Assembly: GCA_015069485.1 (NCBI GenBank)
Contig: SVIM01000011.1
Location: 1-52,275 of the forward strand
Length of the DNA stretch: 52,275 bases
Source: Clostridiales bacterium
GTDB taxonomy: Bacteria > Bacillota > Clostridia > Christensenellales > Borkfalkiaceae
Direction: 5' to 3'
Part shown: positions 1 through 52,275 of the stretch, in pieces
Position numbering within the stretch: the stretch's first letter is position 1
Layout: the number at the start of each line of letters is the position of its first letter
Translations under genes and position numbers: made by a program
The notes under the pieces: generated by a model
The model's database searches: none
What the model saw: the letters and a program-made list of their open reading frames with translations, nothing else
What the model was told of the DNA's origin: nothing

Positions 1-1203
1 TTTTTCTGCAATTGCTTTTGCCATTAGTGGTGGCACTGCATTACCTATTTGGGTAAACGCCGTCGTTCTACTACCTTCAAAGTAATAATTATCTGGAAAA
101 GATTGTATTCTTGCCGCCTCACGAACCGTTATAGAACGCGCTTGCGTTTTGTCGGGATGTATAAAATAGTGCCCGTCTTTTGAAATATGCGCCATCATTG
201 TGTGGCAGGTCGGCGTATCCCACTCAACTATCTTAAACCTGTCTAAAAACGACGTTACGTTTTTATGAGTACGTAATTCACTTGGTAAATCCACGTATTT
301 TAACCTTTTGTGTCCATCATTCCAAGCGTCTATAACTCTTTTATAAATTTCCTTATCTCTTTGAATATGAGGACGCGCTACGTGATAAGTTAAAACGTCG
401 TTCTTCGCACGAATACCAAATTCAGTAAGATATTTCGACGGCTTGCATTTATACTCTTTGCTTTCTTCCCCTGCTTGAATTTCCGGCAAATCCTTTAATA
501 AGTCCTCAACCTTATATGAGTGCCTTATTTCTTCAAATTGTGGATATTTATATTTTCCGTCAAACTCCGTTTTCCAACCAATAATAATTATTCTTCTTCT
601 GTTTTGTAACACTCCAAAATTTTTAGCATTCAGTTCTTTACACTCGATTTTATATCCAACACGCGCTAAATACTTCTTTAGGTTCGCAAAATGCTGACCT
701 TTATTTGCGGTTAATAATCCTGGTACATTTTCAAACACAAACATTTTGGGTTGATAGCGTTTCAAAAATCTGCAATACAGTCTATACAAATAATTTCGCT
801 CATCCCCTTGCATTTTATCTTCTTTTACCGCTCTACCGACAAGTGAATATGCCTGACAAGGTGGACCACCTATTATAATGTCTACTTCTTTCTTTCCAAC
901 GAGAACATCTACCTTTTCAAAAATGCCACGCATTGTTTCATCAGACATTTTTTCATTTATAACTGAATTTAACAACTCTTCAGGAACAAGACTGTACAAT
1001 TTTTCTCTTGTAATTTGTCCACGTAAATACTTATTGTAAAAACTCAATTTATTTTGCTTTTTTAAGTAATGATAACAAATGCGAGTTCTTAACGTATAGC
1101 AAGCATCTGAATTCATTTCTATATGTGCTAGAGGAGAAAATCCATTTTGTAAAAAACCTTCTGATAATCCGCCCGCACCAGCAAACAAGTCTATATAATT
1201 CAT
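1..1203 (-). CDS. DNA (cytosine-5-)-methyltransferase, C-terminus cut by window edge
   Basis: Reading back from the ATG at 1203 gives 401 open codons running off the window, so the C-terminal end is missing. Motifs of the C5-methyltransferase family are in order: motif I DLFAGAGGLSEGF (residues 5-17, SAM binding), motif IV GGPPCQAYS with catalytic Cys116, motif VI ENV (159-161), motif VIII QNRRR (200-204), and motif X GNAVPPLMAKAIA at the truncated end. The target-recognition region lies between motifs VIII and X. It transfers a methyl group from SAM to C5 of cytosine in a specific DNA site. A weak AAGGAAAA ribosome binding site precedes the ATG. No restriction endonuclease is visible, so it may be an orphan or its partner may lie outside. 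The next gene upstream is a Fic protein on the same strand. Local base composition is visibly A+T-richer than the rest of the window, consistent with transfer. Confidence 0.93.
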   Translation of the reverse strand, partial: MNYIDLFAGAGGLSEGFLQNGFSPLAHIEMNSDACYTLRTRICYHYLKKQNKLSFYNKYLRGQITREKLYSLVPEELLNSVINEKMSDETMRGIFEKVDVLVGKKEVDIIIGGPPCQAYSLVGRAVKEDKMQGDERNYLYRLYCRFLKRYQPKMFVFENVPGLLTANKGQHFANLKKYLARVGYKIECKELNAKNFGVLQNRRRIIIIGWKTEFDGKYKYPQFEEIRHSYKVEDLLKDLPEIQAGEESKEYKCKPSKYLTEFGIRAKNDVLTYHVARPHIQRDKEIYKRVIDAWNDGHKRLKYVDLPSELRTHKNVTSFLDRFKIVEWDTPTCHTMMAHISKDGHYFIHPDKTQARSITVREAARIQSFPDNYYFEGSRTTAFTQIGNAVPPLMAKAIAEK

Positions 1204-1231
1204 CTCAAATGTTTTCCTTTTTAGACTTTTT

Positions 1232-1254
1232 GCTAAAATCACTTTGATTTTAGC
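1232..1254. repeat. 10-bp inverted repeat in the dcm leader
   Basis: A perfect 10-bp inverted repeat with a 3-bp spacer (GCTAAAATCA, ctt, TGATTTTAGC) lies about 30 bases upstream of the methyltransferase start. It could be an operator or an RNA hairpin in the 5' leader. A second short palindrome, TGACA-N5-TGTCA, sits at 1265-1279. Which protein binds is unknown. Confidence 0.55.
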
Positions 1255-1352
1255 ATAGTATATATGACAACATCTGTCATGTTTTCAAAAATTAATTTTT
1301 TTATTTGATACTTTTTCTTTTTTAAGAATTTTTATTAAAATCACGCATTTGA

Positions 1353-2255
1353 TTACTCGTTCTCTAAAATTCTAAAATAATCATCATAACGTGCGCTAAC
1401 GTATTCTGCTATAAGGTTAATCATTGGTTTAGCATTGTTATCACGATAAAATGAATCGAATGCATCATAATAACGCTTACGGTCAGAAAATTTAACGTTA
1501 ATTGCAGGATAACCATTTCTAATCAACTCAAGATTAAGTATCAAACGCCCTGTCCTACCGTTACCATCAATAAATGGGTGAATTCCTTCAAATTCAAGAT
1601 GAAATAAAGCAATACGCTCTATAATATTCATAGTTGTTTTACGCTCTTCATTCTTGGCGAGAAGGTCTGTCATTCTCGGTTCAATTAAATAGGGTTGAAC
1701 AGGTTCGGTGAATGCGCCCATAATGCGAACGGGAATACGACGATACACGCCCTTATCTTCAGGTTGATTCATTAAAACAAGCGAATGAATGTCTTTAATC
1801 GTTGACTCATTTAAAGGAACTTCCTTAGTGGCGATATCTCTTACGTATAAAAAAGCATCACGATGTCCTACTGCTTCAAGATGGTCTTTCAATGGTTTTT
1901 GGTCAACAGTCATTCCCTCAAGGACAATCGCCGTTTCTTGAAGGGTTAACGTATTTCCTTCAATAGCATTAGAGTTATACGTAAATTCAATCATAAACTC
2001 TTGTCTTAGACGATTTAATTCCCCACTAGTAAGTGGACGCATAGAATTAAGTCTTTCTCGCTTGTATTCTATTTCGTCAAATATGCTATTTTTAGAGAAT
2101 CTTCCATCCTTAGGTTTTGTTGCGTTTTCAGGAATCATATAGAGTTTACCCTTGCGAATAACACCGTCTATTTTCCCTTCCGCGCATAAAATTCTAACTC
2201 TACGTGAGGATATTCCCCATTTTTCCGCTGCTTGAGAAACTTTTATATATTCCAT
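1353..2255 (-). CDS. Fic family protein with N-terminal HTH domain
   Basis: A 300-residue Fic (Fido) domain protein, predicted to transfer AMP or another nucleotide moiety to a target protein. Residues about 3-45 form an excisionase/MerR-like helix-turn-helix, suggesting DNA binding or self-regulation. The inhibitory helix motif S95-N-A-I-E99-G100 comes before the catalytic domain, which makes this a class II Fic whose Glu99 would hold the enzyme inactive. The catalytic loop is complete: HPFIDGNGRTGR at 226-237, with His226 as general base. A strong AAGGAGG site and a good promoter lie upstream. It is next to a DNA methyltransferase in an accessory-looking region; a role in phage defence or toxin-like control is inference. 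The target protein cannot be told from sequence. Confidence 0.92.
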   Translation of the reverse strand: MEYIKVSQAAEKWGISSRRVRILCAEGKIDGVIRKGKLYMIPENATKPKDGRFSKNSIFDEIEYKRERLNSMRPLTSGELNRLRQEFMIEFTYNSNAIEGNTLTLQETAIVLEGMTVDQKPLKDHLEAVGHRDAFLYVRDIATKEVPLNESTIKDIHSLVLMNQPEDKGVYRRIPVRIMGAFTEPVQPYLIEPRMTDLLAKNEERKTTMNIIERIALFHLEFEGIHPFIDGNGRTGRLILNLELIRNGYPAINVKFSDRKRYYDAFDSFYRDNNAKPMINLIAEYVSARYDDYFRILENE

Positions 2256-2725
2256 TCAAGCACCTCCTTGAAACAATTACAAATTTCCTATTATAAGTAT
2301 AATGCTTTTTAGGAACAATGTCAAGTGGTTTTAAGGGTTTTTATATAATAAATATTCCTAAAATTGAATTAACGGAACAATGTAATGTGTCTATCATAAA
2401 ATTATAACATAGTTCTTAAATCGACTAATAACACATTTGTATAGATACGCTTATTTGAATTTTACACATTTGTGCAATTTGAGAAAAACGCTCACCACGT
2501 CTAGATTTGAACCTTAAATTTATAAAATTTTACAACGGCGTGTGTTTATAAAAATCAATAAAACATTGACGTTAACTGCTGTTTTTATATTCAAATCCCA
2601 CAGGGGCAATATGTTTTATTTCTTGTTGTTTCGTAATAAGAAATAAAAAGTCTTAGCGTTTTGAGACTTTTCAAATCTCTAATTTTGATTTCGCAATTTC
2701 AAAAAATAATCAAAATAAAGAAAAA
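2256..2725. other. Gene-free A+T-rich stretch between fic and the tRNA-Gln terminators
   Basis: No convincing coding sequence was found. It holds the fic promoter, a 10-bp direct repeat ACACATTTGT (2431-2440 and 2464-2473), two fragments resembling tRNA T-arms (GGTTCAAATCTAG on the minus strand near 2502-2514; TTCAAATCCCACAGGGGC on the plus strand at 2590-2607), and two weak stem-loops (TTATTTCTT...AAGAAATAA near 2617-2645; AAAAGTCT...AGACTTTT at 2647-2671). These could be remnants of integration events; evidence is thin. Confidence 0.4.
2296..2324 (-). promoter_or_regulatory. Promoter of the fic gene, with TTCCTA/TAGGAA elements
   Basis: On the minus strand TTGACA (2319-2324), a 17-base spacer and TATACT (2296-2301) form a near-consensus sigma-A promoter 40 bases upstream of the fic start. 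TTCCTA (2285-2290) and TAGGAA (2310-2315) flank the -10 as an inverted pair, and another TTCCTA occurs at 2355-2360. These could be operator half-sites for the HTH domain of the Fic protein; that is inference. Confidence 0.7.
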
Positions 2726-2742
2726 AGGGCTTAAAAAGCCCT
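2726..2742 (-). terminator. Second terminator downstream of tRNA-Gln
   Basis: The inverted repeat AGGGCTTaaaAAGCCCT is followed on the minus strand by TTTTTTC. It lies just beyond the first tRNA terminator and acts in the same direction. Confidence 0.7.
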
Positions 2743-2757
2743 AAAAATGCAAAAAAA

Positions 2758-2791
2758 CAAGGTCAAACTGTCCTAGACAAATTTGACCTTG
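2758..2791 (-). terminator. Terminator of tRNA-Gln
   Basis: A perfect 10-bp stem CAAGGTCAAA...TTTGACCTTG with a 14-base loop is followed by TTTTTTT on the minus strand. It starts five bases after the encoded CCA end of the tRNA, as expected for a rho-independent terminator of a monocistronic tRNA unit. Confidence 0.85.
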
Positions 2792-2795
2792 TATG

Positions 2796-2870
2796 TGGCT
2801 GGGGTAGCTGGATTTGAACCAACGAATGACGGAGTCAGAGTCCGTTGCCTTACCGCTTGGCGACACCCCA
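2796..2870 (-). tRNA. tRNA-Gln(CTG)
   Basis: The minus strand folds as a 75-nt tRNA with encoded CCA. The acceptor stem TGGGGTG pairs with TACCCCA, discriminator base G. The anticodon stem-loop ACGGA-CTCTGAC-TCCGT places CTG at the anticodon, reading the Gln codon CAG. The T-arm contains GGTTCAAATCC. A near-perfect promoter lies upstream and two terminators lie downstream. tRNA genes are common integration sites, and the accessory-looking methyltransferase and Fic genes lie on its 3' side. Confidence 0.95.
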
Positions 2871-2919
2871 ATTTTAAATTTTTATTGCAAAAGCCTTATT
2901 AAAGGCAAATTGCTTAATT

Positions 2920-2948
2920 ATTATATAAAAGTATAAAAAAAATTTCAA
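2920..2948 (-). promoter_or_regulatory. Promoter of tRNA-Gln
   Basis: On the minus strand TTGAAA (2943-2948), 17 bases, then TATAAT (2920-2925), about 50 bases upstream of the mature tRNA 5' end. Confidence 0.8.
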
Positions 2949-2966
2949 GCGTTTTTGCATTGTTTT

Positions 2967-3180
2967 TTGCTATTTTTTTTGGCGATATTATAATAGACGG
3001 TTGATTAGTAAAAATTATTTTTTTGCGCTATGGCAAAGCCTTTTTTAAAAAGCCCGATAATTTTGATAAAAAACGCCGAGCGGAGAAAGCCTGCAAAGCC
3101 TTACGCAAGCGAGAAATACAAAAGCCGTTTTTAGTACTTTTTGCAAGCGCAGTACTTAAAAACGGCTTAATTTTTTTATT
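2967..3180 (+). ncRNA. Candidate small RNA transcription unit (promoter to terminator, no good ORF)
   Basis: The 334-base gap between the tRNA and uxaC holds, on the plus strand, a possible promoter (TTGCTA 2967-2972, 16 bases, TATAAT 2989-2994) and about 170 bases later a long hairpin followed by AATTTTTTTATT. The only ORF between them starts with TTG, lacks a ribosome binding site and reads through the hairpin, so it is not convincing. The transcript would contain several short GC-rich stems. No known RNA family was recognised. The alternative is that the hairpin simply ends uxaC from the other side. Confidence 0.35.
3122..3168. terminator. Long stem-loop terminator after uxaC
   Basis: AAGCCGTTTTTAGTACT (3122-3138) pairs with AGTACTTAAAAACGGCTT (3151-3168). 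The T-rich tract on the plus side (AATTTTTTTATT) is better than that on the minus side (TTGTATTTC). It can end the minus-strand uxaC transcript and any plus-strand transcript. Confidence 0.7.
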
Positions 3181-3204
3181 AATTAGCGCATATGTGCTGG
3201 GCAA

Positions 3205-4617
3205 TTAAAAATTAAAAAATTCTTTTGCGTTGTTGTAGCAAATATTTTGCACGATTTTACCCAAGGTTTGCAGCTCTTCTTCGGGATATTGTCCGCTTTC
3301 TACCAAATAGCCCAACTTGCTACAAAGTATTCTTCTGTAATATTCGTGGCGGGGATAAGCCAAGAACGAACGGCTATCGGTAAGCATACCTACCGAATTA
3401 GAAATTACGCCGACCTGCATTAATACTTCCATATTTTGGCGCATACCGTCTTGCTGATCTAAAAACCACCAAGCCGTGCCAACCTGCACCCTGCCCTTTA
3501 CGCCCTGCTTTTGGAAGCAACCTGCAAGCACCGTTAAGGCGTAGTTATCTTTATTATTTAAACAATATAAAATGGTTTTAGGAAGAGCTTCGATTTCTTC
3601 AAGGGAAGATAACAGCGCGGAAAGATTATTTATAAAGGAGCTATCGCCCATGCCGTCAAAGCCGGTATCTGCGCCAACCTTGCTATACATAAGCTTTGAA
3701 TTGTTGCGGGTTGCGCCAATATGAAGCTGCATAACCCAGTTGCGCTTTGCGTATTCCTTGCCAAAAAACAAAAGTAAATAACCCTTATAGACACTTTCTT
3801 CCTCGACGGAAAGCGCGTTGCCTGCAAGCGCCTTTTTTAAGGCTTTATCCGCTTCTTCGTAAGATGCGTTTTTAAAGCGCACGACTTCTAACGAGTGGTC
3901 GCTGACCTTTGCGCCCATATCGGCAAAATAATCAATGCGACGGGAAAGGGCTAAAGTTAAGTCGTTAAGGCATACTATGGGGGTATTTGCAACGCTTGCG
4001 AGCTGTGAAATGTATTCGGCAAAGCCTTCGTTTTGAATATTAACCGCCTTATCGGGACGGAAGGTGGGCAAAACCTTTATGTTAAAAGCGCTATCTTCCT
4101 TAATTTTTTTGTGCCAAATTAAGTCGTCGATAGGGTCGTCGGTGGTGCAAACTACCTCAACCTGCATTTTTTTCATCATTTCGCGCGCGCTTAGCGTTTG
4201 CAAAACGGAATTTGCCTTTTCCCAAATTACCTTTGCGTTTTTGGCGTTAATAATTTCGTCAATGCCAAAATAACGCTTCATTTCTAAATGCGACCAATGA
4301 TATAAGGGGTTGCCAACGAAATAGGGCATGCTTTCGGCAAATTGATAAAACTTTTTATAATCGTCGTCAGGGCCGGAGATAGAATCTTCGGCATAGCCCC
4401 TTGCCCTTAAAGCGCGCCACTTATAGTGGTCGCCGTACCTATCGCCTGCGCCAAGCCAAACCTCGGCAAGATTTCTAAATTTTTTATCTTGATAAATTTC
4501 CTTGGGCTGTAGGTGACAATGATAGTCGATAACAGGCAAGCCTTCGGCGTAGTTATGATATAAAATTTTTGCCGTTTCGGAATCGAGAAGAAAGTCCTTA
4601 TCCATAAATGGTTTCAT
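3205..4617 (-). CDS. uxaC: Glucuronate/galacturonate isomerase
   Basis: A 470-residue uronate isomerase converting D-glucuronate to D-fructuronate and D-galacturonate to D-tagaturonate in the cytoplasm. The N-terminus MKPFMDKDFLLDSETAKILY matches the family closely and fixes the start, although the ribosome binding site is weak. The metal-binding DYHCHL motif (about residues 31-36) of the amidohydrolase-like barrel is present. Conserved core segments such as WKALR-like WRALRARG (about 68-75) and the C-terminal LTDSRSFLAYPRHEYYRR are intact. Length is normal. It lies 140 bases downstream of kdgK, so isomerase and KDG kinase form a partial hexuronate pathway; the reductases, dehydratases and aldolase are not in the window. 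Confidence 0.96.
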   Translation of the reverse strand: MKPFMDKDFLLDSETAKILYHNYAEGLPVIDYHCHLQPKEIYQDKKFRNLAEVWLGAGDRYGDHYKWRALRARGYAEDSISGPDDDYKKFYQFAESMPYFVGNPLYHWSHLEMKRYFGIDEIINAKNAKVIWEKANSVLQTLSAREMMKKMQVEVVCTTDDPIDDLIWHKKIKEDSAFNIKVLPTFRPDKAVNIQNEGFAEYISQLASVANTPIVCLNDLTLALSRRIDYFADMGAKVSDHSLEVVRFKNASYEEADKALKKALAGNALSVEEESVYKGYLLLFFGKEYAKRNWVMQLHIGATRNNSKLMYSKVGADTGFDGMGDSSFINNLSALLSSLEEIEALPKTILYCLNNKDNYALTVLAGCFQKQGVKGRVQVGTAWWFLDQQDGMRQNMEVLMQVGVISNSVGMLTDSRSFLAYPRHEYYRRILCSKLGYLVESGQYPEEELQTLGKIVQNICYNNAKEFFNF

Positions 4618-4720
4618 AATTATTTACAATTTGCCCTTTTTATTAAAGCAAAAGCTTGCTTTTTTGCAAATTGCCCCTTACATATGCCGTAACGACGGCG
4701 TTTTTATTTTATTAAGGCTT

Positions 4721-4744
4721 AAGGCGACGAAGGTGTGTCGCCTT
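4721..4744. other. Stem-loop between kdgK and uxaC
   Basis: AAGGCGAC...GTCGCCTT forms an 8-bp stem with an 8-base loop just after the kdgK stop. No clear T-run follows on the minus strand, so it may be an RNA processing or stability element, or a partial terminator reducing uxaC expression. A second small hairpin (GCCGT-AACG-ACGGC) occurs at about 4686-4699. Confidence 0.5.
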
Positions 4745-4757
4745 AAAAAAAATACTA

Positions 4758-5786
4758 TTATCTTTGTACTCTTCCCGAACCGTCGCCACCTGCCAACGCT
4801 TCAACCTCCTTGCGGGTTACCAAGTTAAAGTCGCCGGGGATGGTGTGCTTTAATGCAGAAGCGGCAACGCCGTATTCGAGCGCAGATTTAAAATCCTTGC
4901 CGTCCATAAAGCCACAAATTACGCCGCCTGCAAAGCTATCGCCGCCACCGACACGGTCGACGATGGGGTGAATATCGTATGATTTAGAGTGATAGAATTC
5001 CTTCGTTTCGGCACAATAAATACAAGCCGACCAGCCGTTATCGGAAGCAGAACGGGAAACGCGAAGGGAAGATACTGCGTATTTAAAGTTAAACCTTTCC
5101 ACCATTTGTTCAAAGATGGACTTATAGCCTGCAAGCTCTAATTCGCCACTCGTTACGTCCGTTTTGCCGGGCTTAAAGCCTAAAACGAGCTCGGCGTCCT
5201 CTTCGTTGCCGATACATACGTCAACGTATTGCATAAGGTTTGTCATAACCCTTTGCGCCTTTTCGCTTGACCAAAGCTTTTTGCGGAAGTTTAAGTCCAC
5301 CGAAACGGTTACGCCGTGTTTTTTTGCAGCCTTTAACGCCTCTTCGGTAAGCGTAGCGGCGCTATCGGAAATTGCGGGCGTTATACCCGTAAAGTGGAAC
5401 CAGTTTGCGCCTTTAAAAATCGCGTCAAAATCGAAATCCTTTGCGGTTGCGGTTGAAATGGACGAGTGAGCCCTATCGTAAACGACTTTAGAAGGACGCA
5501 TAGAAGAGCCCGTTTCTAAAAAATAAATGCCCAACCTTTCGCCACACTTGGCAATATGATTCGTTTGCACGCCGTACTTTTTTAAAGCGGCAATAGCGCA
5601 CTCGCCAATTTCGTTATCAGGCACAGCCGTTACGAATTCTGCGTCGTGCCCGTAATTAGCGCAAGATACGGCAACGTTTGCTTCGCCACCGCCGTAGTTT
5701 ACGTCAAACTCGTCAGCTTGAATAAATTTTTCGTTATTAGGGGTGGAAAGACGAAGCATAATTTCGCCCATCGTTACTATTTTCAT
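4758..5786 (-). CDS. kdgK: 2-keto-3-deoxygluconate kinase (PfkB family)
   Basis: A 342-residue PfkB/ribokinase-type sugar kinase. It begins KIVTMGEIMLRLS with the substrate-binding GGGEANVAVSCANYG (about 32-46), and the C-terminal PfkB signature DRVGGGDSFAGG carries the catalytic Asp. Best match by character is 2-dehydro-3-deoxygluconate kinase, making KDPG for cleavage to pyruvate and glyceraldehyde 3-phosphate. Pairing with uxaC supports this over fructokinase. An AGGAGGAG ribosome binding site lies 6 bases before the ATG. It is first gene of the kdgK-uxaC unit, with a promoter and cre-like site 70-120 bases upstream. Confidence 0.9.
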   Translation of the reverse strand: MKIVTMGEIMLRLSTPNNEKFIQADEFDVNYGGGEANVAVSCANYGHDAEFVTAVPDNEIGECAIAALKKYGVQTNHIAKCGERLGIYFLETGSSMRPSKVVYDRAHSSISTATAKDFDFDAIFKGANWFHFTGITPAISDSAATLTEEALKAAKKHGVTVSVDLNFRKKLWSSEKAQRVMTNLMQYVDVCIGNEEDAELVLGFKPGKTDVTSGELELAGYKSIFEQMVERFNFKYAVSSLRVSRSASDNGWSACIYCAETKEFYHSKSYDIHPIVDRVGGGDSFAGGVICGFMDGKDFKSALEYGVAASALKHTIPGDFNLVTRKEVEALAGGDGSGRVQR

Positions 5787-5856
5787 AAGCTCCTCCTACC
5801 TATTAAAAATATTTTTTGTAAAATAAATTTTTTTAATCCGTTTTGCGCGCATTGCT

Positions 5857-5870
5857 TAAAAACGCTTACA
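5857..5870 (-). promoter_or_regulatory. cre / LacI-family operator-like site
   Basis: The minus strand reads TGTAAGCGTTTTTA, agreeing with the CcpA/LacI-type consensus TGWAANCGNTNWCA at all positions but one. It sits just downstream of the -10 of the kdgK promoter, where a bound repressor would block transcription. Carbon catabolite repression or a hexuronate-responsive LacI regulator would both fit. Confidence 0.6.
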
Positions 5871-5876
5871 AATATA

Positions 5877-5905
5877 ATTATAGTACTTTATTTTAATAAA
5901 CGCAA
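5877..5905 (-). promoter_or_regulatory. Promoter of kdgK-uxaC
   Basis: Minus strand TTGCGT (5900-5905), 17 bases, TATAAT (5877-5882). The weak -35 suggests a regulated promoter. Confidence 0.65.
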
Positions 5906-6082
5906 TTGTAAAACCTAAAATTTGTTATTGCATTTTTATTTTTTTACGAATTTAATGAAACAAATAGCGATTTTTTACAAGGATTTGCCTTATTAAAAAT
6001 AAAAAAGACCCCGCTAAAAAATTTGCAAATTGCTTGGCTTTAATAAATAGATAAAAATTTATCAAAAGATGGTTAAAAACGC
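5906..6082. other. A+T-rich divergent spacer between kdgK and the riboswitch promoter
   Basis: Nothing recognisable beyond the two divergent promoters that border it; no coding sequence or hairpin of note was seen. The whole gene-free gap from 5787 to 6386 is accounted for by the kdgK control region, this spacer, the riboswitch and the SPFH gene leader. Confidence 0.5.
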
Positions 6083-6111
6083 TTGACAATCTTTTGCGTA
6101 TTTGTTATTAT
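6083..6111 (+). promoter_or_regulatory. Promoter for the riboswitch-SPFH-ATPase unit
   Basis: TTGACA (6083-6088), 17 bases, TATTAT (6106-6111). Transcription would start at about 6118, immediately before the aptamer. Confidence 0.85.
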
Positions 6112-6117
6112 TACTAT

Positions 6118-6200
6118 GCAAAAAGGGAGTAGTTTTAATTACCCCGTCGTCAAAACAGGCAAAACGATATGCCTCGGCGCGGTAACCGAATTTTAGGAAA
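6118..6200 (+). promoter_or_regulatory. yybP-ykoY (manganese) riboswitch aptamer
   Basis: The leader contains AAAAGGGAGTAG, then CCCCGTCGTCAAAACAGGC, then GGTAACCGAA and GGAAACAAGACTTTA. These match my memory of the conserved loops of yybP-ykoY Mn2+ sensors, which are typically found before P-type cation ATPases and Mn exporters. It sits right after a strong promoter and right before an intrinsic terminator, and the downstream unit contains a Ca/Mn-type P-type ATPase. Identification is by motif and context; I could not run a covariance model. Confidence 0.75.
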
Positions 6201-6201
6201 C

Positions 6202-6240
6202 AAGACTTTAGGCGTTAGCTTAAGGTCTTTTTTGTTTTTT
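6202..6240 (+). terminator. Riboswitch expression-platform terminator
   Basis: AAGACTTTAGGC (6202-6213) pairs with GCTTAAGGTCTT (6218-6229), followed by TTTTTTGTTTTTTT. Metal binding upstream would be expected to prevent this hairpin and allow readthrough. Confidence 0.85.
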
Positions 6241-6386
6241 TAGCGACTTTTATTTTTATTTAAGGCACACCCCTTTGTTAAACGCGCATAACCTTAAATA
6301 ATAAAAAAGCACGAAAAAGCAAGGCGTTACCTATAAATTAACCGCTTCCTTTTGCAAAAAATATTAGTCTTTTAAAGGAGAAAAAA

Positions 6387-7490
6387 ATGACTATTGGTAT
6401 TATTTTAGGCTTTTTACTTATTACACTTACCGCTGTAGCAGGCTTTGCCTCCTACTACTTTTTTAACGGCGCGTTTAACCTTAAAGGCAGACGAAGCACT
6501 TCCACGGGCGAGCGTAAAAACCCCGTTTACGGCTACATACTTGCCTCCCTTTGCGCAGTTTTCGGGTTGAGCTTTTTAGTCGTTCCCTTTAGCATCCGCA
6601 CCGTTCAGGCAGGCGAGGTTGCCGTTGTAAAGCACCTTGGCTCGGCAGAAAAAATTAGAACTGCGGGCACTTATTTCGATTTATGGGTAACGGAAACCTA
6701 CGATACTTACGACGCGCGCGTACAAAACTTAAATATAACGACTATGGCGTATTCTAAAGACGCGCAAACTATGGATATCGTTATGACGGTGCAATTTCAA
6801 ATTGATTCTACCAAAGCCATAGAAATTGCAAATAACTACGGCACTTTAGAAACCCTTTCTAACAGAATTGAAAGCGTTACAATAGAAAAGACGAAGTCGG
6901 TTCTTTCCTCCTATTCGGCAATGACGATTATCGAAACCCGCGAAAGCATTTCGCCCCAGGTTGAACAAACCGTAAAAGACGCTATCGACAGCAACTACTT
7001 CGTGCAGATTAACACGGTGGTTTTGACGAATATAGACTTTTCGGACGCGTTTGAAAAGACGGTAGAGGACAAAATGATTGCCGAGCAAGAAAAATTAAAG
7101 GCCCAGTACGAAAAGGAAACGGCTATAGTTAACGCTGAAAAGGAGCTTGAGGTTGCTAAATTGCAGGCGGAAGCGAAGATAGCCTCGGCTGAAGGTGATG
7201 CAAAAGCGCAAATACTTGCGGCTGAAGCAGAAGCGCAAAGCATTAAGGCTAAATCCATAGAAATTGCAAGGGCGCTTGGCTTTAACATAATACAAACGGA
7301 AATCGTTGAAGACGGCGCTACGAGGATTATTTACGATATTGACTTTACGGATAAATCTACCGACGAGGTTTTACTTATTACCGAATATTTAAAATACGTA
7401 GAATATTTAGACAAGTGGGACGGCAAGCTTCCTTCCGTTATGGTGGGCGACGAAAACGCGCAAATTATAGTGCCTGCCCCTACTGAATAA
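6387..7490 (+). CDS. SPFH/Band 7 (prohibitin-like) membrane protein
   Basis: A 367-residue protein with two N-terminal membrane segments (about 3-26 and 50-69), an SPFH/Band 7 domain (about 70-245), and a long charged coiled coil rich in Glu, Lys and Ala (about 228-290). The C-terminal part ends in an acidic tail. SPFH proteins form large membrane-associated rings or scaffolds that organise proteases, transporters or lipid domains. The ribosome binding site AAAGGAG precedes the ATG at good spacing. It is the first gene behind the riboswitch and is followed by the ATPase after 138 bases, so both may be Mn-controlled. A direct role with the pump is inference. Confidence 0.85.
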   Translation: MTIGIILGFLLITLTAVAGFASYYFFNGAFNLKGRRSTSTGERKNPVYGYILASLCAVFGLSFLVVPFSIRTVQAGEVAVVKHLGSAEKIRTAGTYFDLWVTETYDTYDARVQNLNITTMAYSKDAQTMDIVMTVQFQIDSTKAIEIANNYGTLETLSNRIESVTIEKTKSVLSSYSAMTIIETRESISPQVEQTVKDAIDSNYFVQINTVVLTNIDFSDAFEKTVEDKMIAEQEKLKAQYEKETAIVNAEKELEVAKLQAEAKIASAEGDAKAQILAAEAEAQSIKAKSIEIARALGFNIIQTEIVEDGATRIIYDIDFTDKSTDEVLLITEYLKYVEYLDKWDGKLPSVMVGDENAQIIVPAPTE

Positions 7491-7515
7491 AAATTAATTA
7501 AAATAAGCTGTGTTA

Positions 7516-7576
7516 TACCTTATTTTTAACATAAAATATTGCATTTTTATTTTATATATGTTAATATTATAAGGTA
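7516..7576 (+). other. Long A+T-rich hairpin between the SPFH and ATPase genes
   Basis: ACCTTAT at one end and ATAAGGT at the other enclose further complementary tracts (TTAACATA...TATGTTAA). The stem is A+T-rich with small bulges and is not followed by a T-run, so it looks more like a processing or stability element than a terminator. Confidence 0.45.
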
Positions 7577-7628
7577 AAAAATAATAAGCCTTTGTCTTGT
7601 AAAATTTAAAGGCTTGAGGAGATGTAAA

Positions 7629-10214
7629 TTGAAATTTTATAACGCGAGCGTAGAAGATACGCTAAAAGCCGTTAAAAGCACTAACACGGGCTTAACGGAC
7701 GCCGAAGCGAAAATTCGCCTTGAACAAAACGGCAAAAACGCAATAATCGGCGCAAAGAAAAAGTCCCTTTTAGTTAAGCTTTTATCGCAGTTTGCCGACC
7801 CTATGATAATCGTATTGTTGGTTGCGGCAGTTGTTTCGGCAGTTTTTGCTATCGTAGAAGAAGCTTACGCCGACCTTATTGACAGCGGAATTATTCTTTT
7901 AATAGTAATAATTAACGCAGTAATCGGCTTGGTGCAGGAAAATAAAGCGGAAAACGCTTTAGAAGCGCTTAAAGACAAAAACAAGCCGTTTGCAAAGGTT
8001 ATTAGGGGCGGTGAGCAAAAGCTTATCCCTAGCGAAGAAGTTGTCGTTGGAGATATCGTAGTTTTAGAAGCGGGTGACGTCGTTCCTGCAGATTTGCGAT
8101 TAATATCCTCCGCCTCCCTTAAAATTGAGGAAGCGGCGCTAACGGGCGAATCCGTTCCCGTTGAAAAGGACGCTGAAATTATTGCAAAGCAGGACGCCGC
8201 GTTAGGCGACAGAGTAAATTGCGCTTTTTCCGGCGGTACGGTAACCTACGGCAGAGGACTTGGCGTCGTTACGGCAACGGGTATGAATACGGAAATGGGC
8301 AAGATTGCAGATATGCTTGCAAAGACGGAGGAAAGCCCTTCGCCCCTTTCAAAGCAGCTTGCAACTACGGCAAAAATACTTTCCGTTTTGGTTTTAGCCA
8401 TTGCGGCGGTTATTTTAGCGGTAACGCTTATTCGCGACGGATTAGATAACTTTACCACAGCGTTTATGACCTCGGTTGCAATAGCCGTTGCGGCTATACC
8501 CGAAGGCTTGCCCGCAGTAGTAACCATAGTTTTGGCAATGGGCGTGCAAAAGATGAGCAAGCAAAACGCCATAGTAAAAAACCTGCCCGCAGTAGAAACC
8601 TTGGGCTGTTGCGAAATTATTTGCTCCGACAAAACGGGTACGCTTACCCTTAACAAAATGACGGTGAAAGAGGCATATTCCCCCTCTAATAGCCAAGACT
8701 TGCTTAAAAAGATTATGGCTCTTTGCAACGATACTGCAGAGACGGAAGCAGGCCTTGCAGGCGACCCCACCGAAACGGCGTTAGTTGATTATTATATATT
8801 AAACGGTGAAAGCTTTGCCTCGCTTAAGGAAGCAAACCCCAGAATAAACGAGCTTCCCTTTGATAGCGTTAGAAAGCTTATGACAACCGTTCATAATACC
8901 CAAAACGGCGCATACGCCTACACAAAGGGCGCGCCCGATATGCTTCTTACAAGATGCGACAGAATTTTGACGGAAAACGGCGTTGAGCCCTTGACCGACG
9001 AGTGGAAGCAAGAAATTATTACCGCTAACTCAAATATGGCGAACAAGGCGTTAAGAGTTTTGGCTGCCGCTTATTTAGAAGGCGACAGCTTGGCGGAAGA
9101 AAATATGATTTTCGTTGGTCTTATGGGTATGATAGACCCCCCTCGCCCCGAAGTTAAAGCGGCAGTTGCAAAATGCCGTACGGCAGGTATGAAGGCGCTT
9201 ATGATTACGGGCGACCACTTGGATACGGCAAAGGCTATTGCCCGTGAGCTTGACATTATGCGCGACGGCGATTTGGCGGCAACCGGCAAACAGCTTGACG
9301 AAATGACGGACGAATATTTAAACGAAAACATTTTAAAATATTCGGTATTTGCAAGAGTTTCCCCCGAAAATAAGGTTAGAATAGTTAAGGCGTTCCGTTC
9401 GCAAAACAAGGTCGTTGCAATGACCGGCGACGGCGTAAACGACGCTCCCTCTATTAAAGAAGCCGACATAGGAATAGGCATGGGTATTACCGGCACGCAG
9501 GTTAGCAAGGAAGCTTCTGATATGGTTTTAACGGACGACAACTTTGCAACCATAGTTGGCGCAGTTGAAGAAGGCAGAAAGATTTATTCCAACATAACCA
9601 AGGCTATACAGTTCCTTTTATCTGCGAATATTGCCGAGGTGCTTTGCTTATTTATCGCTTCCATTTTCCTTGGCGTAGAGTTTTTAACCCCCGTAATGAT
9701 TCTTTGGATTAACCTTATAACCGACAGCTTCCCCGCGCTATCACTCGGCACGGAAGCGGCTGAAAAGGACGTTATGAACCAACCCCCGAGAAAGAGTAGC
9801 GGTTCGCTATTCGGCGGTGCTTTGGGCAAGGATATTTTAATTCAGGGCATTATGCAAACGCTTTTAGTATTGCTTTCCTTCTGCCTTGGTCACTATGTAT
9901 TTGAAGACCACGCGGCAGGTATGACGATGGCTTTCGTATCCCTTTCCTTTATTCAGCTTTTCCACTCTTACAACCTGCGCTCGCAAAGACACAGCGTATT
10001 AAACGGCAAAATTTTTGGCAACAAATTTTTAAACCTTTCGGCATTAGCAGGAATATTGTTAACCTTGCTCGTGGTGCTCGTACCCTTCTTTAACACTATA
10101 TTCCACACCGTTGCCCTTTCGTGGTACGAGTGGCTTATTTCCGTAGGCGTTGCGCTTGCTATTATACCTTTGGTAGAAATACAAAAGCTTATTGAAAAAG
10201 GTCTTAAAAAATAA
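7629..10214 (+). CDS. Cation-transporting P-type ATPase (PMR1/SERCA, Ca2+/Mn2+ type)
   Basis: An 861-residue P2-type ATPase. The TTG start at 7629 is preferred because AGGAGAT lies 5 bases upstream; an earlier in-frame TTG would have the ribosome binding site inside the gene. Landmarks: N-terminal cation ATPase domain, actuator LTGES, TM4 cation site AAIPEGLPAV, phosphorylation site CSDKTGTLT with Asp334, nucleotide-binding KGAPD, hinge MTGDGVNDAPS, and TM6 NLITDS. The TM4 and TM6 residues are those of PMR1-type pumps with one Ca2+/Mn2+ site. It exports divalent cations from the cytoplasm. The riboswitch upstream suggests manganese as the relevant ion; calcium transport cannot be excluded. 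Confidence 0.92.
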   Translation: MKFYNASVEDTLKAVKSTNTGLTDAEAKIRLEQNGKNAIIGAKKKSLLVKLLSQFADPMIIVLLVAAVVSAVFAIVEEAYADLIDSGIILLIVIINAVIGLVQENKAENALEALKDKNKPFAKVIRGGEQKLIPSEEVVVGDIVVLEAGDVVPADLRLISSASLKIEEAALTGESVPVEKDAEIIAKQDAALGDRVNCAFSGGTVTYGRGLGVVTATGMNTEMGKIADMLAKTEESPSPLSKQLATTAKILSVLVLAIAAVILAVTLIRDGLDNFTTAFMTSVAIAVAAIPEGLPAVVTIVLAMGVQKMSKQNAIVKNLPAVETLGCCEIICSDKTGTLTLNKMTVKEAYSPSNSQDLLKKIMALCNDTAETEAGLAGDPTETALVDYYILNGESFASLKEANPRINELPFDSVRKLMTTVHNTQNGAYAYTKGAPDMLLTRCDRILTENGVEPLTDEWKQEIITANSNMANKALRVLAAAYLEGDSLAEENMIFVGLMGMIDPPRPEVKAAVAKCRTAGMKALMITGDHLDTAKAIARELDIMRDGDLAATGKQLDEMTDEYLNENILKYSVFARVSPENKVRIVKAFRSQNKVVAMTGDGVNDAPSIKEADIGIGMGITGTQVSKEASDMVLTDDNFATIVGAVEEGRKIYSNITKAIQFLLSANIAEVLCLFIASIFLGVEFLTPVMILWINLITDSFPALSLGTEAAEKDVMNQPPRKSSGSLFGGALGKDILIQGIMQTLLVLLSFCLGHYVFEDHAAGMTMAFVSLSFIQLFHSYNLRSQRHSVLNGKIFGNKFLNLSALAGILLTLLVVLVPFFNTIFHTVALSWYEWLISVGVALAIIPLVEIQKLIEKGLKK

Positions 10215-10234
10215 ATACCGCACTAAAATAAAAT

Positions 10235-10267
10235 AAAAAGAGTTAGGCAAAAACCTAACTCTTTTTT
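10235..10267. terminator. Bidirectional terminator between ATPase and GT2 genes
   Basis: AAAAAGAGTTAGG and CCTAACTCTTTTT form a perfect stem with A-tract and T-tract on the two sides, between convergent genes. Confidence 0.92.
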
Positions 10268-10295
10268 AATTGTTTAAAGCATATTATAAGGGGAA

Positions 10296-11321
10296 TTAAC
10301 CGAGCTTAACCTTTTTTTGCAATACCTTATAGCCGTAGGTTAAGATTGCGCCCCTTAGCTTCCAAGGAAGGAAGTTAACCAAGGTGGAATACGACCTGAA
10401 GCGCAAATAGTTATACATCTTTTTATCGTGCTCCTTTACGAATTGCCAATAGTCCTTTAACGCTGCGCGGCGTTCGGGGGAATCTTCTGCGCAAGTGAAG
10501 AACAAGCCGTTTAAGTTTATTGCGTTTAAGCAATGCAATAAGTATTGTCTTAAGCCCTTATTCATCTTTTTAATATCTTCGTACTTATACGCAGATACCA
10601 TAAGCTTCATAACGCGAAGCTGTTGGTCGTAACGGCGAACGATATTTTTTATATTTACCGACTGGTCTGCTCTGCCGATAAAATAACGGTATAAATCGAT
10701 ATCGATATAATGAATAGTTTTAACGTGGGCCAAGGGCTGATATGCAAATAAGTTATCTACGTAGAAGGTGTGATGGGGAAGCTCGATACCGCTTTGCAAT
10801 AATACCTCGCGCTTGTATACGAGAGCGTGCATAAGAAGGGTTGCATCCCAACGCATAGGCTTAACCTCGTTCCAGGTTATAGTTTGATTTTCTTTATAAT
10901 GCTTTTTATAGGAACGAACGAAGAAGGTGTTGTCCTCCACGTGCTCGTAAACGAAGTTGTTTATGTATAAATCGGGCAAATCATCCTCTTCCACGTGCTT
11001 TTTAATAGTGTTTAAAAGGATGGTTAACGCTTCTGCATTAGCCCAGTCGTCAGAGTCAACGACCTTATAATATAAGCCCGTAGCAGCCTTTAAGCCTGCG
11101 TTTACGCCTGAGCCGTGACCGCCGTTTTCCTTATCGATAACCTTTACGATAGTAGGGTATTTTTCCGCGTATTCGTGCGCGATTTCACTCGTTCTATCTT
11201 TAGAGCCGTCGTTTACTACTATAATTTCTACGTCTTCGCCGCCAACGAGCAAGCTTTCGATGCAGTTTGCAACGTAGGCTTCCGAGTTATAACTGGGGAT
11301 ACCAAACGATAATAATTTCAT
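10296..11321 (-). CDS. Family 2 glycosyltransferase
   Basis: A 341-residue GT-A fold glycosyltransferase: SFGIPSYNSEAYV near the N-terminus, IVVNDGSKDRTSEIA (about 34-48) and the nucleotide-sugar/metal site KVVDSDDW (about 86-93). There is no obvious membrane helix, so it would act at the inner face of the membrane. It lies 198 bases downstream of the GtrA-like gene on the same strand but has its own promoter candidate and is separated by a terminator. It probably builds a surface glycan or glycolipid; the sugar cannot be told. Confidence 0.88.
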   Translation of the reverse strand: MKLLSFGIPSYNSEAYVANCIESLLVGGEDVEIIVVNDGSKDRTSEIAHEYAEKYPTIVKVIDKENGGHGSGVNAGLKAATGLYYKVVDSDDWANAEALTILLNTIKKHVEEDDLPDLYINNFVYEHVEDNTFFVRSYKKHYKENQTITWNEVKPMRWDATLLMHALVYKREVLLQSGIELPHHTFYVDNLFAYQPLAHVKTIHYIDIDLYRYFIGRADQSVNIKNIVRRYDQQLRVMKLMVSAYKYEDIKKMNKGLRQYLLHCLNAINLNGLFFTCAEDSPERRAALKDYWQFVKEHDKKMYNYLRFRSYSTLVNFLPWKLRGAILTYGYKVLQKKVKLG

Positions 11322-11396
11322 AAAAATTCCTTTCTTTATTATATTTTAGCCCGCAACGGGACTAATTACTATAAAGTTTTTTAGTTTTATATTGTT

Positions 11397-11425
11397 ATTA
11401 TACCACGCTTTTTTTTAAAAGTAAA
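11397..11425 (-). promoter_or_regulatory. Probable promoter of the GT2 gene
   Basis: Minus strand TTTACT (11420-11425), 17 bases, TATAAT (11397-11402). The -35 overlaps the tail of the preceding terminator. Confidence 0.5.
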
Positions 11426-11452
11426 GACGCAAAGCAAAAACTTTGCGTCTTT
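11423..11452 (-). terminator. Terminator after the GtrA-like gene
   Basis: AAAGACGCAAAG and CTTTGCGTCTTT form a 12-bp stem with a 6-base loop; a T-rich tract follows on the minus strand. Confidence 0.85.
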
Positions 11453-11519
11453 TTGGTTATTTTTAATGAAATTTACACAATAATTTTTTTATTTATGTAA
11501 TAATTTACTACTTTTTGCA

Positions 11520-12548
11520 TTAAGCGCGAAGATTAGCGTAAACTTCGATAGCTTCATATTTGTTAGCGGTTGCTTCGAGAGCTTGCTGGAACTTTTCTTC
11601 TACTACTGCTTCCTGTGCGGTGATTTGTTCTGCGGTGTACTTTTCGTCAGCCTTCATGGTTTCGAGAAGCTTTGCAGATGCATCCCAAGAAATTGCTTTA
11701 GCGTTAGCTAAGGTTGTGGTAGAAATTTCGTTCTTTCTTGCGTTTTCTAAAGCTGCTCTTGCCTTAAGGTCAGCAACTTTTGCTTCTTGTGCAGCAATCT
11801 TTTCAGCGTCAGCGCCAGAAGCCTTCATAGCTTCTAATTTCTTTTCTGCGTTAGCTGCCATCTTGTCGAGGTCGGGGAAGATAACCATGAAGATAAAGAA
11901 GAAGATTACCATTGCAACGCCGCCTTGAGCTACCATTGCAAGAATATCCTTAACCCACATAATTTCTGCGGGGAAGAAAGCGTTTGCGAAAGGAATCCAA
12001 AGGTTGTTAAGACCGTCGCATACTGCGTTGATGCCTACCCAACCGATGAAGTACCACATTGCCTGCCAGTAGGGGTTGCCTTCGGACTTATAGGTAATGT
12101 TTCTTTGAAGGGGGAAGTTGATAACCTGTGCAAGGAAGGTTGCTATTTTAAATGCAAGGAAGTAGCCAAGACCACCACCGATAATAGCTTCGCCAGCATC
12201 GTTGGTAAGAACCATGTTACCAAAAAGTGACCAGTAAACGGGTTCGCCGTTAAGTTCGAAGCCCATATCTACCTTAGGCCACATAAATTCAGTCGCTGCA
12301 AGTTCTAATCCAAATAATTGAGGTAAGAAAATGAGTACTAAGATTTGGAAAATGGTAACGCCTTCACTGAATACGATGAAGAAGAATACCTGGTAAACGA
12401 TTTTGGCGAGTTTGGGGTGTTTATCAGCAAAGCCGTACCACACGCCGAGCCACCAGCGCCAAATTTTTTGGAAGAACGCTAAGAACGCATTGTCGGATAA
12501 GGGTTTAATTTGCGCCCTAACGTCTTCAACGGTGTAAGTGTTAGTCAT
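11520..12548 (-). CDS. GtrA-like polytopic membrane protein with helical cytoplasmic tail
   Basis: A 342-residue protein with about four hydrophobic segments (roughly 48-76, 117-142, 163-180, 203-232) and the segment INFPLQRNITYKSEGNP, reminiscent of the GtrA family loop between helices. GtrA-type proteins are small flippase-like partners for polyprenyl-phosphate sugars and often sit with GT2 enzymes, as here. Unusually, residues about 235-342 form an Ala/Glu/Lys-rich, probably coiled-coil extension. An AAGGAGGA ribosome binding site precedes the ATG. It follows the GH3 gene by 140 bases. Family assignment is moderate; the tail is not explained by it. Confidence 0.6.
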   Translation of the reverse strand: MTNTYTVEDVRAQIKPLSDNAFLAFFQKIWRWWLGVWYGFADKHPKLAKIVYQVFFFIVFSEGVTIFQILVLIFLPQLFGLELAATEFMWPKVDMGFELNGEPVYWSLFGNMVLTNDAGEAIIGGGLGYFLAFKIATFLAQVINFPLQRNITYKSEGNPYWQAMWYFIGWVGINAVCDGLNNLWIPFANAFFPAEIMWVKDILAMVAQGGVAMVIFFFIFMVIFPDLDKMAANAEKKLEAMKASGADAEKIAAQEAKVADLKARAALENARKNEISTTTLANAKAISWDASAKLLETMKADEKYTAEQITAQEAVVEEKFQQALEATANKYEAIEVYANLRA

Positions 12549-12599
12549 TGGTTTTGTCCTCCTTATAACCTATGTTTATTTATTTTTATTTGGCTTTAA

Positions 12600-12661
12600 G
12601 CACAACTACACCCCCACATATACCGCAACTAACACAGTTTTATAAAGGCGTAGTTATGCGC
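12600..12661 (-). other. Stem-loop between GH3 and GtrA-like genes
   Basis: On the minus strand GCATAACTAC pairs (with G-U) with GTAGTTGTGC across about 38 bases. No T-run follows directly, so a processing or attenuation role is as likely as termination. Confidence 0.4.
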
Positions 12662-12688
12662 TATTACCAAAAATTTTTAAATTGTATT

Positions 12689-15112
12689 TTATTCTTTATC
12701 TTCTTTTTTAGGTTCTTTTTCTTTGGTTAAGAATTGACCGATACCCTTAAATACGTGGCCGTTAAACATCATAATTAAAGCTTCCATTTGGCGTCTTGAC
12801 ATACCGCCGAATTTAGCTAAGCCACGGATAGGCTGGTGAACCATACCCATTTCAAGAGTGTTGGAAAGTGATCTCATACCGAGTGCCCAGGTTGCAGATT
12901 TAGCAAAACGAATAGCCCACGAGAAGAAACGGCCAACCCAACGCTTGGAATATCTAAGGTCGGAAATAGTGCAGTTTTCGTGGATAACCATTCTGTTCTT
13001 CTTGTAGAAGGTGTAGCCGGACTTGGGTAATTCTTTGCCGTAAAGAACTGCGAACTGTTCGCTGGTTACGTTTTTAACGTCGCCGCTGAAGTAAGGTTCA
13101 AGGGCAGCCTTGTCGTAAGGAACAACGTCGGTAGTGCCTTCCTTTTCGATAGTTCCGCAAAGCTTAATATCTTCGCAGGATGCGCCGATTTCAACGGTGT
13201 ATTCGCCGCCTTCAACTTCCCACTTATTAGTTTTAACGTTGAAGTAACGGAAGGTTCTTTCGTCGAAGGGGATTTCAACTTCTACGCTTTCGCCTGCTTT
13301 AACTAAGGGTTTAGCAAAACCTTTAAGTTCGCGAACGGGACGGGGAATTACGCTGTCCTTTTTAGATATGTAAAGCTGCGCAACTTCTTTGCCGTCAACG
13401 TTACCGGTGTTGGTGATGGTGAATTTAACGCCGTTTTCGGTAACTTCAAGGTTAGAATATTCGTAGGTGGTGTAAGATAAGCCGTAGCCGAAGGGATAGT
13501 TTACGGGAACGTTAGCCGTGGTGTAGTAACGGTAGCCTACGAATAAGCCTTCGCGGTATTCTGCCGTCATTTCAGGGCCGGGGAAGTTTTCTGCGCAAGC
13601 GCAGTCTTCATATTTAATAGGTAAGGTTTCAGAAAGCTTACCGGAAGGGTTAACCTCGCCGCATAATACCTTAAGAACGGATCTTGCGCCAGCCTGACCG
13701 CCAAGATATGCGTGAACGATTGCGTTAGCGTTGTTTACTTCGCCAAGCTCTACTGCCGCACCGCATACGAGAACGACGGTAACCTTTTTGCCGAGCGCGT
13801 TAAGTGCTTTAAGCGCGGTAATTTGCGCTTCGGGAATTTTTATATTGCGTCTATCGATACCTTCTGCTTCGGTAACTTCGTCCAAGCCTGCGAAGAATAC
13901 GATATTTTCAAAGTCTGCTGCAGCTGCAACTGCTTCTTTAACTAACTTATCGTTCTTCTTGCCGTATCTGTCGTAGCCCTGTACGTATTTGTAGCCCTTA
14001 AACGCTTCGTTAGCGTCAACTGCTTCAAGGAAGGTTAAAATCTTGGTGGGGTTAACGATAGAAGAGCCTGCGCCTTGGTAACGGGGTTCTCTAGCAAAGT
14101 CGCCAACGATTAAAACCTTTTCGTCCTTGTTAAGGGGAAGAACGCTTTCGTTCTTTAATAATACTACGGATTCTTCTGCGCAAAGGCTTGCGAAAGCGTC
14201 GTGTTTTTCAACGTCGAAGCTATCGGGGGATTCTTTAAGCGCCGCGTCGGTAGTAAATATAAGTTCGAGCAATCTTTCAAGATTGTCGTCGAGAACTGCT
14301 TCGTCAAGCTCGCCTGCTTCTACTGCTTTAATTAAATCTTCGTTGCCGTATTTGCAAACGGGCATTTCAAGCTCGTTTTTGCATTTAGCGCCGTCAACAC
14401 GGCTGTTGCAGCCTGCCCAGTCGGTAACTACTACGCCGTTGTAGCCCCATTCACCGCGCAAGATGTCGAGCATTAAGTGTTCGTTTTCGTTGGTGAACTG
14501 ACCGTTTAAAAGGTTGTACGAGCTCATTATGGTTTTTGCTCCGCCTTCCTTAACGGCAATTTCAAAGCCGGTTAAATAAATTTCGCGAAGGGTTCTTTCG
14601 TCGATAACCGATTCGTTAACCATACGGCGAGTTTCTTGGTTGTTTGCCGCAAAGTGCTTTAAGCATGCGGAAATACCGTTCTTTTGAATACCGCGAACGT
14701 AGGAAGCAGCCATTTTACCTGCAAGCAAAGGATCTTCGGAGAAATATTCGAAGTTTCTGCCGCAACGGGGGTTACGCTTAATGTTCATACCGGGGCCTAA
14801 AAGAACGTTAACCTTTTGGGAAGCAGCTTCTGCACCTAAAAGTTCGCCCATTTGTTCGCCGAGCTCGGGGTTCCAAGTGTTTGCCATTGTGACTGCGGTA
14901 GGATAGCAGGTTGCAGGAATACTAACGTTTAAACCTAAGTGGTCGGACGCAGCTGCCTGCTTACGAACTCCGTGAGGGCCGTCTGCAAGAAATGCGGAGG
15001 GCACGCCGAGTTCATCGTAAGCGGTGGTGGACCAGAAGTCTCTACCGCTCATAAGTTCTGCTTTTTGACGCAACGTCATCTTTGAAATAATTTCTTTGAT
15101 TTTTGCTTTCAT
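12689..15112 (-). CDS. Glycoside hydrolase family 3 beta-glucosidase
   Basis: An 807-residue GH3 enzyme in the usual domain order. The N-terminal TIM barrel has DGPHGVR (44-50), substrate-binding KHF (152-154) and nucleophile Asp231 in VVVTDWAG. The alpha/beta sandwich domain and a fibronectin III-like domain with TNTGNVDGKEVAQLYI follow. No signal peptide is seen, so it should be cytoplasmic and act on imported oligosaccharides. The last 90 residues or so (RYSKRWVGRFFSW to a KEKEPKKEDKE tail) go beyond the standard domains and look helical. The ATG has an AAGGGAAA site and a strong promoter at 15157-15185. Exact substrate (beta-glucoside, xyloside) is not determined. Confidence 0.92.
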   Translation of the reverse strand: MKAKIKEIISKMTLRQKAELMSGRDFWSTTAYDELGVPSAFLADGPHGVRKQAAASDHLGLNVSIPATCYPTAVTMANTWNPELGEQMGELLGAEAASQKVNVLLGPGMNIKRNPRCGRNFEYFSEDPLLAGKMAASYVRGIQKNGISACLKHFAANNQETRRMVNESVIDERTLREIYLTGFEIAVKEGGAKTIMSSYNLLNGQFTNENEHLMLDILRGEWGYNGVVVTDWAGCNSRVDGAKCKNELEMPVCKYGNEDLIKAVEAGELDEAVLDDNLERLLELIFTTDAALKESPDSFDVEKHDAFASLCAEESVVLLKNESVLPLNKDEKVLIVGDFAREPRYQGAGSSIVNPTKILTFLEAVDANEAFKGYKYVQGYDRYGKKNDKLVKEAVAAAADFENIVFFAGLDEVTEAEGIDRRNIKIPEAQITALKALNALGKKVTVVLVCGAAVELGEVNNANAIVHAYLGGQAGARSVLKVLCGEVNPSGKLSETLPIKYEDCACAENFPGPEMTAEYREGLFVGYRYYTTANVPVNYPFGYGLSYTTYEYSNLEVTENGVKFTITNTGNVDGKEVAQLYISKKDSVIPRPVRELKGFAKPLVKAGESVEVEIPFDERTFRYFNVKTNKWEVEGGEYTVEIGASCEDIKLCGTIEKEGTTDVVPYDKAALEPYFSGDVKNVTSEQFAVLYGKELPKSGYTFYKKNRMVIHENCTISDLRYSKRWVGRFFSWAIRFAKSATWALGMRSLSNTLEMGMVHQPIRGLAKFGGMSRRQMEALIMMFNGHVFKGIGQFLTKEKEPKKEDKE

Positions 15113-15156
15113 AAAAATTTTCCCTTATGCCTTATTTTATAAATTTTGCTTCATTT

Positions 15157-15185
15157 ATTATAACACTAATATTATAATATTTCAA
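15157..15185 (-). promoter_or_regulatory. Promoter of the GH3 beta-glucosidase gene
   Basis: Minus strand TTGAAA (15180-15185), 17 bases, TATAAT (15157-15162). Confidence 0.8.
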
Positions 15186-15200
15186 TAAAAATTTCACGAT

Positions 15201-15228
15201 TTGCACAAATTTTAGCGCAAGTTGCACA
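15201..15228. promoter_or_regulatory. TTGCACA direct repeat at 21-bp offset upstream of GH3 promoter
   Basis: TTGCACA occurs at 15201-15207 and 15222-15228, exactly two helical turns apart and just upstream of the -35. This is the geometry expected for an AraC-type activator or a paired operator. The regulator is not in the window. Confidence 0.45.
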
Positions 15229-15394
15229 TTTTTTTATAATCTGTAACAATTTTGTTGTGGTTGGTTGGCGTTTTTAACTTTTAATGCGCGGTTTAAGCGC
15301 GTTAATTTTTTCACTCTTTTCACCGCTTTGCCAAATTTGCGCCAACCCTCCTTTTGCTTTACGCCGTATTTTTAACGCTTTGCTACTGCAAAAT

Positions 15395-15585
15395 ATTTGC
15401 GGTTTGGGTGTGCTTTTTGGCGTTACTAATCCTGCGGTTTTGGTGGTGTTACCTAAATACCTGCGGTTTAAGTGCTATTTATCCTTGCGATTTTGGCGTT
15501 ACTAACACCTCTACTGCCTGCGATTTTGTGCTATTAATCCTTGCGAACTTAGTGTTACTAAATCTACTAACACCCGTGTCTTTTG
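15395..15585. repeat. Degenerate short repeats around TGCGRTTTT / GTGTTACTAA
   Basis: The 480-base gene-free gap 15113-15592 contains the GH3 promoter region and then about six imperfect copies of a unit like CCTGCGATTTTGGTGTTACTAA. TGCG cores start at 15398, 15433, 15462, 15486, 15519 and 15542, with irregular 23-35 base spacing. ORFs through this stretch are short, lack ribosome binding sites and encode low-complexity peptides. Function unknown. Confidence 0.6.
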
Positions 15586-15592
15586 CCGAAAT

Positions 15593-17332
15593 TTAATTTT
15601 TTTGACCGTTAACTCTTTGCTCAAACGCCTTATAAGTTTCGGCGTTTACCGCTTTAACCGCGTCCGCCTCCACCTTTAAAATTCTGTCGTAGGTAAAAAG
15701 TCCGTTAATTTCGTCTTCGACGTCGCATATCTGCGTATATACCGTCGCGCAGAGCCCCGCTTCCTTTATTGCGGGAATAATCTCGTTGCGGTATAGGCTT
15801 AGGTATGCGTCCTGAAGCTCTTTTTCCGATTTAAAGCCCTTATACCCAAACTCCTTTTGCGTAAAGGTATGTCCCTTTAAAGCGTAGGAATATCCGCCGA
15901 ATTCCGTAAGGGCAAGCACGCGCTTTTTATCGTTTTTCATTTTTACTTTTCTAAAATATATATGCTTAGAGCAAACGTCGCCACCGCCCTTATCCTGCCA
16001 TCCGCTTGCGTGGTCGTATAATCTCGTGCCGTCCATCTGCTTTAAAATTTTCCACACACGCACGGCGTCGAATTGCCCCCACGCCTCGTTAAAGGGCGTA
16101 TATAGGCATAGCGAAACGCAGTTGTAATGGGCGTTTATAAGCCCCTCCGCTTCCTTTAAAAACCACTCGCGCGATACGGGGTTCGCCCTTTTCATACCCT
16201 TGTAATTTTTGTCGTTTATGTGCATATCGATAAAGGGGCAAAGGTGAATTCTAAGCCAAGAATATTTTCCACCCCCGTTAATCATATCCTGCCACACCAA
16301 AACGCCCAAAATATCGCAATAGTAATACCAGAGGTACGGCTCTATTTTTATGTGCTTTCTAAGCATGTTGAAGCCCATATCCTTTACTGCCTTAATCTCC
16401 TCGTACATAGCCTTGTTTGAAGGGGGCGTGTATATGCCGTCCGGCCAATAGCCTTGATCTAAAAGTCCGTTATGAAATGTGGGCTTGTTATTGACGGCAA
16501 AGTATTTTACCCCGTTAATATCATGCGTTGAATAACTGCGTAAGCCAAAATAGCTTTTAACCTCGTCGTGCTCCGTCTTTAAAATAACGGGGTATAAATT
16601 CGGGCTTTCGGGCGACCAGGGCAGACAATTTTCCACATTGATTAACGCCCTTTTGCCTACGGTTTTTTGCTTGATTTTTACGCCCTTTTCAGCAAGAACG
16701 GTTATCGAAACCTCCTCTTCGCTGTCGCACTCGACCAAAAGCGTTTTACTGTTAAAATCGGGGGTGAGCTTAACCGATTTAACGAATTTTTCGGGCACGC
16801 TTTCCAGCCATACGGTTTGCCAAATTCCGCTGGTTGCCGTGTACCAAATTCCGCCACGGTTATAGCTTTGCTTGCCCCTGCCGTAAATTTCGGAGGAGGC
16901 GTCGTCCTGCACGATATACACCAGCTCGTTATCTTTATCGTTTAGGGCGAAGGTTATGTCAAAGGTAAAGGGTAAATATCCACCCTCGTGACTACCTATA
17001 AATTTGCCGTTTAAATAAATTTTACATACTTGGTCGCAAGCGCCGGTATTAAGCAAAACCCTACCCTTATTAAACCCCTTTTCCAAGCTGAAAAAACGGC
17101 GATAAATTAAAAACTCGTCCGCTTTAGGTTGGCGCATAACGGTGGAGGAAAAGCTTTCGGGCGAGTACGGAACGACGATAGTTCCGTCATAGTCCTGGGG
17201 GAATTGCTCCGATTTGGTTATTGCATACTGCCACAAGCCGTTTAAATTAAAATAGCTTTTTCGCATAAATTGCGGACGGGGATATTCTTGAAAGGGGATT
17301 GTAGAATTTATAAATTCGGGGGTAAAAATCAT
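15593..17332 (-). CDS. Glycoside hydrolase family 2 protein
   Basis: A 579-residue GH2 enzyme (beta-galactosidase/beta-glucuronidase/mannosidase group). The ATG at 17332 is chosen because GGAG lies 6 bases upstream; a TTG four codons earlier would overlap that site. Domains: sugar-binding jelly roll (about 15-180, with YPRPQF and NLNGLWQYAI), Ig-like sandwich (about 185-265), then the TIM barrel. The acid/base is Glu416 in TPFNEAWG and the nucleophile Glu477 in ALTEFGGYSY. No signal peptide. It is shorter than E. coli LacZ, like many gut GH2 enzymes. Substrate not assignable. It has its own promoter and no gene follows closely. Confidence 0.9.
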   Translation of the reverse strand: MIFTPEFINSTIPFQEYPRPQFMRKSYFNLNGLWQYAITKSEQFPQDYDGTIVVPYSPESFSSTVMRQPKADEFLIYRRFFSLEKGFNKGRVLLNTGACDQVCKIYLNGKFIGSHEGGYLPFTFDITFALNDKDNELVYIVQDDASSEIYGRGKQSYNRGGIWYTATSGIWQTVWLESVPEKFVKSVKLTPDFNSKTLLVECDSEEEVSITVLAEKGVKIKQKTVGKRALINVENCLPWSPESPNLYPVILKTEHDEVKSYFGLRSYSTHDINGVKYFAVNNKPTFHNGLLDQGYWPDGIYTPPSNKAMYEEIKAVKDMGFNMLRKHIKIEPYLWYYYCDILGVLVWQDMINGGGKYSWLRIHLCPFIDMHINDKNYKGMKRANPVSREWFLKEAEGLINAHYNCVSLCLYTPFNEAWGQFDAVRVWKILKQMDGTRLYDHASGWQDKGGGDVCSKHIYFRKVKMKNDKKRVLALTEFGGYSYALKGHTFTQKEFGYKGFKSEKELQDAYLSLYRNEIIPAIKEAGLCATVYTQICDVEDEINGLFTYDRILKVEADAVKAVNAETYKAFEQRVNGQKN

Positions 17333-17409
17333 AATAATCTCCAAAGCCCGCGCGCTTAAAAATTTGTATAAAGCGAAAATTTAGGGCTTCGTTTCTTTTG
17401 TTTTTAATT

Positions 17410-17438
17410 ATTTTATCACACCGACGCCAAATTGTCAA
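17410..17438 (-). promoter_or_regulatory. Promoter of the GH2 gene
   Basis: Minus strand TTGACA (17433-17438), 17 bases, TAAAAT (17410-17415), about 80 bases upstream of the ATG. Confidence 0.8.
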
Positions 17439-17444
17439 TAAGTA

Positions 17445-17493
17445 AAAAAATCCCCAAGCGACCGTTGCTTAAGGATTGCGCTTAGGGTTTTTT
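17445..17493 (-). terminator. Terminator before the GH2 gene
   Basis: AAAAAATCCCCAAGCG (17445-17460) pairs with CGCTTAGGGTTTTTT (17479-17493); the minus strand ends in a TTTTTTT run. It would end transcripts coming from 17705 and beyond. Confidence 0.75.
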
Positions 17494-17583
17494 AATTATT
17501 CCTTTGCCTTAATAATATTAATCGGCTTTAACCGCTTTAGCATTACGATAGGCACAACCGTTGCCGTGCAATATTCGTTTTAA

Positions 17584-17702
17584 GTGCGGACGAAGGGTGC
17601 GCAGAAAAGTGTGACGAAGAGCGTGCAGAAAGGTGCGGACGAAGGGCGCGCCGAAAGGTGTAACGAAGGGCGCGCAAAAAGGCGCGACCGAAAGGTGCGC
17701 CC
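17584..17702. repeat. GC-rich 24/25-bp tandem repeat, about five copies
   Basis: Five successive imperfect copies of a unit like GTGCGGACGAAGGGCGCGCM followed by GAAAG, alternating 25 and 24 bases. The array starts two bases from the stop of the downstream-reading membrane protein gene. It is much more G+C-rich than the surrounding intergenic DNA. Gap 17333-17704 otherwise holds the GH2 promoter and a terminator. Confidence 0.8.
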
Positions 17703-17704
17703 TG

Positions 17705-18316
17705 TTATAAATTATATTTTGCCATAAGCTTTAAAAGGGAGTTAAAGCTTTCGTTTAACGATTCGCCGTCGGTGGGGGAAAGCGCGCTTTTTTGTTGCAT
17801 TTCGGCAAGCGATTGCCTTAATTTTTCCAGCTCTATCCTATCCCCCCTGCCAAGATTTTTAAACAGTAATTTTTCCACTATGCTAGTGGCGTGCTCTAAA
17901 CGGACGGTGCTTTTTGCCACGGGCGTTAGGGGCGTAAAGGCTTGCGCCGGGGGTGTTTGTGGCATTTGCGAAAGCGCGGAAAGATTTTTTTGCTTTTTAA
18001 CCGCCTTATGCTTAAAAAGGCACAATACGCCGTACAAAACGCACCCCACCACCCAAAAAATTGCAGTAAAAAACAGGGTTGTGTTTACGCTTTTTTCAAT
18101 TAAAAAGGTTGCAAAGGTTAGCGCAGTATATGCGTTTACAAGGGCGAAAAAGGGACGCTTTTGCGCCGATTTAAAGGTTTTAGTGCTTGCGCAAAGAATA
18201 AAAATTAGTAAAAATTTTGCAAGAAAGGTGCCCCAACAAATTGCCACCAGGCTTTTAAACGGAATTTTTGAAATTGCCGAATATGCGGAAGCAACGATAA
18301 AATAAAAATCTATCAT
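17705..18316 (-). CDS. Small membrane protein of unknown function
   Basis: A 203-residue protein with about three to four hydrophobic segments in the first 105 residues (for example LLIFILCAS and FFTAIFWVVGCVLYGVLCLF), then a basic stretch, a Pro/Ala/Thr-rich linker (about 115-135) and a soluble helical C-terminal part. No family was recognised. It follows addA by 75 bases with a hairpin between them, so co-expression with addAB is possible but reduced. Composition is ordinary and the gene is probably real. Confidence 0.6.
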   Translation of the reverse strand: MIDFYFIVASAYSAISKIPFKSLVAICWGTFLAKFLLIFILCASTKTFKSAQKRPFFALVNAYTALTFATFLIEKSVNTTLFFTAIFWVVGCVLYGVLCLFKHKAVKKQKNLSALSQMPQTPPAQAFTPLTPVAKSTVRLEHATSIVEKLLFKNLGRGDRIELEKLRQSLAEMQQKSALSPTDGESLNESFNSLLKLMAKYNL

Positions 18317-18328
18317 AATAAATAAATT

Positions 18329-18361
18329 ATATCCGCCCTATTAGTAAAAAGGGGCGGATAT
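18329..18361 (-). terminator. Hairpin after addA
   Basis: ATATCCGCCC and GGGCGGATAT form a 10-bp stem with a 13-base loop; AATTTATTTATT follows on the minus strand. A weak terminator. Confidence 0.55.
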
Positions 18362-18391
18362 ATGGTCGAATTATTGCGATTTTTGTAAGTT

Positions 18392-21300
18392 TTAAAGCGA
18401 AATTTCTTCGCAGGAAAAAATGTTGATTATAGTGGTTGATATAGTGCTTTCGTCCACCTTTAAAATTAACGCTACCGCCTTTTTGTAAAGGTCGAGCTGG
18501 GGCGCGTACGCTTGCCTTAAAGCCTTTGCGCTTTTTTTGGAATATTTATAGTCCACGATGGCGTAGCCGTTCGGCGTTTGAGCAAGCAGGTCGATTGCGC
18601 CCTGCACTAAAACGGGGTCGGTTGCCGAGGTAGGTAAAATTTCGTTGGCGGGAAGCCTGCACAAAAACTCACGCTCGCGCCAGGTTTGCGAAGAATTTAA
18701 CTTGGAAAATACGGGGATTGACAGTATTTTGCAAAGGTTTTTTACGCTGAGAAGCGCATTTTGCTCTGCAGAAATTTTACCCTCCCTTACAAACTCGTCA
18801 AGCTGCTCTTTAATCTGCTCCTCGCTGCGCTTTTCAAAGCTGCAAAGCTGTAAAAATTTATGGTACGCAACGCCCGCATCTATTGAAGTTTCCCCCTGCC
18901 CTTCCTCTTCGTAAAGCGAAGAAGATAAAAAGTATTCTTGGTTTAACTCGTCCTCTCGCAAGCCCTTAAGTATTTGCGAGGCGGAGGTTTTTACGGGTAA
19001 GTTCACGCTTTCTTCGTATAAATATTTATTTTTAAGCGCTGACCTTACGCCTTTAAAAATCTCCTCGTTGGCAGCGGTTACCATTTCGTCTACGCTATTA
19101 AGCTCGAATTTATTATCTTCATCAATCAGCATTTCTTCGGGGGAAAAGTACGATAAATCCGCCATATCTACGTAGCAATTTGCTTCGCCGGCGTCGTAAG
19201 CGTTATAGGGCTTAACCTCTGACACCAAAAGGTGTAGCCCGTACATTGCCCTAGTGCAGGCAACGTAGTACAGGTTTTTTTCGTTTTTTAAATTTTCTTC
19301 CTTTTCCCTTAATTTGCCAAGTCGCCACAAAAGCGTTTCTTTTAAAATCATTTTGTCTTTGTTATAGCTTTTAAAAATAAAGCCAAGCTCGTCGTCGAAA
19401 ATAATTTCGGACTCTTCCTTTCCTTTAAAGGTTTTGGTTAAATCGCAAAGAATTACGATGGGGAACTCCAAGCCCTTTGAAGCGTGCATAGTCATAAGTT
19501 TAATGCCGTCGGAAGAGGAATCCTCGGGGGCAGATAGCTTAAAGCCCCTTGCCTTTAGCTTTTGCATAAACGCGCAAAGGGAAAGCTCGCCCTCCGGCCC
19601 GCGCGCTTGGCTTGCAAAATGGCGACAGTTTTTAAGTAGCATACCGCCGTTTTTTGCATACTGCGCTTCCCACAGCGTATCTTCCATAATTTTGTCGATT
19701 AAGGAAGACGCGCCAAACAAGTCGGCATAGCTTTTATATTCGTCAATCTTTTTATAAAAGGCCTTTATTTTTTGCCCTAAATAATCAGGTACCTCCGCAT
19801 ATATGTGGCAACAACGGCGATAGGTCCTTTGTTTTTTAGGTACTTCCTTTTCAAAGGCTTTGCCGTAAATTTTAATTTTTGCAAGCTCGTTTTCGGTAAA
19901 TCCGCCTATGGGAGAAAGCATTGCGGTAACCAAGGGGACGTCCTGCTCGGAATTTTCTATAAAGGATAAAATGTCAATAAGCTTTTTAATTTCGGGGCGG
20001 TTGCAAAGGTTAGAATCTTGCGTGCCCGATATAGGATAGCCGGCTTGGGTAAGCGTTCTAACTATGGATAAAACGTTTTCGCTTTCGCCCTTTCTAGAAA
20101 GCAAGCAAATGTCCTTTGCCTCTATTCTTTTAAAGCCCTTATCCTTTAAATCGTAATATTCCTTGCCTTCCGCCTCCTGCACTATTTTTAAAACTGCAAG
20201 CGCTTCACGCGAAGGTGGAATTATGGCGTTTTTATGCGAAAGGACGCTATATATGCCGCTACCAACGGGTTTTACGGCGTCGTCCTTTCCAAATACCTGC
20301 ACCTTTGCGTAGCCCGTATTTTGGGGATAAAACCCACCCCTTTGCATAAGAGAGGTGTTTTTGTAATCAATGCCGTCTTCCCTTTGCATAACGGAAGAAA
20401 ACAGGTCGTTTACAAAATCAATAACGCCGTCTGCGCTTCTAAAATTGCTTGAAAGGGTTAACGCTTGCCCTTCACCGCCCTGATAGCTTTGATATTTTTG
20501 CGCGAAGAATTTAGACTTACTGCCCCTAAAGCCGTAAATGGCTTGCTTAACGTCGCCGACCTGCAAAACGTTGCCCGTTGCAACGGTGGAAAGTATTTTT
20601 TCTTGCACGGGGTTTACGTCTTGATATTCGTCGATATAAATTTGCGTAAATCGCGATTGAATTTCAGATAAAATTTGCTCGTTTTGCAAAAGGGCAAGGG
20701 TGTAATGCTCTAAGTCGGCGCAATCCATCTTGCCTTCTTCCCTTTTTAACGCCCCGTATTCCTCGTCGAATTTCGCAAGCAAATTGCAGTAGGCTTGGGC
20801 AATTTTTCCGCTTTGCATAAAGTTGTTCAGCTCTTCTTCACGGCTTTTTATTCCGCCGTATATGCCGTCGTATTTATTTTTAAGCTTTTCTTTAAAGTCT
20901 TTGTAATATTCGCCCCAAGCGAGGTCCTCTTCTTTATCTTTATGCTTTCTGGTCGTCGTTAAAGGAGGCAACGGCGCGAATATATCCGTTTGCGTTTGTG
21001 CGCAATCGAGCGCGAAGTATATTTCGTCGAACAGCTTTTGATAGGCTTCTTTCGCGTTGGGCTTAAAGCCCTGCAAAAACTTGTCTACGGTAAGCCTTAA
21101 GCGTTTTATTTTTTTAACGCCAAAGGCTTGAATTTGAGCGCAAATTTCGTTAAAGCTCTGCTCGGAATAAACCTTTTGGTAATACTGCTTAAGCGTTTGA
21201 CGGTAGTTTACCGTGTTTTTGACAGCGTTAAAGCCGACTAAAATAAGATCCTTTAGGTAGCTGTCCTTGCGCTTTCGGGTAAAACAGCTTAAAAGGAGAA

Positions 21301-21766
21301 GCAAATCCTCGTCGTCCTCCTCGTAAAGCCTTGCAAAAAGCTCTTCCATCGCCCTTGATTTTAGCGTTGCCGTAATAGGGTCGTCGTCGAAGATTACTTC
21401 AAACGAGCCTTCGAAGTCGAAAAGATAGAAATAAGTGCGCAAAAGGTGGGCGCAAAAGGAGTGAATAGTGCTTACGTTAGCCGTAGAAATTTTGTTAAGC
21501 TGTGCCTTGATATGCCTTTTTTCTTCGGCATCTACGAGGGGCAACCTTTCTATTAAGGCGGAGCGAAGCTTTTCCTTCATTTGCGCCGCCGCCTTTTTGG
21601 TGAAGGTTACGGCTAAAACGCTATCTAAATCGCCACCGTTTTGAATATAGTCGCCAAGCTTTTTTATCATTACGAAGGTTTTGCCCGAGCCTGCCGACGC
21701 GGAAACGATAATTTTACCCTGCGCCGAAACTACCTGTGATTGCTCGGCAGTTAATTTTTCGCTCAT
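18392..21766 (-). CDS. addA: ATP-dependent helicase/nuclease subunit A
   Basis: A 1124-residue UvrD-type helicase with a C-terminal RecB-like nuclease. Walker A ASAGSGKT (23-30), helicase motif II IDEYQDVNPVQ, motif IV-region SNFRSADG, motif V TMHASKGLEFPIVI, and nuclease motif GAIDLLAQ...AIVDYKYSK with catalytic Asp residues. AddAB resects DNA double-strand ends for RecA-dependent repair and degrades foreign linear DNA. It starts with ATG overlapping the addB stop (TAATG), so translation is coupled. A GGAGGAG site lies inside the end of addB. Length is typical. Confidence 0.95.
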   Translation of the reverse strand: MSEKLTAEQSQVVSAQGKIIVSASAGSGKTFVMIKKLGDYIQNGGDLDSVLAVTFTKKAAAQMKEKLRSALIERLPLVDAEEKRHIKAQLNKISTANVSTIHSFCAHLLRTYFYLFDFEGSFEVIFDDDPITATLKSRAMEELFARLYEEDDEDLLLLLSCFTRKRKDSYLKDLILVGFNAVKNTVNYRQTLKQYYQKVYSEQSFNEICAQIQAFGVKKIKRLRLTVDKFLQGFKPNAKEAYQKLFDEIYFALDCAQTQTDIFAPLPPLTTTRKHKDKEEDLAWGEYYKDFKEKLKNKYDGIYGGIKSREEELNNFMQSGKIAQAYCNLLAKFDEEYGALKREEGKMDCADLEHYTLALLQNEQILSEIQSRFTQIYIDEYQDVNPVQEKILSTVATGNVLQVGDVKQAIYGFRGSKSKFFAQKYQSYQGGEGQALTLSSNFRSADGVIDFVNDLFSSVMQREDGIDYKNTSLMQRGGFYPQNTGYAKVQVFGKDDAVKPVGSGIYSVLSHKNAIIPPSREALAVLKIVQEAEGKEYYDLKDKGFKRIEAKDICLLSRKGESENVLSIVRTLTQAGYPISGTQDSNLCNRPEIKKLIDILSFIENSEQDVPLVTAMLSPIGGFTENELAKIKIYGKAFEKEVPKKQRTYRRCCHIYAEVPDYLGQKIKAFYKKIDEYKSYADLFGASSLIDKIMEDTLWEAQYAKNGGMLLKNCRHFASQARGPEGELSLCAFMQKLKARGFKLSAPEDSSSDGIKLMTMHASKGLEFPIVILCDLTKTFKGKEESEIIFDDELGFIFKSYNKDKMILKETLLWRLGKLREKEENLKNEKNLYYVACTRAMYGLHLLVSEVKPYNAYDAGEANCYVDMADLSYFSPEEMLIDEDNKFELNSVDEMVTAANEEIFKGVRSALKNKYLYEESVNLPVKTSASQILKGLREDELNQEYFLSSSLYEEEGQGETSIDAGVAYHKFLQLCSFEKRSEEQIKEQLDEFVREGKISAEQNALLSVKNLCKILSIPVFSKLNSSQTWREREFLCRLPANEILPTSATDPVLVQGAIDLLAQTPNGYAIVDYKYSKKSAKALRQAYAPQLDLYKKAVALILKVDESTISTTIINIFSCEEISL

Positions 21767-24700
21767 TACTCCTCCCCCCTATGCTTTTTTACTATTTTTG
21801 CAATATCGGCGCCTTTTAGCGTTTTAACTTCCCTTTCCGCGCCGTTATAAAAGGAACAGCTTCCGCCCATTTTGCAATAGCTGCATTGATCCTTTATAGG
21901 CGAAGGGGTTACGTTGCCCTGTATCATTTCGTTTGCGCCTTGGCGCGCGATAAGCGAAGAATACGCGATAAAGTCGGCAAATTCCTCTTGCGGAAGAGCG
22001 TTATCTACCGACCTGCCCTTATAATACGCCGCAACGAAATTGCTCTTTTTTTTGGGCTGGACGAGAGTATCCGTTTTTTCCATAACCTCGTCGCTACCGT
22101 CCATAAAGCCTTCTAGGCGGAAAACGCCAAAATCCTCGTCTTCCTTTTTATAGGTGACGGAAGCGGGGAAATAGTACGCGCCAGCGGGGCGAAGATTTTT
22201 GCTTACCGCCGAAAGATAAAGGGGAAGCTGTAATTTTACGCCCATATAATATTTGGTGGGGGAAGCGTCGAAGGAGCCCGTTTTATAGTCGATAATACGC
22301 ACCATATCGTCCGCCTTATCCACCCTGTCGATAACGCCGTAAAGCTGTAGGTTGCCGTCTAGCTTTACGGTGCAGGACCTTTCGGTTTCCGCAACCTTAA
22401 AGTGTGAATTTTTAATTTGCTGGTATGCGCCAAGCGAAATTATAGTGGCTTCTAAAATTAAGCCTTCTGCCGTATATTTGCCCGATTTAGTATCGATAAG
22501 TGAGGCATATTCAGGGGTTAATAACAAATTTTGCGCCGTTTGCTCGGTTAAAGCTTTAACCTCGCTCTCCCCGCTTATATCGTTCATTTGGGGTGCTACC
22601 TTTTCTAAAACGGCGTGAATAAAGTTGCCTGCGTCAACGGCGCGCAAGCCACCTTCCTCCCTTTCTAAAAGCCTTAAGCCTTGCTTTAAAAAGTTTTGAT
22701 AGGGGCAAGCGAAATAGCTTTCTAGGGTGGAGGGAGTTATTGAATTGTACGGACCTAAAAACAGCTCCTTGCCGTATTTAATATTTTCCGTTTGCCTTTC
22801 GCCTTGAATAACGGCGTCGGCAAGCGTTTGTTGTTTACAATCGGTTAAGGCGTTATATATTGCCGAAGCCCTTTCACCGCTTTGCCGTTTTGCAAGCTGC
22901 TTAACTGCGGGCAAAACCTCGCTACAATAGTAGGGAATTGCCCTATCGCTACTGTCTACGCTCTTTTGCGAAATAGTATTAATAGGGTTGCCCAAACGGG
23001 ATAAAAACAGCCTTTTAGCGTATAAAATAATTTCGCTAACGCCGTTTTCCTGCCCGTCGGTACGGGTGGGATAAGTTAGGTATAAAGCCTTTTTAAAGGC
23101 GCATATATTAAGGGCAACCGTTTCCCTGCAACGCAAATTAACCTGCGAAATTTTTGGGGAAACCGCCAAAAGGCTTTGCTCTAAAACGGAAATTTCCCTA
23201 TCGGTTAAAAGCGCGGTATCTGCGCCCGCCGTAGGCACGGCTTCGGTTAAGCCCGTGGCGAAAACGACGCTGCTGCCCGTGTTTACGGTTGACGCTATAT
23301 CGCCGATAAATACGGCGTCTGCCTTGGGCGGAATAAGGGAAATTTCACACGAGGAAAAACCGCTTTTTAAAATTTTTACATACTCTTTTGCGCTTATTTT
23401 TAAACCGCTGGTAATAGAAGCCGCTTCCTCCACCACCGAAATTACGGCGCTAAACGCCTTGGTGGCAAACTGCGCCCTTACGGGGAATTTATCTTTATAA
23501 TCCTCGTAGGTTTGCAAAAGGGATTTTTCCACTTCAAAATAATTTAAAAGCTCTTTAACCCCTGCTACTATTAAATTGCTGTTTATGGAATTTTTAATTA
23601 AGCTTAACCCGTGAATAAAGGCGTTACGCACGCAGGTAATATCGTCGTAATTAAAGCCACAGCTTTCTACGATTTCCCTTTTAGGCTCTTTTAAAACACC
23701 GCCACGGAAGTGGGCAAGGCGCAAAATGTAGTTTTTAAATTGTTCCTTTTTTTGCCTTGGTAAATTGAATTGAGGGCTAGATATTACCGAATTAACGCTT
23801 TCCTGCAAGCAACCGTCAGTAGCGCAAGAAAGGTAATCGCACACGAAATTAGATAGCGAGTGCTCGGCAAGCGAAAAGCGCCTGTCGATATAAAAGGGGA
23901 TACGGTATTGCCCAAAAACACGCTCGATAACCCTTTGCGATTTTTTTAAATCGGGCACCATTACCGAAATTTTTGCATAACGCTCGCCGTGGGAAATTAT
24001 ATGCTTTTTAATGCTTGCGGCTATAAATTCAAGCTCTTCGCCCTCGTCCGCCGCTTCAAAAATATGTACCGCTTCCGTCCTTTTAGCCCCTGCCAAGTTA
24101 TAGCGCTCGGGGTTAAAAATATTTTGCCTTAAATGCTCGGCGTCCGCGCAAAGACTGCTTGCAATAGCCTGCGTTTTGGCACCGCCGAACCTGTTTGCTA
24201 CACCGCAAAATGACGATACGGCTTCGTTGGTATAAATATCTTCGCTTCCGCCTATAAAAATTCCGCAAACATCACGTGCAGTACCCATTACGGCGCGAAC
24301 GCACTCCGCCGTGGTGGAGGTAAAGGCTTGAAAGCCCAAAAATATTACGGAATTACCTTTGATTTTATTACTGTTTTCTATTGCGCTTGGCAATAATTTT
24401 AGATAGGTGTTTCTATCTAAAAGCTGGTTTTGCTTTAAATAATTTTCGTACTCGCCGTACAAAAAGGCAATATCTTCAAGCTTATCGTTTAAAAGGGAGT
24501 TTGCCGTTTTAACGGCGGAAAGCTCCTCTGCGGAAACCCTTGAAGAATATAAAACGGCGATAGTATCGTAAACGGATTGCGCCGCCGAGGAAGAAAATAG
24601 CTTTTTAAAAAGCTTTAGCTTGGGGGCGTTATCTTCAATAATTTTTCGTATAACCATTGCAGAGCCTTGGCTGGAAAGCACCCTTTCTCTGCCCTCCCTT

Positions 24701-24906
24701 TCCGCCGATAAAAAGCGCGAAAAGGAATATACGGAGGTTAAAAAGGTTCCGCCTACTGCCGCGCAAACGGTACGCTCTGCCGCAAGCGACAGTCTGTCTT
24801 CGCAAAAAATTACCGTTTGCTTGCCCGTTTCTTCGTTTTGGGCGATAATGTTTTTAAGTTTTAAAAGCGCATCCGAAAGAGCGGGCGCAACGAAACAATT
24901 AATCAT
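21766..24906 (-). CDS. addB: ATP-dependent nuclease subunit B
   Basis: About 1046 residues. AddB has an inactivated helicase region (Chi recognition in studied homologues) and a C-terminal RecB-like nuclease held by an iron-sulfur cluster. Here one Cys (FACPYQNFL) and three late Cys (CSYCKMGGSC) give the 4Fe-4S ligands, and RIIDYKTGSF the nuclease Asp-Lys motif. The Walker A of true helicases is absent, as normal for AddB. I place the start at the ATG MINCFVAPAL; a GTG six codons upstream is the alternative. A TATAAT hexamer ends only five bases before this ATG, so the mRNA could be leaderless. addA overlaps the stop by one base. Confidence 0.92.
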   Translation of the reverse strand: MINCFVAPALSDALLKLKNIIAQNEETGKQTVIFCEDRLSLAAERTVCAAVGGTFLTSVYSFSRFLSAEREGRERVLSSQGSAMVIRKIIEDNAPKLKLFKKLFSSSAAQSVYDTIAVLYSSRVSAEELSAVKTANSLLNDKLEDIAFLYGEYENYLKQNQLLDRNTYLKLLPSAIENSNKIKGNSVIFLGFQAFTSTTAECVRAVMGTARDVCGIFIGGSEDIYTNEAVSSFCGVANRFGGAKTQAIASSLCADAEHLRQNIFNPERYNLAGAKRTEAVHIFEAADEGEELEFIAASIKKHIISHGERYAKISVMVPDLKKSQRVIERVFGQYRIPFYIDRRFSLAEHSLSNFVCDYLSCATDGCLQESVNSVISSPQFNLPRQKKEQFKNYILRLAHFRGGVLKEPKREIVESCGFNYDDITCVRNAFIHGLSLIKNSINSNLIVAGVKELLNYFEVEKSLLQTYEDYKDKFPVRAQFATKAFSAVISVVEEAASITSGLKISAKEYVKILKSGFSSCEISLIPPKADAVFIGDIASTVNTGSSVVFATGLTEAVPTAGADTALLTDREISVLEQSLLAVSPKISQVNLRCRETVALNICAFKKALYLTYPTRTDGQENGVSEIILYAKRLFLSRLGNPINTISQKSVDSSDRAIPYYCSEVLPAVKQLAKRQSGERASAIYNALTDCKQQTLADAVIQGERQTENIKYGKELFLGPYNSITPSTLESYFACPYQNFLKQGLRLLEREEGGLRAVDAGNFIHAVLEKVAPQMNDISGESEVKALTEQTAQNLLLTPEYASLIDTKSGKYTAEGLILEATIISLGAYQQIKNSHFKVAETERSCTVKLDGNLQLYGVIDRVDKADDMVRIIDYKTGSFDASPTKYYMGVKLQLPLYLSAVSKNLRPAGAYYFPASVTYKKEDEDFGVFRLEGFMDGSDEVMEKTDTLVQPKKKSNFVAAYYKGRSVDNALPQEEFADFIAYSSLIARQGANEMIQGNVTPSPIKDQCSYCKMGGSCSFYNGAEREVKTLKGADIAKIVKKHRGEE

Positions 24907-24961
24907 ACCCCTATTATAACACACCGAGTAGGAAATTTTAAATAATTTGAGCGCAAAAGTT

Positions 24962-24990
24962 TTTACAATTGATAAATAATGTGGTATAAT
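24962..24990 (+). promoter_or_regulatory. Promoter of the lipoprotein gene
   Basis: TTTACA (24962-24967), 17 bases, TATAAT (24985-24990), divergent from addB. Confidence 0.75.
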
Positions 24991-25052
24991 TATTTAAAAT
25001 TTTTAAATAATTTTGCATAACCTATTAAATTTTGGTTGCAAAAAGGAATTTT

Positions 25053-26144
25053 ATGAAAAAATTAACAAGGCTTTTATTAATAGCGCTTGGCACGGCGTCC
25101 GTTTTGGGTGCTGCCGGCTGCGCTACCACCACGACCGCTTCGGTTGCTACTAACGCTAACTGGTATTTATCCACGGGATTTTCCGGCATACAGCTTACCT
25201 CCATTGAAGGAAACGAAGGCTTTTGCGCGGAAGAATTAAAATATAGCGTTTCACTTAAGGACGATTCTTCCACCAACGAATATTATAGCGTGGTTTACGA
25301 CGAAGGCTCGTTTTACACCACCAAATTTTACGGCGTAAACTTTGATTGGCAGGGCGATAAGGTGTTAGACGAATATAAAACGCAAAAAACGGAAGCCGTT
25401 TACGCGTTTGAAACTACCCTTTCAGTTAGCGGAAAATATTTGCATAAGGACGGCGGAGAGGTTGCCTTTGAAGATACCGTTAGCACCGTTTGCTACTTTA
25501 AATCGACGGCAAAAAACCTTGCCCCCGTTTATAGCCAACAAATTATGCACAGTACCTCGCCCGCTTCTAACAAGCCCGAAAACGCAGAGCAAATGACGAA
25601 AAAATACGATTATTCCTGCACCACCTATTACGACGAGGCTTGCGCTAACGCCACCGTTATTTACGACGATTTAAACGGCGATGGCGACAAAACATTTACC
25701 GTAAATAACCTTGACCAAACGCTCTATTCACTTTTTGACAACGCAAGCGTTATTATCGCTATGCGCTCGTTAGATACTAACGCCGAAAGCTTTGCAAAGC
25801 TTATAAGCACCTTTATTCCCGTTGAAAACGGCGCATCTACCTACGGCATTAGCAAAGCCTCTAGCGGAACGCTTGGCGAAGGGGACGAAGGCATTAAAAA
25901 CGCCTTGGTTGAAGCAGGCTATGTAACGGCAGACGCAGAGGTTGCCTTTAACCGCCTTAACACCGCTTTACAAGAGGATATGCAGGGGGGAACCCGTTCC
26001 TACTGGTATGCTTCGGTAAGCGACCAAAGCGCAAATTTATGCCGTTCTACCCTTTTAAAAATGGCTACCCCCTTAAGCTTTGGCTTGGGCACTTTAGAAT
26101 ACGAGCTTGAAGAGGTTGTAAGCGTTTTAGGCGCAGGGGTATAG
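25053..26144 (+). CDS. Lipoprotein of unknown function
   Basis: A 363-residue exported lipoprotein. Start at the ATG MKKLTRLL, with AAAAGGA 7 bases upstream; an in-frame TTG earlier lacks a ribosome binding site. The signal peptide ends at lipobox LGAAGC with Cys23 as the lipidated residue, followed by a Thr-rich linker. The body is rich in Tyr, Ser and acidic residues with predicted beta character (for example EYYSVVYDEGSFYTTKFYG), then helical near the C-terminus. I recognise no domain. It is followed after five bases by a 92-residue protein, then a terminator. Confidence 0.75.
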   Translation: MKKLTRLLLIALGTASVLGAAGCATTTTASVATNANWYLSTGFSGIQLTSIEGNEGFCAEELKYSVSLKDDSSTNEYYSVVYDEGSFYTTKFYGVNFDWQGDKVLDEYKTQKTEAVYAFETTLSVSGKYLHKDGGEVAFEDTVSTVCYFKSTAKNLAPVYSQQIMHSTSPASNKPENAEQMTKKYDYSCTTYYDEACANATVIYDDLNGDGDKTFTVNNLDQTLYSLFDNASVIIAMRSLDTNAESFAKLISTFIPVENGASTYGISKASSGTLGEGDEGIKNALVEAGYVTADAEVAFNRLNTALQEDMQGGTRSYWYASVSDQSANLCRSTLLKMATPLSFGLGTLEYELEEVVSVLGAGV

Positions 26145-26149
26145 CCCTT

Positions 26150-26428
26150 ATGCTGTTAAAAATATGCGTTAATTCTTCCGCGCGTGATAGCGATTACGGC
26201 GGGGAACAGATTTTGCAAATTAAAAAAGGGGAATTCGTTTTAGACGAAATTTTTAGGCTTCACTTTTTTAGGCTTATAATAGACGAAATTATAGACGGCG
26301 CCGTATGCTTTAGGCTTATGGAAGGCGCAACGCCCCATTACTTCGTTTTAGAGCCAAACGATAGAATTGCTACTTTTGAAAGGGAAACCTCGATAGGATA
26401 CGACTTTTTTAAGTTTGAGCTGATTTAA
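26150..26428 (+). CDS. Small protein of unknown function, coupled to the lipoprotein gene
   Basis: A 92-residue soluble protein beginning MLLKICVNSSARDSDYGG. It has no signal peptide or membrane segment and is dominated by alternating hydrophobic and charged residues (FVLDEIFRLHFFRLIIDEI). No family was recognised. It begins five bases after the lipoprotein stop without a strong ribosome binding site of its own, which suggests translational coupling. The strong terminator right after it supports it being the last gene of the unit. Confidence 0.6.
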   Translation: MLLKICVNSSARDSDYGGEQILQIKKGEFVLDEIFRLHFFRLIIDEIIDGAVCFRLMEGATPHYFVLEPNDRIATFERETSIGYDFFKFELI

Positions 26429-26443
26429 ATTTATATTAAAATT

Positions 26444-26487
26444 GCGCCCTGCGTTATAAAAACGCAGGGCGCTTCTTTTTATTTTTT
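26444..26487 (+). terminator. Terminator of the lipoprotein unit
   Basis: GCGCCCTGCGTT (26444-26455) pairs with AACGCAGGGCGC (26461-26472), then TTCTTTTTATTTTTT. Confidence 0.93.
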
Positions 26488-26524
26488 AGTAAAATTAAGG
26501 CTTGCAGGAGTATGCTTTAAGCCG

Positions 26525-26568
26525 TAAAAAAAGGCGTTGGATCGCATATATTAGCCACCCAACGCCTT
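26525..26568 (-). terminator. Terminator after rubredoxin
   Basis: Minus strand AGGCGTTGG...CCAACGCCT followed by TTTTTTT. It ends the flavodiiron-rubredoxin unit. Confidence 0.88.
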
Positions 26569-26583
26569 TATGGAAGTTATTTA

Positions 26584-26742
26584 TTATTCTTGTGAAAAAT
26601 CTTCTTTGCCAGCTCCGCATAAGGGGCAAGCGAAATCTTCGGGCAAGTTTTCCCAAGGAGTGCCGGGGGCAATACCTTCTTCGGGACAGCCTTCTGCTTC
26701 GTCGTAAACCCATCCGCATACGTCGCATACGTATTTGCTCAT
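26584..26742 (-). CDS. Rubredoxin
   Basis: A 52-residue protein beginning [18 protein letters not shown]. It has the two CxxC knuckles of rubredoxin, CDVCG (6-10) and CPLCG (39-43), plus the conserved [15 protein letters not shown] core. It holds one Fe(Cys)4 centre and carries electrons. Strong AAGGAGGA ribosome binding site. It lies 64 bases downstream of the flavodiiron gene on the same strand, so it is almost certainly its electron donor in NADH-dependent reduction of O2 (or NO). Confidence 0.97.
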
Positions 26743-26790
26743 AATTTTTCCTCCTTATTTTTTTATTTATATACGGCTTATGCCGTGTAA

Positions 26791-26856
26791 TTCGTTTGCA
26801 AGCGCATCAATTTGCGCCGTGCAGTTCGTTTGCAAGCGCATCAATTTGCGCCGTGC
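26791..26856. repeat. Tandem duplication (34-bp period) at the 3' end of the flavodiiron gene
   Basis: The same 32 bases beginning TTCGTTTGCAAGCGCATC occur at 26791-26822 and 26825-26856. Because 34 is not a multiple of three, the second copy is read in another frame and meets a TGA at 26807-26809. In the original frame the downstream copy would encode QIDALANELHGISRI and a stop. Confidence 0.9.
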
Positions 26857-27964
26857 TTTCTTCGTTAAGCGCAGAAAGAATTTTTACACCGCTTTGCGTG
26901 TAGTTAAGGCTTTTGCAATTTTCAAGCATAGCGCGCATAACCTTGGTTGCCATGGGCATCCAAGTTCCGTTTTCCATAAAGGCTACCGTGCGGTTTTGGA
27001 AATTGCGCTCCGTTAAATTGTGCAAAAATTCGCGCATAAAGGGAAAGGCGTCGCCGTTGTAGGTTGTGGTTGCTAAAACGATTTTACCGTAGCGGAAGGC
27101 GTCTTCCACCGCTTCGTGCATATCGCAACGAGCCAAGTCGTTTACCACTACCTTAACTCCCCTATCTTTAAGCTTTTGCGCTAACATATTAACGGCCTTT
27201 TTAGTGTTGCCGTAAACGGAGGTATAGGCGATTACGACGCCTTCACTTTCCACGCCGTAGCTTGACCAAATATTATATAGGTTGAGATAGTACCCTAAAT
27301 TTTTGCTTAAAACGGGGCCGTGCAGGGGGCATATATACGAAATATCTACGCCCGCAAGCTTTTTTAAAAGCCCTTGCACCTGAACGCCGTACTTGCCTAC
27401 TATGCCGAAATAATATCTTCTTGCTTCGCACGCCCAGTCCTCGTCGGTATCTAACGCGCCGAACTTACCGAAGGCGTCGGCGGAAAAAAGCGTTTTAGAA
27501 AGCTTATCGTAGGTTAGCATAACCTCTGGCCAATGCACCATAGGCGCAGTTAAAAATTTTAAGGTGTGAGCGCCTAAACAAAGCTCGTCGCCGTCTGCCA
27601 CCACCACTTGTCTTTGCGAAAAGTCCGTGCCGAAATAGTTTTGCATCATAGCAAACGCCTTTTTGGTAGAAACTATTTTAGCGTTGGGATATGCGCTTGC
27701 GAACGCAAGAACATTTGCCGAGTGGTCGGGCTCCATATGCTGAACTATTAAATAGCTTGGCAATTTTTCACCCAAGGCGTTTTTTAAGTTGTTAAGCCAC
27801 TCTTCTTTAAAGCAAGCGTCAACGGAATCCATAACGGCAATCTTTTCGTCAACGATTAGGTAGGAATTATACGCCATGCCGTTGGGCACCTTATACATAC
27901 CTTCGAAAAGGTCGATTTTTTTATCGTTTACACCAATATATAAAATATTTTGAGCAAGCTCCAT
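26807..27964 (-). CDS. Flavodiiron protein (O2/NO reductase, A-type flavoprotein)
   Basis: A 385-residue protein with an N-terminal metallo-beta-lactamase-like diiron domain (about 1-250) and a C-terminal flavodoxin domain (about 253-385, FMN loop AYTSVYGNTKKA). The diiron ligand motif HMEPDH (76-81) is intact, as are later His/Asp ligands in MVHWPEVM, SADAFG and PLHGPVL. It reduces O2 to water (or NO to N2O), protecting anaerobes. Rubredoxin follows in the same unit. The C-terminus has been altered by a 34-bp-period duplication, so the last residues ELHGAN replace an inferred ELHGISRI end; this should not touch the active sites. Confidence 0.93.
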   Translation of the reverse strand: MELAQNILYIGVNDKKIDLFEGMYKVPNGMAYNSYLIVDEKIAVMDSVDACFKEEWLNNLKNALGEKLPSYLIVQHMEPDHSANVLAFASAYPNAKIVSTKKAFAMMQNYFGTDFSQRQVVVADGDELCLGAHTLKFLTAPMVHWPEVMLTYDKLSKTLFSADAFGKFGALDTDEDWACEARRYYFGIVGKYGVQVQGLLKKLAGVDISYICPLHGPVLSKNLGYYLNLYNIWSSYGVESEGVVIAYTSVYGNTKKAVNMLAQKLKDRGVKVVVNDLARCDMHEAVEDAFRYGKIVLATTTYNGDAFPFMREFLHNLTERNFQNRTVAFMENGTWMPMATKVMRAMLENCKSLNYTQSGVKILSALNEESTAQIDALANELHGAN

Positions 27965-28061
27965 ATATTCTCCGTTAATAAATTATTGGTATTATTTTAA
28001 TAAAAATTCAGCTTACAATCTATTAAATAGATATAATAGGCGCATCGCCTTCTTTTACAAA

Positions 28062-30251
28062 TTAAAGTCCAAGCAACGAGAATAAGTTGTATTCGCTGAA
28101 AATTACTACCGCAACGAGAGAGATAGTGGACATAATTTTAATTAAAATGTCGAGAGAAGGACCAACGGTATCCTTTAAAGGATCGCCAACGGTATCGCCT
28201 ACGACGGAAGCGTCGTGCGCGGAAGAGCCCTTGCCGTGACCTTCAACGCCACCCGATTCGATATATTTTTTAGCGTTATCCCAAGCACCGCCGGAGTTAC
28301 CGCAGAATATTGCAAGCATAATTGCAGAAACGGTTGCGCCGATTAAAATACCGCCAACGAACTGCGCGCCGAAAATAAAGCCGGAAACGACGGGAATTGC
28401 AATTGCGATTATGCAGGGAACGCGCATTTCTTTAAGAGAGCCTTGAGAAGAAATTTCGATACAGGTTTTATAGTCGGGCTTCGCTTCGCCGGTTAAAATA
28501 CCCTTAATTTCGTTGAACTGACGGCGAACCTCTTCAACCATTTTTCTTGCAGCCTTTGCAACCGCTTCAATAAGCATACCGCTGAACATATAGGGAAGAG
28601 CCGCACCTACCAAAGCACCGCAAAGAGTTAAGGGCTGCATTACGTTTAATACGAGCGAATCCATCCAGTTTTGAACCATATTAATATCGCCCATAAACGC
28701 GAAGAGATAAGAGGTCATCATAGAAAGCGCAGCCAAAGCAGCCGAGCCGATTGCAAAGCCCTTACCGATTGCCGCCGTAGTATTACCTACTGAATCGAGT
28801 TTATCGGTAATAGCGCGCACTTCTTTGCCAAGCTCGCTCATTTCTGCAATACCGCCGGCGTTATCGGAGATAGGGCCGTAGGTATCAACGGAAACGGTTG
28901 CCGCAACGAAGGAAAGCATACCGAGCGCCGCACAGGAAATACCGTACATACCGGCAACTGCAAACGAGCCGAAAATTGCTACTGCAAGAACTATTACGGG
29001 AGCCATACAGCTTATCATACCCGTTGCCAAGCCTTGAGTTATGGTGAGCGCAGAGCCTTCTTTAGAAGCGCCTGCAATGTTTTTAGTAGGTTTAAAGTCG
29101 TAGCTGGTGTAATATTCGGAAATCATACCGATAATAATACCCGTTGCGATACCGAAAATTGCCGCTACCCAAGGTGAAAAGTTACCGAGCTTAAAGCCGA
29201 TAACCTTTAACGCTTCCGCGTCAGCGTTTTGGAACATAAAGAAGCTTAATAAGAAGCTGCCTACGATAGCTACGCCTGCGGAAATCCAGGTTGCGATATT
29301 AAGCTCCCTATGTACTTGGTCGGAAAGCTTTTTCTTTAATAATAAGTACGCGATACCGATTACGCAGCCGATTAAGCCAACGCCTGCAAAAATTAAGGGG
29401 AATAAAAGCAAGATGTTAAGAAGCTCGCCGGAAACGATTTGCTTAACGCACATTTCGCAACCGAGAATTACGCCCGAAAGCATTGCCCCTACGAAGGATT
29501 CTAAAAGGTCAGAGCCTAAGCCCGCTACGTCGCCTACGTTGTCGCCAACGTTATCTGCAATGGTTGCAGGGTTTCTGGGGTCGTCTTCGGGGATATGCGC
29601 TTCCGTTTTACCAACTAAGTCTGCGCCCATATCTGCAGCCTTGGTATAGATACCACCGCCTACACGGTTGAAAAGCGCGATAACCGAGCAGCCTAACGCA
29701 TAGCCTGAAAGAGTCATAGTAAAGCCCGTTTCGAGCGCGGGAAAGATTAAGCCGTGCTGAACGGTGCCGTTAGCAACGTCGCTGATTTGACCTAACGCCA
29801 TACCGAATAAAAGCACGACGATTAACACGCCGAAAAGCGCAAAGCCTGCAACGCAAAGGCCCATAACGGAGCCGCCCTTAAAGGCAACCTTTAAGGTTTT
29901 GCCCAAGTCGCCCGTTTCCCTTGCGCTGTTTGCAACCCTAACGTTTGCGTAGGTTGCTATTTTCATACCTACCCAGCCTGCCGTAGCGGACATAACTGCG
30001 CCGATAACGAAGGCAACGCCCGTTTGCCAGCTGATTAAAACGCCCAAAATTACCGCAATTACCGCACCGATAATGCCTACGATTTTATATTCGTAGCGAA
30101 TAAAAGCGTTTGCGCCAATGCGAATTGCTTCTGCAATTTCCTTCATACGGTCCGTTCCTTCTTCCATCCTTTTTACGGAAAGGAAGTTAAACGCCGCGTA
30201 TGAAACAGCCAAAATTACGGCCAAAGCCACAATTAAGAGTAAAAGTTCCAT
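28062..30251 (-). CDS. hppA: Membrane-bound ion-pumping pyrophosphatase (K+-dependent type)
   Basis: A 729-residue polytopic protein, about 16 helices. It hydrolyses PPi and pumps H+ or Na+ across the membrane. The catalytic signature EDDPRNPATIADNVGDNVGD is intact, as are the C-terminal GGAWDNAKKYIE and KGSSAHDASVVGDTVGDPLK segments. The segment GNTTAAIGKGFAIGS has Ala where K+-independent enzymes have Lys, so by family rule it should be K+-dependent; many of these in Clostridia pump Na+, but the ion cannot be read with certainty. It is a single-gene unit with its own promoter and has a GGGAG ribosome binding site. Confidence 0.96.
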   Translation of the reverse strand: MELLLLIVALAVILAVSYAAFNFLSVKRMEEGTDRMKEIAEAIRIGANAFIRYEYKIVGIIGAVIAVILGVLISWQTGVAFVIGAVMSATAGWVGMKIATYANVRVANSARETGDLGKTLKVAFKGGSVMGLCVAGFALFGVLIVVLLFGMALGQISDVANGTVQHGLIFPALETGFTMTLSGYALGCSVIALFNRVGGGIYTKAADMGADLVGKTEAHIPEDDPRNPATIADNVGDNVGDVAGLGSDLLESFVGAMLSGVILGCEMCVKQIVSGELLNILLLFPLIFAGVGLIGCVIGIAYLLLKKKLSDQVHRELNIATWISAGVAIVGSFLLSFFMFQNADAEALKVIGFKLGNFSPWVAAIFGIATGIIIGMISEYYTSYDFKPTKNIAGASKEGSALTITQGLATGMISCMAPVIVLAVAIFGSFAVAGMYGISCAALGMLSFVAATVSVDTYGPISDNAGGIAEMSELGKEVRAITDKLDSVGNTTAAIGKGFAIGSAALAALSMMTSYLFAFMGDINMVQNWMDSLVLNVMQPLTLCGALVGAALPYMFSGMLIEAVAKAARKMVEEVRRQFNEIKGILTGEAKPDYKTCIEISSQGSLKEMRVPCIIAIAIPVVSGFIFGAQFVGGILIGATVSAIMLAIFCGNSGGAWDNAKKYIESGGVEGHGKGSSAHDASVVGDTVGDPLKDTVGPSLDILIKIMSTISLVAVVIFSEYNLFSLLGL

Positions 30252-30302
30252 AATTTTCTCCCATAATGAATTTTTTAATATTTAAAATATTAACCGTATT
30301 TT

Positions 30303-30331
30303 ATTCTATCATTTATTTTTACAAAATGCAA
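30303..30331 (-). promoter_or_regulatory. Promoter of hppA
   Basis: Minus strand TTGCAT (30326-30331), 17 bases, TAGAAT (30303-30308). Confidence 0.65.
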
Positions 30332-30478
30332 CACACTTTTTGCATTTTATATTAAGTATTTTAGTAGCGATTTACAATATAAAAAGGCTTAATATCGGCA
30401 AGCGCCGTTATTTAAATTATTTTTTATACGATATACCAAATATTTAAAAAAATTGAAAAATTTTTAGGAATTTTACGG

Positions 30479-30507
30479 TTGTTTGCAGGCAAATTATATG
30501 CTATAAT
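30479..30507 (+). promoter_or_regulatory. Promoter of the GltD-like gene
   Basis: TTGTTT (30479-30484), 17 bases, TATAAT (30502-30507). Confidence 0.6.
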
Positions 30508-30548
30508 AGGTTTACTTTATAAAGCCAAAAAATTAAGTGGAGAAAATT

Positions 30549-31769
30549 ATGGCGCACAACGTTATTACCGAAGCAAAGAGATGCTTACAATGTAAAAACC
30601 CCCTATGCAAAAGGGGTTGCCCCGTTTCTACCCCTATTCCCGAATTTATTTCTGCCTTTTTAAACGGGGATATTTTAGGCGCGGGCAAAATGCTTTTTGA
30701 TAATAATCCCCTTTCGGTAGTATGCTCGTTAGTATGCAACCACAGCGGACAATGTCAAGGGCTTTGCGTTAAGGGAATTAAGGGCGCGCCCGTAGAAATT
30801 TCTACCATAGAAAATTATATTTCAGACCATTATATCGACGCGTTAGAAGCTAAAAAAACTCCCTCTAACGGCCATAAGGTTGCGGTTGTCGGCTCCGGCC
30901 CGGCAGGCATTACCATTGCTATAAAGCTTGCCGAAATGGGCTACGAGGTTACCGTATTTGAATCTAAATCGGAAATAGGCGGAGTGTTGAGATACGGCAT
31001 ACCATACTTCCGTTTACCCAAGGATATACTTGATAAATATAAAAAATTGATGCTTGCTATGGGCATTAAAATTCGCTTTAACTTAACCATAGGCAAGCCC
31101 TTTGGAATTGAAGAGCTGTTCCGCGACGGCTTTAAGGCAATTTCTATAGGTACGGGCGTGGCGTGGCCTATAAACCTTAATATTAAGGGGGAAACGCTTG
31201 GCAACGTGCATTACGGAGTGCATTATTTACACTCGCCCGAAAGCTTTGATTTAGGCAAAAGAATAATCGTTATAGGCGGTGGTAACGTTGCCATAGACGT
31301 TGCCAGAACAGCTATAAGGCGAGGGGTTAAGGAAGTTAAAATAGTGCTTAGAAGCGACAGATATTCCGCCACTCAAGAGGAAGCGGAATACGCAAAATAC
31401 GACGGCGCGCAGTTTATTTACAACAAAGCGCCCGTAGAAATAACCGAAAATGGCGTTATTTTTAAAAACACCGTTTGCGACGAAAACCATAAGGTCGTTT
31501 CCGTTTTAGAGCCTGCCGAGCTTATGGAGGCGGATAGCGTTTTAATTTGCGTTTCGCAAAAGCCTTCTAATTTGATTTTAACGCAAACCGAGGGCTTGGA
31601 GATAAACGAAAGAGGGCTTGCAAAAATTAACGAGGACGGTGCGACCACTCGTCCCGGCGTGTTTGCCTCGGGCGACGTAGTTAAGGGCGCGAAAACCGTT
31701 GTAGAAGCGGTGCAGTTAAGCAAGCGCGTCGCCTACGCTATAGACGAATATGTTAAGTCGTTACCGTAA
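30549..31769 (+). CDS. GltD-like NAD(P)H/FAD oxidoreductase (stand-alone)
   Basis: A 406-residue protein of the glutamate synthase small subunit/NfnB type. N-terminal Cys clusters (CLQCKNPLCKRGCP and CNHSGQCQGLC) should bind two 4Fe-4S centres. An FAD motif VVGSGPAGITIAIKLAEMG and an NAD(P)H motif VIGGGNVAIDVARTAIRRG follow, and the C-terminal GVFASGDV segment closes the FAD site. The ATG at 30549 is chosen because GTGGAG lies 6-11 bases upstream. No large subunit (gltB) or NfnA partner is near, so the electron acceptor is unknown; it may serve a distant partner. Shorter than typical 450-480 residue GltD. Confidence 0.85.
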   Translation: MAHNVITEAKRCLQCKNPLCKRGCPVSTPIPEFISAFLNGDILGAGKMLFDNNPLSVVCSLVCNHSGQCQGLCVKGIKGAPVEISTIENYISDHYIDALEAKKTPSNGHKVAVVGSGPAGITIAIKLAEMGYEVTVFESKSEIGGVLRYGIPYFRLPKDILDKYKKLMLAMGIKIRFNLTIGKPFGIEELFRDGFKAISIGTGVAWPINLNIKGETLGNVHYGVHYLHSPESFDLGKRIIVIGGGNVAIDVARTAIRRGVKEVKIVLRSDRYSATQEEAEYAKYDGAQFIYNKAPVEITENGVIFKNTVCDENHKVVSVLEPAELMEADSVLICVSQKPSNLILTQTEGLEINERGLAKINEDGATTRPGVFASGDVVKGAKTVVEAVQLSKRVAYAIDEYVKSLP

Positions 31770-31893
31770 CCCTATAAAAAAATAAAGCTACGCGCAAAGC
31801 CGTTTGCCCTTTGGCTAATTACTATAAATCGATATAACGCGCCGTGCTTTAATTGCAGTTTTTTAAAATTTAATAAGCCTTATTTAATAAGAT

Positions 31894-31932
31894 AAGCCGT
31901 CCAAAAACTTGGTGTTTTTGGACGGCTTTATT
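31894..31932. terminator. Bidirectional terminator between GltD-like and HAD genes
   Basis: AAGCCGTCCAAAAAC pairs with GTTTTTGGACGGCTT across a 5-base loop; T-rich sequence follows on the plus strand. It lies between convergent genes. Confidence 0.88.
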
Positions 31933-31961
31933 GCGTTAATCAGCTAATACTGCGGCATCAA

Positions 31962-32600
31962 TTACAACGCCGTTAACAATTCGTAGGTGGAGCTTACTAC
32001 TATATCTGCGCCTGCTTTTATAAGGGCTTGCCTTTCGCCGTAGCCGTACGAAACGCCTATACTTTTTATGCCGTTTTTCTTTGCCCCTAAAATGTCGCCC
32101 TCGCCGTCGCCCACCATAACGGTAGCGCTTTTATCGGCGTTAAGCTCGGCAAGCGCCTTTGAGATTATATAAGGCTTATCCGAGCCGTTTTCCGTTAAGT
32201 TTGCGCCGAAAATTTTAGTAAAATATTTTGCCAAATCAAAATACCCTAAAATGCGCTCGGCGTGCGCTTGAGGCTTACAGGTTGCAACGGCAAGCGTTTT
32301 GCCCTCTGCCTTTAAGGTTGCCAAAACGCCCTGTATGCCGTGTGGCAAATCGCACTCGCAAAGCCCGCATTTAGCGTAATATTCCCTGTAAACCTCCACC
32401 ATATTTTGGCTTTGCTCCTTGTTTACGAAATAATAATTTCTAAAGCTTTGCTGTAAGGGCGGGCCTATAAAATTTTTAATTTCTTCTGCGCTCGGCTCTT
32501 TTAAATTAAGCCTTTCGCACATATATTTAATTCCGTTATAAACGCCCCTTTCGGGTAAGGTTAGCGTTCCGTCTAAATCAAAAAGTATAAGTTTTTTCAT
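31962..32600 (-). CDS. HAD-family phosphatase (phosphoglycolate phosphatase-like)
   Basis: A 212-residue haloacid dehalogenase-type hydrolase. Motif I is LFDLDGTLT (nucleophile Asp8 and acid Asp10), motif II is the Thr of VATCKPQ, motif III the Lys of KPYIISKAL, and motif IV GDGEGDILGAK. A helical cap lies at about residues 15-80. Family members dephosphorylate phosphoglycolate, PPi-related or sugar phosphates; the substrate is not fixed. It has an AGGGGG ribosome binding site and follows the histidine kinase by 41 bases, so it is probably the third gene of that operon. Confidence 0.88.
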   Translation of the reverse strand: MKKLILFDLDGTLTLPERGVYNGIKYMCERLNLKEPSAEEIKNFIGPPLQQSFRNYYFVNKEQSQNMVEVYREYYAKCGLCECDLPHGIQGVLATLKAEGKTLAVATCKPQAHAERILGYFDLAKYFTKIFGANLTENGSDKPYIISKALAELNADKSATVMVGDGEGDILGAKKNGIKSIGVSYGYGERQALIKAGADIVVSSTYELLTAL

Positions 32601-32641
32601 AATTGCCCCCTATATATGCCTTATTTAATGCTCCGTTTGCA

Positions 32642-33691
32642 TTATTTTAAGGGTAAGGTTACGGTAAAGGTAGTGCCTTCGCCCACCTTGCTTGCAACTG
32701 CAATTTTACCGCCGTGCAAATCTATTACCCTTTTAACTATTGCCAGCCCCAAGCCGTTGCCCTTGCTGGAGTGAGAGGCGTCGCATTTGTAATATTTTTC
32801 GAAAATACGGCTAATTTTTTCTTGGCTTATGCCCACGCCGTTATCGCAAATATCCACCTTTAACGAGCCTTCTAATACGCTTAAATAAAGCTTGATTTCA
32901 CCGCCCTGCGGCGTGAATTTTATTGCGTTGTATAAAAGATTAAGCCACACCTGTTGCATAAGCTGGGCGTTGCCCCCAAAGGTGGCTTCCGCTAGGTTAG
33001 AGTTGATCGTTATGTCCTTTTTCGTCCACTCGTTTTCTAAAAGAATAACGCTATCGCGAATTTGCGCGTCGAGCCTATAAGGCTCTTTTGCGCCCAACAT
33101 ATCGCTGCTGTTTAGCCTTGAAAGAAGCAAGGTGTTTTCGGAAAGAAGGGAAAGCCTTTGCGATTCGTCGGCGATTATTTTTAAATATTGCTTTTGCTCC
33201 TCTTCGGTAAGGTTGCCCTCTAAAAGCAGGTTTGCAAAGCCGTTTATGCAAGCGATTGGCGTTTTGAACTCGTGCGAGAAATCGTGCACGAAGCTTTCAC
33301 GCAAGGATTGCACGGTAGAAAGCTCCGCCGCCATTTTATTAAAATTTGAATAAACGTTTTCAAAAACCTCGCCGTCCTCGCTTTTTATACGATAGGAAAA
33401 GTTGCCGTCCGCCACCTGATTTAGCCCGTTGATAAGCTTGTTCGACTGCTCGTAAGAGCGATAGTTAAGGTATATTAGCGCACCCGTTATTAAAACGGCG
33501 CATCCGGGCACGACGAACAGTACTACCACGTACGCGTTGGATTCTTCGATATGCAAAACGTTGTAAACTATAAACAGCACTATTTCCGCCATTAAAAACA
33601 GCACTAACGTAAAAAACAAAAACAGCGTTATAAAGCGCGATTTATACGGCTTTTTGTTTTGGCGGTTAAATAAGCTTTTAAAAATTTTCAT
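32642..33691 (-). CDS. Sensor histidine kinase
   Basis: A 349-residue membrane kinase. Two membrane segments (about 19-45 and 53-76) with only a very short external loop, a HAMP-like linker (about 78-130), a HisKA domain with phospho-acceptor His140 in FSHEFKTP, and a HATPase domain with N-box NLLYNAIKFTP and G-boxes DNGVGIS and GNGLGLAIV. The tiny extracytoplasmic loop suggests sensing within the membrane or through another membrane protein. Its ATG overlaps the response regulator stop by 4 bases. No clear target genes are adjacent except the HAD phosphatase downstream and NSS transporter upstream. Confidence 0.93.
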   Translation of the reverse strand: MKIFKSLFNRQNKKPYKSRFITLFLFFTLVLFLMAEIVLFIVYNVLHIEESNAYVVVLFVVPGCAVLITGALIYLNYRSYEQSNKLINGLNQVADGNFSYRIKSEDGEVFENVYSNFNKMAAELSTVQSLRESFVHDFSHEFKTPIACINGFANLLLEGNLTEEEQKQYLKIIADESQRLSLLSENTLLLSRLNSSDMLGAKEPYRLDAQIRDSVILLENEWTKKDITINSNLAEATFGGNAQLMQQVWLNLLYNAIKFTPQGGEIKLYLSVLEGSLKVDICDNGVGISQEKISRIFEKYYKCDASHSSKGNGLGLAIVKRVIDLHGGKIAVASKVGEGTTFTVTLPLK

Positions 33692-34359
33692 TTATTAATT
33701 ACCGCCTTATAGCCTATTCCCCTTACGGTTACTATTTCAAACTCGCTAAAGCCTTCTAGCTTGTTTCTTATTCGGTTTATATGGGTACGCACGGTGTTTT
33801 CGTCACTTTCGGAAGAATAGCCCCAAACGCTATCTAAAATATTTTCCTTTGTAAAAATTTTGCCGGGGTAAGATAAAAGCAAAAATAAAAGCTGAAATTC
33901 TTTAGCGGGGATTTCTAAAACTAAATTGCCCTTGGTTACGGTAAAGCTACTCTTGTCCACTACCACTTCACCAACGGTAATTTTTCCTTCGTTGGCAATT
34001 TTGCTACGGCGCAATAGGGCGTTAATGCGCCAAATTAATTCTTCAAAATTTATCGGCTTCGTTAAATAATCGTCCGTACCAACGGCAAAGCCCCTGCCCT
34101 TATCGGTTATTCCGTCCTTGGCGGTTAGCATAATTACGGGCGTATTATAGCCCAACGAACGCAATTTTTCCACGAAAGTATAGCCGTCCATTACGGGCAT
34201 CATAACGTCGGTAACGACGGCGTCAACTCCGCCACACTCTACCGCCGAAAGCGCCTCCTTGCCGTTTTTTGCAAGCTGTACGCTATAAAAATTTTTAAGC
34301 CTTGCGTGCAAAAGTAAGCGCATATTTTCGTCGTCTTCTACGATTAAAACGGTTGCCAC
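33688..34359 (-). CDS. OmpR/PhoB-family response regulator
   Basis: A 223-residue regulator: receiver domain with acidic pair EDD (8-10), phospho-acceptor Asp51 in VTDVMMP, Thr in LTAKDG and Lys of LTKPI; then a winged-helix DNA-binding domain (about 125-220) with NTVRTHINRIRNKL as recognition region. It is the first gene of a unit with the histidine kinase and HAD phosphatase, and is read from a consensus promoter. All canonical residues are present, unlike the LytTR regulator at 45395-46132. Confidence 0.95.
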   Translation of the reverse strand: MATVLIVEDDENMRLLLHARLKNFYSVQLAKNGKEALSAVECGGVDAVVTDVMMPVMDGYTFVEKLRSLGYNTPVIMLTAKDGITDKGRGFAVGTDDYLTKPINFEELIWRINALLRRSKIANEGKITVGEVVVDKSSFTVTKGNLVLEIPAKEFQLLFLLLSYPGKIFTKENILDSVWGYSSESDENTVRTHINRIRNKLEGFSEFEIVTVRGIGYKAVINK

Positions 34360-34442
34360 CTTGTTTCTCCTTAACTAATTAAACCGCGCCTTAAAAATGC
34401 GGTTTGCAAATTACTGTTTACAACGCCGTTTGCGTTTAATTA

Positions 34443-34471
34443 ATTATAGCACTATAAAAAAGCGTTGTCAA
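34443..34471 (-). promoter_or_regulatory. Consensus promoter of the two-component operon
   Basis: Minus strand TTGACA (34466-34471), 17 bases, TATAAT (34443-34448): a perfect sigma-A consensus. Confidence 0.88.
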
Positions 34472-34592
34472 TATTAAAAGTTAAAGTTGTTTTGCCTTTA
34501 GCGCGTAGCACGCTTAAACGACTTTTGCAAAATAGCATGCTATGCGCGCGCCAAGCAAGGCGCGCAAAGCAAGGCGTGCAAAGCGCCGTGCT

Positions 34593-35966
34593 TTAGCCTA
34601 TAATAACCGTAATTATTAAAACGAGAATTAGCGCAAAAATAACGGTCGGGCAAAGGTATTTTAGCGAAAGCTTAAAGGGCGATTTAGGCATTGAAATTTT
34701 ACCGCAATTTGCGTTAATTTCCTTTAAAATTTGGTCGTAATCGCCGTATATCATAAGCGCAACGCACTCTAACGCCCCCACTATTAAAATTAGGTAGCGG
34801 TTTACGATATCGTCGAAAATTTGCACCAAAAACTGCCCGTAGTTAGTACAAAACGCAAGCGAAAGAACTGCGGAAGGCAAAATTATGCAGGCTATTGCCC
34901 TTGCCTTTATAAAGGTAAACCTTTCTTTAACGGCAACTACCACCGCTTCTATCATAGAAAGGGTGGACTGAAGCGCGATAAGTATTATAGATAAATAAAA
35001 AAGAACCCCGAATATGCCCGAAATAACGCTATTATTAGGAAATAATTTAGCAATTGCAACGGGGTAAACTGAAAAGGCGGTGGTAAGGGCGGAATCGGTT
35101 ATAGCCCCCTGCAAGCCACAGCCGTAAACGGCGGTAAAAAACGCAACCGAAGCCAAAACGGAAACGCCGAAATCAGCCAAGGCAACTACTATTGCGCTTG
35201 GAAAAATTTTTGCCTTGGCAGGCAAAAAAGAGCCGTAGGCAGGCATTACCCCCGCCAAAACGGAAAGAGAAAAAAAGGCTTGCCCCAACGCCGTTTGCCA
35301 TAATTCTACGCTTTTTAGCGCTGAAAAATCGGGCACGAATAGCGCTTTTAACGCCAAAAGGCTGTTGCCGTACAAAAGCCCCCTTAACGCCAACGCCGTA
35401 AAAAGCCCTATGGGAATAAATACCGTAAAGCGCGAAATTTTTGAAAGCGACGAAGCCCCGCCCTTTATGCAAAAGTAAATAACTACCCACGCAACCAGCG
35501 TTAAAACCGTTAATATAGGCGAAAGCGCGATTGCGCCGTCCGCGTTAAATTTTAGTACGTTTTTTACAAAATACCCCGATATATCCTTTAACGAAAGCGT
35601 TTGGTTATCGTTACAAAAAGGAAAAATATTTATGGTTGCCTGCGCCAACCACCCTATTATAGCCACGTAAAAAATAGCAACGATAAGCGAATTTAAAAGG
35701 GCAAGCCACCCCACCGCCTCCATAGGCTTATATAGGCTTTTAAGGGCAAAGGGCGCGCTTTTTTTGCACCTTCTGCCAAGCGCTATTTCCGTGCAGAGCA
35801 TAGGCACGCCCAAAATTATTAAAGCCAAAAAGTAAATTAAAATAAATGCGCCACCGCCGTATTTTGCGCAAAGCCCGGGGAAGCGCATAACGTTGCCAAG
35901 CCCCACCGACGCCGCCACCGACGCTAACACGAAATTTTTTCCGCTTGAAAAACCTTCTCTTTGCAT
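34593..35966 (-). CDS. Neurotransmitter:sodium symporter (NSS/SNF) family transporter
   Basis: A 457-residue LeuT-fold transporter with about 11-12 helices. The TM1 signature ASVAASVGLGNVMRFPGLCAKYGGGAF, which carries the Na+ and substrate sites, is well conserved, as is the TM2 region PMLCTEIALGRR. It takes up an amino acid or similar molecule with Na+. The start MQREGFSSGKNFVLAS matches family N-termini, although no ribosome binding site is visible upstream. About 230 bases separate it from the two-component genes, including a promoter. The Na+ gradient could be supplied by the membrane pyrophosphatase if that pumps Na+ (inference). Confidence 0.93.
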   Translation of the reverse strand: MQREGFSSGKNFVLASVAASVGLGNVMRFPGLCAKYGGGAFILIYFLALIILGVPMLCTEIALGRRCKKSAPFALKSLYKPMEAVGWLALLNSLIVAIFYVAIIGWLAQATINIFPFCNDNQTLSLKDISGYFVKNVLKFNADGAIALSPILTVLTLVAWVVIYFCIKGGASSLSKISRFTVFIPIGLFTALALRGLLYGNSLLALKALFVPDFSALKSVELWQTALGQAFFSLSVLAGVMPAYGSFLPAKAKIFPSAIVVALADFGVSVLASVAFFTAVYGCGLQGAITDSALTTAFSVYPVAIAKLFPNNSVISGIFGVLFYLSIILIALQSTLSMIEAVVVAVKERFTFIKARAIACIILPSAVLSLAFCTNYGQFLVQIFDDIVNRYLILIVGALECVALMIYGDYDQILKEINANCGKISMPKSPFKLSLKYLCPTVIFALILVLIITVIIG

Positions 35967-36036
35967 AATATACGGTATGAAAGTGCCTGCCGTTTTATTC
36001 TTTTTAAGCCCACATTTACCACTTTATTTATTAATA

Positions 36037-36076
36037 AAACGGACCGATTTACCGTAAAGCAAATCAGTCCGTTTTT
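36037..36076 (-). terminator. Terminator after the lipase-like gene
   Basis: AAACGGACCGATTT pairs with AAATCAGTCCGTTT (one mismatch); TTTTATTAATAAA follows on the minus strand. Near it, ACGAATAATTTTWTAAGGCGC occurs twice (about 36081 and 36119). Confidence 0.75.
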
Positions 36077-36208
36077 ATGCGACGAATAATTTTTTAAGGC
36101 GCGCTTTCGCCCTTATGCACGAATAATTTTATAAGGCGCTTTTATATTACCGCTCGTAGTTTTAAAGCTATAATTTTGCCCCGCTAAACGAGTGATTAAC
36201 GCGCCCGT

Positions 36209-36988
36209 TTAAAAGCCCCTTTTTACTAAATCTTCGCACAAGGCAATATAAAACGCCGAAACCTTTTCCTTCTTTTTCTTTCGTGTTAAATAGCAAACTA
36301 TTTCGTTATGCGAAACGGATTCGGGCAAGGCGTCGCCCTTATATTCGCCGAACACGGTGGAATTTTTTGCCACCATACCGTCGGAAAAATCCTTTTCGTA
36401 GTGATGGGAAATTAAATAGGGAATACTCATAACGAAGTCCGCCTTCGCGCCGTCCATCGTAGCGGAATAGCTTTGGCAATATACGCCGTGGTTTTTAGTT
36501 TTAAGCTCTACCTCGGCGTCCTCGTTAGAAGCAAGCTGCTTTAAAACGGCTACCGTATCGGGGTTTTTATCCTTTAAAATTTTATAAAAAAGGTTTACCC
36601 AAAAGGCGCAAAAATAAAGCAAAAATTTGGGCATTTTTAAAACGGTAGTTGCCACCTGCGAGCCCTTGTGGGGCGTGCAAATGCAGGTTAGCGAGGCCAC
36701 CTTGCTTGCCATATTTAAATTGTCTATTAAATATTTTGCGTCGAGCCCGCCCTTGGAGTGCCCTATTATATTAACCTTTTCCGCGCCCGTTTCCTGCAAA
36801 ATGCACTCTATTCGGTTTTTTAACTGCTCGGCGTTATTTTCTATCGTTCCCATGCCGTCGCAGTTGGAGGTATAAACGGAAAAGCCAGCGCTTTGCAACA
36901 CTTCTTTTATATGCCCAAAGCCGTTAAAAATTTTGCCTTCCTTAAGCATTATGCCGTGACATAAAATAATGGGATATTTACTTTTCAT
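36209..36988 (-). CDS. Alpha/beta-hydrolase, triacylglycerol lipase-like
   Basis: A 259-residue cytoplasmic alpha/beta-hydrolase of bacterial lipase type. It starts YPIILCHGIM (oxyanion-hole HG) and has the nucleophile elbow IIGHSKGGLDAKYL with the catalytic Ser, then CTPHKGS. Asp of SDGMVAKNS and His of VSHNEIV complete a plausible triad. No signal peptide, so it acts inside or leaves by another route. It lies 112 bases downstream of the O-acylation operon, beyond a hairpin; an esterase linked to that operon is possible but not shown. The ribosome binding site is weak. Confidence 0.82.
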   Translation of the reverse strand: MKSKYPIILCHGIMLKEGKIFNGFGHIKEVLQSAGFSVYTSNCDGMGTIENNAEQLKNRIECILQETGAEKVNIIGHSKGGLDAKYLIDNLNMASKVASLTCICTPHKGSQVATTVLKMPKFLLYFCAFWVNLFYKILKDKNPDTVAVLKQLASNEDAEVELKTKNHGVYCQSYSATMDGAKADFVMSIPYLISHHYEKDFSDGMVAKNSTVFGEYKGDALPESVSHNEIVCYLTRKKKKEKVSAFYIALCEDLVKRGF

Positions 36989-37007
36989 AATTATAAAAAA
37001 TGCAATA

Positions 37008-37058
37008 GTTGGGGTATATTACCGCGTCAATTTGCTTTTACAGTAAATTTACCCCAAC
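37008..37058 (-). terminator. Hairpin at the end of the acylation operon
   Basis: GTTGGGGTA (37008-37016) pairs with TACCCCAAC (37050-37058) across a 33-base loop; TATTGCATTTTTTATAA follows on the minus strand. It may end the operon or attenuate the lipase gene. Confidence 0.55.
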
Positions 37059-37100
37059 CTAAAGCTTTAATAATTTTCTACGGCGCAATAGCGCCTTGCG

Positions 37101-39323
37101 TTAACCTCTTAACAGAGCCTCGTAAATTTTAGTGCCGATAATCTTGGTGTATTCAGCCGAGCCGTCTTCGGAGAGGTGATAGTTTGTATCGAAGAAATAA
37201 TACTTATCGAAAATACTATCGTAAATATCGCTTATTAACGTGGCGGGGAAGTTGGATTGGCTAAACTTTTCTTTAAACAGGTTACTTAAAGCGTCGACCG
37301 CATCCATATCTAAGCCCTGATCGTTTATAGGGCCGAAGGTTGCGTATACCCTTACGCCCATATTTTTAATTTGAGCAAAAAGCTCTGCCATGTTTTCAAA
37401 GCAATTATTTTGTAAAATATCTTCGCAGGGGGTTAAATCGTAAACCGAGCCTTCGTTATCAAATCCCCCTTCCCTTTTCTTTAGCATATCGCCCTGCTTG
37501 CCTAAATTTCTGTTATAGTCGTCGTAGGAAGCAGATACTCCGTTGCTTAAAAGATTATTCTTTCTTTCAACGTGTTCGTTAAACGCCTTAAATACGGCGT
37601 CGTAATGCTTTATGTTTACTAAAGCAAGCAAGTCGTAGTTGGCTTCTACCGTTTCGAAAACGCGGTTATCGCACTCAAACGAGCCGTAAAGCTGATACAT
37701 TGAAGCCAGCTCAAAAAAGTCAATGAATATGTCGCCCTCGCTTAAATATCGCATTATAATTTCCACTTGATATAAAGCGCACGTACCGCCTACTACGCCC
37801 ATATTAAGAACGTTGTAATACCTGTTAATCATCTCCGTTCTTATTTTGGTGGTATCAAAGCCGTACCATAGCGAGCAGCTGCCAAACAGCACTATTTTTT
37901 GCCTTATATCGGTGCGATCTATAAGCATTTCTACCTTATTGGTAAACTGTCCGTTTTCGGTAGCAACGAATTGCGGAGGCGTTATGGCATTTACGTGTAG
38001 GGTTTGCACCGTGGTTTGCCTTAAGCTTTCGTTGCCAAAGGCGTTTTCGCTTAAGCCTACGATATTATCGTAAATATAAAGCTCGGTAAAGCTTTCGCAT
38101 CCGTCAACGGCAAAGGCTAAAAGATATTTTATTGACTTGGGCAATATTAATGTTTTTAGCTGTGCATTTGCCTTTATTGCGTTAGTGCTTATTATTCCTA
38201 CGGGCACTCCGTCGATTTCTTCGGGGATTACCAAGCACTCTTCCTCGCCGGAATAGCCGGTAATAACTGCCGTTTTGCTTTGTGAATTAGCGTTTGTTAC
38301 AAGCTCTTCTAATTGAGCTTCGCCTTTATACAGGGCTTCGGCGTCCTCTTCGTCAATAAGTGAGTATTCAAACAAATCCTCGTCAGACCATTTTTCCCAC
38401 TCGGCGTAAAGCATTTGCGCTTGATCCCTATATACGCTTACTCTACTGCCCAAGCCAACGTGCGTTCCGCTTCCGTTTGACTTGGTGTTCCAGCCCTTTA
38501 ACGTATATCCGTAACGGCTAATTTTATCCGTTCCTATTTCCGTGTTGGGGCGACGGTGATTTAATAAGGTGTGGCTTACGGTGAAATAATCGTCCGTCCA
38601 GCCGTTTGTAAACTCACCGCCGTTTAAATGATAGCCAACCACCGCATAACCGCTTATGGGCGATAGCTGAATATCGATTTCTTCATCAGGCGGAATTACC
38701 TCTTCTACAAAATCGGTATGCTCAACCAAAATATTTGCGCTTTGCGTTACGTTGTTTAAAATTAAGGTTACCTGGCGTTCGTTATTTTCGTTAACCTCAC
38801 CGCCAGCGCCCGTAAAGCTAAACGCACCGTTGTAGTTTACGCCTTTGATGGTAAACTCCTGCTTAAAATAAAGCGTGAATATTGCCGTTTCGCCCTCTTC
38901 AATTTGCTGTGTGTGCGTTTCGCACCTAAAAGCCTGGGACTGAACGAGGCTTAAGTTATATAGTTTTGCCGTTTGCTTTAGCTGAACCTCGATATTAGTA
39001 GGATATTTAACGTTTTTTAGCGTTAACTCGGCATTTCTTTCCCCGTTAGCATTAGGCTGCGAAATAGCCACTTCGTAATCGCCGTAATTTACGCTGTCGA
39101 AGGTATAGCCGTTTTCAATTGTAAACGAAAACTTTACGTTTTGCCCCTTATTAACCGTTTTAATATTTTCGGTTGCGTCGAAATTATCGCCTTCCGACAA
39201 AATAACCTTGCAGGTTTTTTGCTCGGGCGGGGGTTCTTCCGTAACGCAAGCTGATAAGGGCAACGTTAGCATAAACGTAAATGCAAAAAGCGTTGCTAGC
39301 TTTTTAATATATTTTCCCTTCAT
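37101..39323 (-). CDS. Lipoprotein with InlB-type repeat, BspA-type LRR and SGNH-like domain
   Basis: A 740-residue exported lipoprotein. The ATG at 39323 is chosen because AGGGGT then has proper spacing; a TTG two codons earlier would be too close. The lipobox is LPLSAC (Cys26). Then come two beta-rich segments (about 35-205), an InlB/Flg_new repeat (about 226-310, with GYTLKGWNT and MLYAEW), BspA-type LRRs (about 350-445: LKTLILPKSI, FTELYIYDNI), and an SGNH-hydrolase-like domain (about 475-740). That domain has KIVLFGSCSLWYG at block I, where Cys483 stands at the usual Ser position with Ser484 next to it, and FDTNYHLSEDG with Asp712 and His716. It lies directly after the second SGNH gene. 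Likely a surface acyltransferase or esterase. Confidence 0.8.
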   Translation of the reverse strand: MKGKYIKKLATLFAFTFMLTLPLSACVTEEPPPEQKTCKVILSEGDNFDATENIKTVNKGQNVKFSFTIENGYTFDSVNYGDYEVAISQPNANGERNAELTLKNVKYPTNIEVQLKQTAKLYNLSLVQSQAFRCETHTQQIEEGETAIFTLYFKQEFTIKGVNYNGAFSFTGAGGEVNENNERQVTLILNNVTQSANILVEHTDFVEEVIPPDEEIDIQLSPISGYAVVGYHLNGGEFTNGWTDDYFTVSHTLLNHRRPNTEIGTDKISRYGYTLKGWNTKSNGSGTHVGLGSRVSVYRDQAQMLYAEWEKWSDEDLFEYSLIDEEDAEALYKGEAQLEELVTNANSQSKTAVITGYSGEEECLVIPEEIDGVPVGIISTNAIKANAQLKTLILPKSIKYLLAFAVDGCESFTELYIYDNIVGLSENAFGNESLRQTTVQTLHVNAITPPQFVATENGQFTNKVEMLIDRTDIRQKIVLFGSCSLWYGFDTTKIRTEMINRYYNVLNMGVVGGTCALYQVEIIMRYLSEGDIFIDFFELASMYQLYGSFECDNRVFETVEANYDLLALVNIKHYDAVFKAFNEHVERKNNLLSNGVSASYDDYNRNLGKQGDMLKKREGGFDNEGSVYDLTPCEDILQNNCFENMAELFAQIKNMGVRVYATFGPINDQGLDMDAVDALSNLFKEKFSQSNFPATLISDIYDSIFDKYYFFDTNYHLSEDGSAEYTKIIGTKIYEALLRG

Positions 39324-39344
39324 TTTCAATACCCCTAAGGTTTT

Positions 39345-40769
39345 TTAATAAGCTTCGATAAAGCTGCCGTGACGTCCCCACCAATAGTCGTTAATATAGT
39401 TGGTCATTTCTGCCTTAGGCACGTAAATCTTACAGCCCGTAACGCCGTTGAAAAGTCCGCTATATACGGCACAGTCCGAAGCCTTAGCCTCCTTAGACAT
39501 ATATATACTCTTAAGCGACGTACAGCCGTTAAACGAATCGTCTAAAATGCTTTTAATGTTTTTACCTATATGGATTTCTTGAATTAAGGTGTTGCCGGCA
39601 AATACGTCAGCGCCAAACGCCAATACCTTTTTGCCGTTATAGAAATCGGGAATTTCGATAGAGGTTACTTGCTTGCCTGCTTCAGTTAACGCCACTATAT
39701 TATAGCCGTAAGACGTTTCTTCGTATTCAAACAACGCCGCATCCTTACCGTCTTCACCCGTTACGTCCTCTTCGGGAACAACGGGCTTTTCGGGGATAAC
39801 TATTTCCGTTTTAGAGCTATCGCCCAAATAAACCTTGATATCCTGCACTAATTGACGGGTATATACTACCGAGCCTGCCGTGTTTACGTGTACGTTAGAA
39901 TCGTAGAACCAGTCGCTATCGAAAAGATAGTTGTGAGGGCTGCCTAAAATTTCGCAATTTAACGTTTCGTCTAAAAAGTCGTAAAAGGCGTCGATATCCT
40001 CTTCGGTGGTGTTAGGCATAACGCCCTGAATATTTATAGGGCAGAAGCCGTATAAAAGGGTTGCGCCCTTGGAGGTTACAAAGTCGTTATATTCGTTTAC
40101 GTATTCGCTAAACTCCGCAGTCATTACGCTTTTATCGTACGAAACTCTTTCAACGCTATCAAAGCCCATAAGCATTTGATTGTACGGTCTGTCGTAAATC
40201 ATATCCAACCTTTCGTTAAAGGAGGAAGCCGCGTAAACGCCTTCGGGTACGGGCGCGCTATTCGTCGATAAATAACCGAATTTTTGCGAAATGAACGCAG
40301 GATATGAGCCAATCATTGAAGCGATATCGTCGAAGCTGATTCTGGTTAAAAGGTCGAAATTTCCGTCCAAGCACTTCCATAACGTTTCGCCGTTGAAGTA
40401 TAAGGAGAGCGATTGTGCGCCCTGCTCGGGAGCGAGAATTACTATGTCGCCTTCCTTAATATTTTCACGGGATAAGTCCATCATAGCCTTCGTGCCGACT
40501 GCACCGTAAAGGCCAAAGGGACAAACGGTGTAGCCTTCTATTTCGCTTTCTATAAGCTCGCCGTTTACGCCAAACGCAACCGCGCTGTTTCCCACAACGA
40601 CTATACGCTTACCTTCGGTGGTTTTTAACCTTTCTACCATTTTAGGCAAAACGCCGTAATAAGTTGCCCCAAATTGTTGGGGAGTAGTAAGTCCTATTAT
40701 AAATAGCGCAACTGGAATTATTAAAAGCGCTAAAATCGTACAAGTTGTTTTTAATATAATCTTTTTCAT
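39345..40769 (-). CDS. Membrane-anchored SGNH-family protein with C-terminal LRR (AlgJ/DltD-like role)
   Basis: A 474-residue protein with one N-terminal membrane helix (about 8-28) and an external SGNH-type domain (about 50-320). Block I is VVVGNSAVAFG with Ser62; the late motif DSNVH gives Asp290 and His294. A short acidic/Pro linker (about 325-345) leads to BspA-type leucine-rich repeats (about 347-455: IQEIHIGKNI, LKSIYMSKEA). Proteins of this fold partner MBOAT enzymes and hand acyl groups to surface polymers (AlgJ/AlgX, DltD, PatB). Here the MBOAT gene ends only 5 bases upstream, supporting such a role. The LRR fusion is unusual and may bind target or cell wall. Confidence 0.82.
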   Translation of the reverse strand: MKKIILKTTCTILALLIIPVALFIIGLTTPQQFGATYYGVLPKMVERLKTTEGKRIVVVGNSAVAFGVNGELIESEIEGYTVCPFGLYGAVGTKAMMDLSRENIKEGDIVILAPEQGAQSLSLYFNGETLWKCLDGNFDLLTRISFDDIASMIGSYPAFISQKFGYLSTNSAPVPEGVYAASSFNERLDMIYDRPYNQMLMGFDSVERVSYDKSVMTAEFSEYVNEYNDFVTSKGATLLYGFCPINIQGVMPNTTEEDIDAFYDFLDETLNCEILGSPHNYLFDSDWFYDSNVHVNTAGSVVYTRQLVQDIKVYLGDSSKTEIVIPEKPVVPEEDVTGEDGKDAALFEYEETSYGYNIVALTEAGKQVTSIEIPDFYNGKKVLAFGADVFAGNTLIQEIHIGKNIKSILDDSFNGCTSLKSIYMSKEAKASDCAVYSGLFNGVTGCKIYVPKAEMTNYINDYWWGRHGSFIEAY

Positions 40770-40774
40770 ACCTA

Positions 40775-42268
40775 TTAAAATTGGAAATACAAGAATGCGC
40801 TTGTATCGTTACCTGATGCTGCAATTATCCATACTACTGCAATTAACGCGATAAAATAGAAGTATGAAGTATTGCGGGTTGCCTCCACCGTTTTTCCGCT
40901 TGCGAGGGGGGAGAAAAGCTTGTTGCCTTTTTCGGAGGGATAAGCCATATCATGCGCGAGCGCTACTATTACCAAGGAAAGGGCAATTTGAATAATATCG
41001 AGCAAGCTCATTGAAAGAGCCGTAAGCGAGGTATTTACGTACGCTTCGCTTAAGCCGAATTCCGTAAACATTTTTGCAAGAATAAGGAATACGTCTTCAA
41101 CGCTTTGCGCACGGAAGAATACGCTGGTAAGCCCAACTAATAAGAATACTATCGCTCTTCTAATAAACACGATTAAGGCGTTTTTATTGTCTATATTAAA
41201 GCGTTTGCAAAGGTTGCGATAGTGAGGGCGCAACAAGTCTTCTACAACGGTATACGTGCCGATAAGAGCGCCCCACATTACGAACGTCCACGACGCGCCG
41301 TGCCAAAGTCCGCTTAACGTAAATACTATAAAGATATTTATATATTTGCGAACCTTTCCCTTTCTGCTTCCGCCAAGGGGCCAATAAACGTATTCCATAA
41401 ACCAAGAGTTTAAGGATACGTGCCAACGGCTTCCGTATTCGCGTATGCTGGTTGCAAGCAAGGGCTGGTTGAAGTTTTTGGTAAGCTTTACACCCATCAT
41501 TCTTGCACAGCCGGCAGCAATGTCGGAATAGCCGGAGAAGTCGCAATATATTTGTATGGTAAATAGCATTGCCGCAAGCCAAAGCGAGAAGCCTGTGTTT
41601 GCAGAAATGTTACCGAACGCACTGGTTACGAACGCGCCCACCACGTCTGCTACGGCAATCTTTTTAAACATACCGTATATCATTAGGCGCAAGCCTTGCT
41701 CCATATCCTCCGTCGTTGCGTTCTTTTCCGCCTTTAATTGGGGGAGTAGATGGTCCGGTCTTTCGATAGGACCTGCTACGAGCTGAGGGAAGTACGAAAC
41801 GAATAGAGCGTAGTAGCCAAAGTGCTTTTCTGCCTTAACCTTTCCGCGGTAAACGTCTATTACGTACGAAAGCGTTTGGAAGGTATAGAACGATATACCT
41901 ACCGGCAATATAATATCCCAAACCTTTCCTTCTAAATTAAGCGAGAACAGATTTAGGAAATCTACTACCGACGAGAATAGGAAGTTCCAATATTTAAAGA
42001 AGGCAAGCGTACCCAAGCATACTACCAAAGTTAGCGTTAGCAGTAGCTTTTTGACCTTTTGCGTTTGCGATTTTTCTATGTATATGCCTGCCACGTAAGA
42101 AACTACCGTTGTGCCTAAAATTAAGAACACGAGCGTGGGGTTCCAGCTCATATAGAAGTAGTAGCTTACGATAAGGAGCCAAGCCCAACGCCATTTAAAG
42201 GGCAAAGCGCGATGAACTATTATTACTACTAAAAGATAAACTAAAAATTCTATGGAGTTAAAATTCAT
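40775..42268 (-). CDS. MBOAT-family O-acyltransferase (AlgI/DltB-like)
   Basis: A 497-residue polytopic MBOAT protein. Typical landmarks: LVAGPIERPDHLLPQ (about 163-177), YCDFSGYSDIA (241-251), EYGSRWHVSLNSWF (277-290) with His283, and the catalytic His323 in LSGLWHGASW. Such proteins carry acyl groups across the membrane to acceptor polymers, with an SGNH partner. Strong GGAGGA ribosome binding site; the ATG overlaps the stop of the 104-residue membrane protein by 4 bases. Next genes encode two SGNH proteins. No acyl carrier protein gene accompanies it, so acyl-CoA is the likelier donor than a Dlt-type carrier. Confidence 0.95.
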   Translation of the reverse strand: MNFNSIEFLVYLLVVIIVHRALPFKWRWAWLLIVSYYFYMSWNPTLVFLILGTTVVSYVAGIYIEKSQTQKVKKLLLTLTLVVCLGTLAFFKYWNFLFSSVVDFLNLFSLNLEGKVWDIILPVGISFYTFQTLSYVIDVYRGKVKAEKHFGYYALFVSYFPQLVAGPIERPDHLLPQLKAEKNATTEDMEQGLRLMIYGMFKKIAVADVVGAFVTSAFGNISANTGFSLWLAAMLFTIQIYCDFSGYSDIAAGCARMMGVKLTKNFNQPLLATSIREYGSRWHVSLNSWFMEYVYWPLGGSRKGKVRKYINIFIVFTLSGLWHGASWTFVMWGALIGTYTVVEDLLRPHYRNLCKRFNIDNKNALIVFIRRAIVFLLVGLTSVFFRAQSVEDVFLILAKMFTEFGLSEAYVNTSLTALSMSLLDIIQIALSLVIVALAHDMAYPSEKGNKLFSPLASGKTVEATRNTSYFYFIALIAVVWIIAASGNDTSAFLYFQF

Positions 42269-42579
42269 TTCTTATCCTCCACGTTTTGCGATTTTTCTTC
42301 GCTTATTTTTTTATTATTATCCTTTTCGTCGCTCAACTGCGGTTTTTCCGTCTTTAAGCCAGCCAAATTTATTATTACAAAAAGTAATAATACGATAACT
42401 ATTTCTTGCAAGGTTGCGCCTAACAATATTGCGTAAATTATTACGGCAATGGACAAAAGCACGGATAGTACGGGCAAAAAATAACCCGTACTGTTCGTTC
42501 TTAGTTCAAAAATTAAAATTGTTAGCGCCAATGCAAAGCCCCCTAAAATTATAGGTGAATTAAAAAGTACGCCTTCCAC
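42265..42579 (-). CDS. Small three-helix membrane protein of the acylation operon
   Basis: A 104-residue protein with three hydrophobic segments (about 8-26, 32-54, 56-74) and a charged Lys/Glu/Asp/Ser-rich C-terminal tail (about 75-104). It starts with GTG, supported by AAGGAG 10 bases upstream. The 4-base overlap with the MBOAT gene implies coupled translation and probably a physical partnership, comparable in position to small accessory subunits such as DltX in Dlt systems, though without visible sequence similarity. No family was recognised. Confidence 0.7.
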   Translation of the reverse strand: MEGVLFNSPIILGGFALALTILIFELRTNSTGYFLPVLSVLLSIAVIIYAILLGATLQEIVIVLLLFVIINLAGLKTEKPQLSDEKDNNKKISEEKSQNVEDKK

Positions 42580-42595
42580 TTAAATTTCTCCTTGT

Positions 42596-43858
42596 TTAAG
42601 GTTTTTTAATTGACCACGCAGCTATTGAACCGATAAGCGCGACGCCAGCAAGCACGCACAAAGGAACTATAACTCCGTTTGAAACGTCGAAAAGACTGCC
42701 AAACATAGTAGCGCCCATAGAATTTATAAAGCCCGCTAACATCACTACCTGTATGTTTATTTGATAATGCTTTTCGCCAAAAAGCTTTCTGGTTACTATC
42801 GCGCCGTCCGGCGCAGCCATGCCCATACAAAAACCGCCGAATACGAGCGTTATTATAAGGACTACTAAATTTTGTAAGAGTATTGCCCCAAGTATTAACA
42901 GCACCGAAAGGAATACCGTTGCCGAGCCTACCCTTATGGTGAAGCCTATACCGAACTTGTCGTTTATTATTCCGGTAATTACTCTTCCGCATCCGTTTGC
43001 CATAGAAACGGCGCCTATTATAATTGATACGCTATTTAGCTTTATGGCTGCATCTACGTTTTCTAAAATTTGTCTGCCAAAGCTTGAAACGACCATACTT
43101 GGCATAGTGCAGCAGCAACCCATTACGAATAAAAGCCAAAAGGACGGCCTTTTAATCATTTGTAAGGGCGAAAGCTCTAACGTGTCTATAGGAAACTTAT
43201 CTACCTTAGGCGGACAAACGGGCGCAACGTAGTCCTTGGGTGGAGCAACCATTACTATTGCCCCTATAACCATTATGCAGGCAATAACTAAGCCCATTAC
43301 CCAAAAAACGGTGTTCCACGCTATACCTGCGCTTACGATACCCGAATATGCCGTACCTATAATTAGTGGACCTACGCCGTAGCCCATTAAAATTATACCC
43401 GTTGCCAAGCCTAATTTATCGGTAAACCATTTCGTAATATTTACTATAACGGCGTTATAGATTAAAACCGTGCCCATACCGCCTATTATAGAATAGCCTA
43501 TAATTAGTAAAGTGAAGTTTTGCGCAAACGAGCTTAATAAAAAAGCCAAAAACAAGCACGCCGCGCCAATTAAAATATTTATTCTAACGGTTTTTAGCTT
43601 ACCTACTAAAATACCGCCGACTACGCCGAATATTGCATACGAATACATAAATAGCGTAAATACTAAACCGCCCTTCGTTTCGCTCCAAATTTCGCCAAAC
43701 GCCTTGGAGATAGGCCCGCTTAACGTCGTCCAAGCATAGCCTACGCTTACGGATAGCATCATTATTACGCCAAACAAAAGCAAAAACCACCGCTTTTTTT
43801 TATACCTTTCAAATACCTCGTTGCCCGGCGCAAAAGTAGAAGCTTGAATATTTTCCAT
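42596..43858 (-). CDS. MFS transporter, oxalate/formate antiporter (OFA)-like
   Basis: A 420-residue 12-helix MFS carrier. N-terminal KKRWFLLLFGVIMMLSVSVGYAW is typical of the OFA group of monocarboxylate/dicarboxylate carriers; the loop GKLKTVRINI follows TM2 and a large central loop (about 205-225) divides the halves. It sits 9 bases after the ANL ligase gene and 16 before the small membrane protein gene. Import of a carboxylic acid that the ligase activates is the simplest reading; substrate is not determinable. Good ribosome binding site (AGGGGG). Confidence 0.88.
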   Translation of the reverse strand: MENIQASTFAPGNEVFERYKKKRWFLLLFGVIMMLSVSVGYAWTTLSGPISKAFGEIWSETKGGLVFTLFMYSYAIFGVVGGILVGKLKTVRINILIGAACLFLAFLLSSFAQNFTLLIIGYSIIGGMGTVLIYNAVIVNITKWFTDKLGLATGIILMGYGVGPLIIGTAYSGIVSAGIAWNTVFWVMGLVIACIMVIGAIVMVAPPKDYVAPVCPPKVDKFPIDTLELSPLQMIKRPSFWLLFVMGCCCTMPSMVVSSFGRQILENVDAAIKLNSVSIIIGAVSMANGCGRVITGIINDKFGIGFTIRVGSATVFLSVLLILGAILLQNLVVLIITLVFGGFCMGMAAPDGAIVTRKLFGEKHYQINIQVVMLAGFINSMGATMFGSLFDVSNGVIVPLCVLAGVALIGSIAAWSIKKP

Positions 43859-43867
43859 TTTGCCCCC

Positions 43868-45370
43868 TTAGTGCTGTTTGCTAAGCAATTTAATAATAAG
43901 CTGCTTATCAGGCTTTCCCGTCCCCGAAAGGGCGGGCATTTTTTCTAAGAATAAATATTTAGTAGGGATTTCGTATTTTTTAAGCAATGGCGTTAAATAT
44001 TCTATAACGTCCTCTTGGCTAACGCCGTTTGCTACGATACAAGCACCCACCTCTTCGCCGTATTTTTCGCTGGGTACGCCTACGATATGAGCGTCAAGCA
44101 CGCCTTCCATTTCTACGATGGCGTTTTGTATTTTAAGTGGCGAAATGTTTTCCCCACCGCGAATTATAATATCTTTACATCTGCCAACTATATATAAATA
44201 GTCGTTTTCGTCAATGTAAGCCAAATCGCCGGTATGGAAATATCCGTCTTCATCTACGGGTAAATCAAGGCCGTGATCGGTTATATAACCCTTCATTACG
44301 CAATATCCACGCACGCAAATTTCGCCAACGCCACCGGTTTCGGTAACGATTTTTCCGTCTGCAGTTTTTAAAACGCCGTCTATGGTAGGTAAAAACTGAC
44401 CTATACCCTTACTTCTGTTTTCTAACGTTGCGTTTATGGGAGTAAAGCATACCACGGTTGAGGTTTCCGTCATACCGTACGAGGGGCAAACCTTAATACC
44501 TAAGCCGTTTTCAATGCTTATAAACTGTTGCTTTGAGTACGCGCCGCCTGCTATTATACCCTTTTTAAATTTGCTTAAATCGCGAGGTCTTTCCTTTTGC
44601 GCTTCAAGCAACATATAGTAAAACGTGGGTACGGCGTCTAAATGGTTGACCTCGTATTTTTCAATACAGTCTAAAACGTAATGCTTTTCGCGTGTTTTAG
44701 GAATAAAAATTTTACAGCCCATCGCTATATTAGATTCTAATATCTGCACGCCGAAAACGTGATGCAAGGGCATTATTAATATAGTGATATCCTTATCCGT
44801 ACCTCCGCTTAACGACAGCTGATTATAGCCGTTATTAAGCATTGCGTATTGCGTTAAAAGCGCCGCCTTGCTTTTGCCCGTAGAGCCTGAGGTGAAGAAT
44901 ATGTAGGAGGGCGTTTCGTTATCGCAGGTTAGGGGCGCGTCGGCAACGTCTTCAAAGCCTACGCCGTCGTTTTTATTAAAGGTAAAAACTCTGCCGTCCT
45001 TGCACTCGCAAAGCCATACTCCGTATCCGTTTTGCCTTATAATGTAGTCGTGATCGATTTTAGCAGAGCAATGTCCTAAATATTCTTCCACCGTTTTTTG
45101 AGGGTCGCTTAAAACCAAAACAGCTTCGGTTGCAACCACGGCAAATAATACGAAAGGCGCGTCTATACTTCTGGGAGGAGTTACCGCTACGGTTTTTCCT
45201 TTACCTATTCCCCAGCTTTTAAACTTAAAAATAAGATAATTGTAAATCGCAAAAAACTCTTTAAAGGTATAGCTTTCGGTTTCGTTTAAAAGCATAACCT
45301 TTTCGCCGTATTTTTGTACGTTTTCCTTTACGTAAGCAAAAATGCTTTTGTTAGAACTTTTATATTCCAT
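43868..45370 (-). CDS. ANL-superfamily acyl-CoA synthetase / AMP-dependent ligase
   Basis: A 500-residue acyl-adenylating enzyme. P-loop FFTSGSTGKSK (158-168), SYGMTE (A5), HTGDLAYID (A7), GRCKDIIIRGGENISP (A8 hinge) and the catalytic Lys486 in SGTGKPDK (A10) are all present. It activates a carboxylic acid with ATP and passes it to CoA or another thiol. No signal or membrane segment; it is cytoplasmic. Co-operonic with an MFS carrier and MBOAT/SGNH genes, it probably supplies the acyl donor for surface O-acylation, the place DltA holds in Dlt operons. Residue identity around the acyl pocket does not tell chain length. AGGGGG ribosome binding site. Confidence 0.92.
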   Translation of the reverse strand: MEYKSSNKSIFAYVKENVQKYGEKVMLLNETESYTFKEFFAIYNYLIFKFKSWGIGKGKTVAVTPPRSIDAPFVLFAVVATEAVLVLSDPQKTVEEYLGHCSAKIDHDYIIRQNGYGVWLCECKDGRVFTFNKNDGVGFEDVADAPLTCDNETPSYIFFTSGSTGKSKAALLTQYAMLNNGYNQLSLSGGTDKDITILIMPLHHVFGVQILESNIAMGCKIFIPKTREKHYVLDCIEKYEVNHLDAVPTFYYMLLEAQKERPRDLSKFKKGIIAGGAYSKQQFISIENGLGIKVCPSYGMTETSTVVCFTPINATLENRSKGIGQFLPTIDGVLKTADGKIVTETGGVGEICVRGYCVMKGYITDHGLDLPVDEDGYFHTGDLAYIDENDYLYIVGRCKDIIIRGGENISPLKIQNAIVEMEGVLDAHIVGVPSEKYGEEVGACIVANGVSQEDVIEYLTPLLKKYEIPTKYLFLEKMPALSGTGKPDKQLIIKLLSKQH

Positions 45371-45394
45371 AATTTCCCCCTTTATATTATTTTA

Positions 45395-46132
45395 TTAAAG
45401 CCTTTTAACTTCTCTTTCGGTTAAGAACTTCATATATCTATCGGTAAATTCCGCCTTGTAGGTACGCCTTAAATCTACGATTACGCCCGGTAGATATATA
45501 GAAGCGTTTACTAACGAATATACGTGAACTAAGTTAATTATCGTCGAGGACGAACAATGGGCAAAATCGAAGTTTTGCAAAATATTGTCGGCTTCCTTTA
45601 TGCTTCCCCTAACTTTAAGGGTTTTTTGCCATTGCTTGCTCTTTGGATGCAAATGGTAGTAAATATAATGTCTTTGTACCTCGACGTATAAAATTTCGCC
45701 TATGGGAACAACTACTATACCTTCGGTGGTTTTTATGCTGACCTTTCGGCGCATCGTGCGCCTTAAAATGAATATACCGCGCTTTAGGCAGGCAAACGTA
45801 GCATCCTTTTGCAAGGGCTTTAAAAGATACCCCACAACGCCGTATTCGTAGCAAGATAGGGCGTATTGCGCGTTTTTACATATAAACGCTATAACGACTT
45901 CGGGGCGATATTCCCTTATTTTTTTTGCGATTTCCATACCGTTTAAGGTAGGCATATCAATTTCTATAAAAATAAAGTCGCTTTCCGTGTCGTTTTTTAA
46001 AAAATATTCATCACTGCTTCTATAGCCCTGCACTTCAAATTTTACGTTATGTACCTGCTCGTATTCGCCAAGCAGTACGTTTAAATTTGAAAAGCAGTCC
46101 TTATCCTTATAAATTACGCAAACGTTATACAT
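45395..46132 (-). CDS. LytTR-family regulator with non-canonical receiver domain
   Basis: A 245-residue protein: receiver-like domain (about 1-120) and a LytTR DNA-binding domain (about 138-242). In the receiver the position of the phospho-acceptor Asp is Glu57 (IFIEIDMPTLNG, where most have LDIxMP), and the N-terminal acidic pair is replaced (VIYKDKD). The Lys of YLLKPL is retained. It may therefore be active without phosphorylation or respond to another signal. No histidine kinase lies next to it. It is the first gene of the acylation operon, with AGGAGG before its ATG, so local regulation of that operon is likely. Confidence 0.9.
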   Translation of the reverse strand: MYNVCVIYKDKDCFSNLNVLLGEYEQVHNVKFEVQGYRSSDEYFLKNDTESDFIFIEIDMPTLNGMEIAKKIREYRPEVVIAFICKNAQYALSCYEYGVVGYLLKPLQKDATFACLKRGIFILRRTMRRKVSIKTTEGIVVVPIGEILYVEVQRHYIYYHLHPKSKQWQKTLKVRGSIKEADNILQNFDFAHCSSSTIINLVHVYSLVNASIYLPGVIVDLRRTYKAEFTDRYMKFLTEREVKRL

Positions 46133-46404
46133 AATACCTCCTATCGTATTTTAAGCCATAACCCCGTGGATAAACGGCTTTTTTTGTTTACGTATTTATT
46201 ATATCAAATTTTTTTAATTTTGTAAATACCTTGGCACAAATTGTATAAATTCTGGCAAACATTTATTAAAACTATATCACTTTGACATACAAAACTAAGT
46301 TTTTTGCACGCAATAAATATACAAATTTTTACAAGATAACAAATTTTTTTAGCTTTTTAAAAATTTTTTTTGCCTTTTTTGTATTTTTATTTGGCAAGGC
46401 GCAT
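46133..46404. other. A+T-rich control region upstream of the acylation operon
   Basis: The gap 46133-46469 holds a promoter (46198-46226) and the GH3 terminator (46405-46441). No coding sequence is seen. Two GTTT-containing motifs on the minus strand 12 bases apart near 46255-46280 were considered as LytTR sites but have the wrong spacing. Confidence 0.5.
46198..46226 (-). promoter_or_regulatory. Promoter of the LytTR-acylation operon
   Basis: Minus strand TTTACA (46221-46226), 17 bases, TATAAT (46198-46203), about 65 bases before the ATG. Confidence 0.75.
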
Positions 46405-46441
46405 TAAAAAAACAAGGGTGAACCGAAAATCGGTTCACCCT
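46405..46441 (-). terminator. Terminator after the reversed-order GH3 gene
   Basis: Minus strand AGGGTGAACCGA and TCGGTTCACCCT form a 12-bp stem followed by TGTTTTTTT. Confidence 0.93.
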
Positions 46442-46469
46442 ATGCCTATTTATTTAGTTTTCAAACAAA

Positions 46470-49400
46470 TTATTTGCCTGATTTTTTAATTGCGAAGAAG
46501 CCCCAAGCAACGATAGCTGCTGCAACTACGCAATCGAGCACGATAATCATCGTCTTCCACCATTCAGTCTGGTAGCCAACAACCTTAACGTTTACGGAGT
46601 TGCTGTTTGCAACGGCGTAAAGGATGTTGTGAGCTGCAGTACGTAAAACGGTTACGTCTTCTGCGCTAGTGGGATCGGGATTCAGCCACATTAAGCTTTC
46701 TACGGAAGCGAGGATAAGGTCGTTACCAGCATAAAGCATCTGCTTAGCGTCCATGAATACTTCACCGGACTTATAGTCGCAGATTACTAAGCCTCTGAAG
46801 CCCCATTCGCTACGGAGAACGTTATTGAGCAATCTGTAATCGCCACCAGTCCACTTTAAGCCGATACGGTTGAAGGAGGACATAACGCCCATAGTTCCCT
46901 TGTATTCGGTTACGCCTTGTTCTGCTGCGGTTTCTGCGATAACGTCGTCGCCCTTAACAGCGATTTCGAACGCCTTGAAGTAAACTTCACGCATAGCCTG
47001 TTCGGTACAGAACGTAGCAACGCCAGAACGGTTGGTTTCTTGGTCGTTAAGAGCAAAGTGCTTAAGGTCGGTATATACGCCCTTAGTTGCAGCGCCGTTA
47101 ATAACGTTTACTGCCATTTTGCCGGAAAGAACGGGATCTTCGGAATAATATTCGAAGTTACGTCCGGAGAAAGGTGAACGGTGAAGGTTGATTGCAGGTG
47201 CATACCAGCCGCTGTAAGGCAAGCCGCTATCGTCGTAGTCGCCCCAAACTGCGTTGTCACCTACGATTCTACCCATACGGTATGCTAAATCCTTGTTCCA
47301 AGTAGAACCGATAACGATTTCGCATGCGAAGGTAGTGTTGTCGTCGTAGTGAGAAGACAAGCCGGGCTGGAAGTTTACGAAGCCGATAGGACCGTCGGAG
47401 TCGTAGGTAAGGTTTTTATCGATAGATTCGATATCAACGGTTTGGAAAGCGCCCTTATTAGCAAGGTCCTTCATTTCTTGGAAGGTAAGCTTATCTAATA
47501 ATTCGTTCCAAAGATCGTCGTCGTAATCTTTACCGATAAGATCTCTTATGGTAATTTCGTTTTCTGCGCCAGTAGTAGGCATACCCTTTTCTGCTACGAT
47601 ATCAGCAATTGCGGTGTTGTTATGAGAATAGTCGGTAAGGCGTTCAAATTCGGTTACGCCTTCAGCGTTTTCCATAACTGCACGTTCGTCCTTGGTGGAT
47701 GCCTTGGGGAACGTACCTTCGAAATCGGTACGGGACATACCCTTACGGGTTACTTCCATTCCGCTTTCGCTTACTACGTTGTTATTGTCGATACGGTAGT
47801 CTGCATCGTTGAATAAATCTTCGTTGTCGGTGAAAAGGTTTTCTACCTTAACGTCAGTTACAGGGTCATTTTCGAAATAAAGGTCTTGTTCAAGAGCGAA
47901 GGTGGTTGCGTCGTACGCGTATGCGTCAACGTGAGAGTTAGCGCTTACGATAAAGTTGTAGTCGCCTTCTTCAAGCTCGTAGCCCTTAATTCCGTTTGCG
48001 TTAGCGTCGTTATAGTCGTAAGAAGCTAAGTCGTAAGCAGCTACTTCAAAGGTTACGCTCCAGCTTGCGCCTGCCGCTAAAACGGGAGTTTTAGCAAAAT
48101 CAACGAGCTGAACGTAAGGCTTTTCGATACCACCGAAGGTATAAGGGGTATTAACGTAAAGCTGAACTACGTCTTTGCCTGCAACTGCGCCGGTGTTGGT
48201 TACTTCAACGGTAATTTCAACGGAGCTGTCTAAGTCGGTTAAAGAACCGCTTACTTCGGTTATTTCTTGAGTAAAGGTCGTGTAGGAAAGGCCGTAGCCG
48301 TAAGGATATCTAACGTTTTGTTCGTACCATTTAGAAGAAGGGTTTTCTAACTTTTCTTCGTATGCACGGGTTTCGTAATAACGATAACCTACGTAAATGC
48401 TTTCGTCGTAAATTATCATTTTGTTAGCGTTAGCGCCTTCAAATTCTACGTTAGCGCTGCCGTCTGCGGTTGCTTGAGAGCCGTCGCCGAAGTTTATCCA
48501 AGTGGGATCCTTAGTGAAATCCTTAGAATATAAATCTACGGTTTTGCCGGAAGGGTTAACGTTGCCGTTAAGAACGGAGCCGATAGCTTCTGCACCGGTA
48601 GAGCCGGGGCCACCGATCCAAAGAAGACCGTCAATACGCTTGTCTGCAGAGTTGTTATACTCGTCCATAAAGTCGCATTGGAAGGAGGTAAGAGTATTTA
48701 ATACTACGATAACCTTATCGAATCTTGCGGTTACTTCGTCTAAAAGAGCGTATTCGTTATCGTCTAACTGAAGGTAGTGAGAGCCTTCGATACCACCGCT
48801 GGTCGTATCCTGTACGCGGGGTAAGTCCCAAGATTCGCCGCCAAGACGGGAAACTACTACTAAAGCCAAGTCGTTATAGCTTGCATAGGAATCGATAACC
48901 TCTTGAGTGTAGTTAGCAATGGGGGTTTCGCCAATTTTAAGCGTAGGGGAAGAGCTTGAGCCTGCGGTAAGCGTAGGGCTTGACGAACGGCCTTCGCCAG
49001 AAGCGTCGCTTTCGTAGAAAGCTTTAAGCACGGGGTTGTATTCGTAGCCACCTGCGGTTAAGCCGTCGAATATGGTTTTTGCGCTTTCGCTACCGATACC
49101 GCCGGAGCCGGAGCCACCTAACACGAGGTTTGTAGAGTTTTTACCGAAAACGGAAACCTTGGGTTTTTCAGTTACGGAAGATCCTTCGGTTTCGGGGGTT
49201 TCCATAGGTAATACGTTGTAGTTTTCTAAAAGGGTAAAGCCTTCTTGCGCAATTTCTACGTTAAGCTTATCGCCCGCTTCCTTAGATTCAGCCTTGCTGT
49301 TATAGTCGGAAGTGTAAATAGCGTTTACGCTATCGTCAAGAGCAGGCTTTTTGTTGCCGAGCACGGTTTGAAGAATAGGCTCTAATATGCCGTTTGCCAA

Positions 49401-49484
49401 AATCGTAATCGTAATAAATAACGCTGCAAGGAAAACGGAAACACATGCCCAAACGATAGTGCCTCTTTTATTAAATTTTTTCAT
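46470..49484 (-). CDS. Membrane-anchored GH3 glycosidase with reversed domain order
   Basis: A 1004-residue GH3 protein with N- and C-terminal membrane helices (about 9-32 and 977-999). Unlike the GH3 at 12689-15112, the alpha/beta sandwich domain comes first (about 75-340: EGFTLLENYNVLPM, GGSGSGG), then the Fn3-like domain (about 400-530: TNTGAVAGKDVVQLYV), a linker, and the TIM barrel last (about 690-960). The barrel has SGRNFEYYSEDP, KHFALNDQE and nucleophile Asp903 in GLVICDYKSG. Such C-N order is known for some clostridial GH3 enzymes. It would face outward, tethered at both ends. Strong AAGGAGGA site; it follows the InlB lipoprotein gene by 12 bases. Confidence 0.92.
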   Translation of the reverse strand: MKKFNKRGTIVWACVSVFLAALFITITILANGILEPILQTVLGNKKPALDDSVNAIYTSDYNSKAESKEAGDKLNVEIAQEGFTLLENYNVLPMETPETEGSSVTEKPKVSVFGKNSTNLVLGGSGSGGIGSESAKTIFDGLTAGGYEYNPVLKAFYESDASGEGRSSSPTLTAGSSSSPTLKIGETPIANYTQEVIDSYASYNDLALVVVSRLGGESWDLPRVQDTTSGGIEGSHYLQLDDNEYALLDEVTARFDKVIVVLNTLTSFQCDFMDEYNNSADKRIDGLLWIGGPGSTGAEAIGSVLNGNVNPSGKTVDLYSKDFTKDPTWINFGDGSQATADGSANVEFEGANANKMIIYDESIYVGYRYYETRAYEEKLENPSSKWYEQNVRYPYGYGLSYTTFTQEITEVSGSLTDLDSSVEITVEVTNTGAVAGKDVVQLYVNTPYTFGGIEKPYVQLVDFAKTPVLAAGASWSVTFEVAAYDLASYDYNDANANGIKGYELEEGDYNFIVSANSHVDAYAYDATTFALEQDLYFENDPVTDVKVENLFTDNEDLFNDADYRIDNNNVVSESGMEVTRKGMSRTDFEGTFPKASTKDERAVMENAEGVTEFERLTDYSHNNTAIADIVAEKGMPTTGAENEITIRDLIGKDYDDDLWNELLDKLTFQEMKDLANKGAFQTVDIESIDKNLTYDSDGPIGFVNFQPGLSSHYDDNTTFACEIVIGSTWNKDLAYRMGRIVGDNAVWGDYDDSGLPYSGWYAPAINLHRSPFSGRNFEYYSEDPVLSGKMAVNVINGAATKGVYTDLKHFALNDQETNRSGVATFCTEQAMREVYFKAFEIAVKGDDVIAETAAEQGVTEYKGTMGVMSSFNRIGLKWTGGDYRLLNNVLRSEWGFRGLVICDYKSGEVFMDAKQMLYAGNDLILASVESLMWLNPDPTSAEDVTVLRTAAHNILYAVANSNSVNVKVVGYQTEWWKTMIIVLDCVVAAAIVAWGFFAIKKSGK

Positions 49485-49496
49485 TTTGCGTCCTCC

Positions 49497-51152
49497 TTAG
49501 CTTAAGTTGCTATACCACAAGTTGTCGTAAATGGGGCTATAGGAAAGGGTTGCGTCGCCGTAATTTTTAATCTTAATGCAGTCGATTATAGGTGCGCAAG
49601 AAGCTCTCGTACCGCCACAGTTAGTGCTGTTGTTGGTAATAAGTTTAATGCTGTTCCAGCCTTCTACAAGGTTGATGTTGCCAATGGTGTATTCTGCAAA
49701 TCCAGTCTTAGCGCTTATATCTGCAGAGCCTGTGCCGGGAACCGTTATATTATAGGTTAAGGATTCGCCGTTAACCTGAATATCGTAGCCGTGTTCACCG
49801 GTGGTGGTTAACATTAAGGGGAAAGGTAATTCAGAGCCTAAGTTTGCAATAAGAGTTGCGCCGCTTACAGCCTGAGATGAATATACCTTAAATTCAACCG
49901 TTATACCAGGCGAGAAGAGATAGGTTACATAGTGACCGTGACGATCGGGGTGTACTGTGTTAACTTCGTCGGTAGAAGGAGTTGACATACCTTCGAGAGT
50001 TTCGTGCTGAACAACCGCTGCGCCGTAAAGACCGCCGGAATAGCCGGGATATAATACCTTACTATCGTAGTAGCAGAATTCTGCTTCGAATACGTCGGTT
50101 TGAACTAAATCCTTTTCCCAATGAGCAAAGTAAGAGATTGATTTAGAAACTAACATATCGGTAAAGTCAATAAGTTCGCCATCGTACGTTGCGCTATACC
50201 AGCCGATGAAGGTGTAGCCTTCACGAGTGGGATTTACTTCGGGAGGATCGAGCTTAGTGCCACCGCCTACGCCCTGTCTATATTCATAGTTACCGGAATC
50301 AGGAGCATCAACGTAGTTATATCTGAATCTAATATTATAGAAGTTCTGTTGCCATACTGCGTATAAGGTGCTAGTTTCGTTGGGGGTGTAAGGGAAAGTA
50401 ACACATTCTTCAACGGTAGTTGCATCGGGGCTAGTTGCCCAACCGATAAAGTTACAGCCTACTCTTGAAAGAGCGGGTGCGTCTGCACTACCGATAGATT
50501 CGCCAGGAACGATGCCGAGGATGGAAGGAAGCTCCTCTTCTACTCCTTCAAAGTTATAATCAAAGTATAAATCGAAAAGCTTAACGTCCTCTTCTACCCA
50601 TTCTGCGTAGAAGGTTACGTCTTCAGTAACAACGTAAGGGAATACTACGGCGTCGCCGTTTTCTGCCTTGTTGTTCCATCTACGGAAGTTATATCCATCA
50701 CGTACAGGGTCCGTTTCAGGTGCGTTAACTTCGTTGTTGTATTCAACTTCAACGGTATCAGCCGTGGCATTTTCATAGTTATGATCGAACGTTACCGTGT
50801 ATATACCGGGGGTCCAAACAGCGTATAAGGTTACGTTTTGGGTAGGGGTATAAGGGAACGTTACGTCGCTTGCTTCAGCGTTTTGGGTGGTTGCCCAACC
50901 GACGAAATCGTACCCCACGCGTTCGGGGTCTGCACAAGCTTCAGAGCTTTCACCTTTATCAACGTACTTCTTTGCGGGACGGGAACCATTGCTTCCTTCT
51001 TCCGCATCGTTGTAGTTAAAAGTGATAGTATAAGTGTCGGTGTTTGCAGGGGGGGGATTCTGCGTACTCGTACAAGCTCCGGCAAAGCAAGTAAACGCAA
51101 ACGACGTAGCGAGTACGCCAGAAACGATTACTTTTACCAATTTCTTGTTCAT
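49497..51152 (-). CDS. Lipoprotein with four InlB-type repeats and a C-terminal CBM-like domain
   Basis: A 551-residue exported protein. Signal peptide with lipobox CFAGAC (Cys27 most likely lipidated). Four InlB/Flg_new beta-repeats run from about 40 to 345; each ends in a motif such as GYDFVGWATT...VTLYAVW. The C-terminal part (about 350-530) resembles a family 6/35 carbohydrate-binding jelly roll (DVFEAEFCYYDS..., LVEGWNSIKLITN, IDCIKIKNY). It would attach to the membrane and bind a glycan or another surface protein. It lies between the collagen-like gene and the anchored GH3, so it probably presents polysaccharide to that enzyme. AGGAGGA ribosome binding site. Confidence 0.88.
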   Translation of the reverse strand: MNKKLVKVIVSGVLATSFAFTCFAGACTSTQNPPPANTDTYTITFNYNDAEEGSNGSRPAKKYVDKGESSEACADPERVGYDFVGWATTQNAEASDVTFPYTPTQNVTLYAVWTPGIYTVTFDHNYENATADTVEVEYNNEVNAPETDPVRDGYNFRRWNNKAENGDAVVFPYVVTEDVTFYAEWVEEDVKLFDLYFDYNFEGVEEELPSILGIVPGESIGSADAPALSRVGCNFIGWATSPDATTVEECVTFPYTPNETSTLYAVWQQNFYNIRFRYNYVDAPDSGNYEYRQGVGGGTKLDPPEVNPTREGYTFIGWYSATYDGELIDFTDMLVSKSISYFAHWEKDLVQTDVFEAEFCYYDSKVLYPGYSGGLYGAAVVQHETLEGMSTPSTDEVNTVHPDRHGHYVTYLFSPGITVEFKVYSSQAVSGATLIANLGSELPFPLMLTTTGEHGYDIQVNGESLTYNITVPGTGSADISAKTGFAEYTIGNINLVEGWNSIKLITNNSTNCGGTRASCAPIIDCIKIKNYGDATLSYSPIYDNLWYSNLS

Positions 51153-51215
51153 TAATGTCCTCCTATTTTATTCACTTTTATTATTTTTGGCAATTCGCCA
51201 TAAAACCGAGTACAA

Positions 51216-51241
51216 CTCCGGCAGAAAGCTTTCCGCCGGAG
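51216..51241 (-). terminator. Hairpin after the collagen-like gene
   Basis: CTCCGGC and GCCGGAG form a 7-bp GC-rich stem with a 12-base loop. No strong T-run follows, so it may be a stability or attenuating element separating the collagen-like and lipoprotein genes. Confidence 0.5.
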
Positions 51242-51305
51242 CCGTTCGATTTTAGTTAATTAAATTTGTATTTACTTAACCTGTAAAGTTAATTGCTTAA
51301 CTTAA

Positions 51306-52275
51306 TTATTTTCTTTTACGTGCAACGAGTGCGCCGCCTACAAATGCCATAGCTGCAAGAGAAGCGATTGCGGTACCAGCGATGGAGCCTGCGCAGCCTT
51401 GTGCGTCTTGTCCGTCAGCGCCTGCGGGGCCTTGAGGACCAGCGGGGCCTGCGGGGCCTTGTTCGCCGTCTTGACCGTCTTGTCCGTCAGCGCCTGCGGG
51501 GCCTGCGGGGCCTGCGGGGCCTTGTTCGCCTTGGTCACCCTTGTCGCCCTTGTCGCCCTTGTCACCTTTATCGCCCTTGTCGCCCTTAGCGCCGTCTTGA
51601 CCATCTTGACCGTCTTGACCGTCTTGACCAGGTGCGCCTACAACGTTACCAAGAATTGCATAAGAACCGTCTTCGTAGATAACTACTAATTCGCCATCGT
51701 TGTTGATGTAGAATAAGATAGGATTCTTAACTTGGGTGTTTTCAAGATCCATAACGATAAGGTTTTCGGTTACGGTTATGGTTTCGTCGTATCTGGTGGT
51801 TTCTGCAGTACCCATTGAGTTGTAGGTAATAGCGGAACCAACATAGTGATAACTAATGGTTAATTCGTAGATACCTTCTGCAACGTTACCGGTGATAGCG
51901 CCGGTTTCAGCGTTGTAGCTTGCGCCTTCGGGAAGGCCTTCTACGGTGAGTTCAGCAAGGGTAATTGCTAAAGATGCATCAGCGGGTGCATCGTTGTTGG
52001 GGAAGTAGTTAACGCCTTCTTCAAGAACGAATAAGCCAGGAGTTTCAACTGCAACGTTGATAGCGCCGGGAGCTACGATGTTCTGGGAAAGACCCATAAT
52101 ACCGCTTTCGCCTTCAACAACGTTAATGGTGGTGGTCCAAGTGTTGTTGATGCTGTTGTATGAGCCTAAGCCGTCAGCTCTAATAGTTACGGTGTATCTA
52201 CCAACTGCGCTGTCGCTACCGATGGAGATACCAGGGATACCGGAAAGGGTACCATCTGCGGCAACCTTTCCGGTA
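51306..52275 (-). CDS. Collagen-like surface protein, N-terminus outside the window
   Basis: Open in frame from the window edge to the stop at 51306; 323 codons visible. The N-terminal visible part has two putative Ig-like (He_PIG type) repeats with motifs such as DGTLSGIPG and LPEGASYNAETGAITG. A beta-rich segment follows, then about 27 Gly-X-Y triplets rich in GQD, GDK and GPA, which would form a collagen-like triple helix. The C-terminus has a hydrophobic segment (IAGTAIASLAAMAFVGGAL) and a basic tail VARKRK, without an LPXTG motif, so it is probably membrane-anchored. It is read in the same direction as the InlB lipoprotein and GH3 genes. A surface stalk or adhesin is likely. Confidence 0.85.
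   Translation of the reverse strand, partial: TGKVAADGTLSGIPGISIGSDSAVGRYTVTIRADGLGSYNSINNTWTTTINVVEGESGIMGLSQNIVAPGAINVAVETPGLFVLEEGVNYFPNNDAPADASLAITLAELTVEGLPEGASYNAETGAITGNVAEGIYELTISYHYVGSAITYNSMGTAETTRYDETITVTENLIVMDLENTQVKNPILFYINNDGELVVIYEDGSYAILGNVVGAPGQDGQDGQDGQDGAKGDKGDKGDKGDKGDKGDQGEQGPAGPAGPAGADGQDGQDGEQGPAGPAGPQGPAGADGQDAQGCAGSIAGTAIASLAAMAFVGGALVARKRK
51409..51640 (-). repeat. Coding tandem repeats of the collagen-like region
   Basis: The 9-base pattern for Gly-X-Y triplets repeats with small variation, for example several copies of GACAAGGGYGAC and of GGGCCTGCAGG-like codon runs (minus strand). Such repeats are prone to change in length between strains. Confidence 0.8.

Follow-up and report, generated by a model that had tools for sequence, protein, structure and literature searches.

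A clostridial operon combining a CoA-type ligase, an MBOAT protein and two leucine-rich-repeat SGNH proteins: a probable surface acyl-transfer relay

In systems built from an MBOAT protein and a separate SGNH protein, of which PatA-PatB is an example, the MBOAT carries a C-terminal hexapeptide shuttle (FXYXXF); PatA transfers acetyl from acetyl-CoA to the tyrosine of a hexapeptide of this kind, and the acetyl-tyrosine then serves the SGNH protein as donor (PMC12148441, available passages). In the Dlt system, by the same passages, it is DltX that bears the hexapeptide motif, with D-alanine on a carrier as donor, and MBOAT/SGNH pathways other than Dlt are described there as lacking a carrier, evidently because acyl-CoA is used. 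Alginate O-acetylation by AlgI-AlgJ-AlgF-AlgX relies on one MBOAT and two SGNH-type proteins with AlgX as the terminal enzyme (PMC4148444, as far as available). An MBOAT and an SGNH-type (DHHW) protein are also paired in Clostridia as CcsH-CcsI, which sit together with cellulose synthase (ccsZABHI) and are accompanied by neither a ligase nor leucine-rich repeats (LRRs) in the accessible part of PMC7710045.

The window analyzed here (the whole stretch of 52,275 nucleotides) stems from a gut-type bacterium known from metagenomes, represented by a metagenome-assembled genome (MAG) of 1.52 Mb in 46 contigs that is 97% complete. On its minus strand, seven genes with confirmed open reading frames lie between positions 37101 and 46132 and encode, in the order of reading, a LytTR regulator, an ANL ligase, an OFA-like MFS transporter, a three-helix protein, an MBOAT, SGNH1 and SGNH2. 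They are separated, in that order, by 24, 9, 16, -4, 5 and 15 nt and probably constitute one operon. The features are as follows:

46470..49484, minus strand: GH3 glycosidase of the upstream unit, hydrophobic segments at both ends (Glyco_hydro_3 and Glyco_hydro_3_C)
46198..46226, minus strand: promoter-like site TTTACA-17-TATAAT upstream of the LytTR gene, TG before the second hexamer (11 of 12 matches)
45395..46132, minus strand: LytTR response regulator that opens the operon (Pfam Response_reg 42.7 bits, LytTR 37.4 bits)
43868..45370, minus strand: ANL acyl ligase of the CoA-ligase type (AMP-binding 176 bits; motifs GRCKDIIIRGGEN and GTGKPDK)
42596..43858, minus strand: OFA/monocarboxylate-like MFS transporter (MFS_1 104.9 bits; lactate MFS 176.6 bits, cut-off 320)
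42265..42579, minus strand: small three-helix membrane protein (SMP), overlapping the MBOAT start by 4 nt
40775..42268, minus strand: MBOAT acyltransferase with C-terminal FLYFQF (MBOAT 106.8 bits)
40775..40795, minus strand: FLYFQF codons and stop, acyl-shuttle motif with the function given in the available passages of PMC12148441
39345..40769, minus strand: SGNH1, anchored to the membrane at its N-terminus, with an SGNH domain carrying Ser62, Asp290 and His294 and a C-terminal LRR domain
37101..39329, minus strand: SGNH2, predicted lipoprotein (Cys28) with Ig-like and InlB-like parts, LRR and C-terminal SGNH domain
37002..37065, minus strand: hairpin after SGNH2 (-23.2 kcal/mol, z -2.74 against 200 shuffles) with a U-run downstream

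The genes listed in the earlier note are real, but they number seven and not eight. A lipase gene (36209-36988), which had been counted as the eighth, lies on the far side of the hairpin that probably marks the end of the operon, and it has no match in the 40 loci compared; it is therefore rejected as a member. At the other end, a terminator-like stem (46441-46415) follows the upstream GH3 gene. Promoter-like and terminator-like sites are no commoner in the region than in shuffled sequence, and since 26 promoter-like sites were counted where shuffles let 23.0 be expected, the promoter scan by itself is no evidence.

We read the operon as an MBOAT-SGNH surface acyl-transfer relay with PatA/AlgI-type chemistry that is fed by its own CoA ligase, and assign to this reading, which is founded on sequence, a probability of about 0.7. 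Judged by its family and motifs, the ANL protein would produce acyl-CoA from a carboxylic acid. The MBOAT would detach the acyl group from CoA and load it onto the tyrosine of its own FLYFQF on the outer face of the membrane, a mechanism shown for PatA and suggested here by the motif. Membrane-anchored SGNH1, in which the triad is conserved, would take over the acyl group on Ser62, and the lipoprotein SGNH2 with its LRR and InlB-type modules would come next, probably binding the group as a thioester to Cys485 before passing it to the final acceptor in analogy to AlgJ and AlgX. The LRR domains may select this acceptor, as the earlier note proposed. The MBOAT does indeed end in FXYXXF and is linked with an extracytoplasmic SGNH protein bearing Ser, His and Asp, as in systems with a fused shuttle. 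Of the interpretation in the earlier note, the route of activation, translocation and transfer by a ligase, an MBOAT and two SGNH proteins is upheld by the conservation of this set, whereas acid import and the missing carrier as a distinguishing trait are not. Additions to that note are the FLYFQF motif of the MBOAT, the cysteine of SGNH2, a relative with a carrier, and the GH3 and kinase/LytTR neighbours. The differences from the PatA-PatB type consist in an own ligase, two SGNH proteins with LRR/InlB modules, the three-helix protein and the cysteine in SGNH2, and those from the alginate system in the ligase, the LRRs and the failure of both SGNH proteins of the window to match any Pfam SGNH family. 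The alginate system is not known to contain a ligase or LRRs. If correct, our reading would extend the acyl-tyrosine shuttle scheme to ligase-fed systems.

An FxYFxF terminus was found in all 75 complete family MBOATs examined, which come from the window, loci L076-L154 and loci L036, L037, L048 and L049; MBOATs of the order outside the family end otherwise, for example in SIYAQF (L061) or PIYAGF (L071). The second position of the hexapeptide is non-aliphatic in 22 of 27 ligase-bearing entries but in only two of the 48 others (Fisher 3.6e-12), the exceptions among the former being the window, L077, L078, L080 and L049. This contrast is not taken as evidence because it goes back to a single change on the MBOAT tree, with no differing independent pair.

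Only two solved sequences are matched by the MBOAT, and both are DltB. Together with SGNH folds near that of DltD, this gives some credit to the idea of a Dlt system that has lost DltC and D-alanylates teichoic acid; a ligase is likewise shared with Dlt. However, the operon lacks three defining features of Dlt systems, namely DltC, DltX and a DltA-type ligase (no DltA model appears within the 25 best-scoring of 104 families for the ligase), and contains two SGNH proteins. The shuttle motif resides on the MBOAT and no other nearby reading frame carries it: within 3 kb of 79 MBOAT entries no ORF of at least 25 aa ends in FxYxxF, except for both MBOATs of L104, and the SMP is accordingly rejected as a DltX. 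Furthermore, the host genome, one 97%-complete MAG, has no match to PF00884 (LtaS-type) or PF03816 (LCP), families detected in 10 and 7 of 14 control genomes, respectively. A Dlt system without DltC thus appears highly improbable and is rejected, given the type of the ligase and the absence of both DltX and a carrier. The lack of matches to either family also speaks against standard teichoic acids, and lipoteichoic acid of the LtaS type or wall polymers attached by LCP proteins look unlikely as acceptors here. As to the SMP, 67 of the 75 complete MBOATs are directly preceded by the gene of a small protein that has no fewer than two hydrophobic segments, with an overlap of 4 nt in 40 cases, and a profile search returned 21 proteins, none of them named; judging by gene position, it probably holds the MBOAT and its SGNH partners together.

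The ligase combines an AMP-binding domain with a C-terminal domain containing what we take to be the catalytic-lysine motif, as is characteristic of ANL acyl-CoA ligases. Its best NCBIfam models are PRK06187 (268.6 bits) and menE (224 bits), both below cut-off. CoA ligases are its nearest solved relatives, an acyl-ACP synthetase ranks lower, and the CoA-type motif GRxKDxxIxxGxN recurs without exception in the 28 ligases from the ligase-bearing branch. The host genome contains three AMP-binding matches, the two besides the operon ligase being weaker. Since the ligase has CoA-ligase motifs, a missing carrier is to be expected. It does not set the operon apart as had been claimed, because MBOAT/SGNH pathways other than Dlt also do without one in the available passages of PMC12148441. 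A Dlt-type carrier encoded elsewhere, which would have spoken against the proposed route, was looked for and not found. The ligase type and the missing carrier point towards, rather than establish, an acyl-CoA donor and an acyl-tyrosine intermediate. The existence of a dedicated ligase suggests that the acyl group is probably not acetyl.

The same relay could also operate with a ligase that loads a fatty-acid-type ACP, the MBOAT using acyl-ACP as DltB uses DltC. In fact, locus L049 unites a menE-like ligase, a 78-aa carrier, an SMP, a related MBOAT (43%) and SGNH1 and is an intermediate between the branch with CoA-type ligases and carrier-bearing clusters; as a carrier-fed version exists, a fatty-acid ACP could serve in the window as well. 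The host genome holds one gene with a PP-binding match, located outside the operon, and its GADSLD motif is presumably of the fatty-acid type. The 24 ligase loci are distributed over 23 genomes, of which 14 show a single PP-binding match and nine show two to six; from the host copy we infer that the single ones are fatty-acid ACPs. On the other hand, no carrier-like ORF is present in any locus of the ligase branch when searched with a profile that matches L049, L056 and L070-L073. This profile consists of four sequences taken partly from loci that it later matched, so that only the matches in L072 and L073 are independent. Taken with the ranking of CoA ligases above the acyl-ACP synthetase, the lack of carrier-like ORFs makes the use of acyl-ACP rather improbable. 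In L070 and L071, two further MBOAT clusters from the order, a DltA-like ligase motif goes together with a DltC-like carrier. Clusters without ligase, with a CoA-type ligase but no carrier, and with ligase plus carrier form a natural series for studying donor choice by MBOAT proteins.

Searches of 121 genomes, with thresholds of E 1e-20 for the MBOAT, 1e-15 for SGNH1 and 1e-40 for SGNH2, yielded MBOAT matches in 33 including the window's own, 16 of them in its genus. SGNH1 was matched in 15 genomes; 14 of these belong to the genus and all 14 are MBOAT-positive, while in the two MBOAT-positive genomes of the genus without SGNH1 (G052 and G057) the MBOAT is cut at a contig end or split in two pieces. 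SGNH2 was likewise matched in 15 genomes, one match being a fragment with a stop in a genome without MBOAT match (G016). A profile scan of genome contigs, some of them the same as in the genus genomes, provided 79 SGNH1 loci, nearly all from Clostridia; one stems from a MAG of Bacilli, and an isolate, Blautia schinkii DSM 10518, is represented as well. An MBOAT is present in 73 of these, a separate SGNH2 ORF in 67 and a ligase in 24. The 12 loci without separate SGNH2 include three in which it is fused to SGNH1 (L077, L078 and L080) and several that are cut. Contig ends explain some of the 55 loci in which no ligase is seen, and given their number the ligase is placed outside the core.

It had been predicted that the gene order would be conserved. 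What is conserved is the content, whereas the order is shuffled (SGNH1-SGNH2-SMP-MBOAT-ANL, ANL-SMP-MBOAT-SGNH2-SGNH1 or SMP-MBOAT-ANL-SGNH1-SGNH2, for instance), and the ligase remains in the cluster across at least six arrangements. The survival of gene content despite such shuffling argues for joint function. With the exception of L049 and of L070 and L071, which are outgroups, ligase-bearing MBOATs fall into one clade of 28 entries (SH-aLRT 98), which also comprises L135 without a ligase and L103, where the contig ends 72 nt past the MBOAT; like the SGNH2 tree, this is a quick tree with long-branch or composition warnings. We found no description of the operon in open-licence PMC papers, and it seems to represent an as yet unnamed surface-modification system conserved in many gut Clostridia.

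Both SGNH1 and SGNH2 exhibit the SGNH fold, whose absence would have contradicted the earlier assignment. In SGNH1 the fold is accompanied by the serine and an Asp-x-x-x-His motif typical of the superfamily, and Ser, Asp and His are identical in 78 of 78 aligned copies. Names are shown for few SGNH1 proteins and read "hypothetical" or "leucine-rich repeat". In the SGNH1 family, the C-terminal LRR domain matches PDB 2lz0, an NMR structure of an "uncharacterized protein" from Bacteroides capillosus ATCC 29799 (ZP_02034617.1), a 100-residue chain without SGNH part and without assigned function. A related paper was not found in open-licence PMC, and the operon supplies a context for this orphan structure.

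In SGNH2, Cys485, Asp714 and His718 (numbering of the 742-aa ORF) are the candidate catalytic residues, that is, a cysteine stands in place of the catalytic serine unless Ser486 serves. The lipobox cysteine is present in 62 of 66 copies. At the nucleophile position, 21 of the 22 ligase-bearing loci have Cys, and 39 of the 44 others have Ser. All 26 copies with Cys keep the histidine together with Asp (25) or Glu (1), as opposed to Asp in only 12 of 40 Ser copies. This pattern suggests a Cys-His-Asp terminal transferase in the ligase-bearing branch with relatives that use Ser, the two groups not being phylogenetically independent: the quick SGNH2 tree implies at least three Ser/Cys changes and has weak deep forks, so that the link between Cys485 and ligase is, as far as shown, not independent of descent. 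A strict link is contradicted by L079 and L118, with Cys but no ligase within about 8 kb on either side, by L086 (Blautia schinkii), where a ligase accompanies Ser, and by a second SGNH2 in G054 that has Ser and no Asp.

If Ser486, which adjoins Cys485, were the working nucleophile, the chemistry would be unchanged. It is found in 21 of 22 ligase-bearing copies, the G-x-S spacing fits "GCS", and the structural model is only moderate (mean pLDDT 72.6) and weak around this site (about 60 at residues 481-490). Nevertheless, both hhalign and hmmsearch place Ser62 of SGNH1 on Cys485 with no local gap, and strand, single loop residue and helix start coincide at the two residues. Moreover, residue 486 varies, with Gly or Asn found in 12 of the 44 copies from ligase-free loci and Ala next to the Cys of L120, while all 66 copies have Ser or Cys at position 485. 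We consider Ser486 an unlikely nucleophile. SGNH1 might instead be the sole acyltransferase, with SGNH2 standing apart from the chemistry of the relay, either as a subunit for binding or targeting or as a deacylase. The variable site would fit, with a nucleophile that is either Ser or Cys and Asp in just 37 of 66 locus copies, as would three database relatives near the window's SGNH2 (P0152, P0155 and P0157) that have Arg for the catalytic His, for which reason some SGNH2 copies may be inactive. The invariance of the His in the loci (66 of 66), its retention with an acidic residue in the Cys copies and the natural SGNH1-SGNH2 fusions render such a role fairly improbable.

Should Cys485 of SGNH2 indeed act in the relay, the ligase-bearing branch may have changed the chemistry of the last step: a Cys-His-Asp triad would form an acyl-thioester, the ligase-supplied non-acetyl group would travel from Tyr to Ser to Cys and on to a new acceptor, perhaps an amine in place of a hydroxyl, and several SGNH2 proteins with LRR/InlB modules would aim one exporter at different targets. 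This is a tentative proposal that we regard as possible yet doubtful. One MBOAT and two SGNH2 genes are present in the host genome, as expected if a single exporter serves two terminal enzymes. A PDB sequence search with the SGNH2 profile returned LRR entries and otherwise only matches at E 0.4 and worse. No report of a cysteine SGNH enzyme was found in the open-licence PMC literature, which is weak evidence of absence, and the cysteine passages in the available part of an SGNH review concern disulfides (PMC9487903). With this family, the effect of replacing Ser by Cys within the SGNH fold could be tested cleanly.

Acid import through the OFA-like carrier, the first step of the route proposed earlier, is rejected since the carrier is not conserved. 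It misses the curated cut-off of the OFA oxalate/formate MFS family (136.8 versus 374.85 bits), no match was obtained in L036-L075, and the sole profile match in L076-L154 is an opposite-strand gene (97 bits) in the ligase-free locus L111. With no such carrier in any other ligase-bearing cluster (L036-L154) the import step is unsupported, and the gene is taken as an accessory of the host genome. GH3 genes are often found beside ligase-bearing clusters: 21 of the 27 ligase-bearing entries have a match within the locus, against 13 of the 48 others. The flanks differ in length, and some proximity is expected by chance because the host genome has 11 GH3 matches. A LytTR match is found near 12 of the 27 ligase-bearing MBOATs as compared to one of the 48 others, often accompanied by a sensor kinase, and the LytTR protein probably controls the operon.

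At position 2 of the C-terminal hexapeptide of the MBOAT proteins, the acyl-shuttle motif, most clusters that lack the ligase carry Ile or Leu, and members of the ligase clade carry mostly Ala, Gln, Glu or Thr; this difference maps to a single change on the tree. A natural carrier-fed version of the system is provided by the cluster L049/L163 (G117:C47), in which a menE-like ligase and a dedicated carrier of 78 amino acids are encoded alongside related MBOAT, small membrane and SGNH1 proteins. Furthermore, some MBOATs may combine feeding by a carrier with a fused shuttle-like end, because the MBOATs of loci L070 (G093:C67) and L071 (G082:C14), which themselves terminate in FIYEQF and PIYAGF, respectively, are adjoined by a DltA-like ligase and a DltC-like carrier. 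Carrier-like open reading frames are also present in L072 and L073.

The following genes neighbor MBOAT or GH3 genes or lie close to the operon in the window:

Window, 46470-49484: GH3 protein, permuted such that the C-terminal domain precedes the N-terminal domain, and bearing hydrophobic segments at its two ends
Window, 49497-51152: apparently exported protein carrying four InlB-type (Flg_new) repeats, adjoining GH3
L036, 1410-3911, and L037, 5372-7717: InlB-repeat proteins with an esterase-like C-terminal part (judged by eye), directly after MBOAT
L158 (G000:C17), 8041-10248: second SGNH2 gene, 735 amino acids, with Cys, adjoining GH3

Proteins resembling the InlB-type repeat protein of the window recur near the clusters of relatives (12 loci), and L036 and L037 come from the two genomes whose MBOATs are closest. 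No MBOAT gene was found in the 18 kb examined at the locus of the second SGNH2 gene. In L042 and L153, located on the same contig, the SGNH1 gene is split into two overlapping frames. The C-terminal domain of the SGNH1 family is matched by an orphan NMR structure (PDB 2lz0).
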